Made by a program: the position numbers and the translations under genes. Under the pieces are notes generated by a model. That model searched no databases. It had not been told where the DNA came from and saw nothing but the letters and a program-made list of their open reading frames with translations. Positions 1 to 64,000 of a stretch of 64,000 bases of DNA are shown in pieces. The stretch's first letter is position 1. The number at the start of each line of letters is the position of its first letter. The stretch comes from Myxococcus stipitatus (GTDB lineage: Bacteria; Myxococcota; Myxococcia; Myxococcales; Myxococcaceae), in the NCBI RefSeq assembly GCF_038561935.1, contig NZ_CP102770.1:2976001-3040000 (forward strand), in the 5' to 3' direction.

Positions 1-1299
1 CTGGGGAGGATGCTTCTGGCCGACAACCTTGCAGAACCCCACGATTGCCGCGAAGAGGGCATCGTTCACGAACGCTTTGGTCTTGCCGACTCGGGGACCC
101 GGAGGGGCATGCCAGGTCGAGGCGGCGTGAGGCACCAGCATTGCCCAATCGCGAATCTGATGGTCTGGGTCGGGGCTCTCACCGAGTTCTCGTAGGAACT
201 GCTCCGTTACAGGCGCGCTGAGCTGCTGAAGCTCCACGCGAGATTCGTTCTCGTGTGGGCGGCGGACTCGTCGGAGGTCCACCTCGCGGGTGTTCATCTC
301 GTAGGCGAAGGCGGCTACTTGCCGCATGAATTCCAGGGTGAAGGTGTCATCCGAGCCCGGAGCATGGAGAGCTTCCAGGAAGTCTCGGTGAGTCATTCCC
401 AGGTTGGTGTGGTGGTACTCGGCAGGCTTCGTCTTGTTGTGGAAGACGGTCCAACGCCGGTCGCTCTCCTCAAGCTCGATGGGCTTGGTGCGGTTGGTCG
501 CCGCGAGGAGCGCGACGCGATTGACCGCGAGGGTCCGGGCAACGCCCTTGTTCTCCAGGAACACCTCGCTATCGGTGATGGTCGCCTTGAGCCCATCGCC
601 CAGCGACCCACCGCGCTTGTGGTTGTCGAGCAGCTCATTCGCGAAGACCAACAGCTTCGTGGCGTAGTGGTGGTTATAGGGCTTGGCGAGGTCTGCCTCC
701 CCAATCTGCACGCAGTTCGCTGGGCCGAGCAGGTGCGCGACGATGCGATAGAGCACGTTCTTCCCGGTGCCCGGCGGGCCTTGAAGCAGGACGGCGGTTC
801 CGGGCCTGGCGCCGGGGTTCTGCACCTTGAACGCAATCCAATTCAGGAGCCAATCGAGCCCGGCTTCATCCTCCGCGAGCCAGAGAAGGACGCGTCGCAC
901 GTCGGGCCATTCCCCCGGCGTAGGGGTGAGCGTTGGCGCCTCCCAGGTGTTGACCGCGAACGTCTCGTCCTCGCGCAGCAACAGCTCCGGCGCGTTGGGG
1001 CGGCATTCGAGCCCCATCACTCCGATGCACAGCTTCGGCACGTCGGGCGATATGGCCAGGGGGCTGGCTCCTCGGGGCCATGTGTCGCGAGAGGGCAGGA
1101 GGCCCCGAAGCATCAGGTAGTCCTCTGCTGCCTTCTGGGTGAGGAGGTCCGAATTGAAGGAGTGTCCACCGGGCCTGCGCGCGAGGTAGCGCTCCAGGGG
1201 GACGACCTTCACCAGAGGAGTCTTCGCCACGTCGGCGCGCGCCGCTTCGTAGTCGGCAACCGATGTGACCTCGGTTTCAGGAGGGCAGTTCGGAGTCAC
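1..1299 (-). CDS. Phage/plasmid-type replicative helicase (DUF5906-like), partial at left edge
   Basis: The minus-strand frame is open from a GTG at 1299 to base 1, giving 433 residues without a stop, so the C-terminus lies outside the window. The GTG overlaps the TGA of the upstream primase-like gene in a GTGA junction, which implies translational coupling. A Walker A motif, QGPPGTGKN, is encoded near 755-785. It is followed by a segment reading TNRTKPIELEESDRRW, typical of the sensor region of DUF5906/P4-type helicases, which unwind DNA at phage and plasmid origins. With the primase-like neighbour it would form a split primase-helicase. The family is inferred from motifs; the coupling and Walker motif are directly visible. 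Confidence 0.75.
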   Translation of the reverse strand, partial: MTPNCPPETEVTSVADYEAARADVAKTPLVKVVPLERYLARRPGGHSFNSDLLTQKAAEDYLMLRGLLPSRDTWPRGASPLAISPDVPKLCIGVMGLECRPNAPELLLREDETFAVNTWEAPTLTPTPGEWPDVRRVLLWLAEDEAGLDWLLNWIAFKVQNPGARPGTAVLLQGPPGTGKNVLYRIVAHLLGPANCVQIGEADLAKPYNHHYATKLLVFANELLDNHKRGGSLGDGLKATITDSEVFLENKGVARTLAVNRVALLAATNRTKPIELEESDRRWTVFHNKTKPAEYHHTNLGMTHRDFLEALHAPGSDDTFTLEFMRQVAAFAYEMNTREVDLRRVRRPHENESRVELQQLSAPVTEQFLRELGESPDPDHQIRDWAMLVPHAASTWHAPPGPRVGKTKAFVNDALFAAIVGFCKVVGQKHPPQ

Positions 1300-2411
1300 T
1301 GGGCGCTCCCGCTTCGGTGGTTCGACGTGGCCACGAGCAAGCGAGTCCGGCGCCATGCTGCCTGTTCAGCTTCCCGATTCGCCTTCTGCTGAAGGTCCCA
1401 CTGCTGGAGCTTGGCGCGTGCGCCGTCCAATCCGCGGAGTGCTTCGCCCCAGACGTCGCGGGAGGGCTCCAGCTTGCCGAGCGCATCGAGTGAGCGCTGG
1501 GCGATGGCGAGAAGGCTCTCCGAGCTTTCATCGGGCGAGGCAACCCTGGCCAGCATCTCCGTCAGCCGGTTGATGCCCCCGTGGCGCTGACCATCGGCCA
1601 TGAGGACTTCCCCCGCGTCCATCTGCGCGATGACCTGGCAGTAGCCCTTTCGCTTGAAGCGACTCAGTCGCTTGCGGATGACCTGGAGGTCCACGGAGGC
1701 GGCCCCAGTGACCTGCTGCGCGTTGGGACGCTCGACGTAGCGGGCAAACGGCTGGCGCAGAATGGGACCGAACATCGCTTCCACGTTGAGTGGCTGACCT
1801 CGGTGATGCTCGGGGGTGGGGCGAGGACTGGCGTTCGCGGGGTTCCAGCTCGGGAGGTAGTAGAGCCGCGCCACGTCCTTGCAGGAGGCATCCGCCTTCA
1901 ACGCGGCGGTGGCTTGCGCGGCGAGGCCCAAGAACTCCATGAGGCGTGGCCAGAGGCGGTCAGCCCACCGGCTGGGTGACCCGACGGGCACGGGTTCGCT
2001 GAATGGCAATGCGACGCGGTAGCGGATGGGCTTGACGGGGTTCCCGTAGGAGTGGGTCGGGTACGTGATGAACCAGAGGCCACGCTGGCGCAGGCTCGCG
2101 AGCCACGAATCCAGCGCGGACTGTTCCTCGCAGTCGAAGTCCACGACAGCCAAGCTGACGTGAGAGAAGTTCGCATTGCGCCGGTAGGGCGTAGGGGTGG
2201 GGAGACCGGCCTTGCCTTCGTAGAGACCATCCGCGCGAGGTGGAGAGGGCTTCGCGGGGATGACGGCGTGACCGTCCTTCTCCGTGCGAAGCGCCGGGTC
2301 CATTGCGTCCTCGAAGAACTCCGACATGAGGTCATCAATGGACGAGAACTCCATGACGGAGAGCTGGTCCGAGTCATAGCGCGAGGGGGTAATGCAGAGC
2401 GTCCAGGTCAT
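1296..2411 (-). CDS. Primase-like replication protein (archaeo-eukaryotic-primase-type N-terminal domain)
   Basis: 371 residues from ATG 2411 (MTWTLCITPSRYD). The frame is open further upstream to 2873, but that part is low-complexity and crosses the iteron-like array, so the internal ATG is preferred. The N-terminal half contains VVDFDCEE, then FITYPTHSYG and RYRVALPFSEPVP. This spacing of an acidic pair, a TxSxG-like segment and an RxRxxLP segment is seen in primase-polymerase domains of mobile elements. The C-terminal half is helical, basic and unassigned. The stop overlaps the GTG of the helicase gene. Most likely it primes replication or acts as the Rep protein of an integrated element. 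Domain assignment is by eye only. Confidence 0.6.
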   Translation of the reverse strand: MTWTLCITPSRYDSDQLSVMEFSSIDDLMSEFFEDAMDPALRTEKDGHAVIPAKPSPPRADGLYEGKAGLPTPTPYRRNANFSHVSLAVVDFDCEEQSALDSWLASLRQRGLWFITYPTHSYGNPVKPIRYRVALPFSEPVPVGSPSRWADRLWPRLMEFLGLAAQATAALKADASCKDVARLYYLPSWNPANASPRPTPEHHRGQPLNVEAMFGPILRQPFARYVERPNAQQVTGAASVDLQVIRKRLSRFKRKGYCQVIAQMDAGEVLMADGQRHGGINRLTEMLARVASPDESSESLLAIAQRSLDALGKLEPSRDVWGEALRGLDGARAKLQQWDLQQKANREAEQAAWRRTRLLVATSNHRSGSAQ

Positions 2412-2530
2412 GGGAACAAGTCCAGGGGGGCTCGATGGAGGCACGGCAACGGCGCGGTGTTGTTCGGGAGCGGCGGCGCAGGGGGGCTTCGTGGCTGACT
2501 GAGGCAGGCGATGAATCTCGGGCGCTTTCG

Positions 2531-2691
2531 TGACGGAATGACGGACGCGTGTTGGGTCCGTCACAGCTCCGTCATGGCCATTTCTCCTCTGAAAGCCCCC
2601 CTCTTCATGACGGAATGACGGAGTCCTCTCACTCCTAAGAAGAAGAGAGAGAAGAGAGAGCAGGGACCACTGTCCGTCAGTCATTCCGTCA
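2531..2691. repeat. Iteron-like array of TGACGGA motifs, candidate origin or operator
   Basis: Eight exact copies of TGACGGA or its complement lie in about 160 bp. Direct pairs spaced 8 bp apart start at 2531/2539 and 2608/2616, forming TGACGGAATGACGGA twice. Copies on the other strand start at 2557/2568 and 2673/2685. A purine-rich stretch (about 2637-2662) lies inside. The array fills most of the 2412-2722 gap between the primase-like gene and the winged-helix gene. Such clustering upstream of a rep gene suggests a replication origin or an autoregulatory site; this is inference. Confidence 0.6.
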
Positions 2692-2722
2692 TGACCGTGA
2701 CGGGGCAGGGGGCATCGCGCGC

Positions 2723-2959
2723 TCATGCGGCCCTCGCGGCAAGGCTGTAGGCCCGAGGCACCGCGCCACGAGCGCCGGGCGTGTACCTCGCTGACTCGCG
2801 CACCACGCCAGCCAGCATGAGGGCCGCGAGGCAACGGCGGATGGCCTGCTCTCCCGCTCCGAGCGCGCCGCACAGCTCCTTCACGGTGAGCCCTTGGGAC
2901 GCGGCGTTGGTGAGAGCGGCGACGACGTGAGGGCGGTACTGCTCAACCTGTTCAAGCAT
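2723..2959 (-). CDS. Small winged-helix DNA-binding protein
   Basis: 78 residues from ATG 2959. The sequence LTVKELCGALGAGEQAIRRC followed by LAALMLAGVVRES fits a helix-turn-helix plus wing, as in small MarR/ArsR-like or replication-module regulators. There is no sensor domain. It is the most upstream gene of the minus-strand replication module. It lies between the TGACGGA array and the 83-bp tandem repeats, so it is a candidate to bind one of them. A precise family cannot be given. Confidence 0.65.
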   Translation of the reverse strand: MLEQVEQYRPHVVAALTNAASQGLTVKELCGALGAGEQAIRRCLAALMLAGVVRESARYTPGARGAVPRAYSLAARAA

Positions 2960-3068
2960 GCGTTGGTCTCCTCCAACTTCCTTAATGGGGACGCTTTCTG
3001 CGACTGGCTCCGCTGGGTCTTCTTTGGCCGCGACTGGCGGTGTGCTGACCTCAAGTAAATGCGTGCGA

Positions 3069-3254
3069 GTTCTGCGAGTGGCTCACGCGACGAATTTCCC
3101 AAGCCATTTCCGGTCACGGCTGATGGTGCCCAGCCCCTAATAGATGGTGCGGTTTCCGCGAGTGGCTCACGCGACGAATTGCCCAAGCCATTTCGGCTAC
3201 GTCCGACGGTGCCCAGCCACTGATAGATGGTGCGGTTTCCGCGAGTGGTTCAGG
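3069..3254. repeat. 83-bp tandem direct repeat, two full units and a partial third
   Basis: Units start at 3069, 3152 and 3235, exactly 83 bp apart. Each begins with gttctgcgagtgg or gttTCcgcgagtgg; the two full units continue through gctcacgcgacgaatt, cccaagccatttc and tgatagatggtgcg-type ends. Differences between units 1 and 2 are mostly substitutions. A diverged piece of the same core (ctgcgactggctc) occurs near 3000. The repeats lie upstream of the winged-helix gene and in front of the plus-strand DUF2381 gene. Function is unknown; an origin or regulatory site is possible. Confidence 0.75.
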
Positions 3255-3555
3255 GTGGCCCCCCCGGTTCGGATTTCCGATGTGTGGCCCCTCAACACCT
3301 TGCTTGGCGGTTGTAGACGCTGAGAAAATTCAGTGGAAAAACGTGCGCCCCGAGGAGGGAAAGGTTCAGGCCAAGAGGGGTGGTCCTGAATGAATGAATC
3401 CCCATCTGCTCCGCGCCTTGCCTTGGAACTCGACATGAGGAGCGTCGGGGTTTTGATAGGCGCGGGGCATGGGTTCAGAGAAAAACCCCTGCCCCTCTGT
3501 GCCTGGCCAATCGGAGAGCGACTGGAAGTCGTGGGCTTCCTGGTACGGTTCCACC

Positions 3556-4503
3556 ATGCCCTTCGGAAGTCCCCTGCGCGCGCTCCAGTCGCTTGCCCGA
3601 CTTGCCCTGCCCCTCGTGCTTCTGACGGGGTTCTCGGCCATGGCACAGCCCCAGGAGGCACTACGCGGGCGGGAGATGAAGCGGCGTCGGGTGTCGCTCT
3701 CGGTCGCCAACGCTGACAAGCCCGTGGAACTGCACGTTGCTCCGGACTACCTCACGGCCCTGGAGTTCGACTCACCTGTGGACCGGAACGCGGTGAAGGT
3801 CGGAGACGGCGGAGGCCGGTTCGCGCTGTTCGAGGTCACGACTCGGGCCATCTTCCTCAAGCCTGCGATGGCCCTGGGGGCTGGAATGAGCATGGAACTG
3901 CTCGTCCCGTTCGCGGATGGTGCGGCCCCATCCCGCGTCGTGTTCTCGCTCGTCACGCACCCTTCCGAGGTGGACACGCAAGTGATGGTGTCGCGCCTGC
4001 CTCGCACGGCAGAAGAGATTCAGGCTGAGCTGGACGAGGTGCGCGCGGCTTGTGCGGTCAAGGATGCTGAGGTGGAGGCACTCCGCGCCCGCTCCGGGGC
4101 GAGTGGCCCTGCCGGTATGCTCTTTGCGGGTCTGCTCGATAGAGGAGGATTGCAAACTGGAGGAGTCGAGCTAGGGATCGGCCAGGGGGGTGGGAACGGC
4201 CTCGGTTTTGAGGATGGGTGGACGCATCGGACAAGCGCATGGGCGACGGTGGCGCTTCGAGTCCACAATGGCGGCAGGGAGGCATGGACCCCTCTGGAGG
4301 CTCGACTCTCCGTGGCTGCAAGCGGCGAGCGCATCAACGTGCTCGCGGTGCGCATGAAGGAGCCTCGGATTGAACCGGGCGGGGCTGCCCTCGTGGTGGT
4401 CGAGACCGGAGCGCCCAACTGGCCCGAGGGTTCGATCCTCCGCTTGGAGCTGCGCGACAGTGAGGGCGGTCGGCGCCTTCTCATTCCTCGCTTTGCATTC
4501 TAG
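3556..4503 (+). CDS. DUF2381 family secreted protein (myxobacterial paralogous family)
   Basis: 315 residues from ATG 3556. This start gives a standard Sec signal peptide, MPFGSPLRALQSLARL then LALPLVLLTGFSAMAQ, with likely cleavage after AMA. The frame is open upstream, but those residues do not look like a signal. The mature part has a beta-rich first half (VELHVAPDYLTALEFDSPV), an acidic helical linker around EEIQAELDEVRAACAVKD, and a second beta-sandwich-like half ending ILRLELRDSEGGRR. This pattern is that of DUF2381, a family of unknown function common in Myxococcus that often precedes a Ser/Thr kinase gene, as here (kinase start 12 bp downstream). Probably exported. Confidence 0.8.
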   Translation: MPFGSPLRALQSLARLALPLVLLTGFSAMAQPQEALRGREMKRRRVSLSVANADKPVELHVAPDYLTALEFDSPVDRNAVKVGDGGGRFALFEVTTRAIFLKPAMALGAGMSMELLVPFADGAAPSRVVFSLVTHPSEVDTQVMVSRLPRTAEEIQAELDEVRAACAVKDAEVEALRARSGASGPAGMLFAGLLDRGGLQTGGVELGIGQGGGNGLGFEDGWTHRTSAWATVALRVHNGGREAWTPLEARLSVAASGERINVLAVRMKEPRIEPGGAALVVVETGAPNWPEGSILRLELRDSEGGRRLLIPRFAF

Positions 4504-4514
4504 AACCGCTTTCC

Positions 4515-6347
4515 ATGTTGATTGGACTGAGCCCGGCACACCTGCAACCCGGGCAGACGGTGGATGGCTGGCGCATCGTGAAGCCGCTCGGGGCGGGGAG
4601 CTTCGGCGCCGTCTACCTCGTGGAGAAGGAAGGCCACCGCTTCGCGATGAAGATGGCCATGCACCGGGCCAGTAGTGGAGACGCGGAGCAGACCGACGCG
4701 CGGCTGTTGCGGGAGATGGTCTGTCTGTCCCAGGTGAGTGGGCATCCCAATGTCGTGCGGGTTCACGCTCATGGGCGTTGGCCTCACCCGTCCGAGGGGT
4801 GGCTTTACGTCGCGGTGGACTACGTCGAGGGCTACACGCTGGGGGAGTGGGTCGAGAAGACGCACCCCACCGCGCATGAAGTGGTCCGGGTCTTCGGCAA
4901 GCTCGCGGGAGCCTTGGCCCATCTCCATGCGCGCGGCGTCTTTCACCGTGACTTGAAGCTGGGGAACATCCTCGTGCGTGCGGCGGATGGTGAGCCCTTC
5001 GTCCTCGACTTCAGCGCGGGGGACTACATGCTCGCGCCGGAGCTGACGGACACGCCCTTGCCCCCCGGCACTCGCCGCTACCGCTCCCCCGAGGCGGCGC
5101 GGTTTCTCCGCGAGCATGGGGACGAACACGATGCTCGCTACGACTTCAAGGCGACTGACGACGTGTACGCGTTGGGTGTCTGCCTCTACGACCTGCTGAC
5201 GAATCCCCAGCCCGAGAGCGCAGCGCCACGAACCATGGTGGGCGCTCAGTGGCCTCCCCCCGCCCCACATGCGTTGAACGCGCGCGTGCCCGACTCGCTG
5301 AGCGCGGCGGCCATGCACTTCATCGACCGTCAGCCCGAGAAGCGTGCCCCGACTGCCGAAGTCATGCGGCGCGAACTGGAGGCGTTGCTGTCGGAAGGGG
5401 GCGAAGCGTGGACGGTGCCCCTTCATGTCCCGAAGCCCCAGCTTCCGCTTGCCTCCGAGGCACCCCACAACGACATCCCCCAGGAGGATGCCCCGGCGCC
5501 CGTGTCGAAGCAGTCCCCAGGGCGGCGCGTGGCGGGCGCTGTGGCCGTCCTAGCGCTCGTTGTGGCCTCGCTGGCGGGCTACATGGCCCTGCGCCCCACC
5601 TCAGTCGCGGAGAGGCCCAGCGCGCCCCTTACGGCCCCCACGGTGCGGGATGCTAGCCCTGCTGCATCTCTGTCTCCTTCCGTCCCCCCATCCCCCCTGG
5701 CGTCGTCCCCTGGGGTAGCGTTGCCCCCTCCTGCACCTGTCGAGAAAGAAAGCCCTCCCGTGAAGCGCGCTCCCGTTCCGATGCTCCCTCCCTCCGAGTC
5801 CACCTCCAGGAAGCCGAAGGCCCTGGCCTCCCGCCCGAGCTGGCCTCCGTCGCCTTGGGCTGGGTTCCTCAAGACGTGCGCAGGCGTGACCGCCGTCGCG
5901 GCGCTGTCCATGGGCTGCCCAGGCGCCCAAGTCCGGCCTGAACCCGGTGACTGCCCCTCCGAAGCGCGCGAGGTCATGTTCAGTCGACAGGTGAAGGGCG
6001 GGCTGCGGTTGAGGCCGGGCGATTCGGTGATTCTCACTCTCGACAGAAGTCAACCCGGTATGCAGTCCGATGCGGGCCTTTATTCCGATGGGCCTGTGAC
6101 CGGGGTGGTGCGAATCAGTGACGTGCGAGGGCTCCCAGAGGGGACGTTGCTCTCGGGTTATCTCTGGACCAGTGGAGACGTGGCTGTAGGGCGCTACACG
6201 GAGGCGCACCTCCCAGACGGCCGGATGGTTCCGGTGTGCATTGTTCTGGGGCGCAAGGGGTACGTGGAGAAGGGGCCCGACTCCAAACCAGGGGAGGCGC
6301 AGCTCAACCGGTCGTTTCCAGCCTATCTAGTCGAGCGCTGGCCCTAG
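4515..6347 (+). CDS. Ser/Thr protein kinase with C-terminal extracytoplasmic domain
   Basis: 610 residues, starting 12 bp after the DUF2381 gene. The kinase domain is near residues 15-295: glycine-rich loop LGAGSFGAVYLV, ATP lysine in FAMKMA, catalytic loop FHRDLKLGNILV, and APE-like RSPEAARF. The metal-binding DFG reads DFS; the Asp is kept. A proline-rich linker and a transmembrane helix (VAGAVAVLALVVASLAGYMA, about 338-357) follow. A second hydrophobic stretch ending in a Cys (VAALSMGCPGA) leads into a beta-rich C-terminal domain. It is probably membrane-anchored, sensing through the outer part. The role of the pair with DUF2381 is not known. Confidence 0.85.
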   Translation: MLIGLSPAHLQPGQTVDGWRIVKPLGAGSFGAVYLVEKEGHRFAMKMAMHRASSGDAEQTDARLLREMVCLSQVSGHPNVVRVHAHGRWPHPSEGWLYVAVDYVEGYTLGEWVEKTHPTAHEVVRVFGKLAGALAHLHARGVFHRDLKLGNILVRAADGEPFVLDFSAGDYMLAPELTDTPLPPGTRRYRSPEAARFLREHGDEHDARYDFKATDDVYALGVCLYDLLTNPQPESAAPRTMVGAQWPPPAPHALNARVPDSLSAAAMHFIDRQPEKRAPTAEVMRRELEALLSEGGEAWTVPLHVPKPQLPLASEAPHNDIPQEDAPAPVSKQSPGRRVAGAVAVLALVVASLAGYMALRPTSVAERPSAPLTAPTVRDASPAASLSPSVPPSPLASSPGVALPPPAPVEKESPPVKRAPVPMLPPSESTSRKPKALASRPSWPPSPWAGFLKTCAGVTAVAALSMGCPGAQVRPEPGDCPSEAREVMFSRQVKGGLRLRPGDSVILTLDRSQPGMQSDAGLYSDGPVTGVVRISDVRGLPEGTLLSGYLWTSGDVAVGRYTEAHLPDGRMVPVCIVLGRKGYVEKGPDSKPGEAQLNRSFPAYLVERWP

Positions 6348-6525
6348 TTTCCCTCTAGAGACGTAAAGGAGCTTAGCAAAATGGGCTTCTTTCTGTTCAC
6401 TGTGAGTGAATGAGATTTCGATCTTTTTAGACCTATTACGTCGTTCAAGTCAGAAAGGGCTGGCAGTACCTTGAGTCTGCCTTTGCGCGAATCCCTCTCG
6501 CGCGGGCACTCGGAGCTTCCTGCCC

Positions 6526-7815
6526 ATGTCCAATCCGTCTGACTCTCGGCCTGCCGGGAGCGTTGTCCTATTCACCAACGGAGACACCTCCTACGAGTTC
6601 TTCCGGGACTTGGGGGAGGGCCGCGTTGGAGAGCGAATCCTTCTCGCGCAGACCCGCACGCCCAAGGGCCTCGGGGAATGCGTGGTGCTCAAGTGCCTGC
6701 CCCTGCCGAAAGCGGCGGACGCGACGGAGAAGACCCAGCGCACGCGGGCCCGGCTGGAAGAAGAGGTCCGGTTGGCGCAGTACCTTCGCCACCCGAGCAT
6801 CGCGCGTATCCATGGCCTCTTCGAGTCGGAGATGGGCTTGTGTGTGGCGATGGAGAACGTCGAGGGGCTGTCGCTCAACACGCTGCTGGCTGTTGCCCAG
6901 ACTCGGGGGTGGTACTTCTCGGAGCCGTTCATCCTCTACGTGGGTGCGGAGGTTGCGGCGGCCCTGGCCTACGCGCACTCACGCAACGATGATGCAGGCT
7001 TCGCGCTCGGCATCGTCAACCGGGACGTCAACCCCGCGCGCATCCGCCTGGGGCCCCACGGAGAAGTGCGACTGACGGACTTTGGCGTGGCGCTCTCTCG
7101 CCTCTCAGGGCGATTGGCCACGTCCCTGCCGCGCCCCCAAGGTGAAGTCCTCTATTCGGCACCCGAGGTGTTGCTGGGCGAGGTGGTGGACGCGCGAGCG
7201 GACCTGTTCTCTCTTGGGCTGACGCTGCTGGAGTTCGCCACGGGACGACACCTCTACGACCCCGGCCATGTCCGCATTGAAGAGGTGGAGGCGCGGCTGT
7301 CGAAGGAGGAACGGGAACGCGCGCTCACGGCCACGGTGGCCTCCGAGGTGACGGAGCTGCCCGCGTTCGCGGAGGATGCAATCTGGTGCGCCATGGCCTA
7401 CGGCTCCGAGGATGTCGAGCGTGCGGCGCAAGGGCTCTCGGTGCCGCTCCGGGACATCCTCCACTCGTTGCTGTGTCGCAACCCCGCCGAGCGCATTGGG
7501 ACGGCGGCCGAGTTGGAGCTTGTCTTGCGTGCGCAGTTGGCGCGGCTGGGCGGGTACACGCGCGAGGAGGCGTTGCAGGAGGCCCAGCACGCGCTCGGAG
7601 AGGCCAGTGAGGGACTCTGGGAGTTCGAGTTGCCGAGCGACGAAGGTGGCATCACGCCCCCTGTCACTGAGATGTGGAGTCGCTCCGAGCCCTCGACGGA
7701 TTCGGCTTCGCCCCATGGCACTCGGCGCCCATCGTCGAGCGCTCCCGATGAAGTGCCGACGGAGCCCGGTGCAGGTCCGCGCCGTCGCACGTTGACGAAG
7801 CAGCCGACCGCGTAG
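6526..7815 (+). CDS. Ser/Thr kinase-fold protein with degenerate catalytic loop (possible pseudokinase)
   Basis: 429 residues, soluble, with no transmembrane helix. The kinase fold is clear: VVLKCLPLPK carries the ATP lysine, RLEEEVRLAQYL the helix C glutamate, LTDFGVALSRLSG the DFG, and YSAPEVLLGE the APE. The catalytic loop reads NRDVNPARIRL instead of the usual HRDxKPxN. Thus His becomes Asn, the catalytic-loop Lys becomes Asn, and the metal-binding Asn becomes Arg; only Arg-Asp are kept. The C-terminal 100 residues are charged and Ser/Pro-rich. It stands 178 bp after the first kinase, with an A/T-rich gap that could hold a promoter. It may be weakly active or a scaffold. Confidence 0.8.
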   Translation: MSNPSDSRPAGSVVLFTNGDTSYEFFRDLGEGRVGERILLAQTRTPKGLGECVVLKCLPLPKAADATEKTQRTRARLEEEVRLAQYLRHPSIARIHGLFESEMGLCVAMENVEGLSLNTLLAVAQTRGWYFSEPFILYVGAEVAAALAYAHSRNDDAGFALGIVNRDVNPARIRLGPHGEVRLTDFGVALSRLSGRLATSLPRPQGEVLYSAPEVLLGEVVDARADLFSLGLTLLEFATGRHLYDPGHVRIEEVEARLSKEERERALTATVASEVTELPAFAEDAIWCAMAYGSEDVERAAQGLSVPLRDILHSLLCRNPAERIGTAAELELVLRAQLARLGGYTREEALQEAQHALGEASEGLWEFELPSDEGGITPPVTEMWSRSEPSTDSASPHGTRRPSSSAPDEVPTEPGAGPRRRTLTKQPTA

Positions 7816-7936
7816 CGTCGGTCCCCAACCCCTCTCACCACCGCTGATTCACCACCGGCGCGGCGCGAGTCGTCCAGGCCGACCGGGAGACGTGTGTTCG
7901 TCGTGCCTCATTCCGGGGCGCGCACAGGAGACGTGT

Positions 7937-9286
7937 ATGCACAGGAAGCGAAGTGGAGTCGCCGCGTTGCTGTTGTTGCTGTTCCCCATGCTGGGATGGG
8001 CCTCGGAGCCTCCCAGCCCCGAGGCCGCTCCGTCAGCCCCTCCCCTCGAACCAGCCGCTCGTGAGTGGCACTACTGGATGCGCCTGGAAGCCACGACGCT
8101 GTCGCTGTTGCCGCGCGCTGGTGTGGGTGATGACGAAGGCTTCATCCAGATTGAACCCACCTTCATCCTCGACGGTGGCCCCGAGTTCGGCTTCAACCTG
8201 GGGGCTCCAATTCGTTTCCGGATGTGGGGTGGGAACGACGGCGGGGCGCTCGTGCGTCGCGAGGACTGGGACACGCTCTCGGACTGGGGGCAGCTCGTTC
8301 GTGGACTCTTGTTGGGTTCGGACGACGCGCCCGTGGGCGTCTGGTTCGGGCCGCTGGAGGAACACAAGCTCCTCTCAGGTCATCTGGTCCGTCGCTACTC
8401 CAACCGGACCAATCCGAACTACCACCCGGCCGGTGGCATCTTCACCGGCACGTTGGGGCCTCTCTACACCCAAGCCTTCGCGTCAGACGTGCTGGGGGCG
8501 CGGTTGGTGGGGGCGGAGTTCTCCCTCGACGTAGAGCACATCTTCTTCGGCCAGCCTGAGAAGGGAGGGAGGTACACGCTGGCCCTGTCCGCTGTCCATG
8601 ACTGGGGGCGAGCGGGAGGCCACGCGCCTTCGATGACGCTCGCGCACCTGGATGCGATGGCGATAGTGGTGGCGCGCTCCGACCTGGAGGCCCACTTGCT
8701 TGCCGGGTGGGGCGGTCGTCCTGGTGAGGGCGGCGCGTGGGGAGCTGTCGTGGGTGGAGGGGTGGACTACCTCACGGACAGATTCAACATGCGGCTTCGG
8801 CTGGAAGCGAGGCGCCAGCATGGAGGCTTCCGGCAAGGCTTCTTCGGTGCTGACTACGAGCTGGCGCGCTTCCAGGCGGCGGGCCCTGACGGCGTGCCGC
8901 TCGCGGATGCTCACTTCCCGGACGGCTACTCCGCGTTCGGAGAGGCCATCGTGGAGTGGGATGCCGTCAGCTACGGAGGACCCAACAAGCACCTGAACGT
9001 CTCGGTGGGCGCGGAAGTCTTCTCGTGGGGCCGCGCTGATGTTGACGGGCGTGTGGCGGTGCAGCTCTTCGAGCGCAGCTTGGAAGTGGCGTTGAAGGGG
9101 CTCGCGGTTGGAGCTGGGAAGCCCGGAGCACGCTACCTCGGAGCGGCGGAAGTCCGGTGGAGGTTCCTGGGGGGCAGCCTCTACGCGATGGGGACGGGCG
9201 GCACGCTGTTGTTCCCCACCACCGAAGGGACGTTGCGACCTGGCGCCTTCGCCTCGGTGGGCTTGGGGGTGGACCATGTCCGCTAA
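7937..9286 (+). CDS. Secreted, probably outer-membrane beta-barrel protein of unknown function
   Basis: 449 residues from ATG 7937, chosen because an AGGAG-like site sits upstream and a signal peptide follows directly (MHRKRSGVAALLLLLFPMLG, then WASEPP). The mature part is a long series of alternating hydrophobic strands rich in Gly and aromatic residues, for example YWMRLEATTLSLLP, FGFNLGAPIRFRMWG and FNMRLRLEARRQHGGF. It ends GAFASVGLGVDHVR. This suggests an outer-membrane barrel. No named family is recognised. Its last codons overlap the start of the following lipoprotein by 11 bp, so it is likely co-expressed with the toxin locus and might help place the lipoprotein at the surface (inference). 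Confidence 0.7.
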   Translation: MHRKRSGVAALLLLLFPMLGWASEPPSPEAAPSAPPLEPAAREWHYWMRLEATTLSLLPRAGVGDDEGFIQIEPTFILDGGPEFGFNLGAPIRFRMWGGNDGGALVRREDWDTLSDWGQLVRGLLLGSDDAPVGVWFGPLEEHKLLSGHLVRRYSNRTNPNYHPAGGIFTGTLGPLYTQAFASDVLGARLVGAEFSLDVEHIFFGQPEKGGRYTLALSAVHDWGRAGGHAPSMTLAHLDAMAIVVARSDLEAHLLAGWGGRPGEGGAWGAVVGGGVDYLTDRFNMRLRLEARRQHGGFRQGFFGADYELARFQAAGPDGVPLADAHFPDGYSAFGEAIVEWDAVSYGGPNKHLNVSVGAEVFSWGRADVDGRVAVQLFERSLEVALKGLAVGAGKPGARYLGAAEVRWRFLGGSLYAMGTGGTLLFPTTEGTLRPGAFASVGLGVDHVR

Positions 9287-9512
9287 CGCCCTGTGGCTGT
9301 CGCTGGCCTTGCTCACCACGGGATGCGTTTCGGTGCCTCACGCTCCCGTGCGTGGCCGCACGCTGAACAACACGCCGAGCGCGGCAACACCTCCAGAGGG
9401 GGTGGATATTGCGGGCGACGAACGCCCCGGTGCCTTCGACCCGTCTCCGTACTCCATCGCGGGCTCCTGGCCGCGACAGCGATTCGTGCGTCATGGGGGG
9501 GGCGCGAACTGA
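9276..9512 (+). CDS. Lipoprotein N-terminus of the SitA-like toxin, ending at a frame break
   Basis: 78 residues from ATG 9276, inside the end of the preceding gene. It has a short signal and lipobox: MSANALWLSLALLTTGC, with the lipid-modified Cys at residue 17. The frame stops at TGA 9510-9512, just after a run of eight G at 9495-9502. The DUF2380 toxin body lies one frame over and is already open here. Loss of one G from the run would fuse this signal to the toxin body as one lipoprotein of about 510 residues. Either the locus is interrupted (mutation or sequencing error) or the run is a switch. As written, it encodes only a short secreted peptide. Confidence 0.65.
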   Translation: MSANALWLSLALLTTGCVSVPHAPVRGRTLNNTPSAATPPEGVDIAGDERPGAFDPSPYSIAGSWPRQRFVRHGGGAN

Positions 9513-10812
9513 TGCAACGAAGGCCGCGTCCGGAGCTGTCGGGGGCAGAGCCCAGACCAGCGCCTCGCCACGACAGGCTGTGCTCGACGCCCTCGACGAA
9601 GTGAAGGGTACGCTGGATGGTGTTGAAGGGACCTTCACGAAGTTGGCGGCCCATCGGCCCAGGGCACTCGGTGAGCAGAGCCTGAATGACGACGGCTTGT
9701 TCTCCCGGTTTGTCGAGCATGGCTCCGCTCAAGTGACATGGCTCCGTGGCGGGCTTGGGAGTGCGGCCCGGCTGACGGAAGTGGTCTCGGAAATGGGCGA
9801 CCCGGACATGGAGCTGGGCGTGCTTCGGATGACGGGCCCCAAGCTCCAGGCCACGATGTTCGGGACCCTACTGCTCGCCACCTGGGTGGACTTCCTTCAG
9901 CTCTCGGCCGCCATCATCAAGCACTGCTTCGCATGCAGCGACGAGAAGCTGTTCGTGGACCTTCATCGGGTGCAGCAACTGATGGAGCCCACGATGAAGG
10001 ACCTTGAGTCGCTCGACCCGGAGCGAGTGGAGGCCGCTGCCACGGCGATGCCTGAGTTGATGGGGAAGCTGACCCGGGAGTATGCCGCGCTCCAAGCGCA
10101 GACCCGCGAGAGCATGCGGATGGGGGAGAAGATGCTCACGGCGGCGCAGGTGCTGGAGATGGTGTCCATGATCTCCACGCTGAAGATGTCGCTCCCCCGG
10201 CTGCCTCCAGCCGCACCGGTGACACTCGGCATGAGCCTCGCGATGGGTTCGGGCGGCGTCATGATGGGCTCACGAATCGTCGTCTCCGCGGAGTGGGTGG
10301 AGATGATGCGAAGGCTTGTGCAGGCCGGGGTCATCTCCCTTCCAGCCGTCAACGCGGCCATCCGCATCCACGGCGGACAGGTGATGATGGCGCAGGCGTA
10401 TCAGGACTTGCCCCAGGGCGTGCGTGACGCGCTGGGGGACAGTCCGGAAGTGAGGGGGATGCATGTGACGGGGAAGGCAGGGGCGGGCATGTCGGAGGCC
10501 CCGAAGCACCACGTCATGCCGAAGGAGCACCGGGAGTGGTTCGAGCAGCGCGGCTTCAGGGGCGACCTGGACATCGACCAGTTCTGTGTCCGCCTGGAGA
10601 AGTCCCACCACGAGGCGATTCACGGAGGGGGGAACTGGAAGCTGGGACGCACATGGCCCGGTGAGTGGAATCGGATGATCATGCGTACATTGAGGGCGGC
10701 CGAGGCTAAGACAGGTCGGATGCTGAATCGGAACGAGATCCTGACCATCGTTGGGGACAACATGAAGGAGTACAGAGTTCCGCTGGAGTTCGTCACCGGG
10801 AGAAGCCGATGA
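9409..10812 (+). CDS. DUF2380-type SitA-like polymorphic toxin body (lipobox in another frame)
   Basis: 467 residues from the first ATG; an internal ATG at 9493 is an alternative and neither has a signal peptide. The middle is hydrophobic and helical (GTLLLATWVDFLQLSAAII; APVTLGMSLAMGSGGVMMGS). The C-terminus carries a nuclease-like His motif: KHHVMPKEHREWFEQRGF, then CVRLEKSHHEAIHGGGNW and WPGEWNRMI. This HH...WF...H...IHGGG arrangement marks the myxobacterial DUF2380/SitA-like toxins, which are lipoproteins passed between cells by outer-membrane exchange. A small gene overlaps the 3' end, as an immunity gene would. The missing lipobox is explained by the G8 frame break. Toxin identity is inferred from family knowledge. 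Confidence 0.7.
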   Translation: MRATNAPVPSTRLRTPSRAPGRDSDSCVMGGARTDATKAASGAVGGRAQTSASPRQAVLDALDEVKGTLDGVEGTFTKLAAHRPRALGEQSLNDDGLFSRFVEHGSAQVTWLRGGLGSAARLTEVVSEMGDPDMELGVLRMTGPKLQATMFGTLLLATWVDFLQLSAAIIKHCFACSDEKLFVDLHRVQQLMEPTMKDLESLDPERVEAAATAMPELMGKLTREYAALQAQTRESMRMGEKMLTAAQVLEMVSMISTLKMSLPRLPPAAPVTLGMSLAMGSGGVMMGSRIVVSAEWVEMMRRLVQAGVISLPAVNAAIRIHGGQVMMAQAYQDLPQGVRDALGDSPEVRGMHVTGKAGAGMSEAPKHHVMPKEHREWFEQRGFRGDLDIDQFCVRLEKSHHEAIHGGGNWKLGRTWPGEWNRMIMRTLRAAEAKTGRMLNRNEILTIVGDNMKEYRVPLEFVTGRSR

Positions 10813-11279
10813 GCGACGGAGATGCGTGGCAGGGCAACATCAAGGCCCGCCTGTACGAACGAGCGCGAGAGCGTGGCTACGAGTCAATTACCTCCTTCGC
10901 AAACGACCGTCCCACTGCCTCGTTGGTGGCCCTAGCCGAAGAGCTGGGCCGCGAAGACGTCGCAGGGGTACAGGTTCTAAGTGCCATGCTCTATGAGGCG
11001 GAACAGCGCAGACAGGTCATGCGCTTTGTTCGCGACATCCTTGTGCGCATGTTGTCCCAGAGTCTTCCGGAGGGGTGGCCGACCGTATTGGACGATGCGA
11101 GCCGATTCCAGATTGCTAGGGCTCTGGGCCGTTGGACGGGATACACCCCCGAGACTCACCAGAAACAAGTTGATCGGGCGGGGGACTCGCTTCTCGCCAA
11201 TCCGCCCCCCGCTGGTTGGCGCCCGCTCGGACCTGACGACGAACTTCTCCGGACGCTCCTGCCGGACGACGAAGTCTGA
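10809..11279 (+). CDS. Putative cognate immunity protein (SitI-like position)
   Basis: 156 residues. The ATG overlaps the toxin stop codon (ATGA), so the two are translationally coupled. The protein is small, acidic, soluble and helical, with no signal peptide (MSDGDAWQGNIKARLYERAR at the start, LGPDDELLRTLLPDDEV at the end). No catalytic motif is seen. Its size, lack of an export signal and tight coupling to the toxin are those of an immunity protein, but no known immunity family is recognised. The annotation rests on position. Confidence 0.6.
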   Translation: MSDGDAWQGNIKARLYERARERGYESITSFANDRPTASLVALAEELGREDVAGVQVLSAMLYEAEQRRQVMRFVRDILVRMLSQSLPEGWPTVLDDASRFQIARALGRWTGYTPETHQKQVDRAGDSLLANPPPAGWRPLGPDDELLRTLLPDDEV

Positions 11280-11507
11280 CCGCCCACAGCGTCCTGCCAC
11301 CGTTCGAGTTACGCCGCTGGACGTTGGGCCCCTCTTCACTCGCCTCCTGGGCTAAGTGGAGAGGGGGAGTTTCATTGCCCCCATATAGCCCCTCCCCAGT
11401 GGAATCAGGGGGGAGGAGGCGGGACAGGGCGGGACAACCGCTGGCCGAAATCCCCAGTGAAATCGCGGGTCAAGGCGATCCTGCCTCGGGATTGGGTTGC
11501 TCGGCGC

Positions 11508-11533
11508 AGCGGGTTCGATTCCCGCCGCCTCCA
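11508..11533 (+). other. 3' tRNA/tmRNA-like fragment, candidate attachment site (att)
   Basis: The segment has a perfect T-arm, GCGGG-TTCGATT-CCCGC, followed by the acceptor 3' strand CGCCTCCA. This is the usual 3' end of tmRNA or a tRNA. No D-arm, anticodon arm or matching 5' acceptor is found at a proper distance upstream, so it is a fragment. The sequence then reads CAG, not CCA. A terminator follows directly. Integrating elements leave exactly such a 3' copy at one end. The element would then lie to the left, with the intact RNA gene at its other border outside the window. Confidence 0.6.
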
Positions 11534-11541
11534 CAGAGTGA

Positions 11542-11577
11542 AGCCCAGCAGCCGCGAGGTTGCTGGGCTTTTTGTTT
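11542..11577 (+). terminator. Rho-independent terminator
   Basis: A 12-bp stem, AGCCCAGCAGCC paired with GGTTGCTGGGCT (one G-T pair), is followed by TTTTTGTTT. It sits 9 bp after the tRNA/tmRNA-like fragment and was probably the terminator of the original RNA gene. Confidence 0.85.
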
Positions 11578-12123
11578 GGGCGCAGGGGCCCTCGGTGTGT
11601 CCGTTCGACCTCGACCGACGGCGGGCGCCCTGCGCTGAGCGCGCCTCGTGGTGCCCGGGGGCCTGCGACGCCCCAATCCGGATGAGTGGCCGAAGTTGCG
11701 GGAGTGCGAGCACGGCGGGGGGCAGCTGCTGCCGCTGCGGCTTCCTCGGAGGGTGCGCGCATCCGCCTGCACGCGAACCCGTGGACATGAGCAAGGGGCA
11801 CGTCCCGAATCGTGTGTCGTTGGTTCGGAGGGGACGAGGGTGGATGGCTCCTTGGCGGTTTCATCCAGCGGTGTCTGGGGTTGATGTCAGCAGGGCCATG
11901 TCGAGGTCGCGGCGGTCATCCCGGATGGCCGTGACTTCGATGGGAGCACCATCATCTGGCCGCGAGCCCATTGCGGACTTCTGTGTCCGGAGACTTCGGA
12001 ATTAAGGCCTCCTAGTCAAAAACACAGAGGAATTTATCTTTCCGCCACCTCGGTGAGGAGAACCACCACGCCCTTCTGGGCGAGGCCTGCCCGTTCGCCT
12101 CGCCATTCATTGGGAGAAAGACG
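11578..12123. other. Non-coding gap with degraded sequence
   Basis: Open frames here are short and unlike any family I know. The right part holds one copy of a dispersed repeat (11802-11899). The last 60 bases before 12124 are A/T-richer and may hold the promoter of the deacetylase gene, with GGGAGA as its ribosome binding site. Nothing else is recognised. Confidence 0.5.
11802..11899 (+). repeat. Dispersed repeat, copy A
   Basis: About 98 bases starting gtcccgaatcgtgtgt and ending gtcagcagggccat match 23233-23332 with scattered substitutions and small indels. The two ends are the best conserved. Both copies lie in degraded, transposon-rich sequence. The nature of the repeat is unknown. Confidence 0.7.
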
Positions 12124-13020
12124 ATGTCGCAAGCCACGACTGTTCCTCTGGAGCATGATCGCTTCCCGTATTCCCCCATCGTCGACCGGCCGCCCCTCCA
12201 TCTTCCCAACGGCGCCCGTGTGGCTGTCTGGGTCATCCCTAACGTCGAGCATTTCTATTTCGACCGGCCGTCCAGTTCGCTCATCTCTTCGACCACGAAC
12301 CAGGCGCCGGACGTGCTGAATTATGCTTGGCGGGATTACGGCGTCCGCGTGGGCATCTGGCGCCTGATGGAGGTGATGCAGAAGTATGGCGTGAAGGGCA
12401 CCGTGGCGCTCAACTCGGACGCCATCCAGCATTACCCTCGCATCATCGAGGCGGGAATCCAGCTGGGCTGGGAATGGATGGGCCATGGAAAAACCAACTC
12501 CATCCTGCTCCCGCAGCATTCACCCGAGGAGGAGCGCAAGCACATCTTCTCCGTGGTGGAGACCATCACGAAGAGCACCGGCAAGGCGCCTCGAGGGTGG
12601 CTCGGGCCAGCGCTCAGTGAGTCACTCCACACGCTGGACTACCTGGCCGAGGCGGGCATCCAGTACGTCGCGGACTGGGTGAACGACGAGCAGCCCTACC
12701 CGATGCGAGTGAAGACGGGCCAGATGCTGTCGGTACCGTACGCGCTGGAGCTCAACGACTTCGGCGCCTTCCTGGTGCATGGGCAGAGCGGAGAAGGCTT
12801 CGCGAGGACCATCATCGACCAGTTTGACACCCTCTACGAGGACGGTGCGAAGACGGGCCGCGTGATGGCCATCGCCCTGCATCCGTTCCTGATTGGGCAT
12901 CCGCACCGCAGCAAGTACTTCGCCCAGGCGCTCGCCCACATCACGTCGCGCAAGGACGTATGGGTGACCACCGGTGGAGAGATTGCGGACTGGTACAACA
13001 AGACCATCCTCAATCGCTGA
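12124..13020 (+). CDS. Polysaccharide deacetylase family protein (PuuE/allantoinase-like)
   Basis: 298 residues with GGGAGA 8 bp before ATG 12124. It is a NodB-fold protein of the PuuE-like branch: WRDYGVRVGIWRLMEVMQKY is followed by GVKGTVALNSDAI, then GWEWMGHGKTNS (metal-ligand region), RGWLGPALSES, and IALHPFLIGHPHR carrying C-terminal histidines. No signal peptide, so it is cytoplasmic and may act on a small amide such as a ureide rather than on cell-wall glycan. It stands alone and converges with the next gene across a hairpin. The substrate cannot be told from sequence. Confidence 0.85.
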   Translation: MSQATTVPLEHDRFPYSPIVDRPPLHLPNGARVAVWVIPNVEHFYFDRPSSSLISSTTNQAPDVLNYAWRDYGVRVGIWRLMEVMQKYGVKGTVALNSDAIQHYPRIIEAGIQLGWEWMGHGKTNSILLPQHSPEEERKHIFSVVETITKSTGKAPRGWLGPALSESLHTLDYLAEAGIQYVADWVNDEQPYPMRVKTGQMLSVPYALELNDFGAFLVHGQSGEGFARTIIDQFDTLYEDGAKTGRVMAIALHPFLIGHPHRSKYFAQALAHITSRKDVWVTTGGEIADWYNKTILNR

Positions 13021-13035
13021 CACCGGGCATGGCAA

Positions 13036-13060
13036 TGCCCTCTCCTTGCGAGAGAGGGCA
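13036..13060. terminator. Hairpin between convergent genes
   Basis: A 9-bp perfect stem, TGCCCTCTC pairing with GAGAGGGCA, lies in the 62-bp gap between the convergent deacetylase and secreted-protein genes. The T-tract is weak (CTGCTTTC), so termination strength is uncertain. Confidence 0.6.
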
Positions 13061-13082
13061 CTGCTTTCATGCGCGGCTCGAT

Positions 13083-14708
13083 CTACGGCGTGGGCGGCAT
13101 CGCGCAGCTCTGGCCTGAGCACGAGCAGGTGTCCACGCACCCTCGCAGCAATGACCACATCTGCTCGCTGACCATCTCCGTGCGGTTCCCGCCGTTCTGG
13201 TTCGCACCATGGCTCGCTGGGACGCGACCCAGCGGCGCCTGGGTATCGTGGATGCAGGACCCCTGACCATCGGGCCCGAAGTCCACGCCGTAGCGGTCCC
13301 ATGTGGTGACCGGGGCGCAGACGTCCGGCTGCGTCCAGGCACCCACGTTCACCCAACGGTCGGTGTACTCGAGAATGGTGGCGCGGTTCGCCGCGGGCCA
13401 CGCCTGGGCGAGCGCGGGCATCAGACGCATGAACAGCCCCGTGTACTGCGTGGGCTTGGCCGTGTTGTCCTGGTACGCACCTCCCAGCTCGCCTCCGCCG
13501 TCGATGAGGCCATAGGGGTCACGGATGGTCTTGGTCGAACCCGGGGGCTGGGCCAGGTCCGCCCAATACTCTTCCTCGGAGCCCGCCTCCTGGCCCCACA
13601 GGGCCACGCCGTTGACGCCGCGGTAATAGCTGCCCGTCTCGAAGAACTCCTGTCCCTGGGCCTGGGCCAGGTCCGCGAGCATCTCCGGAGCCTGGAGCAT
13701 GGCCGCCGCGAAGGCGTAGTTCAGGAGCTTGCCGCCACCGTTGCCACCACCGCCGCGCCAGAAGCTGCTGCCCATCTTGTGGTTGGCCCAGACGTCGATG
13801 CCGTGCTGCACCAGCGCGACGAGCACCTTCTGCTTGGCGGCCAGGTCCTGTGCCGCGGAGCAGGGGGCGGTATCACAGACGTCACCCATGTTGAGCCAGG
13901 CGTACAGATGCGTGTCGTACATCCACATGTCCGTGGCCCAAGGACGGCCATAGGGGATGTTGTCCTCCGGAGGCGTGAGGTCGCACACCACGGAGTCGTT
14001 CGTGTAATCCAGGCGCAGGCCCCGGACCCAGGACTCCGCCTCCGTGCGGTTGACCACCTCTGTGAACTGCGAGCGCGGAATTCGCGAGAGGAACTGGGTC
14101 TGCAATTGGTCCGTGGTGAAAGTCGGCTTGTAGGTGCCCACATACGGTGGACGGAACGTCTTCGCCGGATTCGCTGGCGCGGCAGCCACCACCGTGAGCG
14201 CGGCGGCAAAACGGCCACAGGACTTCTCGCCCACCGCGTCACAATCACCCGAGGGATTGTCGGACACGTACTTGACGACGGAGCTGCCGGCGGACGCCGC
14301 ATAGGGGAACGTGAGCGTCTTGTACCCTGTGCTGCTCAAGCGCTTGTCCCAGGGGACCGCGTTGAGGCCCGAGGGATTGACCGCCACGCCGTGACGCCCG
14401 GTGACCTTGGGCGTGATGTCGGTGAGGGTGACCTTCCCGCCCACGGTGGCAGGACTGACGAAATACTCCCCCGTGACGTATTGGCCACAGGCATAGGCTT
14501 GGTTGAACCGGAAGGTGATGCTGTTGGCGGCTCCGGAGGGGGCTGTGACACGCAGGCAGGGGCCTGTGGTGTCCGAGGTGATGGTCCCCGGGTTGCCCGA
14601 GCAACCACAGGCGGCCTGGGCGTCTCCTGGCAGCACGACGAGCAATCCAGCCAGGGAAATGGCCGACAAACAGAATCTTTCCATCCACTGCATGGAACGT
14701 GACGACAT
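13083..14708 (-). CDS. Secreted protein of unknown function
   Basis: 541 residues from ATG 14708, preceded by AAGGGAGAGC. A signal peptide is clear: MERFCLSAISLAGLLVV near residues 9-25, with cleavage after DAQA. The first mature region is Cys-containing and beta-rich (ACGCSGNPGTI; GPCLRVTAPSGAANSITFRF). The second region is helical with many Trp and Tyr residues, such as YGRPWATDMWMYDTHLYAWL, DVWANHKMGSSFWRGGG and QMWSLLRGCVDTCSC. This resembles an extracellular polysaccharide-active alpha/alpha-toroid, but no named family is recognised. Divergent from the SDR region across a long gap. Confidence 0.7.
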   Translation of the reverse strand: MSSRSMQWMERFCLSAISLAGLLVVLPGDAQAACGCSGNPGTITSDTTGPCLRVTAPSGAANSITFRFNQAYACGQYVTGEYFVSPATVGGKVTLTDITPKVTGRHGVAVNPSGLNAVPWDKRLSSTGYKTLTFPYAASAGSSVVKYVSDNPSGDCDAVGEKSCGRFAAALTVVAAAPANPAKTFRPPYVGTYKPTFTTDQLQTQFLSRIPRSQFTEVVNRTEAESWVRGLRLDYTNDSVVCDLTPPEDNIPYGRPWATDMWMYDTHLYAWLNMGDVCDTAPCSAAQDLAAKQKVLVALVQHGIDVWANHKMGSSFWRGGGGNGGGKLLNYAFAAAMLQAPEMLADLAQAQGQEFFETGSYYRGVNGVALWGQEAGSEEEYWADLAQPPGSTKTIRDPYGLIDGGGELGGAYQDNTAKPTQYTGLFMRLMPALAQAWPAANRATILEYTDRWVNVGAWTQPDVCAPVTTWDRYGVDFGPDGQGSCIHDTQAPLGRVPASHGANQNGGNRTEMVSEQMWSLLRGCVDTCSCSGQSCAMPPTP

Positions 14709-15239
14709 GCTCTCCCTTTCGATGTGAGTCGAGGTGCCTGCCTCCGGCACGGGTGACGGCCTGAAAGGCAGGTGTTGGCTACAAGCGGGGATATGCAGGA
14801 AGTCTTGTTATCCGAAACGAGGCAAAAGACGAGAGGAAATTTGATGCGAGGAAAGGCTTGCCCTTGTCATGAACAAACGGTCGGAAGCCTGGCGAGAAAA
14901 CTGATGGGTGCGGGCCTCAATGTGAGGAGTTGAGCCCCCACGGATATACAGTGCCGGCGTTACAGTGGACGGGGAGTGCATTTCTTCGTCTGTCTCTCGG
15001 GGGCGCCACGCTCATGAAATCTTTGATGCGGATTGAACTGTTTCGAGACCGAATGTTTCGCCCTGTTGGGATGGATTCTCGATGCTCTGCACGAGGCGGG
15101 GGTTCTGATTCAAAATTCGTAACACTGCTTTTACTGTAACCGTCAGGAAGCTTTTCCGTCCGAGGGCTGCGACGCGCAGGGGCCCTCAGTGGTCATCCGA
15201 AACCGACCAATGGGGAGGGCCGAGACGGTGACGCCCGGG
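14709..15239. other. Intergenic region without recognised genes
   Basis: This stretch is noticeably more A/T-rich than its surroundings between about 14860 and 15140. It probably carries the promoter of the minus-strand secreted protein near 14720-14800. No ORF resembles a protein. Confidence 0.4.
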
Positions 15240-15400
15240 TGGGACGTCGAGTTCCAACGGACCCGTGGAGAACTGGGGAAAGCTGCTGGGTGACAACGCC
15301 ACCGTGGCCGCCATGTTCGACCGACTGCTGCACCATGCCCACGTCGTCCCCTTCGGCCCTCGCAGCTGGCCGCTGCTTCCCTGCTCGCCTTCTCCTCACC
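15240..15400 (+). pseudogene. IstB (IS21 family helper ATPase) C-terminal remnant
   Basis: The plus strand encodes WGKLLGDNATVAAMFDRLLH followed by HAHVVPF, the very C-terminus of IstB-type ATPases (usual form: WGxxFGDxxxAxAxLDRLLHHxxV). The upstream part is frameshifted and the rest of the gene and element are absent. It is a decayed trace of an IS21 insertion. Confidence 0.75.
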
Positions 15401-15545
15401 TGCTTGGGGGAAACCTCAACGATTCCAGGCCCTTTGCCTCTATCTCCCAGTGAGCTGAGGGCCAGCCACGAGCAGAAAGTGCGCCCGCTGTAACACCCTG
15501 TCGGCTCGTGGGTCCAACCCCCAACTCGAACACGGGAGGTTGCAC

Positions 15546-16295
15546 ATGAAGAAGTTCGCTCAGAAGGTCGCGGTCGTCACCGGGGGCACCAGCGGAATCG
15601 GACTCGCCACTGCGCGGATGCTCGTGGAGGAAGGGGCGAAGGTCGTCGTCTTCGCGCGCTCGGAAGAGGGGCTGGCGGAGACGGTGAAGTCGCTCGGCCC
15701 GAACGCACATGCGGTTCGAGGGGATGTGACTCGCGGGGCGGACCTGGAGCGGCTGTTCCAGGAGACGCGCCAGCGCTTCGGCGGAATCGACATCCTGTTC
15801 GCCAACGCGGCGGTGGTGAAGCTGATGCCCCTGGCCGACACCACCGAGGCGTTTTTCGATGAGCTCGTCGCGGTGAACCTGAAGGGGACGTTCAATACGC
15901 TGCGGCAGGCCATCCCACACCTGAATGACGGCGCGTCGGTGGTGGTGACGACGTCGTGGCTAAACCGCATCGGCTTCGAGGGTTCTAGCGTGCTGAGCAT
16001 GACGAAGGCGGCGCTCCGTTCGCTCGTCCGCGTGGCCGCCGCGGAGCTGGCACCGCGAGGGATTCGCGTCAACGCGGTGTGCCCCGGCGCCATCGAGACC
16101 CCCCTGTGGGGGAAGCTGGGACTCCCCGCCGAGCAGCTCCAGGCCGCGGGGGCGAGCATCACCGCGCAGATTCCGGTGAAGCGCTGGGGCCGCCCCGAGG
16201 AGATTGCCCGCGCCGTGCTGTTCCTCGCGGCGCCGGATTCGTCGTATGTCACGGGCACCGAGCTCGCGGTCGATGGAGGACTGCGCCAGGTATGA
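15546..16295 (+). CDS. SDR family oxidoreductase with Tyr-to-Leu change at the catalytic position
   Basis: 249 residues from ATG 15546, preceded by GGGAGG. Rossmann fold: VVTGGTSGIGLATA binds the cofactor, and FANAAVVKL corresponds to the NNAG motif. The catalytic Ser is likely in VVTTSWLNR. The usual YxxxK reads VLSMTKAALRS, so the Lys is kept but the Tyr is Leu. The end, SSYVTGTELAVDGGLRQV, is typical of classical SDRs. The missing Tyr argues against normal dehydrogenase activity or indicates a shifted active site. The stop overlaps the start of the sigma-factor gene (ATGA), so it may have a regulatory role with it. Confidence 0.85.
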   Translation: MKKFAQKVAVVTGGTSGIGLATARMLVEEGAKVVVFARSEEGLAETVKSLGPNAHAVRGDVTRGADLERLFQETRQRFGGIDILFANAAVVKLMPLADTTEAFFDELVAVNLKGTFNTLRQAIPHLNDGASVVVTTSWLNRIGFEGSSVLSMTKAALRSLVRVAAAELAPRGIRVNAVCPGAIETPLWGKLGLPAEQLQAAGASITAQIPVKRWGRPEEIARAVLFLAAPDSSYVTGTELAVDGGLRQV

Positions 16296-17170
16296 CGTCG
16301 CTTGAAGAGAATCCCTTCCACCCCGGCTACGACACCGACGGCGACCACGGGCTCGTGGCGCGCGCGGTCGACGGCAGCAAGGACGCGCTGCGCGAGCTCG
16401 TCGCCCGGCACCAGCCCTTCGTCTACAACCTGTCACTGAAGATGTGCGGGCGGCGGGAGGACGCCGAGGACCTCACCCAGGAGGTCTTCGTGAAGGTCAT
16501 CACCTCCCTGCGCACCTTCCGGGCGGAGAGTGCGTTCCGGACCTGGCTCTACCGGCTCACCGTCAATCACCTCCTCAAGAGCCGCCGGCGCGGGATGGAG
16601 GTGCTGGTCGACGACTTCCAGACCTACTTCGACCGGATCTCAGCGGTTCCGGACGAGGCGATGACACCACAGGAGCTGCGGGACGGCGCCAGTACGGTCG
16701 AAGAGCTGCGAATCCGGTGCACGACGGGCATGCTGATGTGCCTGGATCGTGAGCAGCGAATCATCTACGTGCTCGGCGAGCTCTTCGGGGTGGGCCATCA
16801 GCTCGGCGGGGAGCTGATGGAAATCTCTCCGGGAAACTTTCGCGTCCGGCTCTCCCGGGCGCGCAAGGACTTGTACAGCTGGATGAACCAGCGCTGCGGG
16901 CTCGTCAACTCGGCCAACCCGTGTCGGTGCGAAAAGAAGACCCGGGGTTATGTGCGCAGCGGGGCGGTGGACCCGGAGCATCTCGTGTTCAACACCGACT
17001 ATGTCACCAGGATCGAGGCTCTCACGCGCAGCGGGTCGTCGGAGGTCATCGACACCGTCGAGCAGCTCCACCAGCGCGTCTTCCTGGAGCACCCGCTCCA
17101 GGCCAGCCGGTCGAAGGTGGTCGACGAAATCCTCCGCAACGACACCCTCCGCACATTCTTCAGCATCTGA
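16292..17170 (+). CDS. ECF-like RNA polymerase sigma factor with C-terminal extension
   Basis: 292 residues, coupled to the SDR by an ATGA overlap. Region 2 is clear: LVARAVDGSKDALRELVARH, then CGRREDAEDLTQEVFVKVIT and FRTWLYRLTVNHLL. Region 4 is around LDREQRIIYVLGELFGVGHQ to FRVRLSRARKDLYSWMN. A further 100 residues contain NPCRCEKKTRG and a helical tail ending RNDTLRTFFSI. This Cys-containing extension is longer than in plain ECF factors (about 180 residues) and could act as a built-in regulator. No anti-sigma gene is adjacent. A strong hairpin follows. Confidence 0.85.
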   Translation: MTSLEENPFHPGYDTDGDHGLVARAVDGSKDALRELVARHQPFVYNLSLKMCGRREDAEDLTQEVFVKVITSLRTFRAESAFRTWLYRLTVNHLLKSRRRGMEVLVDDFQTYFDRISAVPDEAMTPQELRDGASTVEELRIRCTTGMLMCLDREQRIIYVLGELFGVGHQLGGELMEISPGNFRVRLSRARKDLYSWMNQRCGLVNSANPCRCEKKTRGYVRSGAVDPEHLVFNTDYVTRIEALTRSGSSEVIDTVEQLHQRVFLEHPLQASRSKVVDEILRNDTLRTFFSI

Positions 17171-17223
17171 ACCGCGGGCCGCAGCCAGGCCCAGGCTCAG
17201 GGTTGGTGAGATTCGTAAAAGCG

Positions 17224-17249
17224 GCCCGCTCCAAAGTCTTGGAGCGGGC
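17224..17249 (+). terminator. Hairpin terminator after the sigma-factor gene
   Basis: A perfect 11-bp stem, GCCCGCTCCAA pairing with TTGGAGCGGGC around an AGTC loop, lies 54 bp after the stop codon. The following T-tract is weak (TGTTGCATT). Confidence 0.7.
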
Positions 17250-17507
17250 TGTTGCATTGGATGCCGATGGTACCTCAATCGCCAGAGTTCGGAATCACTC
17301 GGGTTATCGTCTCACGCTGAGCACTGGGCCCATGCCCCAGCATATAGGCGGGAAAGAGGCCATGAGGAAGGGGAGGGCTGGGCTTTATCCGGCTCAGGCG
17401 CTCCCGCACTTCGTGTCGGAGCGCCTGATTTCTGTATTGTAACCGTCCGGCGAGCGACGTGGCGCGAGGCATTGCAGGGGTAGAGGTGGTGGTGGACCCT
17501 GGCCGGA

Positions 17508-17822
17508 ATGTCGAAGCTGGTTGAGAGTGAAGAGTGGTTCCAGGTCGCCGAGGCGTTTGAAGCGAGCGGCCTGACGCAAAAGGAGTTCTCCGCGCAGCGC
17601 GGGTTGAGGCTTAGCACGCTGCAGTCGTGGGTTTACCGGCGCCGACGTCAGCGGAGCAGGAAGGCCCCCGCTGTGAGACTGTTGCCGGTGGAGGTGGCGA
17701 GCACGACGCAAGCGAGCGCGGCGATGCTCGAGATAGTGCTGCCCGGCGGAGCGCGAGTGAGGTTCGCCCCAGGCACCGACGTCGGGTACGTGGCCCGGCT
17801 CCTCACGGCGCTGGGCAGGTGA
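17508..17822 (+). CDS. tnpA: IS66 accessory protein TnpA
   Basis: 104 residues. An HTH segment, FEASGLTQKEFSAQRGLRLS, is followed by LQSWVYRRRR and a basic linker. The C-terminal part, LEIVLPGGARVRFAPGTDV, is typical of IS66 TnpA. It is followed 4 bp later by tnpB. It assists transposition; its exact role in the family is not established. Confidence 0.9.
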   Translation: MSKLVESEEWFQVAEAFEASGLTQKEFSAQRGLRLSTLQSWVYRRRRQRSRKAPAVRLLPVEVASTTQASAAMLEIVLPGGARVRFAPGTDVGYVARLLTALGR

Positions 17823-17826
17823 GCGC

Positions 17827-18192
17827 GTGTTCACCCTGCCTGCGTCCGTGCGCGTGGTGTTGGCCACGGAGCCAGTGGACATGCGCAAGTCGATTGATGG
17901 GTTGATGGCCCTGGTGCAGTCGGGGTGGGGAGAGGACGTGTACTCCGGGCACCTCTTCGCCTTCGTCTCGCGCAGAGGGGACCGCATCAAGGTGTTGGCG
18001 TGGAGTCGTGGCGGATTCGTGCTGCTGTACAAAAGACTGGAGACGGGGCGCTTCCGGTTGCCCAAGGTGGAGACCGAGGCGCGGACGGTGGCGCTGGACG
18101 CGACGCAGTTGGCGATGTTGCTGGACGGCATCGACGTGGCCGAAGTCCGACGCCCGTCTGCCTGGGCACCTCCCGGCCGCCCGGCCTCCTGA
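17827..18192 (+). CDS. tnpB: IS66 accessory protein TnpB (IS66 Orf2)
   Basis: 121 residues from GTG 17827. The family signature is plain: VVLATEPVDMRKSIDGLMAL, then DVYSGHLFAFVSRRGDRIKV, and KRLETGRFRLPKV. Its C-terminus overlaps sequence that is also open in the tnpC frame. It is required for transposition along with TnpA and TnpC. Confidence 0.92.
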   Translation: MFTLPASVRVVLATEPVDMRKSIDGLMALVQSGWGEDVYSGHLFAFVSRRGDRIKVLAWSRGGFVLLYKRLETGRFRLPKVETEARTVALDATQLAMLLDGIDVAEVRRPSAWAPPGRPAS

Positions 18193-18238
18193 CGGCCCGG
18201 CGCGGGCGCGGGGAGCGGCAGCGCGGTATGGGCTGGAG

Positions 18239-19747
18239 GTGCCTCGAGAGCTGCCGCAAGACCACTTCTGCCCCTGGCGCGAGGAAGCCGAGGAGCTGCG
18301 TGAGCGGATGACTTCGCTGGAGGCGAAGATGGCGGCGTTGGAGCGCCGCGTCTTCGGCAAGAGGACGGAGAAGCTGCCGCCCGTGGCCCAGGAGCTGAAG
18401 GCCCGCCAAGACTCCCCAGAGGAAGAGCGGGCCCGGGCGGCAGCGGCCCTCCGGACGCGACGCGCACGAGCGGCCCGCAAGGCCGACGCCGCGGTGGAGC
18501 GTGAAGTCAGGCACGAAGTCCCCGCCGAAGACAGGCACTGCCCGGCCTGCGGCAGCGAGGAACTCAATCCCCTGGGGGAGGGGCGCCGGACGGTGGTGTA
18601 CGAGCACGTGCCGGCCTTCTTCGAGAAGCAGGTGCACGTGCAAGAAGTGCTGGCGTGCACCTGCGGCCGAGGTGTCGTCACCGCGCCCGCGCCACCCAAG
18701 GTGGTGGACAAGGGCGAGTACGGCCCGGGTCTCCTGGCACACGTCGTCGTCTCCAAGTGCGCGGACGCCATGCCGCTGCACCGCCTGGCACAGCGGATGG
18801 AGCGGGGCGGAGTCCCCATGAGCCGCAGCACGCTGACGGACCTCTTCCACCAGTCGGCCTCGGCGGTGCGGCCTCTGTCCTCGTACCTCTTGCAGCGCAT
18901 TGCCTCGGCCGAGGTGGTGTGGGCTGACGAGACGCCGCTGCGCGTGCTGGACGTGAAGAAGACGCGCCGAGGCTACCTCTGGACGTTTCTCACCCAGACG
19001 CCCCAGAGCGAGTGGCTCATCGGCTACCGCTTCAGCCTGGGCCGCGCGGGCAAGACGCCCAAGGACGTGCTGGGCGGCACCACGGGCGCGCTCGTGGTGG
19101 ACGGGTACACCGGCTACAACGCGGTGACACTGCCGGAGGGCCGCACGCGCGTCGGCTGCTGGGCCCACCTGCGCCGTCGCTTCTTCGAGGCACTGCCCAC
19201 CGCGCCTGAGGCCCGGGAGGCGATGGACCTCATCCTGGAGCTCTACCGGGTGGAGGCCCAGGCGCGGGACGCGGGCCTCGTGGGCACTGCGGCGCATCGC
19301 GCGTTGCGCCAGGAGTCCAGCACTCGCGTTCTCGTGCGTCTGCGCACGTGGCTCGAAGTCCAGACGCCGCGCCACCCGCCGAAGAGTCCGCTGGGGCAGG
19401 CTCTCTCCTACGCGACGAAGCAGTGGGAGGCGCTCACCCGCTTCGTCGAGGACCCGCGGCTGCCCTTGGACAACAACCGCTCGGAGGCGGCGTTGCGAAA
19501 GGCCGCACTCGGCCGCAAGAACTTCCTCTTCGTCGGACACGAAACCGCTGGCGAGAATCTCGCGGGTCTCTACGCGCTGGTCGCTACCTGCGAGGCCAAC
19601 GGCGTCAACCCCGAGGCGTACCTGGCTGACGTCCTGCTCCGCGTCCAGACGCACCCGAACTCGCGCATCGCGGAGCTGTTGCCTCACGAGTGGAAGCGTC
19701 AGCAGACCACCGGTCCGCCCGAGTCACGCTTCCAGCCCCAGCCCTGA
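18239..19747 (+). CDS. tnpC: IS66 family transposase TnpC
   Basis: About 502 residues from GTG 18239; the start is uncertain and ATG 18308 is also possible. It has an N-terminal coiled-coil (LRERMTSLEAKMAALERRVF), a zinc-finger-like CPACGSEELN region with a later CTCG, and a DDE domain with WADETPLRVLD, LVVDGYTGYN and LDNNRSEAALR (last catalytic Glu). The ending, NSRIAELLPHEWK, is typical of the family. It is full-length and shows no lesion, so it may be functional. Confidence 0.92.
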   Translation: MPRELPQDHFCPWREEAEELRERMTSLEAKMAALERRVFGKRTEKLPPVAQELKARQDSPEEERARAAAALRTRRARAARKADAAVEREVRHEVPAEDRHCPACGSEELNPLGEGRRTVVYEHVPAFFEKQVHVQEVLACTCGRGVVTAPAPPKVVDKGEYGPGLLAHVVVSKCADAMPLHRLAQRMERGGVPMSRSTLTDLFHQSASAVRPLSSYLLQRIASAEVVWADETPLRVLDVKKTRRGYLWTFLTQTPQSEWLIGYRFSLGRAGKTPKDVLGGTTGALVVDGYTGYNAVTLPEGRTRVGCWAHLRRRFFEALPTAPEAREAMDLILELYRVEAQARDAGLVGTAAHRALRQESSTRVLVRLRTWLEVQTPRHPPKSPLGQALSYATKQWEALTRFVEDPRLPLDNNRSEAALRKAALGRKNFLFVGHETAGENLAGLYALVATCEANGVNPEAYLADVLLRVQTHPNSRIAELLPHEWKRQQTTGPPESRFQPQP

Positions 19748-19989
19748 ACTCTCCTCCGGTCGCGGCATCTGCCGGGCACGGACCTCGTCCATCTTCAACT
19801 GCTCACGCCACGTCGCTGACCGGACGGTTACTCTGTATTGCGCTGATAGATGTATCGGTGCTCTTAGAATAGTTGACTAGAATCGGTCTCGAAATTGAGC
19901 GAGCAGGGATGGGAGCGGCAGCTGGGGCGCTGATCGACATGCGGGGGGCGGACATGCTCGAAGCTGACCGCAGGCAGAATACGGGGCCG

Positions 19990-20104
19990 CTCGAGTCTCG
20001 CCGCCAGCCCCAGCCCTGAAATCCCCTCCGGTCGCGGCGTCTGTTGGGCACGGACCTCGTCCATTTTCAACTGCTCACGCCACGTCCCCTGACCGGCCGG
20101 ATAC
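19990..20104 (+). mobile_element. Remnant right end of a second, related IS66 element
   Basis: Sequence from about 19990 to 20104 repeats, with substitutions, the last tnpC codons (QPQP) and the 3' end of the intact IS66 (19725-19831). It includes a diverged terminal repeat ending GGCCGGATAC. The left part of this copy is missing or scrambled. It shows an older IS66 insertion at the same place. Confidence 0.75.
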
Positions 20105-20136
20105 GTCTCAAGAAATCCTGGGGCGGAGGAGTTCCA

Positions 20137-22677
20137 TCATTCGAGGGGTTCGTCGAACTGCTTTCCTCGACCTGATTGCACCCAAGAGGCCAGTCTGGAG
20201 TCGATTGTCTTCTGCGTCTTCATTGCTGGAGCATCCGAATCAGGAATTGATATTAATTCCAAGTCGCGCCGAAGGACATACTCCTTCACTTGGCTCATCA
20301 TCTCGGTTTCTACTGCCTGAACAGCAGTGAAATCCCGTCGACGAAGAGCGAGATTGCGGCGATCAGACTTTTCACGTAGCGCGGTTAGCTCATCTTCGTC
20401 AAAAATCTGAACGTCGTCACACATGGCTAGGCCATACTGGACTGAGGTCTCGACCCATTGTCTATGGAGGCGGCCAGAAGACGAGAGCTTAACGAACTTC
20501 ACTGTACTAGAACCGGAGCCGTCAAAGTCGGGACCAAGTGATCCGAGGTCGTAAGGCTCGAGTAGGCCAGAATACAGGAGAGCACCTAGAGCCTTATCCG
20601 TTGAAGACCGTGGCACACCGAGAGTTGAAAAAAAAGACAGCAGCCCTTCAACCGACTCGAAGCCCTTGTCAGCCTTGGTTGTTTCCTGGTTGCGCAACTC
20701 GTAACAGCGCATTAGCGTGCGGAACCCAAGCAGTGGGCTAATCGCGGCCTCACGCGGGCAGCAAAATAGATTGCACACCCTGCGAGAGCGGTCTTGACTG
20801 AACTGCTGCCAGTCTCCAAGAAAGACAGCCCTCTCATACGCAGTTCGTCCAAGACGATAATTGCCGTCGGAGAGGTAGGCTGCGAGGAGTTTGTCGAGGT
20901 CTATTTGTGGCGATGATACACATATTTCGAAGAGTCTAAGCGCCTCACGAATATCTCCGGTAGCCAGCATCGCCATCGAGCGCGAAATGTAGAGGTCTTT
21001 CGTGAATGTTTTATGCAGTGTGTGTAGCAGTTCTGCCGGGTTTTTGATTCCAATTCTGAACCCCCGGAGCGACCTGATGGATGTCTTGTCTCCTTTGCTT
21101 AGTTCGCCAATGGCAAACTCAAACCGCCTCTCGAGTACTTTTGCCAAGGCGGGACGCGGTAGGTATAAGATTGTATTGCGAATTGCGTGAAAGGCGCTTT
21201 GCTGTCTGGCGCGCCAATAGGTCGTGTCGCGCATTGGTAGCAATAGAAGCATTCTTCCCAGGCCGGCGGTCCATTGTGCCTGTAGGAATGCAACACTTTG
21301 GAACTCGTCGTTGAAGTGATCTGCGTTGTCGAAGATTACGCACAGCAACTTCTTTCGCGACCAGCGGATGTGACGAAGCAACCTTCGGAGATAGCCCTCT
21401 TGGTCCTGTACCGACTTTTCCAAACGTCTGCCGAACTCAATGTTGAACTCTTCGGGGCGTGACTCCTTTAGGGGCTTCAATGGACCGCGCGCCAGGGCCT
21501 GATATTCATCAAAAAAGATTCCTTTGAGCTCATCGTAGCTTGGACTGCCACCTTTGAAGAGTCGTTGCTGGATGGCAAGCAAGGTCTGGCTCTTCAAATA
21601 ACCAGGAAGCGCCTTTGGATCCGGGTCGGCCTTCGACAAGTCGATATGGATAACAAGACACTTCTTCTTGACCTCACCGGGGAGTTTCTGGGCGAAGAAT
21701 GAGTCCACAAAAGTGGATTTTCCTGATCCGTGCTGTCCGAGGAGTAATACGGTCGTCCCAGGGCCGTCTTCTCCGAGGGACACGTCGGTGGCCTCCGCTG
21801 CGACGAGTTCACCTAGGCGGTCCCCTTGTCCGGCTGCTCTCGTATCAAGCGGCTCAATGTCCTCTGTCAGTTCTGCCGCGATCCGCTGGAGGCGTGAGTC
21901 TGCTTCGATGCTCTCATGGGTCTCAACAAAGCAGGCACGAAGTGCTTCAGGATTGTGAGAACTAGACAAGCCCTCAAAGACCTCCTTCAGCACTGGCGCC
22001 AGAGCCTTGGCTACCTCGGAGCGCTTTCGCTGTCGATCCTGCCCGCGCACGTCGATGAGCCGCTTTGATGTTCCCTCCGTCGGCTCCGCGATAACGCCTT
22101 CTTCACGCAAAAACGGTCGCCTAAAGAGACCGGAGCGGACATTGGGCTCAGCTCCAACCTCGAAGAACAACTTGAACAGCGTTGCTTCGCAGATCTCATC
22201 CAAAGATCTAAACACCAAGATTGACGATGCTTCCTTGCTGATTCCGTCAGTCCTACTGCCCAAGAGAAATACCCACTGGAGCCCCGTTGTGGCACATACT
22301 AGCCCACAACCCCATCGGGCAGCGTATGTCTCTGCCTGATCAATCGTTGACTTCAGCGGTTCAGACCTAGCTACTGGTCCGCTCCTCTTGTACCAGCGAG
22401 CATCGGTTGCAGGAATTCCAAAATCGATTGAACTTCGTTTTGCTTCAACGATGGCGTGTTCAGTGGATGCTGATAGACGATAGTCTAGTCTATCGCCATT
22501 CTCGAATGTTTCTCGTTCAATCTGGGCGGGCCGCCAACCAAGAACGTCGGCAAGAACTCTGTCGATAATCAGCGCTCTGGTGTCGGCTTCAGTTTGCACT
22601 TCTGGAGGGCGTGCATAGAATTCACTGCGCATGGCCAACAGTGCTGCATATGCTCTGTCGATATAGGTATTGGTCAT
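20137..22677 (-). CDS. PD-(D/E)XK nuclease fused to P-loop NTPase, candidate defence protein
   Basis: 846 residues from ATG 22677. Residues 1-140 look like a type I restriction HsdR_N-type nuclease: LIIDRVLADVLGW, then NGDRLDYRL (Asp65) and HAIVEAKRS (Glu78-Ala-Lys80), the D...ExK pattern. A P-loop NTPase follows: GQHGSGKST (314-322) and KLLCVIFDNADHF (443-455, Walker B). A long helical C-terminus has no recognised domain. The gene is visibly more A/T-rich than its neighbours, which suggests transfer. It sits between IS elements and a DISARM operon on the opposite strand. The likely role is nucleic-acid cleavage gated by ATP in defence, but the function is not known. Confidence 0.75.
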   Translation of the reverse strand: MTNTYIDRAYAALLAMRSEFYARPPEVQTEADTRALIIDRVLADVLGWRPAQIERETFENGDRLDYRLSASTEHAIVEAKRSSIDFGIPATDARWYKRSGPVARSEPLKSTIDQAETYAARWGCGLVCATTGLQWVFLLGSRTDGISKEASSILVFRSLDEICEATLFKLFFEVGAEPNVRSGLFRRPFLREEGVIAEPTEGTSKRLIDVRGQDRQRKRSEVAKALAPVLKEVFEGLSSSHNPEALRACFVETHESIEADSRLQRIAAELTEDIEPLDTRAAGQGDRLGELVAAEATDVSLGEDGPGTTVLLLGQHGSGKSTFVDSFFAQKLPGEVKKKCLVIHIDLSKADPDPKALPGYLKSQTLLAIQQRLFKGGSPSYDELKGIFFDEYQALARGPLKPLKESRPEEFNIEFGRRLEKSVQDQEGYLRRLLRHIRWSRKKLLCVIFDNADHFNDEFQSVAFLQAQWTAGLGRMLLLLPMRDTTYWRARQQSAFHAIRNTILYLPRPALAKVLERRFEFAIGELSKGDKTSIRSLRGFRIGIKNPAELLHTLHKTFTKDLYISRSMAMLATGDIREALRLFEICVSSPQIDLDKLLAAYLSDGNYRLGRTAYERAVFLGDWQQFSQDRSRRVCNLFCCPREAAISPLLGFRTLMRCYELRNQETTKADKGFESVEGLLSFFSTLGVPRSSTDKALGALLYSGLLEPYDLGSLGPDFDGSGSSTVKFVKLSSSGRLHRQWVETSVQYGLAMCDDVQIFDEDELTALREKSDRRNLALRRRDFTAVQAVETEMMSQVKEYVLRRDLELISIPDSDAPAMKTQKTIDSRLASWVQSGRGKQFDEPLE

Positions 22678-23055
22678 GTTCTTGCCAGTTAGGTATGGCC
22701 GATTGAAGAGAATCGGCGCCGAGGGTTTGCGGTGAGAGCCAATAGTAGTTTAGAGAAGTGGTCAGCATTTCTGCGGATCCGATTTTCGCAGGGGAACAAC
22801 CTTGCTGCAATTTCCCCGATCAGTATTGCCTGGGGCCGACGCCAAACCGAGCCCTACCTGCGCAGGAATAGTAGGCGAGGAGCCACGCGGTGGGCTCGAA
22901 TGGCCCCTCTCACGTCCTTGTGCTGGCAGCCTACCAATCCCCTGCTAGTGCCGAAGCGTGCCGCGCTCTTGCCCTGTGCTGTCCCCAATCCGCCCGGGCG
23001 CAACCGACCCCGGGTCCAGCGTGAATCCCGACCGGAGTGGGGCCGGGAGCGATGA
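22678..23055. other. Intergenic gap, no gene recognised
   Basis: The part next to 22677 is A/T-rich and probably carries the promoter of the nuclease-NTPase gene. The remainder is high-GC sequence with only short frames that resemble nothing known to me. Confidence 0.4.
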
Positions 23056-23232
23056 TCGGCGCTGGCCCGGCAGGTGGGGAGATCCCAGCCGACGTTGTCG
23101 CAGTGGCTGCGCAAGGCGAATAGGGTGGCGGGGATGACGCGCCCGCATGAAGAGAAGAAGCCCGCCGCCCCCGTGGGGCCAAAGAAGTGGACGCCCGAGG
23201 AGAAGCTGCGGGTGCTGGCGGCGACGGGTCAA
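23056..23232 (+). pseudogene. Transposase OrfA-like remnant
   Basis: The frame encodes ALARQVGRSQPTLSQWLRKA and, after an internal ATG, KKWTPEEKLRVLAATG, two segments typical of helix-turn-helix OrfA proteins of IS3-like elements. It opens just after a TGA and is cut at 23232 by a dispersed repeat. No other part of this element is present. Confidence 0.6.
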
Positions 23233-23332
23233 GTCCCGAATCGTGTGTAGTTGGTTCGAAGGGGGTACGGGGGAGGAAGGCTCCTTGGCGGCATCATTCA
23301 GCCATGTCTTGGTTTGAAGTCAGCAGGGCCAT
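23233..23332 (+). repeat. Dispersed repeat, copy B
   Basis: This is the second copy of the repeat at 11802-11899. Its left end interrupts the OrfA-like remnant and its right end (cagcagggccat) abuts the IS3 element exactly. Confidence 0.7.
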
Positions 23333-23379
23333 TGAGCCTCCCCGGGTTTTGTGGACACCGGAGATGAGGTGACCGAAGG

Positions 23380-23688
23380 ATGTCCACGACGATGCCGAGA
23401 CGCGAGCGCAGGAAGTACACGCCCGAGTTCAAAGCCCGGGCCGTGAAGATGGTGCTGGAAGAGGGCAAGTCCCGGGCGCAGGTGGCCAAGGACCTGGACC
23501 TGACTCGCAGCGCGCTGGAGGCTTGGATGAGGCAGTCGCGAACGGACGCGGGCCAGGGGTCGTCCGGGGCGCTGACGACGGGTGAGAAGGAGGAACTCGC
23601 TCAGTTGCGCCGCAAGGTGCGCCAACTGCGGATGGAGCGGGAGATACTAAGAAACGCGGCGGCCTTCTTCGCCAAGGAGAGCACGTGA
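23380..23688 (+). CDS. IS3 family transposase OrfA
   Basis: 102 residues. N-terminal RRKYTPEFKARAVKMVLEEG and AQVAKDLDLTRSALEAWM form the helix-turn-helix of the IS3 transposase_8 family. A leucine-rich coiled coil, ELAQLRRKVRQLRMEREIL, ends with RNAAAFFAKEST. It overlaps orfB by 4 bp; in this family the two frames are usually joined by a -1 frameshift. Confidence 0.92.
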   Translation: MSTTMPRRERRKYTPEFKARAVKMVLEEGKSRAQVAKDLDLTRSALEAWMRQSRTDAGQGSSGALTTGEKEELAQLRRKVRQLRMEREILRNAAAFFAKEST

Positions 23689-24560
23689 GGTTCACGGCCA
23701 TCCAGGAGGAGAAGGCGAACTACCCGGTGGCGATGCTGTGCCGTGTGCTGGAGGTGTCCCGAGCGGGCTACTACGCCTGGGAGGGACGTGAAGCGGCGGC
23801 ACGCCAGAAGGCCAATGCGGCGCTGGTGGAGCGAATCCAGCAGGTGCATCAGGACAGCCGCCGCACCTATGGCAGCCCACGCGTCCAGGCTGAGCTGAAG
23901 GCCCAGGGGCTGCCCGTGGGCCGGCACCGCGTGGCCCGGCTCATGCGCGAGGCAGGGCTCCGCGCTCGTCGACGCAGACGGTTCGTGCACACCACGGACT
24001 CCAAGCACCGCCTCCCGGTGGCGCCCAACGTGCTGGCTCGCGACTTCAATCCACCAAGGCCCGACCGGACGTGGGCGACGGACATCACGTACGTGCCCGC
24101 GCGGGAGGGCTGGCTCTACCTGGCAGTAGTGCTGGACCTCTTCAGTCGGCGCGTCATCGGTTGGGCCATGGACCGCTGCATCGACCGGCACCTGGTGCTT
24201 TCGGCTCTCGACATGGCGCTCAAAGGTCGCTGTCCCCCAGCGGGACTGCTGCACCACTCGGATAGGGGCAGCCAATACGCCAGTGAGGACTACCAGCGAG
24301 CGCTGGCCGCCCGCGGCATCCGGTGCAGCATGAGCCGCAAGGGCAACTGCTGGGACAACGCCGTGGTGGAGAGCTTCTTCTCCACGCTGAAGACAGAGCT
24401 GGTGCACGACGCGGACTTCTCGACGCGCGAGGCGGCGAAGGGTGGCTTGTTCGAGTTCATTGAGGTGTTCTACAACCGCAAGCGGCGGCACTCCTCACTT
24501 GGCTACGTCAGTCCCGCCGAGTTCGAGAAGACCGCCTCGCAGGTGCCACTGGCTGCTTAA
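23685..24560 (+). CDS. IS3 family transposase OrfB (rve integrase core)
   Basis: 291 residues from GTG 23685. The HTH_21 region is around SRRTYGSPRVQAELKAQGLP. The DDE integrase core has TWATDITYVPAREGWLYLAV (first Asp), LLHHSDRGSQYAS (second Asp) and CWDNAVVESFFSTLKTEL (Glu). The C-terminal YNRKRRHSSLGYVSPAEFE is typical. It is full-length and shows no lesions. Confidence 0.93.
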   Translation: MRFTAIQEEKANYPVAMLCRVLEVSRAGYYAWEGREAAARQKANAALVERIQQVHQDSRRTYGSPRVQAELKAQGLPVGRHRVARLMREAGLRARRRRRFVHTTDSKHRLPVAPNVLARDFNPPRPDRTWATDITYVPAREGWLYLAVVLDLFSRRVIGWAMDRCIDRHLVLSALDMALKGRCPPAGLLHHSDRGSQYASEDYQRALAARGIRCSMSRKGNCWDNAVVESFFSTLKTELVHDADFSTREAAKGGLFEFIEVFYNRKRRHSSLGYVSPAEFEKTASQVPLAA

Positions 24561-24592
24561 CCCACCTGTCCACAGAACCCGGGCAAGCTCAA

Positions 24593-24836
24593 CGCACCAT
24601 CTACGCAGGTTCGCGTCTCACGTCGTTGATGCGCTGGCCCAGGCGGTTCGCCGACTCCGCGCCGCCACTCCTCTGACGAAGCGCGCCGCCTAGTTCCAGC
24701 ACTGCCTGCCTTTCCCTCAACTCAACTGAGTTCCGGGTTAGAGGACGCCCTTCAGTGCATTATCCGTTCTGGCCAAAGATATCAATCACCCTGGATCGCG
24801 ATTTTCGACACATTCTTGTAGCGGCATGTTGTTCGT
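24593..24836. other. Gap between the IS3 element and the DISARM operon
   Basis: The left half, up to about 24693, is high-GC and may be transposase debris. From about 24700 the sequence turns A/T-richer (ttatccgttctggccaaagatatc), consistent with a promoter for the DISARM operon. No palindrome or regulator gene is seen. Confidence 0.4.
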
Positions 24837-27800
24837 GTGCCAATCGCTCCCACGCCGTGCGCAGGTGATATCGCGCAGGTCCGACACCGTCAGTATTTGG
24901 TCAACGAGGTCATCGCTCCTTCGGATGTCCGGGAGCAACACACCCTCGTGCGTCTCACGTGTCTCGATGATGACGCACAAGGTCGAGCCCTGTCTGTCTT
25001 GTGGGAGCGTGAGCTCGCCGCTCGGGTCATTCGACCCCACCAGGGTGGACTGGGACCTCCTGCGCGTTTCGACGAGCCCCGCCACTTCGCCGCGTATCTG
25101 CACGCGCTCAAGTGGAGCTCCGTCACCGCCACCGACGCCCGACTCTTCCAGGCGCCGTTCCGCGCGGGCATCCATTTGATGAATCACCAGCTCACGCCTC
25201 TCAAGAAGGCGCTCGAGCTGCCTCGGGTGAATCTCTTCATCGCTGATGACGTGGGTCTCGGAAAGACCATCGAGGCGGGGCTGGTGCTGCAGGAGCTCAT
25301 CCTCCGCCAGCGCGTGGACCGCGTCCTCATCGTCTGTCCGGCGTCGGTGACGCTCCAGTGGCGCGATGAGATGGAGAAGCGCTTCGGTCTGCGCTTCGAA
25401 ATCTTCAACAGTGAGTTCGTCTCCCGCCGCCGTCAGGAGCGCGGCTTCCAGGTCCCCGTCTGGGCCACGCACTCACGCTTCATCGTGTCGTACCAGACGC
25501 TGCGACGCAGCGAGTACTTCGAGCCGCTGAAGACCCTCCTGGAGGAGAAGGGGCACCACAAGTCCTTGTTGGTGCTCGACGAGGCACACGTCGTCGCGCC
25601 CGCATCGGCCAGGCGGTACGCCATCGACACGGAGACCACTCGCAGCATCCGCTCACTGGCGGAGCGCTTCGAGCACCGGCTCTTCCTCTCCGCGACGCCC
25701 CACAACGGCCACTCCAACAGCTTCTCCGCGCTGTTGGAGATGTTGGACCCACAGCGCTTCACGCGAGGCACCCGCGTCCGCGAATCCCAGCTGGCTCCCG
25801 TCATGGTGCGCCGGCTCAAGGGCGACCTTCGCGCCCTGGGCAGTTCACAGCGATACCCCGAGCGACACGTGGTGGGCGTGCGGCTGACGCATGACTCGGG
25901 GCGCTGGCACGCCGAGTGGCTCGCCCCGGATGGGAAGACCGTCGAGCAGCGTGTCGACCTGGGCGAAGCCTCCGCCCCGGAACTGGAGCTGTCCCAGAAG
26001 CTCGCGCGCTACACGGAGCTCATGGCTCCCGGAACGAAGCAGGGTCGCCTCGTCTTCATCAACCTCCAGAAGCGCCTCCTCTCCAGCATCGAGGCGTTCC
26101 ATCGCACCCTCTCCATCCACGCTGTGGCCTTCGGCTCGGGGACGCTGGCTCCTGACGGCGAAGCTCTCACCGGCGACACGGCTCCTGCGTCCGAGGAACA
26201 CGGCGAGACGGACGACGCACTCGAGCTGTCGTTCGCGGAGACCATCCGCGAGCACAGTCAGCATCTGTCCGCCAGCGCCCAGGCACGCAAGCTCCTGGAT
26301 GAGATGCTCGCGCTGAGCGCTCGGCACCGCGCTTCCCGGGACGCGAAGTTGCGGGCACTGCTCCACTGGATTCGCGAGCACCTATGCCCGCTCACCCGAG
26401 GCGCCGAGTGGAAGCCCCGCCGGGTCATCCTGTTTACCGAGTATGGCGACACCCTTCGTTACCTCAAGGCGCAGCTCACCGCCGCCTTCGAGGGGACCCA
26501 TCGGGGGGATGAGCGCATCCTCACTCTGACGGGCGGCATCAATGACATGAAGCGCGCGCAGGTGCAGGCCGCCTTCAACGGCTCGATGGAGGAGTTCCCC
26601 GTGCGGGTCCTCCTCGCGACCGACGCCGCGCGCGAAGGCATCAATCTGCAAGGCCACTGCGCGGACCTCTTCCACATCGACGTCCCGTGGAACCCCTCAC
26701 GCATGGAGCAGCGCAACGGTCGCATCGACCGTGCCTTGCAACCCGCGTCCACCGTGCGTTGTGGCTACTTCGTCTACGGCCAGCGCGCGGAGGATGCAGT
26801 GCTCGACACCCTCGCGCGCAAGGTGGAGACCATCACGCGCGAGCTGGGCAGCCTGGGCTGCGTGCTGATGGACCAGATGCACGATGCCCTCGCCTCGGGC
26901 ATCACGAAGAGCACGATGGAGCGCCTCTCCCGTGCCGCGACCTCGACTCGCACGGAGGTGACGAAGCGGGAGCTGGAGTCCCAGCGCACGCTCCAATCCC
27001 TGCGCAAGGAACTGGATGCGATTGGAGAGCTCCGCGAGCGCAGCGGCAAGGTGATGGACTTCAATCCCGTCCTGCTGCGCGATGCGCTGGACGTGGGGTT
27101 CGAGCTGGCTGGCGCCGGCCGGTTGGAGCGAGAGGCCATCACGGAAGAGGGCCGGACGCTGGAGGCCTGGAAGGTCCCCGCACTTCCCGCTTCGTGGAAC
27201 ACGACCCTGGATTCCATTCGTCCGCGCCGGGAGCAGGACGAGGCAGCGTGGGAGTGGCGCAAGCGCCCCCTGTCTCCCGTCGTCTTCGAGGCACCTCCGG
27301 GCGTTTCCAGCAAGCTCGTCCACCTGCACCTGTCCCATCCGCTCGTCCAGCGGGTGCTCCAGCGGTTCCTGGCGCAGGGTTTCTCCGCGAACGACCTGAG
27401 CCGTGTCACGGTGGTCCAGACCCAACGCGACGCAGTGGCACGCGTCATCGTCTTCGGCCGGTTGTCGCTCTTTGGCGAGGGCGCCGCGCGGCTCCATGAC
27501 GAGGTGGTCTCTGTGTCCGCAAGGTGGCTGGACGGCGGTGGCCGCGGGCACCTGAAGCCCTTCGCGGACGAGGCGGACCGCAAGGTGATTGACCAGCTGG
27601 AGACCACGCTGACGGAAGCGCCCGCGCTCTCCGCGATTCCGAAGGCCGTCCAGAAACGGCTGCTGGCCAGTGCCGAGTCCGACTTCGCGAAGCTCTGGCC
27701 CGCCATCGAGGAACAGGCCGCGGCGAGAGAGCAGGGGGCTCGCAAGAAGCTGGCGGCGCGAGGGGCGACCGAAGCCAAGGCGCTCACTCAAATTCTCCTA

Positions 27801-28031
27801 ACGCAACAGGAGGCCATCCGGGAGGCACTGAGCGCGCAGCTCGAACTCTCGCTCGACGCGCAGGCCGAGAAGGACCAATGGAGGAGGGACAAGGTTCATC
27901 TCGAACAGCGATTGACTGCGCTCGGAAGGGAGCTCGTCGAACAACCTGAATCCCTGAAGGCCACCTACGCCGTGCGGGTCGCCCGCCTGGTGCCCGTGGG
28001 CATGGTCTATCTGTGGCCGGGGGCTCGCTGA
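24837..28031 (+). CDS. drmD: DrmD, SNF2-type helicase of class 1 DISARM
   Basis: 1064 residues from GTG 24837. The N-terminus GDIAQVRHRQYLVNEV and LVRLTCLDDDAQGRAL is the DrmD-specific start. The SNF2 helicase core follows: DDVGLGKTIEAG (about 136), VLDEAHVV (about 247), LFLSATPHNG, and in the second half TDAAREGINLQGHC (about 594) and QRNGRIDRALQ (about 624). A long helical C-terminus completes it. In DISARM, DrmD marks class 1 systems and acts with DrmMI, DrmA and DrmB to restrict incoming phage DNA. The stop overlaps the drmMI start (TGATG). Confidence 0.9.
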   Translation: MPIAPTPCAGDIAQVRHRQYLVNEVIAPSDVREQHTLVRLTCLDDDAQGRALSVLWERELAARVIRPHQGGLGPPARFDEPRHFAAYLHALKWSSVTATDARLFQAPFRAGIHLMNHQLTPLKKALELPRVNLFIADDVGLGKTIEAGLVLQELILRQRVDRVLIVCPASVTLQWRDEMEKRFGLRFEIFNSEFVSRRRQERGFQVPVWATHSRFIVSYQTLRRSEYFEPLKTLLEEKGHHKSLLVLDEAHVVAPASARRYAIDTETTRSIRSLAERFEHRLFLSATPHNGHSNSFSALLEMLDPQRFTRGTRVRESQLAPVMVRRLKGDLRALGSSQRYPERHVVGVRLTHDSGRWHAEWLAPDGKTVEQRVDLGEASAPELELSQKLARYTELMAPGTKQGRLVFINLQKRLLSSIEAFHRTLSIHAVAFGSGTLAPDGEALTGDTAPASEEHGETDDALELSFAETIREHSQHLSASAQARKLLDEMLALSARHRASRDAKLRALLHWIREHLCPLTRGAEWKPRRVILFTEYGDTLRYLKAQLTAAFEGTHRGDERILTLTGGINDMKRAQVQAAFNGSMEEFPVRVLLATDAAREGINLQGHCADLFHIDVPWNPSRMEQRNGRIDRALQPASTVRCGYFVYGQRAEDAVLDTLARKVETITRELGSLGCVLMDQMHDALASGITKSTMERLSRAATSTRTEVTKRELESQRTLQSLRKELDAIGELRERSGKVMDFNPVLLRDALDVGFELAGAGRLEREAITEEGRTLEAWKVPALPASWNTTLDSIRPRREQDEAAWEWRKRPLSPVVFEAPPGVSSKLVHLHLSHPLVQRVLQRFLAQGFSANDLSRVTVVQTQRDAVARVIVFGRLSLFGEGAARLHDEVVSVSARWLDGGGRGHLKPFADEADRKVIDQLETTLTEAPALSAIPKAVQKRLLASAESDFAKLWPAIEEQAAAREQGARKKLAARGATEAKALTQILLTQQEAIREALSAQLELSLDAQAEKDQWRRDKVHLEQRLTALGRELVEQPESLKATYAVRVARLVPVGMVYLWPGAR

Positions 28032-31000
28032 TGAACGGCCAGAACCTTGGCGGGGACGTCGAGCGTCGCTATCACCAGACCTGGATGGGGATGGCGCAGC
28101 CCATCGAAGGACTGGTGGTCTCCATCCCGGTCCTCGAGGACGCGCAGTGCATGCAGCGCCTGCCGGTGTCCGCGCAGTCGCGGTTCGTCCTGCTGGCGGG
28201 CCGGGAGTCACCTCGTGTGACGGATGTCCCGCGCTTCCTCCGAGAGGTGCTGGGCTACACCGAGGATGATTTCACCACGAGCTTTCCGGAGGACCTCCAG
28301 CTCGATATCGCGGAGGGGCAACAGACGCTCAAGCCCACGCGGGGGCTGTTGCGACGAGGTCCTCCTCCCGCGAAGCCCGAAGGGTTGCCGGATGACTCCA
28401 CGCCCATCAGCCGAGCCGCGGAAGGCTTAGCGCTCCTGACCTGGGAGCTGCCGGCCGGGTTGGACCTGGACAAGAAGGAAGACACCACGGGCGCGTGGTT
28501 CTACGAGCCCTCCGCCAAGTTCGACCGCCTCTTGCGCGCGGCCCGTGTCCCTATCGGTCTGCTGTTCAATGGGGACTCCGTGCGACTGGTCTATGCGCCT
28601 CACGGAGAGACGTCAGGGCACATCACCTTCCGGTTCAAGGACCTCGTCACCGCTGGCGGCCGTGCGCTGTTCGACGCGATGGTGATGCTCCTGCACGCGC
28701 GCCGCTTCTTCGGCGTGCTGCCCGAGCATCAGCTTCCCGCGCTCCTGGAGCAATCACGCCGCCGGCAGGCGGATGTCACCGACGAACTGGCCGACCAGGT
28801 CTTGGATGCGCTCAGCATTCTTCTCGCGGGCTTCGAGACGGCCGCTGAGCGCGATGGCTCCCGGGCCCTGGACGAGGCGCTCTCGCTAGGTGAGGAGCAT
28901 GTCTACGGCGGCCTTCTCTCCACGCTCTTGCGGCTCGTCTTCATCCTCTACGCGGAGGACCGGGGCCTTCTTCCCGTGGACCAGGAGCCCTATCGCGATG
29001 ACCTGTCCGTGAAGGCACTTCACGCGCAACTCGTCGAGGACTCCAGCCAATACCCCGATTCGATGAATCGGCGCTTCGGTGCGTGGCCACGATTGCTGGC
29101 GCTCTTCCGGTGCATCTACCTGGGAGCCTCGCACGACAAGCTGCAAATGCCGGCACGGCGTGGACAGCTTTTCGACCCTGATGCGTTCCCCTTCCTGGGA
29201 GGCACGGGCTCCGCCGAGGCGGGCACGGATGCGCGGGTGCCTCCCATCGATGACGAGACGGTGCTCCAGGTCCTGGAGCGACTCGTCTTCCTCAAAGGCC
29301 AGCGACTGAGCTTCAAGTCGCTCGACGTGGAGCAGATCGGCTCCGTGTACGAGGGCCTGATGGGCTTCCATGTGAAGCGCCTGACTGGCGCTGGAATCTG
29401 CCTCAAGCCCTCGAAGGTATGGGTCTCCGCGGACGATGTGCTGGCCCAGCCCGCGAAGCGGCGTGCGACCTGGTTGGAAGGGGAGGCGGGCCTCGACACG
29501 AAGGCGGTACGGGCTCTGTCGAAGTCATTGGAACAGGCTTCGACACAGCAGATGGTCCTGACCGCGCTGGAGCCGTACCGCGTGAAGGGGACCGAGACAC
29601 GGCGAGCCTCCCAGTTGGTACTCCAACCTGGGGACGAGCGGCGACGGACCAGCAGCCACTACACGCCTCGAAGCCTGTCCGCGCCCATCGTCCGACGGGC
29701 TCTGGAGCCTTTGCTCAAGACGATGGGGCCGAAGCCGTCTTCAGAGAGGCTCCTCAACCTGAAGATCTGCGACCCGGCCATGGGGTCGGGGGCGTTCCTG
29801 GTGGAGTCCTGCCGCTTTCTCGCGGACCAGGTTGTAGCCGCCTGGACGCGAGAGGGCGTGCTGAAGCGTGACAAGCACGAGGACGAGGTGATGCGGGCAC
29901 GCCGGCTTGTTGCCCAGCGATGTCTGTACGGTGTGGACAAGAATCCATGGGCCGTGAAGCTCGCGAAGCTGTCGCTGTGGCTCGTGACGTTGGCGAAGAC
30001 GGAGCCCTTCACGTTCCTGGACCACGCGCTCAAGTGTGGGGATTCACTGGTCGGGCTCGACCTGGAGCAGCTTCGAGCGTTCCACTGGGCCCCGACCCGC
30101 GAGAAGCAGTCAGAGCTGTCCTGGGCGTTCATCTCGAAGGCGCTCAACAGCTCGCTGGAGAAGCGCGAGAGGATCCTCCAACTTGCGTTGGAGCTGGAAG
30201 GGCCGGGGCGCAAGCCGTTGCAGTTGGACCTGGAGCCCGGGCGGGTGAAGGAGGGGCTTCTCCATGATGCGGACGTGGCGTTGGCGGACATCAAGCGGAT
30301 TGCCAACGCGTGCGTCGGGGCGTTCTTCGCTCATGGCTCGGACAAGGCGCGGGAAAAGGAGCGCATCCGCCGGTTGGACCTGATTGGGGCGTGGTTGTCC
30401 AAGGCGAAGAATGGGGTTCTGCCTCCCATTCCGGCGGACATCGCTGCGTTCTCCGCGCCGGCATGGACGTTCCACTGGCCGCTGGAGTTCCCGGAGGTCT
30501 TCCACGGGAGTCGGCCGGATCCACTCGACAACGAGCAGCCCAACAAGGCCGCATGGATCGATGGGTTCGTGGGGAACCCGCCGTTTGCGGGAAAGAACGC
30601 GATCATCGAGACGGGCGGAGAGAGCTACCTCCCTTGGCTCCAGGCGGTTCATGAGGGTGCGCACGGAAACACGGATCTCTCCGCGCACTTCTTCCGCCGT
30701 GCGTTCCATCTGCTGGGGGAACACGGCAGTTTTGGATTCATCGCCACCAACACGATTGCGCAGGGGGACACGAGGGTCACGGGATTGAAGTACCTCGTGG
30801 ACCATGGCGGCCACCTCTACGACGCCGTGCGCTCCATGAGGTGGCCGGTGGCTGGCGCCAACGTCTCCGTGGCAGTTGTTCACCTGGCTAAGGGGCGCGT
30901 CTCCCTGAGTTTGGAGCCTCGTTTGGATCGCCTGCCCGTGAAGTGCATCAGCTCGCGGCTACGTGGCAAACCTGAACGCCCGGATCCCGTGGCGATTGGT

Positions 31001-31945
31001 GCCAATGCTGGCAAGAGCTTCGTGGGGACGTATGTCCTGGGGATGGGGTTTGTGCTGAGTCCCGAACAGCGCACAAATCTTGTCTCGAAATCACCAAGGA
31101 ACGCGGCGCGCATCTTCCGCTACGTGGGTGGTGAAGAACTCAATTCCGATCCGAGTCCCGAACTTGAAAGGTACGTCATCAACTTCGGGCAGATGGATTT
31201 GGCCGAGGCAGAGGGCTGGCCCGACCTCATCCGCGTCGTACGGGAATTGGTGAAGCCTGAACGAGACAAGAACAAGCGCGATTCTCGTCGAGAGTATTGG
31301 TGGCGATTTGGCGAGACGACTCCGGCTCTCTATGAAGCACTTCGCCCCATTGCTCGTTGCCTCACGACCTCTCGAGTCTCGAAGCACCTGCTGTTCTCCT
31401 GGCGGAGGTCCTCTATGGTCTTCAGTGAGGGCGTTGTTGTCATTCCAGTGGAGCAAGACCACTGGCTCGCTGTGTTGCAATCACGAGTGCATGAGGTTTG
31501 GGCTCGTTTGCTGTCATCCTCCATGCGCAACGACCTGCGCTACGCACCGAGTGACTGCTTCGAAACCTTCCCATTCCCAGACTCCGCAGGCAGCTCGGCG
31601 CTCAATGCGATAGGCGAACGGCTCCACTTCGAGCGCAGCCAGTACATGCAGGCCCACAGTATCGGCTTGACGACCACATACAACCGGCTCAAGGACAAGT
31701 CCGTCACCGACACAGCGACGCAGCGCCTGCGGGACCTGCACGTGGCCGTGGACCAGTCCGTCCTGGACGCCTACGGCTGGAAGGACATCCAAGCCCCTCC
31801 GTACTTTGGCGCCACCCCCAAACAGCTCGAAGCCTTCGAGGACGAAGTCCTCGACCGTCTCTTCGACTTGAACGCCCAGCGTGCGCACGAGGAAGCCCAT
31901 CCCACCGCCCGTCGTCCCTCGAAGTCCCGCGCCAAGACCGCCTGA
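28031..31945 (+). CDS. drmMI: DrmMI, N6-adenine DNA methyltransferase of class 1 DISARM
   Basis: 1304 residues from ATG 28031, which overlaps the drmD stop. The SAM-binding motif is LKICDPAMGSGAFLVES (about 579-595). The catalytic motif is VGNPPFAGKNAI (about 846), an NPPF adenine-N6 type. N-terminal PIEGLVVSIPVLEDAQ and a helical region precede the methylase, and a target-recognition-like region with YFGATPKQLEAFED follows near the end. Known role in class 1 DISARM: host DNA methylation marking self. All key residues are present. Confidence 0.9.
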   Translation: MNGQNLGGDVERRYHQTWMGMAQPIEGLVVSIPVLEDAQCMQRLPVSAQSRFVLLAGRESPRVTDVPRFLREVLGYTEDDFTTSFPEDLQLDIAEGQQTLKPTRGLLRRGPPPAKPEGLPDDSTPISRAAEGLALLTWELPAGLDLDKKEDTTGAWFYEPSAKFDRLLRAARVPIGLLFNGDSVRLVYAPHGETSGHITFRFKDLVTAGGRALFDAMVMLLHARRFFGVLPEHQLPALLEQSRRRQADVTDELADQVLDALSILLAGFETAAERDGSRALDEALSLGEEHVYGGLLSTLLRLVFILYAEDRGLLPVDQEPYRDDLSVKALHAQLVEDSSQYPDSMNRRFGAWPRLLALFRCIYLGASHDKLQMPARRGQLFDPDAFPFLGGTGSAEAGTDARVPPIDDETVLQVLERLVFLKGQRLSFKSLDVEQIGSVYEGLMGFHVKRLTGAGICLKPSKVWVSADDVLAQPAKRRATWLEGEAGLDTKAVRALSKSLEQASTQQMVLTALEPYRVKGTETRRASQLVLQPGDERRRTSSHYTPRSLSAPIVRRALEPLLKTMGPKPSSERLLNLKICDPAMGSGAFLVESCRFLADQVVAAWTREGVLKRDKHEDEVMRARRLVAQRCLYGVDKNPWAVKLAKLSLWLVTLAKTEPFTFLDHALKCGDSLVGLDLEQLRAFHWAPTREKQSELSWAFISKALNSSLEKRERILQLALELEGPGRKPLQLDLEPGRVKEGLLHDADVALADIKRIANACVGAFFAHGSDKAREKERIRRLDLIGAWLSKAKNGVLPPIPADIAAFSAPAWTFHWPLEFPEVFHGSRPDPLDNEQPNKAAWIDGFVGNPPFAGKNAIIETGGESYLPWLQAVHEGAHGNTDLSAHFFRRAFHLLGEHGSFGFIATNTIAQGDTRVTGLKYLVDHGGHLYDAVRSMRWPVAGANVSVAVVHLAKGRVSLSLEPRLDRLPVKCISSRLRGKPERPDPVAIGANAGKSFVGTYVLGMGFVLSPEQRTNLVSKSPRNAARIFRYVGGEELNSDPSPELERYVINFGQMDLAEAEGWPDLIRVVRELVKPERDKNKRDSRREYWWRFGETTPALYEALRPIARCLTTSRVSKHLLFSWRRSSMVFSEGVVVIPVEQDHWLAVLQSRVHEVWARLLSSSMRNDLRYAPSDCFETFPFPDSAGSSALNAIGERLHFERSQYMQAHSIGLTTTYNRLKDKSVTDTATQRLRDLHVAVDQSVLDAYGWKDIQAPPYFGATPKQLEAFEDEVLDRLFDLNAQRAHEEAHPTARRPSKSRAKTA

Positions 31946-31953
31946 GCCCTCTC

Positions 31954-34900
31954 ATGAATGTCCCCGACACGGGAGCAGTCCGCTCCCATCTCATCGATGC
32001 GCTCGAAGCGGACCTCGTGGGGCCGTTCCGCAAACCTCCAGGATCTCCTGTGTCGGACGCCCCAGAAGTGCTCCGCACGCCACCGTCACGCTGGTACCTG
32101 ACGGGCTTCCTCGTCCCGCTCGACCAGGGCGTCATCGAGGACGACCCTGACGACGAGGAAGACGACCTTGCCGCCGGCAATGACGAGGACCACGAGGAGT
32201 CCTCCCGCCCCGACCCGACCGCCAAGAAGGTGCGCCGCCTGCCCGCATCCATGGGCCTGTCCGTCTTCGTCCCCGCGGGCACAACCCAACTCACAGCCCA
32301 TGTCTGCTGGGCGGACTATCAGCGCATCGATGCAGAGTCGCGCAAGCACTGGCGTCGCACCTTCCACCAACGCACCGTCACCTTGTCCCTGCGCGACGCG
32401 GCTCTGCAGGCAGGCCTGTACCTCCAGGACAGCGGGGGCCTGCGTCTGGAAGGCCACGTGGAGAAGACGCCCGAAGGCGAGCTCGCGGTCGCCATCTTCC
32501 TCGTCAATGCGCGCCCGCCCACCAGCACCTCCGCCGACCGGGACGAGGCCTATGCCTTCCAGACCCACCTCGCCCTGGAATGCGCGCATGGCTTCGTCAG
32601 CCGACAGGACTCCAGCGACGCCAGGAGCGAGGACGACGACGACCGCGTCAACGACCTCCAGTTCCGCGACCGCCAGCGGTGGGCCGTGGGGCACGGCATC
32701 TCCGTGCGCGTCCCATCCACCTCCGTCCCCATCACCCGAGTGGAAACCGACTGGCTGCCACGCGTCGAGGTGCTCCCGGTCGAAGCTCGGCAGATTGACG
32801 AAGTCACGGTGGGCATGGAGCAGCTCGCCGCGTTCGCGACTCCCTCGGAGGCCGTAGCGGCCTTGCTTCCCTTGGTCCGGACCTACCGTGAATGGGTGGC
32901 CACCCAGGCCACTCTCGCTGTCGGCAGCGAACGCCGCGAGGAGACTCGGGATGAACTCATCCGCAGGGCTCGCCGCGCGGCCGACCGCATCGAGGAGGGC
33001 ATCCAACTCCTCGCTCGGGAACCTCTCGCCTTCGACGCCTTCCGCTGGATGAACAGCGTCATGGCTCAATCGGAGCGCAAGGTCCGACAGGATGAGGCGC
33101 CTCGATGGCGTCTCTTCCAGCTCGCCTTCATCCTGCTCAACCTCCCCTCCGTCGAGCACGAAGGCCACGCGGACCGAGAGCTCGTGGAGCTCATCTTCTT
33201 CCCCACCGGCGGCGGAAAGACGCAGGCCTACCTGGGACTCATCGCCTTCACGCTGCTCCTGCGCCGCCTCCGGGGCCAGGCCCACCTCCACGGTGGCCTG
33301 GGCGTGGCCGTCCTGCTGCGCTACACGCTGCGGCTGCTCACACTCGACCAGCTCGGCCGCGCAGCGACGCTCATCTGCGCGCTCGAGGTGCTCCGCCAGC
33401 AAGAGCCGAAACGCCTGGGCGCCGTGCGCTTCTCCATCGGCCTGTGGGTCGGCCGCTCCGCGACCGCCAACACGCTGGAGCAGGCCTCCACGCAAATCAC
33501 CGAGTACAAGAACGACAACAGCGCCCGCGCGCAATCTCCATTCCCTCTCGCCACCTGCCCCTGGTGCGCCACGCCGTTCGAGCGGGAGTGCTTCATCCTC
33601 CGGCCGTCCAAGTCCAAACCCGAGGAGGTGCTCGTCGGCTGCGCCAACATCGCGTGCGCCTTCAACCTGGGCCGCAACCCGGAAGGGCTCCCCGTCCTCT
33701 TCGTCGACGAGCAGATCTACCGGGAGCTGCCGTGCTTCCTCGTCGCCACCGTGGACAAGTTCGCCATGCTGCCGTGGCGCGGAGAGACGGGGCTGCTCTT
33801 CGGTCGCGCCCTGGGTCGCACCGGGAAGCGCTTCGTCGGCCCGTGCGACGATGCCGCGGACGTGAAGGCGGCGACCGTGACGCTCCCGAAGGGGCTGCCT
33901 CCTCCGGAGCTCATCGTGCAGGACGAGCTGCACCTCATCTCCGGCCCGCTAGGCTCCATGGTGGGCCTCTACGAAGGCGCCGTCCTGACGCTCGCGCCCC
34001 GGGCGAAGCTGGTGGCCTCCACCGCCACCGTCCGCCGCTCCCGGCAACAGGTGAGTCGCCTCTATGGACGGGACGTCGCGCTCTTCCCTCCGCCAGGCGT
34101 GGATGCCTCCGAGACGTTCTTCGCCTCCGTGGGCAAGAAGGGCGCGCGCCAATACGTGGGCGTCGCCGCACCCGGCAGGCCCATGAAGGCCATCCTGCTG
34201 CGCGTCTACGTCAGCCTGCTCGCCGCCGCCGCGCGTGGTGAACAGCTTCACGGCGCCGCGAGCGCGGACCCGTACCTGACGCTCGTCGGCTACTTCAACA
34301 GTCTGCGCGAGTTGGGCGGCATGCGCCGGCTGGTCGAGGACGAGGTTCGCCGACTGGTGATGGACCGCGTCCGCCGTCGTCCAGAGGACTTCAGCAAGGA
34401 GGCCGAGCATCCCTGGTACCGGGGCAGGACCATCCGCGGCGAGCCCATCGAGCTGACCAGCCGGGAGAAGACCGCCGACATCAAGGCGTCGAAGAACCGT
34501 CTGGAGCTCACGCACGGTCAGCCCCAGAGCATCGACGTCGTGCTCGCCAGCAACATGATCTCCGTCGGCGTGGACATCGACCGGTTGGGCCTCATGGTCG
34601 TGGCGGGACAACCCAAGACGACCAGCGAGTACATCCAGGCGTCCAGCCGAGTGGGCCGCAAGATGAACAAGCCCGGCCTCGTGGTGACGTGCCTCAACGC
34701 GGCCAAGCCTCGAGACCGCAGCCACTACGAGCGCTTCGGGACGTATCACGAGTCGTTTTATCGCTTCGTCGAGGCCACCTCGGTGACACCCTTCTCGGCA
34801 CCCGCCCTCGATAGGGGGCTCGCGGGTGTGGTGGTGGCGCTGGGCCGGCTGTTGGATACCGCCATGACCGCGCCCCTGGAGTGGAAGTCCCTGCAGTCGC

Positions 34901-35292
34901 ATCGGGACGCGCTGGAGCAGGCGCTCGAAACCCTGGCGAAGCGCGCGGGTCGAGGGCTGCCCAAGGAGGAGTCGGAGCGCGCCAGTCGCATCGTGATGCA
35001 GCGCGCGCGAAGCCTGCTCGACTCGTGGCGCAACATCATCGAGCAGGCGAAGAAGGACGCCGCCCAGCGCGCGTACTCGCCCTATGACCCGGAGGGGAAG
35101 GGGCTCAAGCCCCTGCTGCGCGGTTTCCTGGACCGCACCGACAACCTCACCCAGGACGAGCTCAAGTTCGATGCGCCCACGTCCATGCGGGACGTGGAGT
35201 CCTCGGTGCACCTGTGGATTTCACGGCAGCCCCTGGGCGGCTACCGCGCCCCGAAGGCAGCGACGGAGGAGGTGGCGCATGACGAACCGTAG
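31954..35292 (+). CDS. drmA: DrmA, DISARM helicase
   Basis: 1112 residues, starting 8 bp after drmMI. Helicase motifs: FFPTGGGKTQAYLG (about 414, Walker A), LIVQDELHLISGPLGSM (about 653, DEAH-like DELH), and in the second half SNMISVGVDIDRLG (about 865) and YIQASSRVGRKM (about 892). A Cys pair (CPWCATPFERECF) lies between. An acidic patch, DDPDDEEDDLAA, is near residue 70. In DISARM, DrmA forms a complex with DrmB that senses unmethylated or 5'-overhang DNA. The last codons overlap the drmB start. Confidence 0.93.
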   Translation: MNVPDTGAVRSHLIDALEADLVGPFRKPPGSPVSDAPEVLRTPPSRWYLTGFLVPLDQGVIEDDPDDEEDDLAAGNDEDHEESSRPDPTAKKVRRLPASMGLSVFVPAGTTQLTAHVCWADYQRIDAESRKHWRRTFHQRTVTLSLRDAALQAGLYLQDSGGLRLEGHVEKTPEGELAVAIFLVNARPPTSTSADRDEAYAFQTHLALECAHGFVSRQDSSDARSEDDDDRVNDLQFRDRQRWAVGHGISVRVPSTSVPITRVETDWLPRVEVLPVEARQIDEVTVGMEQLAAFATPSEAVAALLPLVRTYREWVATQATLAVGSERREETRDELIRRARRAADRIEEGIQLLAREPLAFDAFRWMNSVMAQSERKVRQDEAPRWRLFQLAFILLNLPSVEHEGHADRELVELIFFPTGGGKTQAYLGLIAFTLLLRRLRGQAHLHGGLGVAVLLRYTLRLLTLDQLGRAATLICALEVLRQQEPKRLGAVRFSIGLWVGRSATANTLEQASTQITEYKNDNSARAQSPFPLATCPWCATPFERECFILRPSKSKPEEVLVGCANIACAFNLGRNPEGLPVLFVDEQIYRELPCFLVATVDKFAMLPWRGETGLLFGRALGRTGKRFVGPCDDAADVKAATVTLPKGLPPPELIVQDELHLISGPLGSMVGLYEGAVLTLAPRAKLVASTATVRRSRQQVSRLYGRDVALFPPPGVDASETFFASVGKKGARQYVGVAAPGRPMKAILLRVYVSLLAAAARGEQLHGAASADPYLTLVGYFNSLRELGGMRRLVEDEVRRLVMDRVRRRPEDFSKEAEHPWYRGRTIRGEPIELTSREKTADIKASKNRLELTHGQPQSIDVVLASNMISVGVDIDRLGLMVVAGQPKTTSEYIQASSRVGRKMNKPGLVVTCLNAAKPRDRSHYERFGTYHESFYRFVEATSVTPFSAPALDRGLAGVVVALGRLLDTAMTAPLEWKSLQSHRDALEQALETLAKRAGRGLPKEESERASRIVMQRARSLLDSWRNIIEQAKKDAAQRAYSPYDPEGKGLKPLLRGFLDRTDNLTQDELKFDAPTSMRDVESSVHLWISRQPLGGYRAPKAATEEVAHDEP

Positions 35293-37126
35293 GAAGTGGA
35301 CCAAGGCCCGCTCGACGCGGCCGCCGGATGGGCGCGTGCGCCAGAGCCAGGTGGTCTCCACCTTCGGTCCAGGCAGCATGCTGGACCTGCTGAACGACGC
35401 GGTCCTGGTGGGCGGTCTGGACTTCTGGCGTCTCAAGGGCCAGGGCGAGGTGGTCAACGAGCCCCGCCTGCTGGAGATCGTCGAGCCGCTCTACCACCGC
35501 AACAAGTGGCCGCTCAGCAAGGAGGCCCCTTTCCGCAAGCCCCCCGCTGGGGATGAGCGAGAGCCGACGGAGTCCTGCGGCATCCAGGTGTATGAGTTTC
35601 CGCGCTGGTTCGTCTGTCAGAACCCCCACTGCCGCACGCTGGTTCGGGCCAACAGCCTGGAGCGCGTGAATCAGGAGTACCGCCACCGCTGCGCGGGAGT
35701 GGATGCGAAGCCCGAGCGCTGCGTGCCGGTGCGCTTCGTCGCCGCCTGTCCGCGAGGGCACCTGTCGGACATCGACTGGACCTGGTGGATGCATGAGCGC
35801 AAGCCTTGCGACGCCCCACAGCTCAAGCTCGAGGAGGGCGTGAGCGGGGACTTCAGTGACATCGAGGTCGTGTGCTCGACATGTGGCAAGCGCAGGCGCC
35901 TCATCGACATGACGCACAAGGAGCAGCAGGACTACTGCGAAGGGGAGCGGCCCTGGCTGGGATTGGAGGCGAGGGAGCGCTGCGGCGAGAAGCAGCGGCT
36001 GCTGGTCCGCACCGCCAGCAACGGCTACTTCGCGCAGACCACCAGTGCCATCACCATCCCTGAGCCGGAGTCGCTCCGGCGCAAGGTGCAGGCCGCTTGG
36101 AGCATCCTCCAGTCCGCGACCGCGGAGACCCTGCCGGCCTTCCGGACCATTGCCCAGGTGCAGGCGGCGCTCGGCTCCGCCTCCAACGCGGAGGTGCTGG
36201 CGGCCATCGCGGCGGAGCGCGAGCACACGCCCGAAGTCGTCCCGGAGATCCGCACCGCGGAGTGGCTCCAGTTCCTCGCGCAGCCCCAGGAGAAGCCTGG
36301 CGAGATGCCCCAAGACCGCACCGAGGTCTTCTGGGCGCGGCGCATCGCTCGGCCCCAGGGGCTGCCCTCGCTGGTCGAACGCGTGGTGCTGGCGCGGCGA
36401 CTGCGGGAGGTCCAGGCCCAGGTCGGCTTCACGCGACTCGAGCCCCTGTCGAAGGACCTCCAGGGCCGCTACGACCTGGACGTGGCGCTCGCGCCGATGT
36501 CACTCCACCGGGACTGGGTCCCCGTCACGGAGATGCAGGGCGAGGGCATGCTGCTGGTCCTCGACGAGCAGCGCGTGCACGCCTGGGAGATGTCCGAGCC
36601 CGTGCTGCGGCGCGAAGAGGTGCTCCGGACGGGATATGAGCGCTGGAAGAAGGGCTCGGGTTCGAAGCTTCCCTTTCCAGGCGTGCGGCTCTACCTGCTC
36701 CATTCGCTGGCGCACCTGGTGATGACGGAGGTGGCGCTGGAGTGTGGCTATCCCGCGAGCTCCATCCGCGAGCGGCTCTACTGCGCGCCGCACAGCGACG
36801 CCGTCCCCATGGCGGGCATCCTGTTGATGACGGGCACCACGGGCGCGGAAGGCACGCTGGGCGGCCTGGTGGAGGAGGGCCGGCGACTGGGGCAGCACCT
36901 GGCCCGGGCGCTGGAGGACGCGCGCCTCTGCTCCAACGACCCGGTCTGCGCGCATCACGAACCCACGGGCCGAGATGACCGCGACCTGGAGGGCGCCGCG
37001 TGCCACGGGTGTCTCTTCCTCCCCGAGTGCTCCTGCGAGCGCTTCAACCAGTACCTGGATCGCGCGCTCGTCGTGCCCACGCTGGGCCATGAGGACGTCG
37101 CCTTCCTGAAGACGCCGTGGACCTGA
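35279..37126 (+). CDS. drmB: DrmB, DUF1998 protein of DISARM
   Basis: 615 residues from ATG 35279, inside the end of drmA; GGAGGTGG is its ribosome binding site. The N-terminus GRVRQSQVVSTFGPGSMLDL is characteristic. Several Cys pairs could bind zinc: CQNPHC, CPRGH, CSTCGKR and the C-terminal CSNDPVCAHH and CHGCLFLPECSC. The DUF1998 domain lies around YLLHSLAHLVMTEVALECGY and GILLMTGTTGAEGTLGGLV. DrmB pairs with DrmA in the core complex. The stop overlaps the drmC start. Confidence 0.93.
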   Translation: MTNRRKWTKARSTRPPDGRVRQSQVVSTFGPGSMLDLLNDAVLVGGLDFWRLKGQGEVVNEPRLLEIVEPLYHRNKWPLSKEAPFRKPPAGDEREPTESCGIQVYEFPRWFVCQNPHCRTLVRANSLERVNQEYRHRCAGVDAKPERCVPVRFVAACPRGHLSDIDWTWWMHERKPCDAPQLKLEEGVSGDFSDIEVVCSTCGKRRRLIDMTHKEQQDYCEGERPWLGLEARERCGEKQRLLVRTASNGYFAQTTSAITIPEPESLRRKVQAAWSILQSATAETLPAFRTIAQVQAALGSASNAEVLAAIAAEREHTPEVVPEIRTAEWLQFLAQPQEKPGEMPQDRTEVFWARRIARPQGLPSLVERVVLARRLREVQAQVGFTRLEPLSKDLQGRYDLDVALAPMSLHRDWVPVTEMQGEGMLLVLDEQRVHAWEMSEPVLRREEVLRTGYERWKKGSGSKLPFPGVRLYLLHSLAHLVMTEVALECGYPASSIRERLYCAPHSDAVPMAGILLMTGTTGAEGTLGGLVEEGRRLGQHLARALEDARLCSNDPVCAHHEPTGRDDRDLEGAACHGCLFLPECSCERFNQYLDRALVVPTLGHEDVAFLKTPWT

Positions 37127-37803
37127 GCGGCGTGGCGACGTCGGACCTGGAGCGGCTGAAGGCCCTGGTGGGCTCGCGGCGGCTCGGGTTTCCGTTGTCC
37201 CGACTGGCGCTCCAGGGAGAGGGGCTGGAGCGGCTGACGGGGGAGGTCGCGGCGTTGAACGCGCTGGGGCGGGAGGGGACGCTGGTGCTGCTGGACACGG
37301 TGCTCGTGGAGCGGCGCGCGGGGGGCCGGCGGCCAGAGCTGGTGTGGACAGGGCCAGAGGCCCGCTGGAGTGGCGCTCGCGACACGGCGGTGGTGCTGGC
37401 GGACCTGTTCCACAAGGCCACGAGCACGGTGCTGGTGGCCGGGTTCTCGTTCGACCACGCCGCGGAGGTGTTGGGGCCGCTGCACGAAGCCCTCCGACGC
37501 GGCGTGAGTTGCAGGCTCTATGCGAGCGCACCGCTGGCCTCGGCGTTCCTGCGGGAGCACTGGCCCTTCGGTCCGCCCTTTCCGGAGTGCCACGGCTTCT
37601 CACCCCAGCGAGGGGTCTTCGCCAGCCTGCATGCGAAATGCGTCGTGGTGGACGCACGGTGGGTCTTCGTCACGTCCGCGAACTTCACGAACCGGGGACA
37701 GACACGGAACATCGAAGTGGGCGTGCTGCTGGAGGACACGCACCTGGCCGCGGTGCTGGAGTCCCAGTTCTCCACGGGGGAGTGGTTCTCGCGGGTCGGC
37801 TGA
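37117..37803 (+). CDS. drmC: DrmC, phospholipase-D-family protein of DISARM
   Basis: 228 residues from GTG 37117, overlapping the drmB stop by 10 bp. One PLD half-site is present: SLHAKCVVVDARWVFVTSAN (about 170), the HxK(x4)D motif, followed by FTNRGQTRNIEVGVLL. With only one HKD the protein probably dimerises, like other single-site PLD nucleases. In known systems DrmC is often dispensable for protection. It closes the operon. Confidence 0.92.
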   Translation: MDLSGVATSDLERLKALVGSRRLGFPLSRLALQGEGLERLTGEVAALNALGREGTLVLLDTVLVERRAGGRRPELVWTGPEARWSGARDTAVVLADLFHKATSTVLVAGFSFDHAAEVLGPLHEALRRGVSCRLYASAPLASAFLREHWPFGPPFPECHGFSPQRGVFASLHAKCVVVDARWVFVTSANFTNRGQTRNIEVGVLLEDTHLAAVLESQFSTGEWFSRVG

Positions 37804-37966
37804 TTCGACCGAACCTAAGTCCCCACACTCGTCCATCGCCGTTGCGCCCCCGCTCCCATCGGGCCACCTCCCGTTTCAAGGTGGCTTTATCGACGATGCG
37901 TCTGTCCAGGCATTGGGGATTGCGCACGCCAGGGCACCGGCTGTCCGGGCCCGTGCGCGTCGACAC

Positions 37967-40081
37967 TCACGGCCGCGTGCAGGAACGCCCACCGCCCGCG
38001 TGATACATGAGGTCCTGATAGACGGGCTGTGCGACGACGGCGGTCCTGCTCTCCAGACGCTGCACGGTGACACCGCCGCGCTGGAGTTCGAAGACAGGCG
38101 TGGTTCCGGGCACCAGCGCCGCCTGGAAGGCCGTCATCCCCGCGCTCGTCACGTCCAACGTGCGTACGTCGGTGCCCTGCGTGATGACCAGCCGGCCCGG
38201 TTCCTTGATGAACGCGAGCAACTCCACCTGGTTGGACGCGGCGACCCCGCCCCGCAGTTTCATGGCGCGCGCCGTCTGCTTCGTGGCGTCGAAGGGCGCG
38301 TCCGTGCGGTGCCGACGGTGCGTGTAATAGAGCGTGTCCCGGACGATGGTGGGGCGCTGCCCTGTCTTGAACCAGGTGGTGTAGTACGCAATCCAATCCA
38401 TGATGACGTAGCCACGCTCCTGGGACGCCGTCATCCACGACTCGCCGTAATCCGTCAGCGTCAGCAACGCAATCCAGTCCGCGTCGCCCTCCATCGCCTT
38501 CTCGAACTGTGTGCGGAACGCCAGGCTGTTCTGCGCCTCCCAGTACACGCGGCTGCTGTTCTCGCTGTCCGTGAGCTTGTGGCGCACGTCCTCGAACGCG
38601 ACGGGGGACATCCACAGCTTGCCGCGACGGTGTGCCTCCACGCTCCAGCGGCGCATGTTCTCTCCGGACTGCGCGGTGCGCTCTCCCCATGTGGAGAAGC
38701 CGGTCACCAGGTTGTTCCACTCCGCGTACTTCGCCACGTCGCCCGTGTACGACAGGAGCGGCCAGAACGTGATGGGGATGCCCTGCGCCGCGAGCCGCGT
38801 CTTCAGCTCGGTCCAGAAGGCCACCGACTTGCGCTCCGGGTTGAAGCTGGCCAGGACGATGGCTCCGTTGAGCTTGTGCACGGACGGGTGCTGCGCCACG
38901 GAAGCAATCATCGACACCAGTCCGTCCGTGGTGCCTTCGGCCTCGGTGGGGAAGTCCGGGCTGAGGACGATGCGGAACTCCGGGTCCACCGCCGCCGCCG
39001 CCGCGAGCATGACGGTGAGCTGGTTGTTCCGCGTGTCCGACGAGACGCGGTACGGGTGCTCGTAGATGAAGCCGTCCATGCCGGAGGCAATCGCGCGGCG
39101 CACCTCCGTCTCGAAGTCACGCTGCCGCCACGCGCTGTCGGCCCAGGGGACACGGGGCAGAGGCCTGTCCCTCATCAGTCCGCCGATGTTGGCGTACTCG
39201 CCGTTGCGCGACTCGGGCGTCATCCAGCCCGTCCAGTAGTCCGACGCGGGCTGCGCGTTGTCGATGGAGATGGGGAAGATGGGGTAGTAGAAGCCGAAGA
39301 CCTTCTTCGGCGCCGCGCGCAGCGCCGCCGTCGTGGGCATGTCGAACGGGTAGCACTCGGAGATGGGTGTCGGCGCGGGCGCGAGCGTGGCGCTCAGCTC
39401 CAGGTTGAATCGAGCATCGGATGTGTTCACCGCGGACTGGTGCAGCTCCACCGCGAGCACATTCGTCCCCGTGCGCAGCGCCGCCGCGTCGATGTCCTGG
39501 CTCACCCACGTCTGCTCCTCCGCGGGCACCGCGATGGTGGCGGGCGCCAGCGTGCGGTAGCCCACGGCTCCAGTGGGCAAGTTGCTGCGAAAGACCTCGG
39601 TGCCATTCAGGTAGACGATGGCCCCATCATCCCGCTGCAATCGCACCAGCAGCTCCCTGACCCGCGCCGCGTCCGCGACGGTGAATGTGTGCCGGAAGTA
39701 CGTGGTGATGTGCTTGTTGGTGGCGTTGGCGCCGTAGGAGACCGACGTGGCCAGGTCCGTCTCGGCGTAGCCCAGCGGAGAGGCTCCCATCGCCCATGGC
39801 GCGTCCGTGAAGCCCATCGCCGTCCACGCCGTGCCCAGGTCCACACCTGTGTCCAGGTAGCGCCACGTAGCGCCCGTCGCGACGAGCACCGTCGCCAGCG
39901 AGGGCGCCGCGGCAGGGGCCAGGTCCGCGTCTGGCGCCGAGGGGCGCACAGCTGCCTCGGGTGCGCCGTCCTCGTGGGGAAGTGACTCGTCCGGAGCGCC
40001 TCCCGTGCAGGACGCCGAGAGCAGGGGCGCTAACAAGAACGCGGCAAGCCGCGCCCTGGAGAAATCCATGGCGATGCGCAT
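37967..40081 (-). CDS. GH71-like secreted glycoside hydrolase lipoprotein
   Basis: 704 residues. The start at ATG 40081 has GAGG nearby; ATG 40069 is also possible. Signal and lipobox: LAAFLLAPLLSASC, then an acidic/Ala-Pro linker. Residues of about 65-235 form a beta-sandwich carbohydrate-binding-like module (FRHTFTVADAARVRELLVRL, DGAIVYLNGTEVFR). The catalytic part, from about 250, begins KKVFGFYYPIFPISIDN, then GMDGFIYEHPYRV, and GDADWIALLTLTDYGESW, a layout like GH71 endo-1,3-alpha-glucanases. Myxobacteria use such enzymes in predation on fungi or bacteria. Family assignment is moderate. Confidence 0.65.
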   Translation of the reverse strand: MRIAMDFSRARLAAFLLAPLLSASCTGGAPDESLPHEDGAPEAAVRPSAPDADLAPAAAPSLATVLVATGATWRYLDTGVDLGTAWTAMGFTDAPWAMGASPLGYAETDLATSVSYGANATNKHITTYFRHTFTVADAARVRELLVRLQRDDGAIVYLNGTEVFRSNLPTGAVGYRTLAPATIAVPAEEQTWVSQDIDAAALRTGTNVLAVELHQSAVNTSDARFNLELSATLAPAPTPISECYPFDMPTTAALRAAPKKVFGFYYPIFPISIDNAQPASDYWTGWMTPESRNGEYANIGGLMRDRPLPRVPWADSAWRQRDFETEVRRAIASGMDGFIYEHPYRVSSDTRNNQLTVMLAAAAAVDPEFRIVLSPDFPTEAEGTTDGLVSMIASVAQHPSVHKLNGAIVLASFNPERKSVAFWTELKTRLAAQGIPITFWPLLSYTGDVAKYAEWNNLVTGFSTWGERTAQSGENMRRWSVEAHRRGKLWMSPVAFEDVRHKLTDSENSSRVYWEAQNSLAFRTQFEKAMEGDADWIALLTLTDYGESWMTASQERGYVIMDWIAYYTTWFKTGQRPTIVRDTLYYTHRRHRTDAPFDATKQTARAMKLRGGVAASNQVELLAFIKEPGRLVITQGTDVRTLDVTSAGMTAFQAALVPGTTPVFELQRGGVTVQRLESRTAVVAQPVYQDLMYHAGGGRSCTRP

Positions 40082-40392
40082 CGGGCGACCTCGAGGTGCG
40101 CTTCATCCGGGGGGACGAAGTGAGGGGTTGCCCTTGGAGACACGGGAGGTTTCCGTATGGCTCACTTTTTCGCGGTTTTCGCGCAAATCAGCTCGTCGCA
40201 CATGCCGAGGTCGAGCACCCGCGGTACCTTGCGCGGGCCGCCGGGCATGGCCTTGTCCATGACGCGCTGGACCTGCTGGATTGCGTCGAAGTGACAGGCA
40301 CGTTCGAGCACGCCACCTGCGCGCAGTCGCCCACTCAGCGGAGGCCGGCCTCACCGTGAGGCCGCGCATCCCGCTGACGTGCCCGGGTCGGC
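40082..40392. other. Gap with a short minus-strand remnant
   Basis: The minus strand from about 40330 down to 40157 encodes about 58 residues ending RVLDLGMCDELICAKTAKK without a good start codon. It looks like the tail of a lost gene. Nothing else is recognised. Confidence 0.35.
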
Positions 40393-41223
40393 TCACCTCA
40401 GGAGCGAGCGGGCCGTGGGCTCCAGCACGAGCGTCTGGGGCTCGGCCTTCAAGTACGCGCGCAGCGCGGGGCGCACGGTCTCCTTCCAGCTTCGCGAGCC
40501 CTCCCGTCGCGCCTCGTGCGCACGGTATGCCTCCTGACTCTCGAACCGGGTGAAGTAGACCAGCACCTGCTCTCCCTCGCGCACGGGCAGCGCGGGGAAC
40601 GTGTTCGTCGCGGGCTCGCTCTGGAACACCGCGAGGGGCGCGCCTCCCGTCCGCGTCAGCTCGGGTACGAGCTCGCGCTCGAAGTACCCCAGGAACGCCT
40701 CGTCCACGGGCGCGTCGCGATGGAGAATCGTGACCACGATGAGGGACCCAGGCTGCTCACGCGCCTCCACCGGGGGGCGTGCCCTGCCCGGCGCGGGGAA
40801 CCCTCGCCGGCCCGTGAGCGGCTTCAACAGGAGCACGTCCGACGAGTCCAGCATCGTCGCGTTCGCCACCTCCCGGTGGGCCTTCCACACCGGCCCGCCA
40901 TAGAAGGACTTCAGCATCGCCTCGCGGGACACCATGTCCTGGAAGCCCCGCAGCCACACGAAGCGCTCCGGCCTCTGCGTGTCCCGGAACTGGCCGACGA
41001 GCCGCGCCCCGTGCTCCTCCTGGCTCTCGATGAACTCCCGCTCGAACAGCGCGACGAGCACGTCCCGCTGTCGCGGGCGCAGCGTGTACTGCCTCAGTTC
41101 GAGCACGGCGCAGCATTCCTCGGACGAAGATTTCACGGGCGTGGCTCCAGCAGGGGAGGCTGGCGGTCGCGCCTGGGCCGTCCACGTCAGCAGCAGCGGG
41201 AATACAAGGGCAGCCAGTCGCAT
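40393..41223 (-). CDS. Secreted NIPSNAP family protein
   Basis: 276 residues from ATG 41223. The signal peptide MRLAALVFPLLLTWTAQA requires this start. Two ferredoxin-like NIPSNAP halves follow: VLELRQYTLRPRQRDVLVAL with GQFRDTQRPERFVWLRGFQD, then SLIVVTILHRDAPVDEAFLG with GEQVLVYFTRFESQEAYRAH. NIPSNAP proteins resemble dimeric alpha-beta barrel enzymes, but their reaction is unknown. It is exported here, which is uncommon for the family. Confidence 0.8.
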   Translation of the reverse strand: MRLAALVFPLLLTWTAQARPPASPAGATPVKSSSEECCAVLELRQYTLRPRQRDVLVALFEREFIESQEEHGARLVGQFRDTQRPERFVWLRGFQDMVSREAMLKSFYGGPVWKAHREVANATMLDSSDVLLLKPLTGRRGFPAPGRARPPVEAREQPGSLIVVTILHRDAPVDEAFLGYFERELVPELTRTGGAPLAVFQSEPATNTFPALPVREGEQVLVYFTRFESQEAYRAHEARREGSRSWKETVRPALRAYLKAEPQTLVLEPTARSLLR

Positions 41224-41714
41224 CGGGCCTTCCGGAAGAGGATTCGGAGGACACCGTACGTCCTTACTAGGACAGTCCCCGCCCTGATTCGAACGCGGCG
41301 ACCCACCAGGGCTCGCGAGCCACCCCGCTGGAGTTGGTGAGGGATGGCCCGGCACGTACTCCGTGGCGACGTGAAGCGCGTCCTCGCAGGTCTTGCGACG
41401 GACTGCGGCACCCGCGCGGCGGCGAAGACTCCGCGCGGAGTGGCGGAGAGCATCATCACAACCGAGAGGCTCTTCGCGGGTTCCACTCCTTCACATCGGG
41501 AGCTTCGTAACCACCACTCGAATAGACAGTCATCCACCTCGCGTGGCGCTGCGTTTCGCGGGCAGCCCACCTCAACGCGGAACGGCGTCCTTGAGAGAAA
41601 GTCAATGCCATCAAGGGGCCCTGAGATGAATCATCTCTCGCTGGCTGTCTGATGAATACTTGACTGGTGTCTCAACAAGCCGATGCGGTATGATGGCGCG
41701 CGGTTTCTTCCCGG
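41224..41714. other. Intergenic region between divergent genes
   Basis: About 490 bp separate the divergent NIPSNAP and PIG-L genes. Both promoters should lie here. The open frames present are arginine- and serine-rich and do not resemble proteins. Confidence 0.4.
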
Positions 41715-41723
41715 ATGGACACA

Positions 41724-42653
41724 ATGAAAAAGCTGGCACTGGCTGTATTTGTCCTTGCATTGGCTCAGGGATGTCAGGAAGGGGGCTCGCCCCAGATGTC
41801 ATCCCAAGGCACCTCCACTCAGCGTCTCATGAGCGATTGGCCTGCAATCTTCTATATTCCGCATCCCGATGACGAGGCCATCGGCATGGCGGGTGGCATC
41901 CGCGAACATGTCGAGGCGGGTCGTCCCGTCTATCTCGTGCTCATCACCGATGGGCTCAATAGCTGTCTTCGGGCCATGATGAATTCGGAGCCGATGGTGC
42001 CCGGGAGCACTGCCTGTGACTTCTCCGACAGCATCGCCAATTGTCCCCTCTACGACCCCGCCAATCCGAGCGCTCACCCGGCCGACCACAACCACGGCAT
42101 GTCGGAGGAGCACATCGGAATGATGCGGCGGGTGGAGCTGCTCAACAGCGCCCGGGTCCTTGGGGTCAAGGACGTCTTCATCGAGGATGTGGGCAAGGGC
42201 TTCGGGGACGGGGAGGTTGCCACCAGTCCCCAGTTGGTCGCGAACATCATCAAGAAGTTCGAGGCGCGCTTTCCGGGGGCTTCTCACAAGGTCCCGAGTG
42301 GCATCCACGACAACGGCCCGGACGACAATGGCAATTGCCCCGCGTCGCCGCCGCCGAGTGCGCACAAGGCCATCTGGGATGGGGCCGTCCTGGTCAAGGC
42401 GGAAGGGCTCACCACCGACTTCAAGGGCTACCGTATCTACCACCACCTGAACCCGAACCCCTGCAACACGACGCCTGGAGAGACTGTCGACATCAGCGCG
42501 TGGCTCTCCTACAAACGCGCCAGCATCGACCAGTATCGACTGTGGGACCCGGACTCGGGCCGCTTCGCGCTGGGGCAACACAGTCTTCAGCCCTCTGGCA
42601 TGCTCGATGATGCCTACCTGAGCAACTTCGAATACAGGGACTCACTCCCGTAA
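41724..42653 (+). CDS. PIG-L (LmbE-like) deacetylase lipoprotein
   Basis: 309 residues from ATG 41724; ATG 41715, three codons earlier, is an alternative. The start MKKLALAVFVLALAQGC gives a clean lipobox. The zinc-binding PIG-L motif is IPHPDDEAIGMAGG, followed by VLITDGLNS; a later SAHPADHNHG and IYHHLNP supply more His. PIG-L enzymes remove acetyl groups from GlcNAc-containing substrates. As a lipoprotein it would act in the envelope. The gene stands alone. Confidence 0.85.
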   Translation: MKKLALAVFVLALAQGCQEGGSPQMSSQGTSTQRLMSDWPAIFYIPHPDDEAIGMAGGIREHVEAGRPVYLVLITDGLNSCLRAMMNSEPMVPGSTACDFSDSIANCPLYDPANPSAHPADHNHGMSEEHIGMMRRVELLNSARVLGVKDVFIEDVGKGFGDGEVATSPQLVANIIKKFEARFPGASHKVPSGIHDNGPDDNGNCPASPPPSAHKAIWDGAVLVKAEGLTTDFKGYRIYHHLNPNPCNTTPGETVDISAWLSYKRASIDQYRLWDPDSGRFALGQHSLQPSGMLDDAYLSNFEYRDSLP

Positions 42654-43137
42654 GGGCCGGCTGCCCCCGGTTCAAGGGCAACTGAAGAGCCGCCGCGGGC
42701 TCCGGGGGGCGTCTACTCGGCGTGGACGCTCCCGATGTCCCGGAGGGCGGAGAGAATGACGATTCTGGTGCCACTCTGCACGGGGGCTCCCACTCACACT
42801 GGAGGCAATGCGCACGGTGAGACGCCCCCCTCGTGAGATGGCATTGGGTGGGGCATGCCTTGCCTCCATAAAGTCGGCTCGATCCAGGTACGCGCCCCCC
42901 GGAAAATGGCGACACCCCTGCATGTGAGCGAAGGGGTTGGAAAATAGTGGCGCCATGGGACCATCATCACAGTCCAGACAGTTGTTCTTGCGACATCTCA
43001 AGCGTGGGGGGGCGCCGTTTGTCTTGCCTGGGTTGACAGGACTTGAGAGGGGCGCATAAGCACCGACCGCATCCGCGCGGATGCTTCTCGCTTCCTCTCT
43101 TCTTGACCCGTCGTTCATGGCTTGGGGTGTCTTGAAC
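42654..43137. other. Intergenic region, no gene recognised
   Basis: About 480 bp. The minus strand has a long open frame from 43397, but it runs antisense to the next gene and has no family resemblance. A promoter for the small lipoprotein gene should lie near 43030-43100. Confidence 0.4.
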
Positions 43138-43464
43138 ATGAAAGCAAATCCGTCTTTCGCCTTCGTCGTCTTGTGTGCCGCGCTGGGCCTCTCGGGTTGT
43201 GGCTCTGGTTCCGATGTCCCGCTGGAAGAGGGCACGGATACGACGGCCATGTCGGCGGAGGGGGTGGGTGAGCTCGTTCCCGTGGCGCTGGAAAGCGGAG
43301 AAGTGACCGCTCTGGCCTGTACGCACAACTCGACCCGGTATGCGCGCAACGGCTGCTGTACCCAGACGGCGACGAAGTTCCAGCAGCAGATCTGCATCTA
43401 CGGAACCTGGTACTGGCAGACGCCGTACCGGTGTGAGTACCCCACCTCGTACTGCCTGCCGTAG
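43138..43464 (+). CDS. Small Cys-containing lipoprotein
   Basis: 108 residues from ATG 43138. Signal and lipobox: FAFVVLCAALGLSGCGSG. The mature chain has an acidic linker and a Cys-rich end (NGCCTQTATKFQQQICIYG, then YRCEYPTSYCLP) that likely forms disulfides. Function is unknown. An upstream in-frame ATG at 43081 would bury the signal. Confidence 0.75.
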   Translation: MKANPSFAFVVLCAALGLSGCGSGSDVPLEEGTDTTAMSAEGVGELVPVALESGEVTALACTHNSTRYARNGCCTQTATKFQQQICIYGTWYWQTPYRCEYPTSYCLP

Positions 43465-43653
43465 TCAGGGCGAAGGGAGGCCCCTCCTGGACGCTCATCC
43501 GGAGGGGCCGTCGGAAGACCTCCGCGCCGAATCTCCGGAAAATGTCCCACGGAATTCGGGTCAGGCGTCTCGCTTCCCGGGATGTGCCTCCGCTGGCCCG
43601 TGTCGGGCGAGCCTGACGATGGGGGCGGGTGTCGGCCCAGGTGAGGTCCGTGC

Positions 43654-44205
43654 GTGCACGAGCGGATGAACGAGGTCGAGCAGACCGAGGGCTACTACCG
43701 TCGCTACGGCGAGGCCGTGCATCGGCGGTGTGTGAGACTGCTCGGTGACGAGGCGCTGGCCTGGGACTCGACCCAGGAGGTGTTCCTGCGGGTCCATGCC
43801 AACCTGGACCAGCTTCGCGCCGCGGGCTCCGCGCTGTCGTGGCTGCTCACCGTGGCGGACCGACAGTGCTTCTCGGTGTTGCGCCGCCAGCGCACCGAGG
43901 CCACCCACGCGCTGTCTCGACTGGCGCCACTTCCGGCGGCCAGCGCCTCCCCCGAGGCCACGCTGGAGCGACTCCTGGTGGACGCGGACCTCGTGCGACA
44001 CGTCCTCGCGCACTGTCCAGAGGACGTCCAGCGCATCGTCGCCCATCGCTTCATCGACGAGCTGGAGCAGGGGCAGATCGCCGCGCTGCTCGACGTCTCT
44101 CGCAAGACGGTGCAGCGCAAGCTGCAGACCTTCTTCGACACCGCGCGGCGACTCCTGGACGTCGCCCCGCACCCCGAGCCGCGAAAGGGAACGGCTCCCG
44201 CATGA
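43654..44205 (+). CDS. ECF sigma factor
   Basis: 183 residues from GTG 43654; ATG 43666 is also possible. Region 2: YYRRYGEAVHRRCVRLLGDE and DSTQEVFLRVHANLDQL, SALSWLLTVADRQCF. Region 4: CPEDVQRIVAHRFIDELEQG, then QIAALLDVSRKTVQRKLQTF. The stop overlaps the next gene's start (ATGA). With the anti-sigma-like and caspase genes it forms a three-gene coupled operon. Confidence 0.88.
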   Translation: MHERMNEVEQTEGYYRRYGEAVHRRCVRLLGDEALAWDSTQEVFLRVHANLDQLRAAGSALSWLLTVADRQCFSVLRRQRTEATHALSRLAPLPAASASPEATLERLLVDADLVRHVLAHCPEDVQRIVAHRFIDELEQGQIAALLDVSRKTVQRKLQTFFDTARRLLDVAPHPEPRKGTAPA

Positions 44206-44972
44206 ATACCACCTCCATTCCTCGCTTCCCGGGCGTGCCGGACCTGCTGCTGGAACGCTACCTGTGTGACGAGCTCTCCCCGGAAGAGGCCCTGCGCGTG
44301 GAAGAGGCTGCCAGCGCCTCGCCCGAGCTGTCCGCGCACCTGCGGGAGCGACGGGCCGAGAAGGCCGCCTTCGCCCTCGTGCGCCCCTTCGGGCCGATGC
44401 GGGCGAGATTGGAGACTCCACGTCCGAGCCGCTGGCTCGCGCTCAGGCGTTGGAGCCTGCCCGTGCTGATGCTCGGTGGGGTGCTCGCGGCGGTGGTTCC
44501 ACGGCTCGTCGCGGTCGACGAGGTGGAGCGGGTGCGCGTGCGCGGTGGGCTCACCGCGCGGGTGCTGGTCAAGCGAGGCGACGCCATCTTCGAGCAGGGG
44601 CCGGGCGTGGTGTTGCGCCCCGGAGACCGGGTGCGAGTGGAGGTGGAGGACGTGGACGGCGGCGCGCTCTACGTGCTCGCGCTGAGCGAGACTGGACGCG
44701 TCACGCCACTGCAGGGCTTCGAGACCACCGGTGGCGCGCTGTCCATGGGGCCTGGTCGGTGGGTGCTGCCTGGGAGTCTGGAGTTGGACGCTGCCCCCGA
44801 ACAGGAGGCGCTGGTGGTCGTGCTCGCAGCTGAAGGCCAAGACGCCCCTTCGCCCGAGGCCGTCCAGCGTTGGCTGGGGCTCGAGGCCCGGCAGACGGAC
44901 TTCCCGCCGTCGCCCACGCCGCTGCCCGGCACCCGCCACGCCGTGCGCGTGCTCCCCAAGGAGCTGCCTTGA
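44202..44972 (+). CDS. Anti-sigma-like membrane protein
   Basis: 256 residues from ATG 44202, coupled to the sigma gene. The N-terminus LLERYLCDELSPEEALRVEE and LSAHLRERRAEKAAF resembles anti-sigma N-terminal helices but lacks the HxxxCxxC zinc motif. One transmembrane helix (LPVLMLGGVLAAVVP) is near residues 87-101. The periplasmic part, VRGGLTARVLVKRGDAIFEQ and LRPGDRVRVEVEDVDGGALY, resembles DUF4384-type domains often found with caspase proteins. It probably holds the sigma factor at the membrane (inference). Confidence 0.75.
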   Translation: MNTTSIPRFPGVPDLLLERYLCDELSPEEALRVEEAASASPELSAHLRERRAEKAAFALVRPFGPMRARLETPRPSRWLALRRWSLPVLMLGGVLAAVVPRLVAVDEVERVRVRGGLTARVLVKRGDAIFEQGPGVVLRPGDRVRVEVEDVDGGALYVLALSETGRVTPLQGFETTGGALSMGPGRWVLPGSLELDAAPEQEALVVVLAAEGQDAPSPEAVQRWLGLEARQTDFPPSPTPLPGTRHAVRVLPKELP

Positions 44973-46564
44973 GCGCCCGGGCCGCGTGGGTCTCCAGCGT
45001 CCTGTTCGTCCTGTTCGCCACCTCGGTCGCGCACGCGGAGAGCCGCTTCGCCATCAGCGTGGGCCACAACCTGGGCCGGGACTCGGACGAGCCCCTGCGC
45101 TGGGCTCAGCAGGATGCCGAGCGCATGGACGCCGTCTTCGGTCAGCTCGGCGGAGTCACCGAGGACCGTCGTCTCCTGCTGCGCGGTGAATCGGTCTCCA
45201 ACCTCAAGCTGGGACTCGCGCGGATGCGAGGCCGCATCGAGGAGGCACGGCGTGCCGGAGAGCGCACGCTGCTGTTCTTCTTCTACTCGGGCCATGGGGA
45301 CGAGGTGGCGCTGCGCCTGGGCGGCGAGGCCCTTCCCCTCGCGGAGCTGCAACGCCTGTTGTCCGAGGTCCCCGCCACCGTCACCGTCGCCGTGCTGGAT
45401 GCCTGTCACAGCGGCGCGCTCGTGCGAGGTCGCTCCAAGGGCCTCAAGTCCGCGCCCGCCTTCGATGTCTCCTTCCTCCGACAGGTGGGACCGCAGGGGC
45501 GCGTGTTCATCGCCTCGGCGGGGGCGCACGAGGTGGCACAGGAGTCGGACAGCCTCCGAGGCTCGTTCTTCACGCACCATCTGATTTCAGGACTGCGGGG
45601 CGCGGCGGACGTGGACGCGGATGGGCGCGTCTCGCTCACGGAGGCCTATGGCCACGTCTACCACCGCACGCTGGCGGGCTCGCATGCCTCCACGGCGGCG
45701 GTGCAGCATCCGGAACTCTCCAGCCAGCTCGCGGGAGAAGGGGACTTGTTCCTCACCACGCTCTCGCGAGCCCATGCGCAGCTCGAGCTGCCCCCTCGCG
45801 TGGGGGACAGTGTCGTGCTCGTGGACGAGCGCACGCTGCAGGTCATGGCGGAAGTGGAGCCTCGGGGGGAGGCGTCGGTGCGCGTCGCGCTGCCCGCTGG
45901 ACGCTATCGGGTCCAGGTGCGACGGGGGCCCGAGGTGCTCTACGGCAAGGTGTACCTGTCCTGGGGCGACCAGCAGCGCTTGAAGCCCGAGGCCCTGGAG
46001 GTTCGCACGCTGGCGCTGCACCAGCAGAAGGGCGCGCTCCTGGAGGCCAGCAGCTGGCGGCTTCAGGTGGCGCTGGGGGCGGGCCGCTCGTCGACGCAGC
46101 TGGGCGGCTGGGGCCCCCAGGTGGGTGTGCTGCTCGCGCGCGAGAGCACCGGAGGGCCGGGGCTGTCCTTCCTCGGAGGGCTCAGCCTGGGGGCCACCCG
46201 GGGCTCCACACGCGCGCAGCGCTTCGAGAACGTGGAGCTGGGACTCTGGAGTGGCTTGGGGTTGGCGGGCGCGGTGGGGCGTGTCTGGACGGGCGCCCAT
46301 GCGGGCGTGGGCGTGCTGGGCCTGGCTCAACGCGCGACGAGCCCGGATGCGGAGCGGCGCCGCGTGCTGGGCCTTCCCTCGCGGAGGACTCGCACGGGCG
46401 CGGGAGCGGGCGCCTTCGCCGCGCTCTCCGCGGAGGTGCCGATGAGCGCGCGCACGGGCCTCTTCGCGAGGGTGGGGGGCCATGTCGCGTTGATGCGTGA
46501 GGATGGAAAGCTCAGGACGCAACTCGCGCCACAATTGATGCTCGGTTGCACCTGGGGATTGTGA
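44969..46564 (+). CDS. Caspase-family (C14) secreted protein with barrel-like C-terminus
   Basis: 531 residues from TTG 44969, which overlaps the previous stop and has AAGGAG upstream. Signal peptide: AAWVSSVLFVLFATSVAHA. The caspase p20 domain follows: FFFYSGHGDEVAL (His109) and VAVLDACHSGALV (Cys146), the complete dyad. A helical hinge and PEGA-like repeat (RVALPAGRYRVQVRRG) lead to a C-terminal third rich in Gly and alternating strands (LSFLGGLSLGATRGS...GLGLAGAVGRVW), as in outer-membrane barrels. Bacterial orthocaspases cleave after Arg or Lys; the target is unknown. Confidence 0.85.
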   Translation: MSARAAWVSSVLFVLFATSVAHAESRFAISVGHNLGRDSDEPLRWAQQDAERMDAVFGQLGGVTEDRRLLLRGESVSNLKLGLARMRGRIEEARRAGERTLLFFFYSGHGDEVALRLGGEALPLAELQRLLSEVPATVTVAVLDACHSGALVRGRSKGLKSAPAFDVSFLRQVGPQGRVFIASAGAHEVAQESDSLRGSFFTHHLISGLRGAADVDADGRVSLTEAYGHVYHRTLAGSHASTAAVQHPELSSQLAGEGDLFLTTLSRAHAQLELPPRVGDSVVLVDERTLQVMAEVEPRGEASVRVALPAGRYRVQVRRGPEVLYGKVYLSWGDQQRLKPEALEVRTLALHQQKGALLEASSWRLQVALGAGRSSTQLGGWGPQVGVLLARESTGGPGLSFLGGLSLGATRGSTRAQRFENVELGLWSGLGLAGAVGRVWTGAHAGVGVLGLAQRATSPDAERRRVLGLPSRRTRTGAGAGAFAALSAEVPMSARTGLFARVGGHVALMREDGKLRTQLAPQLMLGCTWGL

Positions 46565-46719
46565 GCAGCGGGACCATGTCCCACGCGACGCTGGCCGCGC
46601 GTCTCCTTGCTCGCATCGGCTGGATGGCGCGAGCGCTTCGAGACAGGGGCGCACGTGTCCGTCGGCTGATGCCTGTCACGTGACATGGGATTGCGCCCAT
46701 GGACCGAGAGGAAGGCCAT

Positions 46720-47715
46720 ATGACGACGAGGCTGGAGCGTGGTTTCTGGAAGTGGGGCCCGCTTGCACTGGCATTGACGGGATGCGGTGGTGTCATGGGC
46801 GACGAGGCGGAGGATGAACCCCTGCTGACGTTGGAGGGCACGCTCCGCGAGTCCTCCAGCGTCGACCTGGGGAACTCCGACCGGATTCGTGCGTCGCTCC
46901 TCTGGGATGTCTGGCCCAAGGTCGTCGTGGACTGCCTGGTCCAGCAGACCTATCCGGAAGGCATCGCCAAATGCCAGCGGCTGGCGCCCAAGTCTTCGTT
47001 CCACCACCCCGATACGGACGTCCGGGTCAATGGCCACTTCCCCAACACCTTCAGCATGTCCCTCAATCGACTGCCGGATCCGGCGGCGCTGATCGGGGAG
47101 GAAGGCTCCAAGCTGGGCACGGCCTACGTGATGGCCTACGTGGACGGCAACGGCAATGGCACCCTGGACCGGGTCTCCAACGAGGCCACCTCCAGCCCTG
47201 ACATCGTCGTCGGCTTCCAGGAGGGCTTCAGCCAGGATTCGACGGAGAGCTCTTTCATCATGTACCGCGAGGGCGCCCTCCACCCGCTCTACACCATGGA
47301 CTTCCCGGACTGCCCCGAGATTCCTCAGGGGTACTCCGTGGTGACGTTGCGCTACACCGAATCCGGGACGGAGTGCACCGTGAAGACGCGCAGGGTGGAC
47401 CTGGACATGGAGCTGGGGGCGGAGAAGGCCTTCCAACAGCTCGCTTGTGTCGAGCCCAACTCCAGTATCCTCCTGGACACGGTGCGTGCCTCCACCGTGG
47501 GACCGCCGCCCGTGGGGAGCACCCAGCGCTGCGGCACGTTCATCCGCTCCATCTCGGGCTTGGACCAGGTGCTGTACGTGAATCCCCACCCCGAGCGCTT
47601 CTGCTCCGTCGCGAACACGGAGGTGTACACGCTGCGAGACTACTGGGACGGCACCTGGGATGACCGGGCCTCGCCTCCGTCCTGGTGGCCCTGCCCGGTG
47701 GTGACCACACCCTGA
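46720..47715 (+). CDS. Lipoprotein of unknown function
   Basis: 331 residues from ATG 46720, preceded by AGGAAGG; an upstream ATG at 46699 has no such site. Lipobox: WGPLALALTGCGG. The mature part has an EF-hand-like YVDGNGNGTLDRVSNE that could bind calcium, and six or more Cys residues. No family is recognised. It is followed by a strong terminator. Confidence 0.75.
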   Translation: MTTRLERGFWKWGPLALALTGCGGVMGDEAEDEPLLTLEGTLRESSSVDLGNSDRIRASLLWDVWPKVVVDCLVQQTYPEGIAKCQRLAPKSSFHHPDTDVRVNGHFPNTFSMSLNRLPDPAALIGEEGSKLGTAYVMAYVDGNGNGTLDRVSNEATSSPDIVVGFQEGFSQDSTESSFIMYREGALHPLYTMDFPDCPEIPQGYSVVTLRYTESGTECTVKTRRVDLDMELGAEKAFQQLACVEPNSSILLDTVRASTVGPPPVGSTQRCGTFIRSISGLDQVLYVNPHPERFCSVANTEVYTLRDYWDGTWDDRASPPSWWPCPVVTTP

Positions 47716-47798
47716 GGCGGCGCTCACGAGAGGGCCGGCAGTGAAGGCCCGTGCTCGTCACCGCCGCGGATCGTCGTTCTCCTATCGCTGGCGGCCCG

Positions 47799-47839
47799 CT
47801 GCCGCGCGCTCTTCGAGGGCGCGCGGCAGTTGTGTTTTT
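47799..47839 (+). terminator. Rho-independent terminator
   Basis: A perfect 11-bp stem, CTGCCGCGCGC pairing with GCGCGCGGCAG, is followed by TTGTGTTTTT. It lies 83 bp after the lipoprotein stop. Confidence 0.88.
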
Positions 47840-48391
47840 GTGCGCTCGGATTCGCTGTCCACGCACGCTGTCCCCGACACTGTATGCATTCAGGGCGCGC
47901 AGCCGCGTCTGGATGAAGCGGGTGCTCGTGTCTCCCTCATGACAGACCTGTCGCCGGGGCGAGGGAGGACTCTCCATGGACTCACCCGGTGAAGCCTCAT
48001 GCGGGCTTCCTTCTACCTCGCTGGTGGGAGTGACACCCTCCGCCGCATGCGTATCGTAGACCTGCTTTTCGGGGGTTCCATGCGTGCGCGAGCAGGAGTT
48101 GGCGGTCACGAGGGCAGGGGTTCCTTTGTCAGGGGCACCCGTTTTTGTTTGCGGAGGCTTGGCATTTTCCTCCGAGAGCCGCCTCTCTCCGGGGCGCCCC
48201 TGCTCCTCTGATTCCCCGCGCAAAACTTCTGGCTTTGCCGCGCCTCTCGAGGATGATCCAGGTAGGGAATCTGAAGCATGACCTGGAAGGTCATCTCAGG
48301 GGGCGGGTGGTGGAGTACCCGCAGGGTTCTTGGTCTTGTCAGGATATTCTCGAAATTCTACTATTTGATGCCGTGCAAGAGGGAGATACGA
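47840..48391. other. Intergenic region, no gene recognised
   Basis: About 550 bp between a terminator and a small Cys-rich gene. The last 60 bases are A/T-richer (cgaaattctactatttgatg) and likely contain a promoter. The remaining frames do not look coding. Confidence 0.4.
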
Positions 48392-48556
48392 ATGGCAAAG
48401 CTCAGTGCGCGACTGTGTCGGTGGGTGATGCTCGTTGGAACCGCCATGGTGCTGGGGGCGGGCGCTGCCTATGCACAGAGCCGTGAGGTGGCCTGCTGCT
48501 ATCCCTGTACGTGTCTGCCCAATGGGGCGACCGGCTATTGCTGTGGGCCATGCTAG
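48392..48556 (+). CDS. Small secreted Cys-rich peptide
   Basis: 54 residues from ATG 48392 with GAGGGAG upstream. Signal peptide: WVMLVGTAMVLGAGAAYAQS. The mature 25 residues carry six Cys: REVACCYPCTCLPNGATGYC, then CGPC. The last codons overlap the next gene's ATG, so the two are coupled. It may be a disulfide-stabilised extracellular peptide, with no known family. Confidence 0.65.
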   Translation: MAKLSARLCRWVMLVGTAMVLGAGAAYAQSREVACCYPCTCLPNGATGYCCGPC

Positions 48557-49752
48557 GGCGGCTCGTTGTTCCAGGCGTCGTCTTCGTCGGAGTCGTGCTC
48601 GTCTCGTATCTCCTGGGAGCGGTGTTCTGGACGCCGGAGCGGGACGAGCCCGCTGTCTATGGGTCTGCTTCGTCCATGGGCTGTGCCCCGGACATGTCGA
48701 AGGCGCCGCGTTCCGAGAGCGATTCAGCCACTCGGGTCCTGGGCCTCCAGCAGGGCGGGGCTGGAGGCATCTCCGGCGTGTCGATGACCTACGGCAACAC
48801 CCGCATGCACATCGCGGATGCCAGGTCGGGAGTCGCATGGCCCTCTCGCGACTCCATCCCTGGCGAGGAGGACTCCCTGGCTCGACAGGTCGCGACGCGT
48901 CTGGATGAAAGCCTGGCCTCGCGTCCAGGCGAATGGCTGGACTGCTCCCTGTCGGATGGCGGGGCCTTCCGCTGTGGAGAGTGCGCGACGGACGGGGATT
49001 GCCCGGAGGGGCAGGGGTGCGTCATCGACTACGGAAAGGGCGCCTTCCAATGCGCGGCCAGCGACTGTGAGGATGACTCGCAATGCTCCGATGGATTCGT
49101 CTGCCGCGTCGCGGCGGGAGGTGTTCCGGGCCCGGTGATTCGAAGATGCCTCCAGGCGGGTGTTCGTCGTGCGGGAGAGCCGTGCAGTCGATTGCCAGCC
49201 AGTCGCGCGGAGGCGTGCGAGGAGGACCTGCTCTGCATCAATCACCGCTGCGGAGTGCCTTGTGTCCCAGGGACGCAGGGCGGCTGCCCCGAGGGACACA
49301 CCTGCGAGGAGAGCTCCGCTGGCGCCGCGTGCCTCCCGGACTGCCGGAAGCAGGGCTGCTCCGAGGGGGAGCAATGCGCGCCGCTCAATGGCGGAGGCTT
49401 CCAGTGTCTGGACCTCGTCGTGGACGAGTGCTCGGACTCGAAGCCGTGCGCGGAAGGGGCGAACTGCATCGTCCGGGGGCGGGCGGGACGCGCGGGGAGG
49501 TTCTGCGCGGCTGCCTGTGACTCCTGGCGCGCGGGGAGCTGCTCCGCGGGCCAGGTCTGTGGCCTTGGCGGGCCCACGGGCAGCGCGTGTTATGCGAGCT
49601 GCGACCCACAGGACCTGGGTTCCTGCCCGATGGGGTGGCTCTGCACGACGGTGTCCGAAGACCTCCAGACCTGGGGGTGTCTGCCTGACTTCATGAGCGG
49701 CACGACCTCGCGTCCCACCCGTCCGAGCGCTGTACCCACCGGAATGCCGTGA
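48550..49752 (+). CDS. Membrane-anchored Cys-rich extracytoplasmic protein
   Basis: 400 residues from ATG 48550, overlapping the previous stop by 7 bp. One N-terminal transmembrane helix (VVPGVVFVGVVLVSYLLGAV). From about residue 135 on there are repeated Cys units, such as CGECATDGDCPEGQGC, CEDDSQCSDGFVC, CPEGHTC, CSEGEQC and CSAGQVCG, which resemble the EGF-like or Dickkopf-like modules common in myxobacterial surface proteins. Role unknown; adhesion or binding is a guess. Confidence 0.75.
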   Translation: MLGRLVVPGVVFVGVVLVSYLLGAVFWTPERDEPAVYGSASSMGCAPDMSKAPRSESDSATRVLGLQQGGAGGISGVSMTYGNTRMHIADARSGVAWPSRDSIPGEEDSLARQVATRLDESLASRPGEWLDCSLSDGGAFRCGECATDGDCPEGQGCVIDYGKGAFQCAASDCEDDSQCSDGFVCRVAAGGVPGPVIRRCLQAGVRRAGEPCSRLPASRAEACEEDLLCINHRCGVPCVPGTQGGCPEGHTCEESSAGAACLPDCRKQGCSEGEQCAPLNGGGFQCLDLVVDECSDSKPCAEGANCIVRGRAGRAGRFCAAACDSWRAGSCSAGQVCGLGGPTGSACYASCDPQDLGSCPMGWLCTTVSEDLQTWGCLPDFMSGTTSRPTRPSAVPTGMP

Positions 49753-49776
49753 GGTGCTCCCCCCGGGCTTCGAAGC

Positions 49777-51636
49777 TCAGGGGGAGTCCTGACCGAGCCG
49801 GAGGTTGCCGCGGATGGTGCCGGGCTTGATTCTCTGCAGGACGGACTCCGGAAGGCTGTCGAGCAGGTCCGGCATCGCGAAGGCATAGGCGAACTTTCCC
49901 TCGTTCTCCTTCCACTGCCCCTCGATATGGAGCCCCAGGACCTTGTCGCTCGCCATGTCCACGAGGGGGGCGCCCGCGACGCCATGGGTGGTGCTGATAT
50001 CGCTGACCAGCTTTCGGACCTGAGTCTGTTGCGGTCCATTCCGTGTCGTGAAGGACAGCAGCCGCCCCGGCATCAGGCGCTTGGTGTGGAACTCCTTGCC
50101 CAGGAGCGGTTCGAGGAATCCTGGAGGCAGCTCTCCGCCCGCTACGGGATATCCGACGACGTAGACATACTTCTCGAGGGAGGCCCTGACCGCGTCCTTG
50201 CTCCACTCCAGATTCACCTGGGGGTGAGGAAACGCGTCGGGGTTCGCGATTTCGAGCAGGGCGAAGGAAAGACCTCCGTGCTCGGGACGGTTGTTGACGG
50301 CGAAGAGGACCTTCGAGACTCGAAAGACGCGCCTCGTGGAACTCATGGCGTTGTCGTCGAAGGTGAATTCCCAGGAGTATTTTTCCGTCAGGGGAAGGGG
50401 GGATTCGCTTCCAAGCAGCTCGCGCGGAATCTTGTCGCCCACCGTCATGATGACGTTGGGGGCGACGGCGAATGCGGTCTGGTACGCCTTGAGGTCGTCC
50501 CTGAGGGGAATCGAGATGGCGCCGGTGGCGCGGCTGATGGGGAAGGTCTCGTTTGTGTGCGTGGACTTCATCACCTGGTGCCAGGTGTCCGTAAAGGGGT
50601 CGGTGAGCGTTTCCCCATCGACGCGCAGCGCGGGACGCGCGTGGACCATGACGTTGAATCCCTCCTGGCCGGTCTTCCTCGCGGCCATTGCGGCCTTGTC
50701 CGAGGGGGGCTGGGTCTTCATGAGGGCGTACTTCGTCCGGTCGAGCTGGGCCTGGGCCAGGTCCTGCTCGGTCTTCTGCTCCGGGGGCAGCAGCTCGATG
50801 ACATCTGCTCGGAGGCGATAGATTTCGGGAAAGGTCGCCGAGCCATCCACCATCCGGTTCAGGAAGGCCCGGAGCTTCTTCATCGTCTCGAGGCTGTCCG
50901 CATCAAGCCCGCTGAACGTGGCGCTCTTGTCGCGAAGTTCAACGTAGGTCGTCCACCCCTCGGCCCAACCACAGAACTCGGCGAGGGATACCTTGGTCAT
51001 CTCCTCCGCACTTTCGACCCCCTGGGCCCAGATGAGGTTGCAGGCGACGTGGAACGCGGCTTTCCCGGCATCGGGTTGCCCGGAAACGTTCAGGTTCCGG
51101 CCATCGATGGTGTGACCCTCGGCTTTTCGCAAGGGCCCCTGATTCCAGGTCGCCTGCACGTACACCCCATTGCCACGTTTCTGCACGACCCCCACGAGTT
51201 CGTTGGGGGGGCTGATCGATTGACGGAGCCTGGCCAGCCATTGAGTGATGTTGACGCCCTGGATGGTGAGCTCAACGTCAGAGAGCTTGCTGGCGGTGAG
51301 GTTGAGATGAGCGATTTCGTTTGGCAGGAACGTGGCGTCTGGCGGGGGAGGGCTTCCCGCCACGTTCCTGGCGGCCGAGGAGCCGCCTTGGGCGGAAGTC
51401 AATCGCTCCTCTTCCTTGCGAAGCCTGTGCAGCAAGGTTTCGTGGTGGTGGACCACTTGTTGTGCGAAGCCTTTCGCTTCGGCGGACTTCTCCTCTCCCT
51501 CGTTGAAGAACGCGAACTTGCCGATGTAGAGGCGCGTGTCGAACCAGAGTCTGAAGATCTCGCTGCAGAGCAGAAAGACGAGCACCGCCAGAATGACGGA
51601 ATAGGCGAACTTCATCAGCCACTCCTGAGGCGTCAT
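49777..51636 (-). CDS. Membrane protein with trypsin-like fold lacking the catalytic residues
   Basis: 619 residues from ATG 51636, GAGG upstream. One N-terminal transmembrane helix: FAYSVILAVLVFLLCSEIF. Residues of about 50-370 are helical and charged. The C-terminal 240 residues look like a chymotrypsin-fold protease: FAVAPNVIMTVGDKIP sits where the TAAHC His motif should be, and VSDISTTHGVAGAPLVDM matches the GxSG region. Neither catalytic His nor Ser is present (Ala replaces Ser). It is probably a non-catalytic protein. Convergent with the Cys-rich gene. Confidence 0.7.
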   Translation of the reverse strand: MTPQEWLMKFAYSVILAVLVFLLCSEIFRLWFDTRLYIGKFAFFNEGEEKSAEAKGFAQQVVHHHETLLHRLRKEEERLTSAQGGSSAARNVAGSPPPPDATFLPNEIAHLNLTASKLSDVELTIQGVNITQWLARLRQSISPPNELVGVVQKRGNGVYVQATWNQGPLRKAEGHTIDGRNLNVSGQPDAGKAAFHVACNLIWAQGVESAEEMTKVSLAEFCGWAEGWTTYVELRDKSATFSGLDADSLETMKKLRAFLNRMVDGSATFPEIYRLRADVIELLPPEQKTEQDLAQAQLDRTKYALMKTQPPSDKAAMAARKTGQEGFNVMVHARPALRVDGETLTDPFTDTWHQVMKSTHTNETFPISRATGAISIPLRDDLKAYQTAFAVAPNVIMTVGDKIPRELLGSESPLPLTEKYSWEFTFDDNAMSSTRRVFRVSKVLFAVNNRPEHGGLSFALLEIANPDAFPHPQVNLEWSKDAVRASLEKYVYVVGYPVAGGELPPGFLEPLLGKEFHTKRLMPGRLLSFTTRNGPQQTQVRKLVSDISTTHGVAGAPLVDMASDKVLGLHIEGQWKENEGKFAYAFAMPDLLDSLPESVLQRIKPGTIRGNLRLGQDSP

Positions 51637-51809
51637 TGCGGGAACCTCGGTCGGTGGCGGAAGCCCATGCCGACGGAATCAGGTGGTGAGGGGGGCGCGG
51701 AATGTAGGCGCGCGCTGGAAGGGCTGACAAGCGGAGCGCCACAGGGCAGGTGACACTTCCGAACGTCGCCAGTGTTCCAGGAGGCGCCACACGCCCCGGA
51801 GATTTCCCC

Positions 51810-53267
51810 ATGGTGCCCATGCGTCTCATCGCGCGGCTCGCCAGTGCCTTCGCACTCGGCGGACTGACGCAGTGTACCCCCTCGACCCCGGTCGAGGACC
51901 CCGCCTCCGCGACCGAAGCCCCGACAGCTACCGAGGCCCAGGCCCTTCACGGCCAGACCCCTCCCGGCAAGGCGCTCTTCAGCCAGTCCTTCCCCAACAC
52001 CAACGGACGCTCCTGCGCCACCTGCCACGTTCTGGAAGACAGCACCGCGCTCCTGCCCGAGCGTGTCCAGGCCCGGTTCGCCTCCAATCCAAACGATGTG
52101 CTGTTCAATCGCATCGACGCGGATGACCCGAGCGCGGCGGTGCCCACGTACGAGCACCTGAAGAAGGGCCTCGTGCGTGTCGTCCTCTCCCTGCCCGCCA
52201 ACATGGATGTCATTGACACCCAGGGCCGCGTCATCACGTCACCCGACCGGAAGATTTCCGTCTGGCGCGGCGTGCCGAGCATCCAGGACATCGCCCTCAC
52301 GGGGCCGTTCTTCCAGCTCGATGGCCGGGAAACGAACCTCGAGGACCAGGCCCAGTCCGCCATCTCCAGTCACAGCGAGGGGGGCTCCGTGCCCCGCGAG
52401 CGGCTGCGCCAGGTGGCGGAGTTCCAGCGCGGCGAGTTCACCTCCGGCCGCGCGAAGTTCGTCGCGGGGTTGATGGAGCACGGGGTGCCAGCCGCCCAGA
52501 TCCCCCTCCCCGAGGACTTCATGTGGCTCACGCCAGCGGAGAGGCGAGGGCGGGACGTCTTCAAGGTCGGCTGCGAGCCCTGTCACGGCGGCCCGACGCT
52601 GAGTCGAATCACCGCACCCGCCATGCGCGAGAACGCAGCGCAGTTCCCGGTGACGAAGCCCGACGGCAACGTGCTGTTCACCCTCGTCCCCGGAGCGGGA
52701 CCCCAGGCCGTGCAAGGAGTCCGCTCGACGCCCGACATCCTGAACGTCGGCTTCGGCACCTTCTCGTACCTGGGGCAGATTGGCCAGTTCCCCATCCTGT
52801 ACAACAAGACGGTCGAGCTGCCGCGCTACCGGTTCCGCTTCTACACGGACGGCACGCGCCAGCAGCGCGTGACGGACCTTCCGCCCATCCCCGTGACCGC
52901 CAGCGGCGAGCCGTATGACCCGACTCCGGCCGTCGACGAGAACGGAGCACCCATCGTCGGCCCCAACCTCTTGCCGCAGTGGTTCACCACCGACGCGGGC
53001 CGAGCCCTCATCACCGGAGACCCGCTCGACTTCGAGGCCTTCGACATCCCCACGCTCAGGGGCATCGCGAGGACGGCGCCGTACTACCACGACAACAGCA
53101 TGGCGAGCCTGAAGGACGTCGTCGACGTCTACAGCCAGTTCATCCTCCCGGTCACCGCGCCGCTGAACCTGCCCCCGGTCCATCCGCCGGAGACTCCCAA
53201 CGGGCTTCCCGAGTCACTCAGCCCCGCGCAGAAGCAGGACCTGCTCCTGTTCCTGAACCGCCTGTAG
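51810..53267 (+). CDS. Di-haem cytochrome c peroxidase-like lipoprotein
   Basis: 485 residues from ATG 51810, with GGAG 8 bp upstream. Signal and lipobox: LASAFALGGLTQC. Two haem c sites: CATCH (69-73) and CEPCH (about 255). Between them RGVPSIQDIALTGPFFQLDG matches the MauG/CcpA family, and near the end FDIPTLRGIARTAPYYHDNS supplies a distal ligand region. Such enzymes reduce peroxide or oxidise substrates in the envelope using two haems. Standalone, followed by a bidirectional terminator. Confidence 0.88.
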   Translation: MVPMRLIARLASAFALGGLTQCTPSTPVEDPASATEAPTATEAQALHGQTPPGKALFSQSFPNTNGRSCATCHVLEDSTALLPERVQARFASNPNDVLFNRIDADDPSAAVPTYEHLKKGLVRVVLSLPANMDVIDTQGRVITSPDRKISVWRGVPSIQDIALTGPFFQLDGRETNLEDQAQSAISSHSEGGSVPRERLRQVAEFQRGEFTSGRAKFVAGLMEHGVPAAQIPLPEDFMWLTPAERRGRDVFKVGCEPCHGGPTLSRITAPAMRENAAQFPVTKPDGNVLFTLVPGAGPQAVQGVRSTPDILNVGFGTFSYLGQIGQFPILYNKTVELPRYRFRFYTDGTRQQRVTDLPPIPVTASGEPYDPTPAVDENGAPIVGPNLLPQWFTTDAGRALITGDPLDFEAFDIPTLRGIARTAPYYHDNSMASLKDVVDVYSQFILPVTAPLNLPPVHPPETPNGLPESLSPAQKQDLLLFLNRL

Positions 53268-53274
53268 CCGACAC

Positions 53275-53303
53275 GGGGCCGAGACAGCTCCCGTCTCGGC
53301 CCC
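53275..53303. terminator. Bidirectional terminator between convergent genes
   Basis: A perfect 11-bp stem, GGGGCCGAGAC pairing with GTCTCGGCCCC, sits in the 44-bp gap between the cytochrome and VOC genes. There is no T-tract on either strand. Confidence 0.7.
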
Positions 53304-53311
53304 GCATGGGC

Positions 53312-53716
53312 TCAGCTCGCCACGCCTTCCGGGGGCGGGCTCATCCATTGGACCAGCTGGAGGATGACGCCGTTGTCATCCGCCACCTGGAAGAAGCGCT
53401 CGCCCCAGGGCTCGGTCTCGATGGGCGTGACGATGCGGACGCCCTCGTCCTGCATGCGACGGTACTCGGCGTCGATGTCCTCGACGACGAACGCGACGAG
53501 GATGCCCTCTGCCTTGCGGTGCTTGAGTGACTCGGGCTTCAGCGACTTGAGCCCCGTGCGCAGGAAGATGAGGTTGAACCCCGCGTCCTTGCGCGACAGG
53601 GACACGAAGCCGTCCGCGGACATGTCCTCCGTGAATCCGAAGTGGCGCTTCACGAACGCCGCGGACGCGGACACATCTTCGACGTTCAGGGAGATGGCGG
53701 ATGCGGTGATGCGCAT
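53312..53716 (-). CDS. VOC/glyoxalase superfamily protein
   Basis: 134 residues from ATG 53716. The vicinal-oxygen-chelate fold is clear: MRITASAISLNVEDVSASAA with FVKRHFGF, then ILVAFVVEDIDAEYRRMQDE and ETEPWGERFFQVADDNGVIL. Such proteins include glyoxalases, antibiotic-binding proteins and dioxygenases. It diverges from a TetR gene with a palindrome between them, so it is the probable target of that repressor. Confidence 0.85.
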   Translation of the reverse strand: MRITASAISLNVEDVSASAAFVKRHFGFTEDMSADGFVSLSRKDAGFNLIFLRTGLKSLKPESLKHRKAEGILVAFVVEDIDAEYRRMQDEGVRIVTPIETEPWGERFFQVADDNGVILQLVQWMSPPPEGVAS

Positions 53717-53752
53717 GCGGACAGGCCTCCTGCTTGAAGGGGGATGGAAATA

Positions 53753-53769
53753 TCCGTACAGTGTACGGA
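53753..53769. promoter_or_regulatory. Palindromic TetR operator
   Basis: TCCGTAC-AGT-GTACGGA is a perfect 7-bp inverted repeat. It lies between the divergent VOC (start 53716) and TetR (start 53807) genes, 36 and 37 bp from the two start codons. This is the classical place for autorepression and control of the divergent target. Confidence 0.75.
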
Positions 53770-53806
53770 GTGGCCAGTCAAGGCGGTCTCTGGCACTGGA
53801 GAGGAC

Positions 53807-54592
53807 ATGGCCACACATCGCAGCGGCGCGGGGGACCCCGCCCGTACGCTGGAGCTTCTCTGGAGGAAGGACCTGCCCTCAGCGGGGCAGCGAGGCCCCA
53901 AGCCGGCGCTGAACGTCGACGCCATCATCGCCTCGGCGGTGGAGCTGGCGGACCGGGAGGGACTGGAGGCGCTGACCATGCGCAAGCTGGCCGAGCGGCT
54001 CTCGGTGGGCCCCATGACGCTCTACACCTATGTCCCTGGCAAGGCGGAGCTGGTGGACTTGATGCTCGACCAGCTCTACGCGGACATGCCGCGTCGCGCG
54101 CCCGACGAGGCTGGCTGGCGCGCGCGGCTCGAGGCGGTGGCCCGTGACAACCAGGCGCTCTACGAGCGGCACGCCTGGATGACCGACGTCGCGACCAGCC
54201 GTCCACCCCTGGGCCCTGGGCTGATGGCGAAGTACGAGTACGAGCTCGGCGCGCTGGAGGGGCTGGGCCTGGACGAGGTGGAGATGGATGCGGCGCTGAC
54301 GTTCGTGCTGGGCTTCGTCGAGTCCTCCGCGCGCGGCACGAGCCGCGCGCGCTCCGCCGCCGCCGAGACGGCGCGGACCGAGGAGTCCTGGTGGAAGGCG
54401 CACGAGCCGCTGCTGGCCCGCCTCATGGACCCGGCACGCTTTCCCCTGGCCTCGCGTGTGGGCTCCGCCGCGGGGGCTGCCCACGGCGCCGCCTACAGCC
54501 CGGACCATGCCTTCGGTTTCGGGCTGCAGCGCGTCCTCGATGGCCTGGGCACGCTCATCCAGTCCAGACAGTCGCGGAGACGGTCCCGCTGA
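53807..54592 (+). CDS. TetR/AcrR family regulator (TetR_C-type)
   Basis: 261 residues from ATG 53807. An extra 30 residues precede the DNA-binding domain, VDAIIASAVELADREGLEAL with TMRKLAERLSVGPMTLYTYV. The C-terminal domain (ELGALEGLGLDEVEMDAALT) matches the TetR_C branch of TetR-like repressors. Ligand unknown. It very likely binds the palindrome at 53753-53769. Confidence 0.88.
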   Translation: MATHRSGAGDPARTLELLWRKDLPSAGQRGPKPALNVDAIIASAVELADREGLEALTMRKLAERLSVGPMTLYTYVPGKAELVDLMLDQLYADMPRRAPDEAGWRARLEAVARDNQALYERHAWMTDVATSRPPLGPGLMAKYEYELGALEGLGLDEVEMDAALTFVLGFVESSARGTSRARSAAAETARTEESWWKAHEPLLARLMDPARFPLASRVGSAAGAAHGAAYSPDHAFGFGLQRVLDGLGTLIQSRQSRRRSR

Positions 54593-54613
54593 GGGGCGGC
54601 CCCCCTCGGTCCC

Positions 54614-57415
54614 TCACTGCACGACGGGCGCCTGCACGGAGGCCTTGGCCTTCTTCGCCGCGCCCGCGAAGTCGCCCGCCTTCACCCGGGTGACCTTCGG
54701 CCAGGACAGGTGCCGCGACATCGCCTGACGCACGTCCTCCGGCTTGAGCCTGGCGAGCTGCTCTTCCACCCCCGCGTCGAACGAGAGCGTGCGCCCCAGG
54801 TACAGATACCAGGCCAGCTTGGATGCAAGGCCACCGTTCTTGGCGCGTGCTGTCCGCCGGTACTCCAGCAGTCCCGAGCGGGCTTTCTCCAGCTCCTCGG
54901 CCGAATAGCCCTTCTCGAGCGCGCTCGTCACTTCCTCGCGCATCGCCGACTCCAGCCGGTCCGCGTTCTCCGGCGCGGAGATGGCGAAGGTGGTGAACGT
55001 GCCCACCGCGTCCAGGTCGCTCGCGCCGAGGCTGCTGGAGACGCTGTAGGACAGGCCGTCCTTCTGACGGATGCGCGTGGCCAGCCGTGAGTTGAGGAAC
55101 CCGCCGCCCAGCACGAAGTTGCCCAGCATCAGCGCCGGCCAGTCCGCGTCGTCCTCGCGGAGCTGGAGCGACTGTCCCGCGAAGTAGAACGCGTTGGCCT
55201 TGTCCGGCGTCTCCAGCGCGACGGCCTGGGGCGCCATGTCGGCGAACACCTCCGGAACGCGCTGGTACGCCGCCGGGCTCTTCCAGTCGTTGAACAGCTT
55301 GCCGGACAGCGCGACGATTTCCTTCGGCTCGAAGTCTCCCACCACCGCGAGCTCCGCGTGCGAGCCCCCGTAGAACGCCTTGTGGAAGGCGCGCGCCTGC
55401 TCGAGCGTGGCGTCCTTCGCCCCGGCGATGCTCTCCTCGAGCGTGGGCACATGGTGCGGATGCCCCTTCGGGTAGTGGCCCCTCAGCACCCGCCACAGCG
55501 CGATGTTGCCCTGCGTCCGTGGCTCGCTGCGCTGCGCCTCCAGGCCCGCCAGCCGCTCCTGCTTGAGGAGGGCGAACTCCTTCTCGTCGAACGCGGGCTC
55601 GCGTAGCACCTCCGCCACCAGCTCCATCGCCTTGAGCAGGCTGGCGCGCGGGCACTCGACGTACACCGAGGCCCCCTCGAGTCCGCCCCCCACCGACACG
55701 CGTGCCTTCAGCTGGTCGAGCGCGTCCTGGAGCTGCTGCCGCGTGCGCTTCTTCGAGCCGCGCATCAGCATCTTGCCCGCGTATACCGCCGCGTCCGACT
55801 TCCCGTTCAGCGCGGCCTCGGTTCCCCAGTGGAAGTAGAGCGCCGCGTTCACCATCTCTCCGCGCGTCTTCTTCGGCAGCAGCGCGTACTTCATTCCGCC
55901 GGTGAGCTCTCCGCGCTGCACGCGCGCCTCCACGTTGGCGGGGGAGGGGTCGAACGCCTCGCCCTGCGCCACCGCGGCGCTTCCCTTGTAACCTTCCAGC
56001 ACCTTCGGCAGGTCCACGGGCGCCGGCATCTCCGCGCGCTCCGGCTTCGCGGTCGGGATGAACGTGCCCAACGTCCGGTTGGAAGGCTTGAGATAGGTCT
56101 CGGCCACCCGCATGACGTCGGCGACCGTGACGGCGCCGATGCGGTCTCGCTGCAGGAACATCAGGCGCCAGTCGCCCGTGGCGGCCCACTCGGACAGGCT
56201 GATGGCGGAGCGCTCCGAGTTGTTCAGCCGCAACTCCAACGCCTTGAGGTGGTCCGTCTTCGCGCGAGTGACCTCTTCCTCGGTGAAGGGCGTGCGCGCG
56301 GCCTCTTCCACCGTCTTCACCAACGCCTCCCGCGCGGGCTCCACCGGTTGGCCCGCGCGCAGGTCCGCCGCGAAGGTGATGAGGCCCGGGTCGCGGAGCT
56401 GGAAGCCGCGGGCGCCGACATTGACCGACTTCTTCGTCTCCACCAACGCCTTGTAGAGCCGGCCCGAGGGGGTATTGCCCAGCACCTCGGCCAACACGTG
56501 GATGGCGGCGAAGTCCGGGTGGCCGCCCTCGGGGACGTGGTATGCGCTGGCGACGACGGGGATGTCGCCCACGCGGCGCAGCGTCACCTCGCGCTCACCA
56601 TCCTGCGTGGGCTCCACCGTGTACGTCGCGGGGATGGGCTCGGCGGGTTTCTTCAGCTTGCCGAAGGTGCCTTGGATGAGGCTCAGGGCCTTCGCTTCGT
56701 CGAAGTGGCCCGCCACCACCAGCATCGCGTTATCCGGTCGGTAGTACTTCCGGTAGAACGCCTGGAGCCGCTCGATGGGCACGTTCTCCAGGTCGGACCG
56801 CGCGCCGATGGTCGACCTGCCGTAGCCGTGCCAGTGGTAGGCGGCGCTGAGGATGCGCTTGAAGAGGATGCCGCGCACGTTGTTCTCGCCCGCCTCGAAC
56901 TCGTTGCGGACCACCGTCATCTCGCTGTCGAGGTCCTTCTTCGAGACGAAGCTGTTGACCATGCGGTCGGCCTCGAACGACAGCGTCCAGCGCAGGTTCT
57001 CGTCCGAGGCGGGCAGCGTCTCGAAGTAGTTGGTGCGGTCCAGCGAGGTGGTGCAATTGAAGCGGGCGCCGCGCTCGGTGAGCGCCTGGGGCACGTTCTT
57101 CGTCGTCGGGGTGCCCTTGAGGAGCAGGTGCTCCAGCAGGTGGGCCATGCCTGATTCGCCATAACCCTCGTGTTTGCTTCCCACGAAGTACGTCACGTTC
57201 ACCGTGACGGTGGGCTTCGTCGGGTCCGGGAAGAGGAGCACGCGCAGGCCATTGGGCAGGCGATACTCGGTGATGCCTTCCACACTCGTCACGGGGGTGA
57301 GCGCCGGGCCGCGAGCCTTGGCGGAGGGAGCGGGGGCGGGGGACTGGGCCCACACCGGTGCGGTGGCCAGCAGCAGCAGGGACGCCCATGGGGAAAGCGG
57401 GAGACGACGCTTCAT
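54614..57415 (-). CDS. M16 family zinc metallopeptidase (fused two-subunit form)
   Basis: 933 residues from ATG 57415. Signal peptide: LSPWASLLLLATAPVWAQ. N-terminal M16 unit with the inverted zinc motif HLLEH (92-96) and MTVVRNEFEAGENN (downstream Glu). A second M16 unit begins about residue 495 (GGMKYALLPKKTRGEMVNAA) and lacks HxxEH, as in two-domain processing peptidases where the second half is structural. It acts in the periplasm or envelope on short peptides. Standalone. Confidence 0.9.
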   Translation of the reverse strand: MKRRLPLSPWASLLLLATAPVWAQSPAPAPSAKARGPALTPVTSVEGITEYRLPNGLRVLLFPDPTKPTVTVNVTYFVGSKHEGYGESGMAHLLEHLLLKGTPTTKNVPQALTERGARFNCTTSLDRTNYFETLPASDENLRWTLSFEADRMVNSFVSKKDLDSEMTVVRNEFEAGENNVRGILFKRILSAAYHWHGYGRSTIGARSDLENVPIERLQAFYRKYYRPDNAMLVVAGHFDEAKALSLIQGTFGKLKKPAEPIPATYTVEPTQDGEREVTLRRVGDIPVVASAYHVPEGGHPDFAAIHVLAEVLGNTPSGRLYKALVETKKSVNVGARGFQLRDPGLITFAADLRAGQPVEPAREALVKTVEEAARTPFTEEEVTRAKTDHLKALELRLNNSERSAISLSEWAATGDWRLMFLQRDRIGAVTVADVMRVAETYLKPSNRTLGTFIPTAKPERAEMPAPVDLPKVLEGYKGSAAVAQGEAFDPSPANVEARVQRGELTGGMKYALLPKKTRGEMVNAALYFHWGTEAALNGKSDAAVYAGKMLMRGSKKRTRQQLQDALDQLKARVSVGGGLEGASVYVECPRASLLKAMELVAEVLREPAFDEKEFALLKQERLAGLEAQRSEPRTQGNIALWRVLRGHYPKGHPHHVPTLEESIAGAKDATLEQARAFHKAFYGGSHAELAVVGDFEPKEIVALSGKLFNDWKSPAAYQRVPEVFADMAPQAVALETPDKANAFYFAGQSLQLREDDADWPALMLGNFVLGGGFLNSRLATRIRQKDGLSYSVSSSLGASDLDAVGTFTTFAISAPENADRLESAMREEVTSALEKGYSAEELEKARSGLLEYRRTARAKNGGLASKLAWYLYLGRTLSFDAGVEEQLARLKPEDVRQAMSRHLSWPKVTRVKAGDFAGAAKKAKASVQAPVVQ

Positions 57416-57793
57416 GCGGTCCTCTTGGCGACAGGAAGGAGAAGGCGCTTCTAACCCGCCACGTGACGGGGGCCATCCCGGTACCCGCGAATCGAACAGC
57501 CGTTCAGGACGATTCGACGACGGGCGTGACAATGAAAAGGCAACCATCTCGCTCCGGAACGACCCGGGCGACACATCCCCTTTGATTGAACAGGCCGATG
57601 ACGCGGTCCGTGAGACGAAGAAGCGGACGGAGCGCGGTGCCGTGCTTCTCGAGGGGCCCTGGTGCGAGTCCTGCCGCACCAGGGCGATGAATGACAACGA
57701 CACAGCATGAGACGCAGTGTCGCTGAAGTGTTTGCCTCCGGGTGTGAGATGGCTATAGTCCCGGCCTCTCTTGAGTCCTCAGGAAACTCTCCG
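57416..57793. other. Intergenic region between divergent genes
   Basis: About 380 bp between the divergent M16 and DUF3291 genes. No ORF with protein character is seen. Confidence 0.4.
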
Positions 57794-58300
57794 ATGACCA
57801 CTCCCCGCTATCACGTGGCCCAGCTGGCGATTTCGCTGGCGCGCGAGCCGCTCGATCATCCCCTGATGCAAGACTTTGTCTCGCAGCTCCGTCCGGTGAA
57901 CGAGCTGGCGGACCGCTCGCCCGGATTCGTCTGGCGGCTCCAGACCGACGCGGGCAATGCCACGGGGGTTCGCGGGTACGACAATCCGCTCATCCTCCTG
58001 AACATGTCCACGTGGGAGTCCGTCGAGACACTCTTCGACTTTGTCTATCGCAGCGAGCACGTCGTGCCCTTCCGGGAGCGCAGGAAGTGGTTCCTCCCCG
58101 TCGAAGGCCCGCCGTACGTGCTCTGGTGGGTCCCCGCCGGGCACCAGCCCACCGTCCTCGAGGCCAAGGAGCGCCTGGAGCGCCTCCACCGGGAAGGCCC
58201 GTCCCCCGAGGCCTTCGACTTCCGGCACCGCTTCCCCGCCCCCGACCAGCAGCCCCCGCCGATGACTTCCCCGGGGCAGCAGAAGACCGACGCGGCCTGA
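57794..58300 (+). CDS. DUF3291 family protein
   Basis: 168 residues from ATG 57794. The N-terminus YHVAQLAISLAREPLDHPLM and SPGFVWRLQTDAG are characteristic, with ILLNMSTWESVETLFDFVYR and FVPV-like GPPYVLWWVPAGHQPTV. The fold is probably a dimeric alpha-beta barrel, as in small monooxygenases. Function unknown. First of three small genes in the same direction. Confidence 0.85.
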   Translation: MTTPRYHVAQLAISLAREPLDHPLMQDFVSQLRPVNELADRSPGFVWRLQTDAGNATGVRGYDNPLILLNMSTWESVETLFDFVYRSEHVVPFRERRKWFLPVEGPPYVLWWVPAGHQPTVLEAKERLERLHREGPSPEAFDFRHRFPAPDQQPPPMTSPGQQKTDAA

Positions 58301-58357
58301 GACCCGCCGCGCAATTCCAGACGACGCATCACGTCAGCCCTTGGAGCACGGCGCACC

Positions 58358-58780
58358 ATGTCAGGCATCATCGAACTGAGTCAGCGGGAGGTCCTTGAAT
58401 TTCATCGCGTGCTCGAAGCCTGGCTGAGAGGCGCATTGCCTCACTCGGCCGCGGAGGCCTCGCGCATGGAAGACGCCTTCGGCTCCCGCTGCGTGCTCGT
58501 GGCCCCCGGAGGTGTGGTCGAGGAGAAGGCCGTGCTGATGGCCCGGCTCTTCCAGGCCCACGGCTCCAGGCCCGACATGGAAATCACCATCGACCAGTTC
58601 GCGCCGGTGTGGACGCGCGAGGACGTGGCCCTCGTGAGCTACATCGAGTGGCGGAAGTCGGGCGGACAGACGACGGGCCGTTACGCCAGCGTGTTGTTCC
58701 AAGCGGCGCCCCAGGCCCCCGCCGGTGTCCACTGGCTGCACATCCACGAGACGTGGATGGCGGCACACGGCCCCCGCTAG
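58358..58780 (+). CDS. SnoaL/NTF2-like protein (DUF4440-type)
   Basis: 140 residues from ATG 58358. The sequence ELSQREVLEFHRVLEAWLRG and SRPDMEITIDQFAPVWTRED, then HWLHIHETWMA fit the cone-like NTF2 fold. It may bind a small ligand or have an accessory role. It is not obviously tied to a pathway and lies 57 bp after DUF3291. Confidence 0.75.
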   Translation: MSGIIELSQREVLEFHRVLEAWLRGALPHSAAEASRMEDAFGSRCVLVAPGGVVEEKAVLMARLFQAHGSRPDMEITIDQFAPVWTREDVALVSYIEWRKSGGQTTGRYASVLFQAAPQAPAGVHWLHIHETWMAAHGPR

Positions 58781-58805
58781 AACCCCTGATGCCAAGGAGC
58801 CCTCC

Positions 58806-59249
58806 GTGAGACTCACGGCGCTGGCCGAGTTCGAGCTGAGCTACACCTGGATGGAATACATGGACTTCGCCCCGGGAGGCCAATACCTCGCGATCGTCGA
58901 CGGGGTCTTCCGCGGCGAGAGGCTCGCGGGCGAGGTGCGCTTCCTGAATGTGCCCGTGAAGCGGCCCGACAACGTGAACATGCCCGCGCTCAAGGGCGTG
59001 CTCACCACCTCGTCCGGCGCGAAAGTGTTCGTGGAGATGGCGGGTGTCTCGCTGCTGCGCGCCGCCGACGCGGCGCGGGTCTGCACCGCCTCTGTCCTGT
59101 TCCGCAGCGCGAACGCGGACTTCGCCTGGCTGAACAACGCCTTCGGGCTGATGGAGGGCGTCCTGGATGCCTCCAACACGGCTCGGGGCCGCATCTTCCT
59201 CTGCGAGAACACCGTGGGCCTGGACGACAGCCCCGCCCACGGTCGCTAG
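58806..59249 (+). CDS. DUF3237 family protein
   Basis: 147 residues from GTG 58806, with AAGGAG 6 bp upstream. The pattern EFELSYTWMEYMDF, GGQYLAIVDGVFRGERLAGE, FVEMAGVSLL and a second barrel half is that of DUF3237, a small beta-barrel family of unknown function. It lies 25 bp after the previous gene and so is in the same transcript. Confidence 0.8.
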   Translation: MRLTALAEFELSYTWMEYMDFAPGGQYLAIVDGVFRGERLAGEVRFLNVPVKRPDNVNMPALKGVLTTSSGAKVFVEMAGVSLLRAADAARVCTASVLFRSANADFAWLNNAFGLMEGVLDASNTARGRIFLCENTVGLDDSPAHGR

Positions 59250-59283
59250 GCCCGGCGGCTCAGGCCGCCTCCCGGCCGGGCCT
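59248..59283. terminator. Hairpin overlapping convergent gene ends
   Basis: AGGCCCGGC pairs with GCCGGGCCT, with an inner GGCGGC/GCCGCC stem, where the DUF3237 and decarboxylase genes converge 10 bp apart. It may serve both strands. No T-tract is present. Confidence 0.45.
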
Positions 59284-60783
59284 CAGCTCCGCGTCCACCT
59301 CGGCGCCCAAGCGGGACACGAGCCCTGGCAGGCTCTCGACATCCGCTTGCGTGGTGTTGTGGTTCACGATGCAGACCCGGAGCACGGCCATCCCGTCCAC
59401 CTCCGTGTGAGAGGGATACGCGGAGCCCCCGCGCTGCAACCGCAGGAGGACCTGCTTGTTGAGCGTGTTCAGGTAGTCGCGATGGGAGGCCGCGTCGGCC
59501 TCGAGGTCCGCTGGCACGTAGCGGAACGTGGTGATGCTCAGGTGCTGCGTCATCGCCTGGAGCCGTGGCTCGGCCCCGACGCGGGCATGCAGGTGGCGCG
59601 CGAGCAGGATGTCATCTCCAATCATCCGCGCGTAGCCGGACCTGCCCTCGCGTTGCAGGCACAGTCGGACCTTGAGCGCGCGCAGGCTGCGCGTCGTCTG
59701 CGGGCCCAGGTCCCGAAGCTGGAGCGTCTCCGGCCCCCCCAGGAGCGCCTGCTCATCGCTGGTCGCGTAGTAGGCCGCGCCCTGGTGGAACGTGTCGTAG
59801 AGCACGCGGCGGTCCCGCGTCAGCAGACACCCGACATCCGCGGGGATGTACATCCACTTGTGCGGGTCGATGGCCACCGAGTCCGCGGACCGCAGGGCCC
59901 GCAGCTCCGGGGGCGCGTCCGGTGACAGCACGGCGAAGCCACCGTAGGCCCCGTCCACGTGGAACCAGAGCCCGTAGCGCTCGCAGAGGGCGGCAATCTC
60001 GGGCAGCGCATCCACGGCGCCCGTGCCCGTCGTCCCCGCCGTCGCGACGACCATGAAGGGCTTGTTGCCAGCCTTCACGTCCGCCTGGAGCCGCGCCTCC
60101 AGCTCCGCGACCCGCATGCGCCCATCCCGGTCCGTGCCCACCTTCCGGAGGGCCCGGGACCCCAGCCCGCAGATGTTGACCGCGGACAGGATGCTCGTGT
60201 GCGACTCGCCGCTGGCATACATGCACAGCCGCTCCCCCTGGCCGCCCGTCACGCCCTCGCCGCGCACGTCCCAGCCCGCGCGGGCGTGCAGCGCGGCGCG
60301 CACCGCGACGAGGTTCGCGAGGGAGCCACCGCCCAGGAACAGCCCACCACAGTCCGTGGGAAAGCCCACCAGCCGCGCGAGCCAGCGCACCGTCTGCGCC
60401 TCCATCGACACCGTGATGGCGCAGGTGGGGTAGCTGGTGACGGGCGGGTTGACCACCGCGGCGAGCAGGTCCGCCAGGGCCCCCATGGGACTGGGTGAGC
60501 CCATGATGTACGCCCAGAAGCGGGGGTGCGCCGTGGAGACGGCGTTCTGGCTCAACAGCGACAAGGCCCGCGCCAGCACGTGCTCGGCCGGCGAGCCCTC
60601 CTCCGGGAACGTGTCCGCCGCCAGCAGGTCCTTGATTCGCGAAGCCGACTGCTCGGAGCGGAGGGGCCGCTCGCGCATGCCCTCCAGGTAGTCTCCGAGC
60701 TGGTCGATGAGCTGATGCCCCAGCGTCCGGAACTCGGCGGCGGACAAGGCGGCACTGGTGGCGCGCCCCCTGGGGTCCGTCAC
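59260..60783 (-). CDS. Group II PLP-dependent amino-acid decarboxylase
   Basis: 507 residues from GTG 60783, coupled to the upstream MBL gene by a GTGA overlap. PLP motifs: VAIDPHKWMYIPADVGC (Schiff-base Lys about residue 309), FHVDGAYGGFAVL (Asp), and TVSMEAQTVRWLARLVGF. It resembles aromatic-amino-acid and glutamate-type decarboxylases. Substrate is unknown. Placement in the cluster suggests it makes an amine or removes CO2 from an aminoacyl intermediate. Confidence 0.88.
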   Translation of the reverse strand: MTDPRGRATSAALSAAEFRTLGHQLIDQLGDYLEGMRERPLRSEQSASRIKDLLAADTFPEEGSPAEHVLARALSLLSQNAVSTAHPRFWAYIMGSPSPMGALADLLAAVVNPPVTSYPTCAITVSMEAQTVRWLARLVGFPTDCGGLFLGGGSLANLVAVRAALHARAGWDVRGEGVTGGQGERLCMYASGESHTSILSAVNICGLGSRALRKVGTDRDGRMRVAELEARLQADVKAGNKPFMVVATAGTTGTGAVDALPEIAALCERYGLWFHVDGAYGGFAVLSPDAPPELRALRSADSVAIDPHKWMYIPADVGCLLTRDRRVLYDTFHQGAAYYATSDEQALLGGPETLQLRDLGPQTTRSLRALKVRLCLQREGRSGYARMIGDDILLARHLHARVGAEPRLQAMTQHLSITTFRYVPADLEADAASHRDYLNTLNKQVLLRLQRGGSAYPSHTEVDGMAVLRVCIVNHNTTQADVESLPGLVSRLGAEVDAELRPGREAA

Positions 60784-61667
60784 GGGTGCGCCTCCGCGGC
60801 CTTGGCCAGCTCCGCGGCGACCGGGTTGGCGCCGGCGGTGATGAACGCCTCCAGGTAGTCGGTGGCCAGGTGCGCCTTCATCATCCGGACGAGCTCCGCC
60901 TTCGCCCCGTCATCCAGGGTGGGGCGACCCTTGGCGAGCTTGCGCACCGCGTCCCGGTAGGCGTGCAGGTAGCGCCGCTGGGCCTCCAGGCTCTCCCGAG
61001 GGGCCGCCGCCGCCTCGCCGTGCCCGGAGTAGAACGTCTTGCACGTGGACAGCTTCTTCTCGAGGAGGTCCAGGTTCTTCAGCCACAAGGCGGAGTGGCC
61101 ATCGTTCATGAACGAGTGCACGCCGTTGAAGATGATGTCGCCCAGGAAGGCCACCGGAGAGGCCGCGCCCACCACCCAGTAGCTGTCCCAGTGGGACTCG
61201 CCCTCACCCACCTCGCCCACGGTGAAGGGCACGCCATCGAAGGTCAGCGTCTCGCCGTCCTTGACGATGCGGTTGGGAAAGCGCCGCTTGGCGGGCCAAT
61301 CCTCGCCGAACACGGGCTTCCACTGCTTCTCCTTGGCGTCGTCGATGCGGTGGATGACCTGGTCCACGCCCCGGGTCGCGACCATGGGCACGTCCAGGCC
61401 CGCGGTGACCTCGAACCCGCCGTTGTAGTGGTCCGGGTGTCCGTGGGTGATGAGCAGGGCGACGAGCGGCTTGCCAATGGAATCAATCCTGGCCCGGAGC
61501 GCTCGCGCGTCGGAGACCCGCATCATCGAGTCGATGGCGACGACCGAGCGCGCCGTCTCGACGGCGAAGGCATTGGTGAACAACCCCTCACAGCCCGAGT
61601 TGACGACGTGGACCTTGAACGTGGCGGGGGCGGAGGGCGCGGGGGGCTTGCTGCTCTCGGGTTGCAT
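60780..61667 (-). CDS. Metallo-beta-lactamase-fold hydrolase
   Basis: 295 residues from ATG 61667. The MBL motif is LLITHGHPDHYNGG (HxHxDH); DIIFNGVHSF and TFYSGHGEAAA supply the remaining ligands. No signal peptide, so it is cytoplasmic. Substrates of the family include thioesters, lactones and glyoxalase products. It is 5 bp downstream of the desaturase and overlaps the decarboxylase start; it could release a thioester intermediate. Confidence 0.87.
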   Translation of the reverse strand: MQPESSKPPAPSAPATFKVHVVNSGCEGLFTNAFAVETARSVVAIDSMMRVSDARALRARIDSIGKPLVALLITHGHPDHYNGGFEVTAGLDVPMVATRGVDQVIHRIDDAKEKQWKPVFGEDWPAKRRFPNRIVKDGETLTFDGVPFTVGEVGEGESHWDSYWVVGAASPVAFLGDIIFNGVHSFMNDGHSALWLKNLDLLEKKLSTCKTFYSGHGEAAAAPRESLEAQRRYLHAYRDAVRKLAKGRPTLDDGAKAELVRMMKAHLATDYLEAFITAGANPVAAELAKAAEAHP

Positions 61668-61672
61668 GGGAT

Positions 61673-62809
61673 TCACCGGGGGGAGGAGGGCTCGGGGACC
61701 GCGGAGGCGGGCGGGGGGGCGGTGTCGGGAAGCGGGGTCGCGTTCGAGGCCATCTCCGAGAGCTCCCGGTAGAGGGCTCTGAGCCCCCTGGCGGGCTCGG
61801 GAGAGAGTCCGGACTTGCACAACAGCGCGCTCAGCAGGGGCAGGTCCACCGCGACCACGCCCGGAAACACGTGGTGCTCGCGGTGCAGCGTGCGCGGCAG
61901 GGTGCTGATGAAGAGGCGTGGAAGCAGTCCCAGTCGGGTGGAGCGCGCGTTGATGTTGAGGTCGTCCGACTCCAGCGTCCAGCGGTGCTCGGTCAGGTCC
62001 ATGAGCGTGAGAATCATGGGGTACACGGTGTACATGGGCAGCACCCACAACAGCAGGAAGGGGCGCCACAGATTGAAGTACGCCACGCAGGCCAGGGCCA
62101 CGGCGAAGAAGAGCAGCTTGATGCGCCGCTCCCGCTCCATCTCCGGGTCGTCCTTGAACGGGAGGAACAGGGCCCGCAGGTGGTTGTCCCGCCACTTGAG
62201 GGTGGTGTCTCCCTTCGGGGGCACGTAGTCCTGACGGCTGCGGAAGAAGTCGAGCCCGCTCAGGAGTCCCGCCTTGAGGCAGGTCCACACCAGGCGGCCC
62301 GGTGCGTAGGGACGCGTGGTGTCCCCGCGCAACTGCCGCCCCAGCCAGTTGGGGTCCTCCGCGGTGAACAGGTTCCGGTGGTGCAGCAGGTGCACCCGCC
62401 GCCACTGGACGAAGGACCAGGCCTCCGGATGGTGGAACATCACCAGGTTCGACAGCACCGTGCCCACGGCGACGTTGGCCTTGTGCGAGCGGAAGAGGCC
62501 GAAGTGGCTCGCGTCGTGGTTCAGGATGTACAGCGAATGCTGCCGCCCCGCGATGAAGATGATGGCGAGGAGCGTCACCAGCGGATGCTGGAAGTACGCC
62601 TCCGCCGCGAAGGCCAGCGCGATGGCTCCATAGACGACCGCGTAGAGCCAGACGCTGCGCCAGGGGCGGACCTTGTGCAGTGCGCGGACCTCCTGCCAGG
62701 CCTCCTTGGGAAGCAGGTGACTGGACTGGGTGCCAAGCACCGGCCATTCGCGCCCATCCTGGGGCGCGCGCTCAACCGCGCTGGATTCTGGTTGTGTCAT
62801 TCCATCCAT
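61673..62809 (-). CDS. Membrane fatty-acid desaturase
   Basis: 378 residues from ATG 62809; ATG 62800 is an alternative start. Three His boxes: NHDASHFGLF, RVHLLHHRNLF and LHREHHVFPG, the iron ligands of membrane desaturases/hydroxylases. Transmembrane stretches include VWLYAVVYGAIALAFAAEAY and LVTLLAIIFIAG, and LLWVLPMYTVYPMILTLMDL. It would introduce a double bond or hydroxyl on an acyl chain. A proline-rich tail follows. Confidence 0.9.
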   Translation of the reverse strand: MDGMTQPESSAVERAPQDGREWPVLGTQSSHLLPKEAWQEVRALHKVRPWRSVWLYAVVYGAIALAFAAEAYFQHPLVTLLAIIFIAGRQHSLYILNHDASHFGLFRSHKANVAVGTVLSNLVMFHHPEAWSFVQWRRVHLLHHRNLFTAEDPNWLGRQLRGDTTRPYAPGRLVWTCLKAGLLSGLDFFRSRQDYVPPKGDTTLKWRDNHLRALFLPFKDDPEMERERRIKLLFFAVALACVAYFNLWRPFLLLWVLPMYTVYPMILTLMDLTEHRWTLESDDLNINARSTRLGLLPRLFISTLPRTLHREHHVFPGVVAVDLPLLSALLCKSGLSPEPARGLRALYRELSEMASNATPLPDTAPPPASAVPEPSSPR

Positions 62810-62840
62810 CCGTTGCCAGGATGCCCCGTCTCAGGCCTGG

Positions 62841-63059
62841 TCAGACCTTCTCGCCCCGGGCCCGAGCCGCGCGCCGCAAGGCCACGCTGGTTCCGTGGAC
62901 GCCCCAGTTCTCGGGCTCGATCTCCTGGATGACGATGAAGGTGTGGCCAGGGTCCTTCTGCAGCACATCCACGAAGACCTGCGTGATGCGCTGGATGAGC
63001 TCCAGCTTCTTCTCGGTGGCGAGCTTGTCCCCGGTGAGCTGGACGTTGATGTATGGCAA
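62841..63059 (-). CDS. 4-oxalocrotonate tautomerase-like protein
   Basis: 72 residues from ATG 63059. Pro follows the initiating Met (MPYINVQLTG), the catalytic base of the 4-OT family, and IQRITQVFVDVLQKDPGHTF with VIQEIEPENWGV fits the fold. It forms hexamers in known cases. It lies 31 bp upstream of the desaturase on the same strand. Confidence 0.88.
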   Translation of the reverse strand: MPYINVQLTGDKLATEKKLELIQRITQVFVDVLQKDPGHTFIVIQEIEPENWGVHGTSVALRRAARARGEKV

Positions 63060-63194
63060 GGTTCGTTCCTCGGACAGGCGATGAGAGGGGAAGGCGCGCG
63101 AGAGACCATGACCCGGGCGGATGACAGGCCCATGACAGGCGAGTCTCCGCCAGGGCTCACGCGAGGTGATTCTGGGAGGGGCCGCGGCCCGGCA

Positions 63195-64000
63195 TCAAGG
63201 GACCTTGTGCGCGCCACGGTAGGCGCCGAGAGAGGACTCCCGGACGCCCTTCACGTGGTCATACAGACGGTCGACGACGGCGCCCGCGGTGTCCAGCCGG
63301 AGCATGATGCCCAGGACGAGCTCCGGCATGGCGGCCGGGTTGCGCGCGAGCAGCGGGATGATGATTTCGTCCATCCAGGCGTTGGCGTGCTCCACGTCCA
63401 CCGTGGTGTGCTCCAGGTGGTACGCCAGCGGCTTGTCGGCCATGCCCACGCGGCGCCAGCCCTGGATCTGCCACTCGAAGCGGCCGGGAATCATGGTCTC
63501 GGTGGCCAGGAGCGCGCCGAGGATTTCCGTCAGCCGTGAGCGGTTCATCGCCATGCTCATGTACATGTTGACGAGCGCGAGCTCCTCGCGCACGAACAGG
63601 TCCAGGCGCTCCGTATAGATATCCCTGGGCAGCTCCAGGTAGTCCATGAGGTCGAAGCGCATGTTGCGGTGGACGCGAGGGTCCTGCGCGTGGCCGACCT
63701 CATCCCAGAAGTTCTTGGCCAGCTCCAGCTTGATGGTGCCATAGACGCCCGGCATCATCAGCGCGATGATATCGCCGAAGAGCACCTCGAGCGGCGTCTC
63801 CTGAAGGAAGAACTCCCGCAGCTGCTCGAAGGTGGCCTTGTCCCGCAGGAAGGCGAAGATGGGATGCGAGATGTTGGACGGGTGGGCGCGCACCGTCTGG
63901 GTCACCCACTCCTTGAAAGAGGCGGCCGGCGGCAGCGAGTTGAGGACGGGGGCGTACTTCTTCAGGGAGGCCTGATGCCAACACTTCTCCAGGACCCCCT
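63195..64000 (-). CDS. Haem-oxygenase-like diiron protein (iron-containing redox enzyme family), partial
   Basis: The frame is open from the right edge to TGA at 63195, about 268 residues, with the N-terminus outside the window. A GTG at 63905 is not the likely start, as coding-like sequence (LEKCWHQASLKKYAPVLN) continues upstream. Likely metal ligands: FLQETPLEVLFGD, FWDEVGHAQDPRVHRNMRFD, LLATETMIPGRFEW and YHLEHTTVDVEHANAW. The E...E..H...E...H/D layout fits haem-oxygenase-like diiron oxidases, which desaturate or cleave C-C bonds. First gene of the cluster in this window. Confidence 0.78.
   Translation of the reverse strand, partial: GVLEKCWHQASLKKYAPVLNSLPPAASFKEWVTQTVRAHPSNISHPIFAFLRDKATFEQLREFFLQETPLEVLFGDIIALMMPGVYGTIKLELAKNFWDEVGHAQDPRVHRNMRFDLMDYLELPRDIYTERLDLFVREELALVNMYMSMAMNRSRLTEILGALLATETMIPGRFEWQIQGWRRVGMADKPLAYHLEHTTVDVEHANAWMDEIIIPLLARNPAAMPELVLGIMLRLDTAGAVVDRLYDHVKGVRESSLGAYRGAHKVP

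Follow-up and report, generated by a model that had tools for sequence, protein, structure and literature searches.

The 846-residue protein encoded at positions 20137-22677 of a 64,000-nucleotide stretch of Myxococcus stipitatus DNA (contig NZ_CP102770.1; henceforth referred to as the window) is a fusion of an HsdR-like nuclease and an ORC-like ATPase. It belongs to an unnamed, widespread single-gene family, mobile on prophages, plasmids and genomic islands, that probably guards its host or carrier against phages or other invading DNA. The best reading of its predicted domains and genomic context is a single-gene, ATP-controlled nuclease directed at invaders. The family is a variant of an already known kind of protein, in which an ORC/Cdc6 ATPase is combined with a nuclease.

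Identification of the gene and its relatives

The open reading frame is intact, with an ATG start and 0 internal stops. Its existence as described in a first-pass annotation of the window was confirmed and is not a matter of chance, since relatives occur at 71 genome loci and on 29 plasmid records with 11 motif residues kept. The residues that the annotation had singled out, namely D65, E78-x-K80, GQHGSGKST (314-322) and VIFDNADHF (447-455), are all present, K320 being the Walker A lysine. The description of the gene as A/T-rich holds relative to its surroundings (53% GC versus 66% for the window) but not in absolute terms.

The 71 genome loci represent at least nine phyla. Scanning genome contigs with a single sequence returned 0 relatives, and a query made from alignment A2 was needed to recover the 71 loci. 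Two queries against 50,697 phage records gave no matches, though prophage copies exist. Conservation was assessed in alignments A1 and A3. A1 drew on 18 of the 29 plasmid hits, retrieved as regions, and kept 15 of them; L008 (its match split over two pieces and frames) and L015 and L018 (both truncated next to an IS element) were left out. A3 took in 63 of the 71 scanned loci, leaving out L027 and L058 (running off the contig), L069, L075 and L091 (stops within the match), L090 (partial) and, by choice, L037 (a near-copy) and L072 (a 4.6-kb contig). Eleven residues (E30, D65, E78, K80, Y118, G314, K320, D450, D453, R518 and R577) were kept in 64/64 rows of A3 and 17/17 rows of A1. DNxD was one of two search patterns in the 71-locus scan, and its invariance in A3 follows in part from that choice; it is also kept in A1, which consists mostly of tblastn hits, and in three profile-found genomes, all free of this bias.

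The spread of the family is patchy. Members were found in 7 of 5,426 E. coli genomes and, in three groups whose samples each include their centre genome, in at least 3/195, at least 3/289 and at least 4/247 genomes; the group counts may be low, as at most 4-5 first-look candidates were scored per genome, and they include G254 (split over two contigs) and G537 (a C-terminal piece). Matches at E<=0.001 in 21/195, 66/289 and 91/247 genomes were mostly short P-loop or nuclease-only matches, which were not counted as members. The features of the gene are as follows.

20137..22677, reverse strand: whole gene, 846 aa, ATG start; family PHROG 14719, function blank
22078..22677, reverse strand: predicted HsdR/RecB-type PD-(D/E)XK nuclease domain, residues 1-200 (Pfam in relatives, profile, fold order in the model)
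22438..22485, reverse strand: predicted catalytic D65 ... E78-x-K80, residues 65-80 (invariant, 64/64 and 17/17 rows)
22324..22338, reverse strand: QxxxY motif, residues 114-118, Q114 and Y118 (conservation and likeness to EcoR124I HsdR)
20872..21822, reverse strand: predicted ORC/Cdc6-clade AAA+ ATPase, residues 286-602 (Foldseek and VIA)
21712..21738, reverse strand: Walker A GQHGSGKST, residues 314-322 (G314, G317, G319 and K320 invariant in A1 and A3)
21313..21339, reverse strand: Walker B VIFDNADHF, residues 447-455 (D450, N451 and D453 invariant in A1 and A3)
20938..20958, reverse strand: GDIREAL, presumed Cdc6-type sensor 2 with invariant R577, residues 574-580
20425..20772, reverse strand: probable winged helix, residues 636-751 (C-terminal model pLDDT 88.2, weak VIA rows)
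20140..20424, reverse strand: predicted C-terminal helices, residues 752-846 (predicted structure; no domain match)

No model covering the family was found in Pfam, NCBIfam or PADLOC, and the architecture is, as had been proposed, undescribed in these libraries. Against PADLOC-DB 2.0.0 the 846-residue protein gave no strong match over most of its length (best E 0.0065 over 21 residues), while across 17 members the best PADLOC matches were CSD_V (4.1e-8; three members, in the cold-shock part) and mad8 (7.2e-6; five members). PHROG 14719 alone covers the family, with a near full-length match to the protein (E 5.6e-129, residues 5-775); as it has no function assigned, it names the family and does not explain it. 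The family was also unnamed in a literature search by titles and abstract starts, protein accessions and the PHROG number, with subscription papers, preprints and supplementary tables lying outside the search. The 42 validated systems of DefensePredictor, as presented in PMC13092281, could include it.

Nuclease domain

The N-terminal domain is a predicted PD-(D/E)XK nuclease of the HsdR/RecB type, having both D...ExK and QxxxY; its motif residues are E30, D65, E78-x-K80 and QxxxY. The HsdR_N-like assignment made earlier was borne out by Pfam matches in family members (HSDR_N_2 in 8/17 and HSDR_N in 5/17). The 846-residue protein itself gave no HSDR match in Pfam at E<=1, and its nuclease was placed by alignment with the matching members. 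Additionally, the family profile matched HsdR 3h1t (E 1.7e-4), and the alpha/beta order of residues 1-200 in the predicted structure agrees with an HsdR/RecB-type nuclease fold. Y118 is present in every row of A1 and A3, and Q114 in 64/64 rows of A3 and 15/17 rows of A1.

ATPase and C-terminus

The P-loop NTPase of the first-pass annotation is indeed fused to the nuclease and could be refined to an ORC/Cdc6-clade AAA+ ATPase on the basis of predicted fold and motifs, with winged-helix matches that are weak. Its fold is nearest to ORC/Cdc6 proteins (archaeal ORC2 and ORC subunits), with RdrA, CED-4 and TnsC also matching. Foldseek matched ORC2 1w5t with an E value of 1.9e-7 (TM 0.23 by query and 0.40 by target), the TM-scores of the ORC matches being low over the whole chain, and VIA matched 7jgr_G with Z 13.8 and rmsd 3.8 over 256 aligned residues. 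TIGR02928 (orc1/cdc6) matched 3/17 members, with a best E of 1e-7. In keeping with the fold match, we take GDIREAL to be a Cdc6-type sensor 2. The Walker B motif of ORC/Cdc6 proteins is DExD, with the catalytic Glu at the position of Asn451. Here, Asn451 is invariant in A1 and A3; with Asn in place of Glu throughout these rows, the ATPase may well be slow and serve as a switch, not a motor.

The C-terminus, previously left unassigned, was resolved by structure searches into what is probably, for the most part, a winged helix followed by C-terminal helices. The top VIA rows for the C-terminal model were nearly all winged-helix proteins, with a weak best Z of 6.5, and Foldseek returned 0 matches at E<=0.001, its first rows being MukF, McbR and McrA chains at E 0.15-0.9. 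Some relatives carry extra C-terminal cold-shock or S1 domains, which are binders of single-stranded DNA and RNA.

A layout of N-terminal effector, ORC/STAND-group ATPase and C-terminal part would also fit an Avs-like single-protein switch, in which recognition of a phage protein by the ATPase and C-terminus leads to oligomerisation and turns on the nuclease, DNA is destroyed broadly and the cell dies. Apaf-1, CED-4 and plant NRC folds are among the structure matches, STAND proteins appear among the fold matches, nSTAND_NTPase5 lies below cut-off, and no self-protection gene recurs in 86 loci. We nevertheless regard such a switch as rather unlikely: the models place a probable winged helix and helices where a large repeat sensor would be expected, and ORC/Cdc6 rows rank first in both the Foldseek and VIA lists, though CED-4 follows within about 1-2 Z in VIA. 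A swap of the N-terminal effector was looked for with A6, a profile of the ATPase and C-terminus, and none was seen among the three new full-length hits (L150, L179 and L180), a small sample in which 3/3 carry the nuclease motif. All 25 genomes reached via family loci have one strong A6 hit (25/25), a result that says nothing on swaps because these loci had already been recognised as nuclease carriers. No full-length member examined has its nuclease separated from its ATPase.

Genomic neighbourhood

The following features flank the gene in the window.

17508..19747, forward strand: IS66-type element adjoining the gene (NF033517 E 5.3e-113, PF05717 E 7.9e-37)
17508-17822, forward strand: part of this element without a Pfam match
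17827-18192, forward strand: TnpB
18008-19747, forward strand: transposase
23380..24560, forward strand: element between the gene and DISARM (orfA, orfB; PF01527, PF00665), which we take to be IS3-type from its gene order
24837..37803, forward strand: DISARM operon (DrmD, DrmMI, DrmA, DrmB, PLD protein), a neighbour and not part of the system
24837-28031, forward strand: DrmD
28013-31945, forward strand: DrmMI
31954-35292, forward strand: DrmA
35084-37126, forward strand: DrmB
37117-37803, forward strand: PLD protein (Pfam), presumably DrmC from its position

As annotated earlier, the gene lies on the strand opposite to DISARM and has an IS element on either side. The suggested link with DISARM holds for adjacency in the window but not beyond it: DrmD, DrmMI, DrmA and DrmB gave 0 matches at E<=1e-5 in 100 homologue loci, among which a single 30% PLD match was observed (L065). 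DISARM next door looks incidental, and as a functional partner it was rejected, its core genes recurring in 0/100 homologue loci.

The description of a solitary gene was upheld. Across 86 loci there was no recurrent partner gene; the most frequent cluster among the neighbours, an integrase, occurs in 12/86. No conserved small partner or antitoxin was found either, the sole small-ORF cluster present in at least three loci reflecting related cyanobacterial flanks. The nearest same-strand ORF lies at a median distance of 373.5 bp on the upstream side (n=82) and 344.5 bp on the downstream side (n=74). Such an ORF lies within 50 bp upstream at 12/82 loci and downstream at 13/74, so certain copies may be in operons.

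These scans bear on whether the protein is a restriction subunit orphaned from a type I-like or DISARM system, as its HsdR_N domain, the DISARM operon 2.2 kb away and a single homologue (L005) with a type I locus nearby might suggest. It almost certainly is not. The 86-locus partner scan and the 100-locus drm search contradict it, and no SF2 helicase domain was recognised in the 846-residue protein with Pfam, PADLOC or NCBIfam.

Mobility and defence context

GC content of the family gene is below that of its flanks in 80/82 loci (median -9.6 points), and a tRNA gene lies within 2.3 kb at 8 of the 46 loci scanned, a raw count without control. The E. coli copies sit in lambdoid prophages, where the gene occupies a 3.5-kb cargo slot between DUF977 and hokD and is the only ORF above 77 aa in it; WP_001349602 (834 aa) is an E. 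coli prophage member. Five other prophages with the same junctions hold other cargo, including a Tmn-like NTPase (PADLOC E 7e-68 over the first 430 of 1,210 residues), a RelA/SpoT protein that is a defence candidate (PDC-S33, E 5e-119) and AbiH, identified by annotation. Of the four slot-cargo proteins scanned, two were without a PADLOC match, and 2/9 flank-sharing regions lack such a slot. A solitary mobile cargo gene could also benefit its carrier in some way other than defence.

PADLOC families matched numbered 119 for near ORFs and 32 for distant ORFs, a difference overstated by these figures as they count redundant models and not ORFs; the distant set also holds defence models (IetA, DpdF and type II methylases). 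The near set comprised 149/281 ORFs (74 loci) and the far set 150/196 ORFs (55 loci, in list order to L077), and the neighbour scans left out ORFs above 900 aa and loci L036, L037, L069, L072, L075 and L090. The defence context proposed earlier is supported by the E. coli prophage slot, and the refuting outcome named with it, homologues lying mostly outside defence contexts, is only partly averted: known defence genes adjoin just a minority of the homologues, the rest of those looked at having mobile-element or ordinary genes beside them.

The same setting would suit a selfish exclusion or incompatibility factor that serves its plasmid, island or prophage by cutting rival mobile elements. Plasmids (13 of the 29 records are predicted conjugative), integrases, IS elements and tRNA-adjacent sites are consistent with this possibility, which we hold to be less probable than defence although the two are hard to tell apart; no gene of the integrase cluster lies within 6 kb at 74/86 loci, which leaves many copies without a visible carrier element. 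It is improbable that the protein serves mobile elements in replication, partition or repair, with its nuclease acting on the element's own DNA. The ORC/Cdc6-like ATPase with its probable winged helix would fit such a role, as would Rep3 genes, which make up 3/149 neighbour ORFs (Pfam, near set only). Several plasmid carriers, however, encode replication or partition genes of their own close by, and in E. coli the rarity of the gene and its place in an exchangeable cargo slot argue against this role.

Proposed mode of action

For the favoured single-gene nuclease, ATP-bound subunits may gather on DNA through their AAA+ and winged-helix parts, possibly in rings or spirals by analogy with ORC/Cdc6 and RdrA-like proteins. 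Once assembled on DNA of the invader, or on a structure of replicating DNA, they would bring their nuclease domains together and license cutting. As no methylase or antitoxin travels with the gene, the cue that separates self from non-self would have to be DNA structure, replication state or a phage product, and the cold-shock or S1 C-termini of some relatives may be an added sensor. More tentatively, and with distinctly less confidence, the protein could be an ORC/Cdc6 loader turned one-protein immune machine, carried interchangeably by prophages, plasmids and islands across at least nine phyla. It would load at a replication or transcription feature of the invader (single-stranded DNA, an R-loop or, in the cold-shock and S1 forms, RNA), switch upon ATP binding and make an HsdR-type cut independent of any methylation mark.

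The family consists of a single gene and lends itself to testing: the predicted active site is clear, E. coli prophages carry natural members, and the cargo slot is defined, with known or candidate defence genes among its other occupants. Forms with cold-shock or S1 domains provide a handle on the sensed feature. If the family defends, a nuclease and an ORC/Cdc6-type ATPase would alone tell invader from self, with no methylase, guide or antitoxin, and a family missed by the defence and protein-family libraries tried would be added.

Comparison with known systems

The closest described proteins are ORC/CDC6-clade ATPases joined to a restriction-endonuclease-fold (REase) nuclease, with a proposed role in conflict (PMC10853773). 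They are presented there as prokaryotic relatives of CR effectors in which the REase tends to be C-terminal. By that description the present family stands apart: its nuclease is N-terminal and of the predicted HsdR/RecB type, followed by the ATPase and a probable winged helix, all in one solitary gene.

HsdR of the type I enzyme EcoR124I shares the D...ExK and QxxxY of the nuclease, the latter as Gln179-Tyr183 in the account of PMC4454674. The 846-residue protein differs in its ATPase, in having no SF2 helicase motor above cut-off and in the absence of a recurrent methylase (HsdM) or specificity subunit (HsdS) across 86 loci.

RdrA of RADAR is likewise an ORC/Cdc6-like AAA+ defence protein (VIA Z 12.7, rmsd 5.0, 297 aligned), described in PMC9994260 as a heptamer that works with RdrB. 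The family protein, in contrast, has a built-in nuclease and no recurrent partner in the 86 loci, whereas a RADAR system calls for an RdrB deaminase. The BrxC and DUF499 ATPases of BREX and BREX-related systems, according to PMC12839542, have an ORC/Cdc6 AAA+ followed by a winged helix, an order that the family appears to share; those systems are multi-gene, whereas the family consists of one gene.

The gene and its setting

ORFs of the window considered here:
20137-22677 (-): intact ORF of 846 residues encoding P0001, with an N-terminal PD-(D/E)XK nuclease, a P-loop ATPase and a C-terminal part
13209-14702 (+): 497-aa ORF without a Pfam match, beside a polysaccharide deacetylase gene

The P0001 gene stands by itself, flanked by an IS66-type element on one side and an IS3-type element on the other, and the DISARM operon starts 2.2 kb away on the other strand; both the IS-element surroundings and the orientation described in the first-pass annotation were thereby recovered. 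The gene had also been called A/T-rich: its GC content is lower than that of the window (53% vs 66%), but at 53% the label applies only in this relative sense. P0001 is the sole match within its 10.17-Mb genome. No Pfam or NCBIfam model matched P0001 at cut-off (weak matches were mostly to generic P-loop models), and its best PADLOC match had an E of 0.0065. PHROG 14719, of unknown function, covered residues 5-775 (E 5.6e-129).

Domain architecture

The HsdR_N-like nuclease proposed earlier was supported at family level. Residues E30, D65, E78, K80 and Y118 are invariant in a 64-row alignment (A3) and in a 17-row alignment (A1), while Q114 is kept in 64/64 and 15/17 rows, respectively. When the 17 A1 members were each scanned singly against Pfam, HSDR_N_2 was found in eight and HSDR_N in five, with no HSDR match for P0001 alone. 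The motif set, D...ExK plus QxxxY, is that of EcoR124I HsdR, for which the excerpted description gives Asp151, Glu165, Lys167 and Gln179-Tyr183 (PMC4454674). The same nuclease was present in all three full-length members recovered with a profile that covered only the ATPase and the C-terminal part.

The fused P-loop NTPase of the first-pass annotation was refined to an ORC/Cdc6-type ATPase by Foldseek and VIA. AAA_22 and AAA_16 were detected in 14/17 and 13/17 singly scanned members. An AlphaFold2 model of P0001 built from 64 sequences (mean pLDDT 83.5) gave archaeal ORC2 as its top Foldseek match (E 1.9e-7; TM 0.23 by query, 0.40 by target), followed by other ORC/Cdc6 chains and, lower, by Apaf-1, plant NRC proteins and RdrA. 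VIA, in which Z values within 1 of each other were treated as tied, scored chain 7jgr_G, from a Drosophila ORC-Cdc6 entry, at 13.8, RdrA at 12.7, CED-4 and TnsC both at 12.4, and NSF-type entries at 11.2-11.4. The segment GDIREAL (574-580), which includes the invariant R577, presumably corresponds to Cdc6 sensor 2. The Walker B Glu is catalytic in ORC/Cdc6-type ATPases; its position (P0001 residue 451) is Asn in every row of A1 and A3. With Walker A and sensor 2 both intact, Asn451 is an unusual residue for an ATPase of the ORC/Cdc6 type, and may be the sign of a slow switch.

The C-terminus, originally left unassigned, was modelled separately (255 residues, pLDDT 88.2). Its best VIA matches were nearly all winged-helix proteins (MarR, PadR and TubR types), although the best Z of 6.5 is weak and Foldseek returned no match at E<=0.001. 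Longer forms also occur. A cold-shock domain was found in three and an S1 domain in one of the 17 A1 members scanned; by annotation, the C-termini of L005 and L006 carry cold-shock domains, and by our reading the single S1 is the terminal segment of a Desulfocapsa plasmid member (L019). The C-termini of some relatives carry differing RNA/ssDNA-binding domains. Fourteen A3 rows of 953-991 aa exceed the rest in length, with extensions alike in length, and cluster in the tree (2 changes vs 13.1 in shuffles).

Distribution and neighbourhoods

The family is rare and patchy. Relatives were found by tblastn in 29 plasmid records (16 covered over at least 80%) and in none of 50,697 phage records; a profile-guided scan gave 71 genome loci and six viral-contig loci. 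Members occurred in 3/195 genomes sampled from the phylum of the window's host and in 3/289 and 4/247 genomes of two class samples, each sample counting the genome on which it was centred. The tree includes Pseudomonadota, Bacteroidota, Cyanobacteriota, Acidobacteriota, Planctomycetota, Actinomycetota, Chlorobiota, Candidatus Omnitrophota and Thermodesulfobacteriota. P0001 lies on a long branch beside a 48-row clade, a position that is unsure because the tree was a quick one.

When 1,104 neighbour ORFs lying within 6 kb at 86 loci were compared all against all, no recurrent partner gene emerged, which agrees with the earlier statement that methylase, specificity and helicase partners are lacking. 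The commonest neighbour cluster, a tyrosine integrase by annotation of its L012 and L013 members, occurred at 12/86 loci and the second at six. The median distance to the next same-strand ORF was 373.5 bp on the upstream side and 344.5 bp on the downstream side; such an ORF lay within 50 bp at 12/82 and 13/74 loci, respectively. Where flanks were long enough to compare (82 loci), gene GC was below flank GC at 80, with a median difference of -9.6 points, and a tRNA gene lay within 2.3 kb at 8/46 loci scanned, a count taken without a control. One plasmid member (L005) lies close to a type I restriction locus and another (L010) to a methylase-endonuclease pair. Apart from one weak PLD match, the window's DISARM proteins had no counterpart in 100 homologue loci.

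At E<=1e-10, near ORFs matched 119 PADLOC families (among those listed, type I REase, ThsB, MzaA, DruM, type II methylases, SoFic and PDC models) vs 32 for far ORFs (among those listed, IetA, DpdF, type II methylases and PDC models), an enrichment that is suggestive only because the counts are of redundant models. Among 149 near ORFs, Pfam identified Phage_integrase in seven, Rep3 in three, and resolvase, IS66 and rve in two each, along with numerous ordinary-metabolism families.

A prophage cargo slot in E. coli

A Klebsiella member used as DNA query matched 7/5,426 complete E. coli genomes at ~87.5% identity, and the E. coli protein keeps 15/15 checked motif residues. In all three regions viewed of the seven, the gene lies between DUF977 and hokD in a prophage, twice at the potC site and once by rspB; from gene order, we label the carriers lambdoid-type prophages. 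The hokD flank found matches, many of them partial, in 4,901 genomes, compared with 876 for the upstream flank, but only seven genomes match over at least 80%. Pairwise alignment placed the junctions of one carrier region (L209) at ~11371 and ~14911, enclosing a 3.5-kb cassette with a single ORF >77 aa. The same two junctions enclose differing cargo in L211, L212, L213, L214 and L216; they agree to within 4 bases upstream, and downstream the junction is displaced by 21 bases in one of these five.

Slot contents were sampled from a spread listing of 40/5,355 records, in which nine of the ten rows with 58-60% flank match, not counting the query, were viewed (H42 was left out). Seven of the nine showed the DUF977-hokD slot; L215 and L219 had other genes and no DUF977. 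The slot is sharply bounded and its occupants vary between prophages (L211-L214, L216-L218).

Cargo of the DUF977-hokD slot
YobI-type NTPase: Tmn, PADLOC E 7e-68 across residues 1-430
RelA/SpoT protein: PDC-S33, PADLOC E 5.3e-119
Two adjacent proteins, 320 + 333 aa (L213:4828-6807): no PADLOC match
AbiH protein with others: RefSeq annotation only
DUF4145 protein with others: RefSeq annotation only
HEPN protein: RefSeq annotation only
FRG-domain protein: RefSeq annotation only

On these seven contents, the slot repeatedly carries defence-type cargo, to which the family is one alternative. The L213 pair is a candidate new defence pair.

Comparison with known systems

The family is real, conserved, mobile and single-gene, joining an HsdR-type nuclease to an ORC/Cdc6-type ATPase, and as such is absent from Pfam, NCBIfam and PADLOC. 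Defence is its best reading and a fairly probable one; the detailed mechanism is something we infer. In the excerpts consulted, ORC/CDC6-family ATPases are a mainstay of conflict systems, which include proteins where this ATPase tends to be joined to a REase at the C-terminus, as well as mobile ORC/CDC6 neighbourhoods that contain nucleases (PMC10853773); BrxC and DUF499 are ORC/Cdc6 ATPases followed by winged helices (PMC12839542). As far as these descriptions go, the family is set apart by an N-terminal, HsdR-type nuclease and by consisting of one gene. By its predicted domains, the family fits the known kind of ORC/Cdc6 ATPase plus nuclease, differing in their order.
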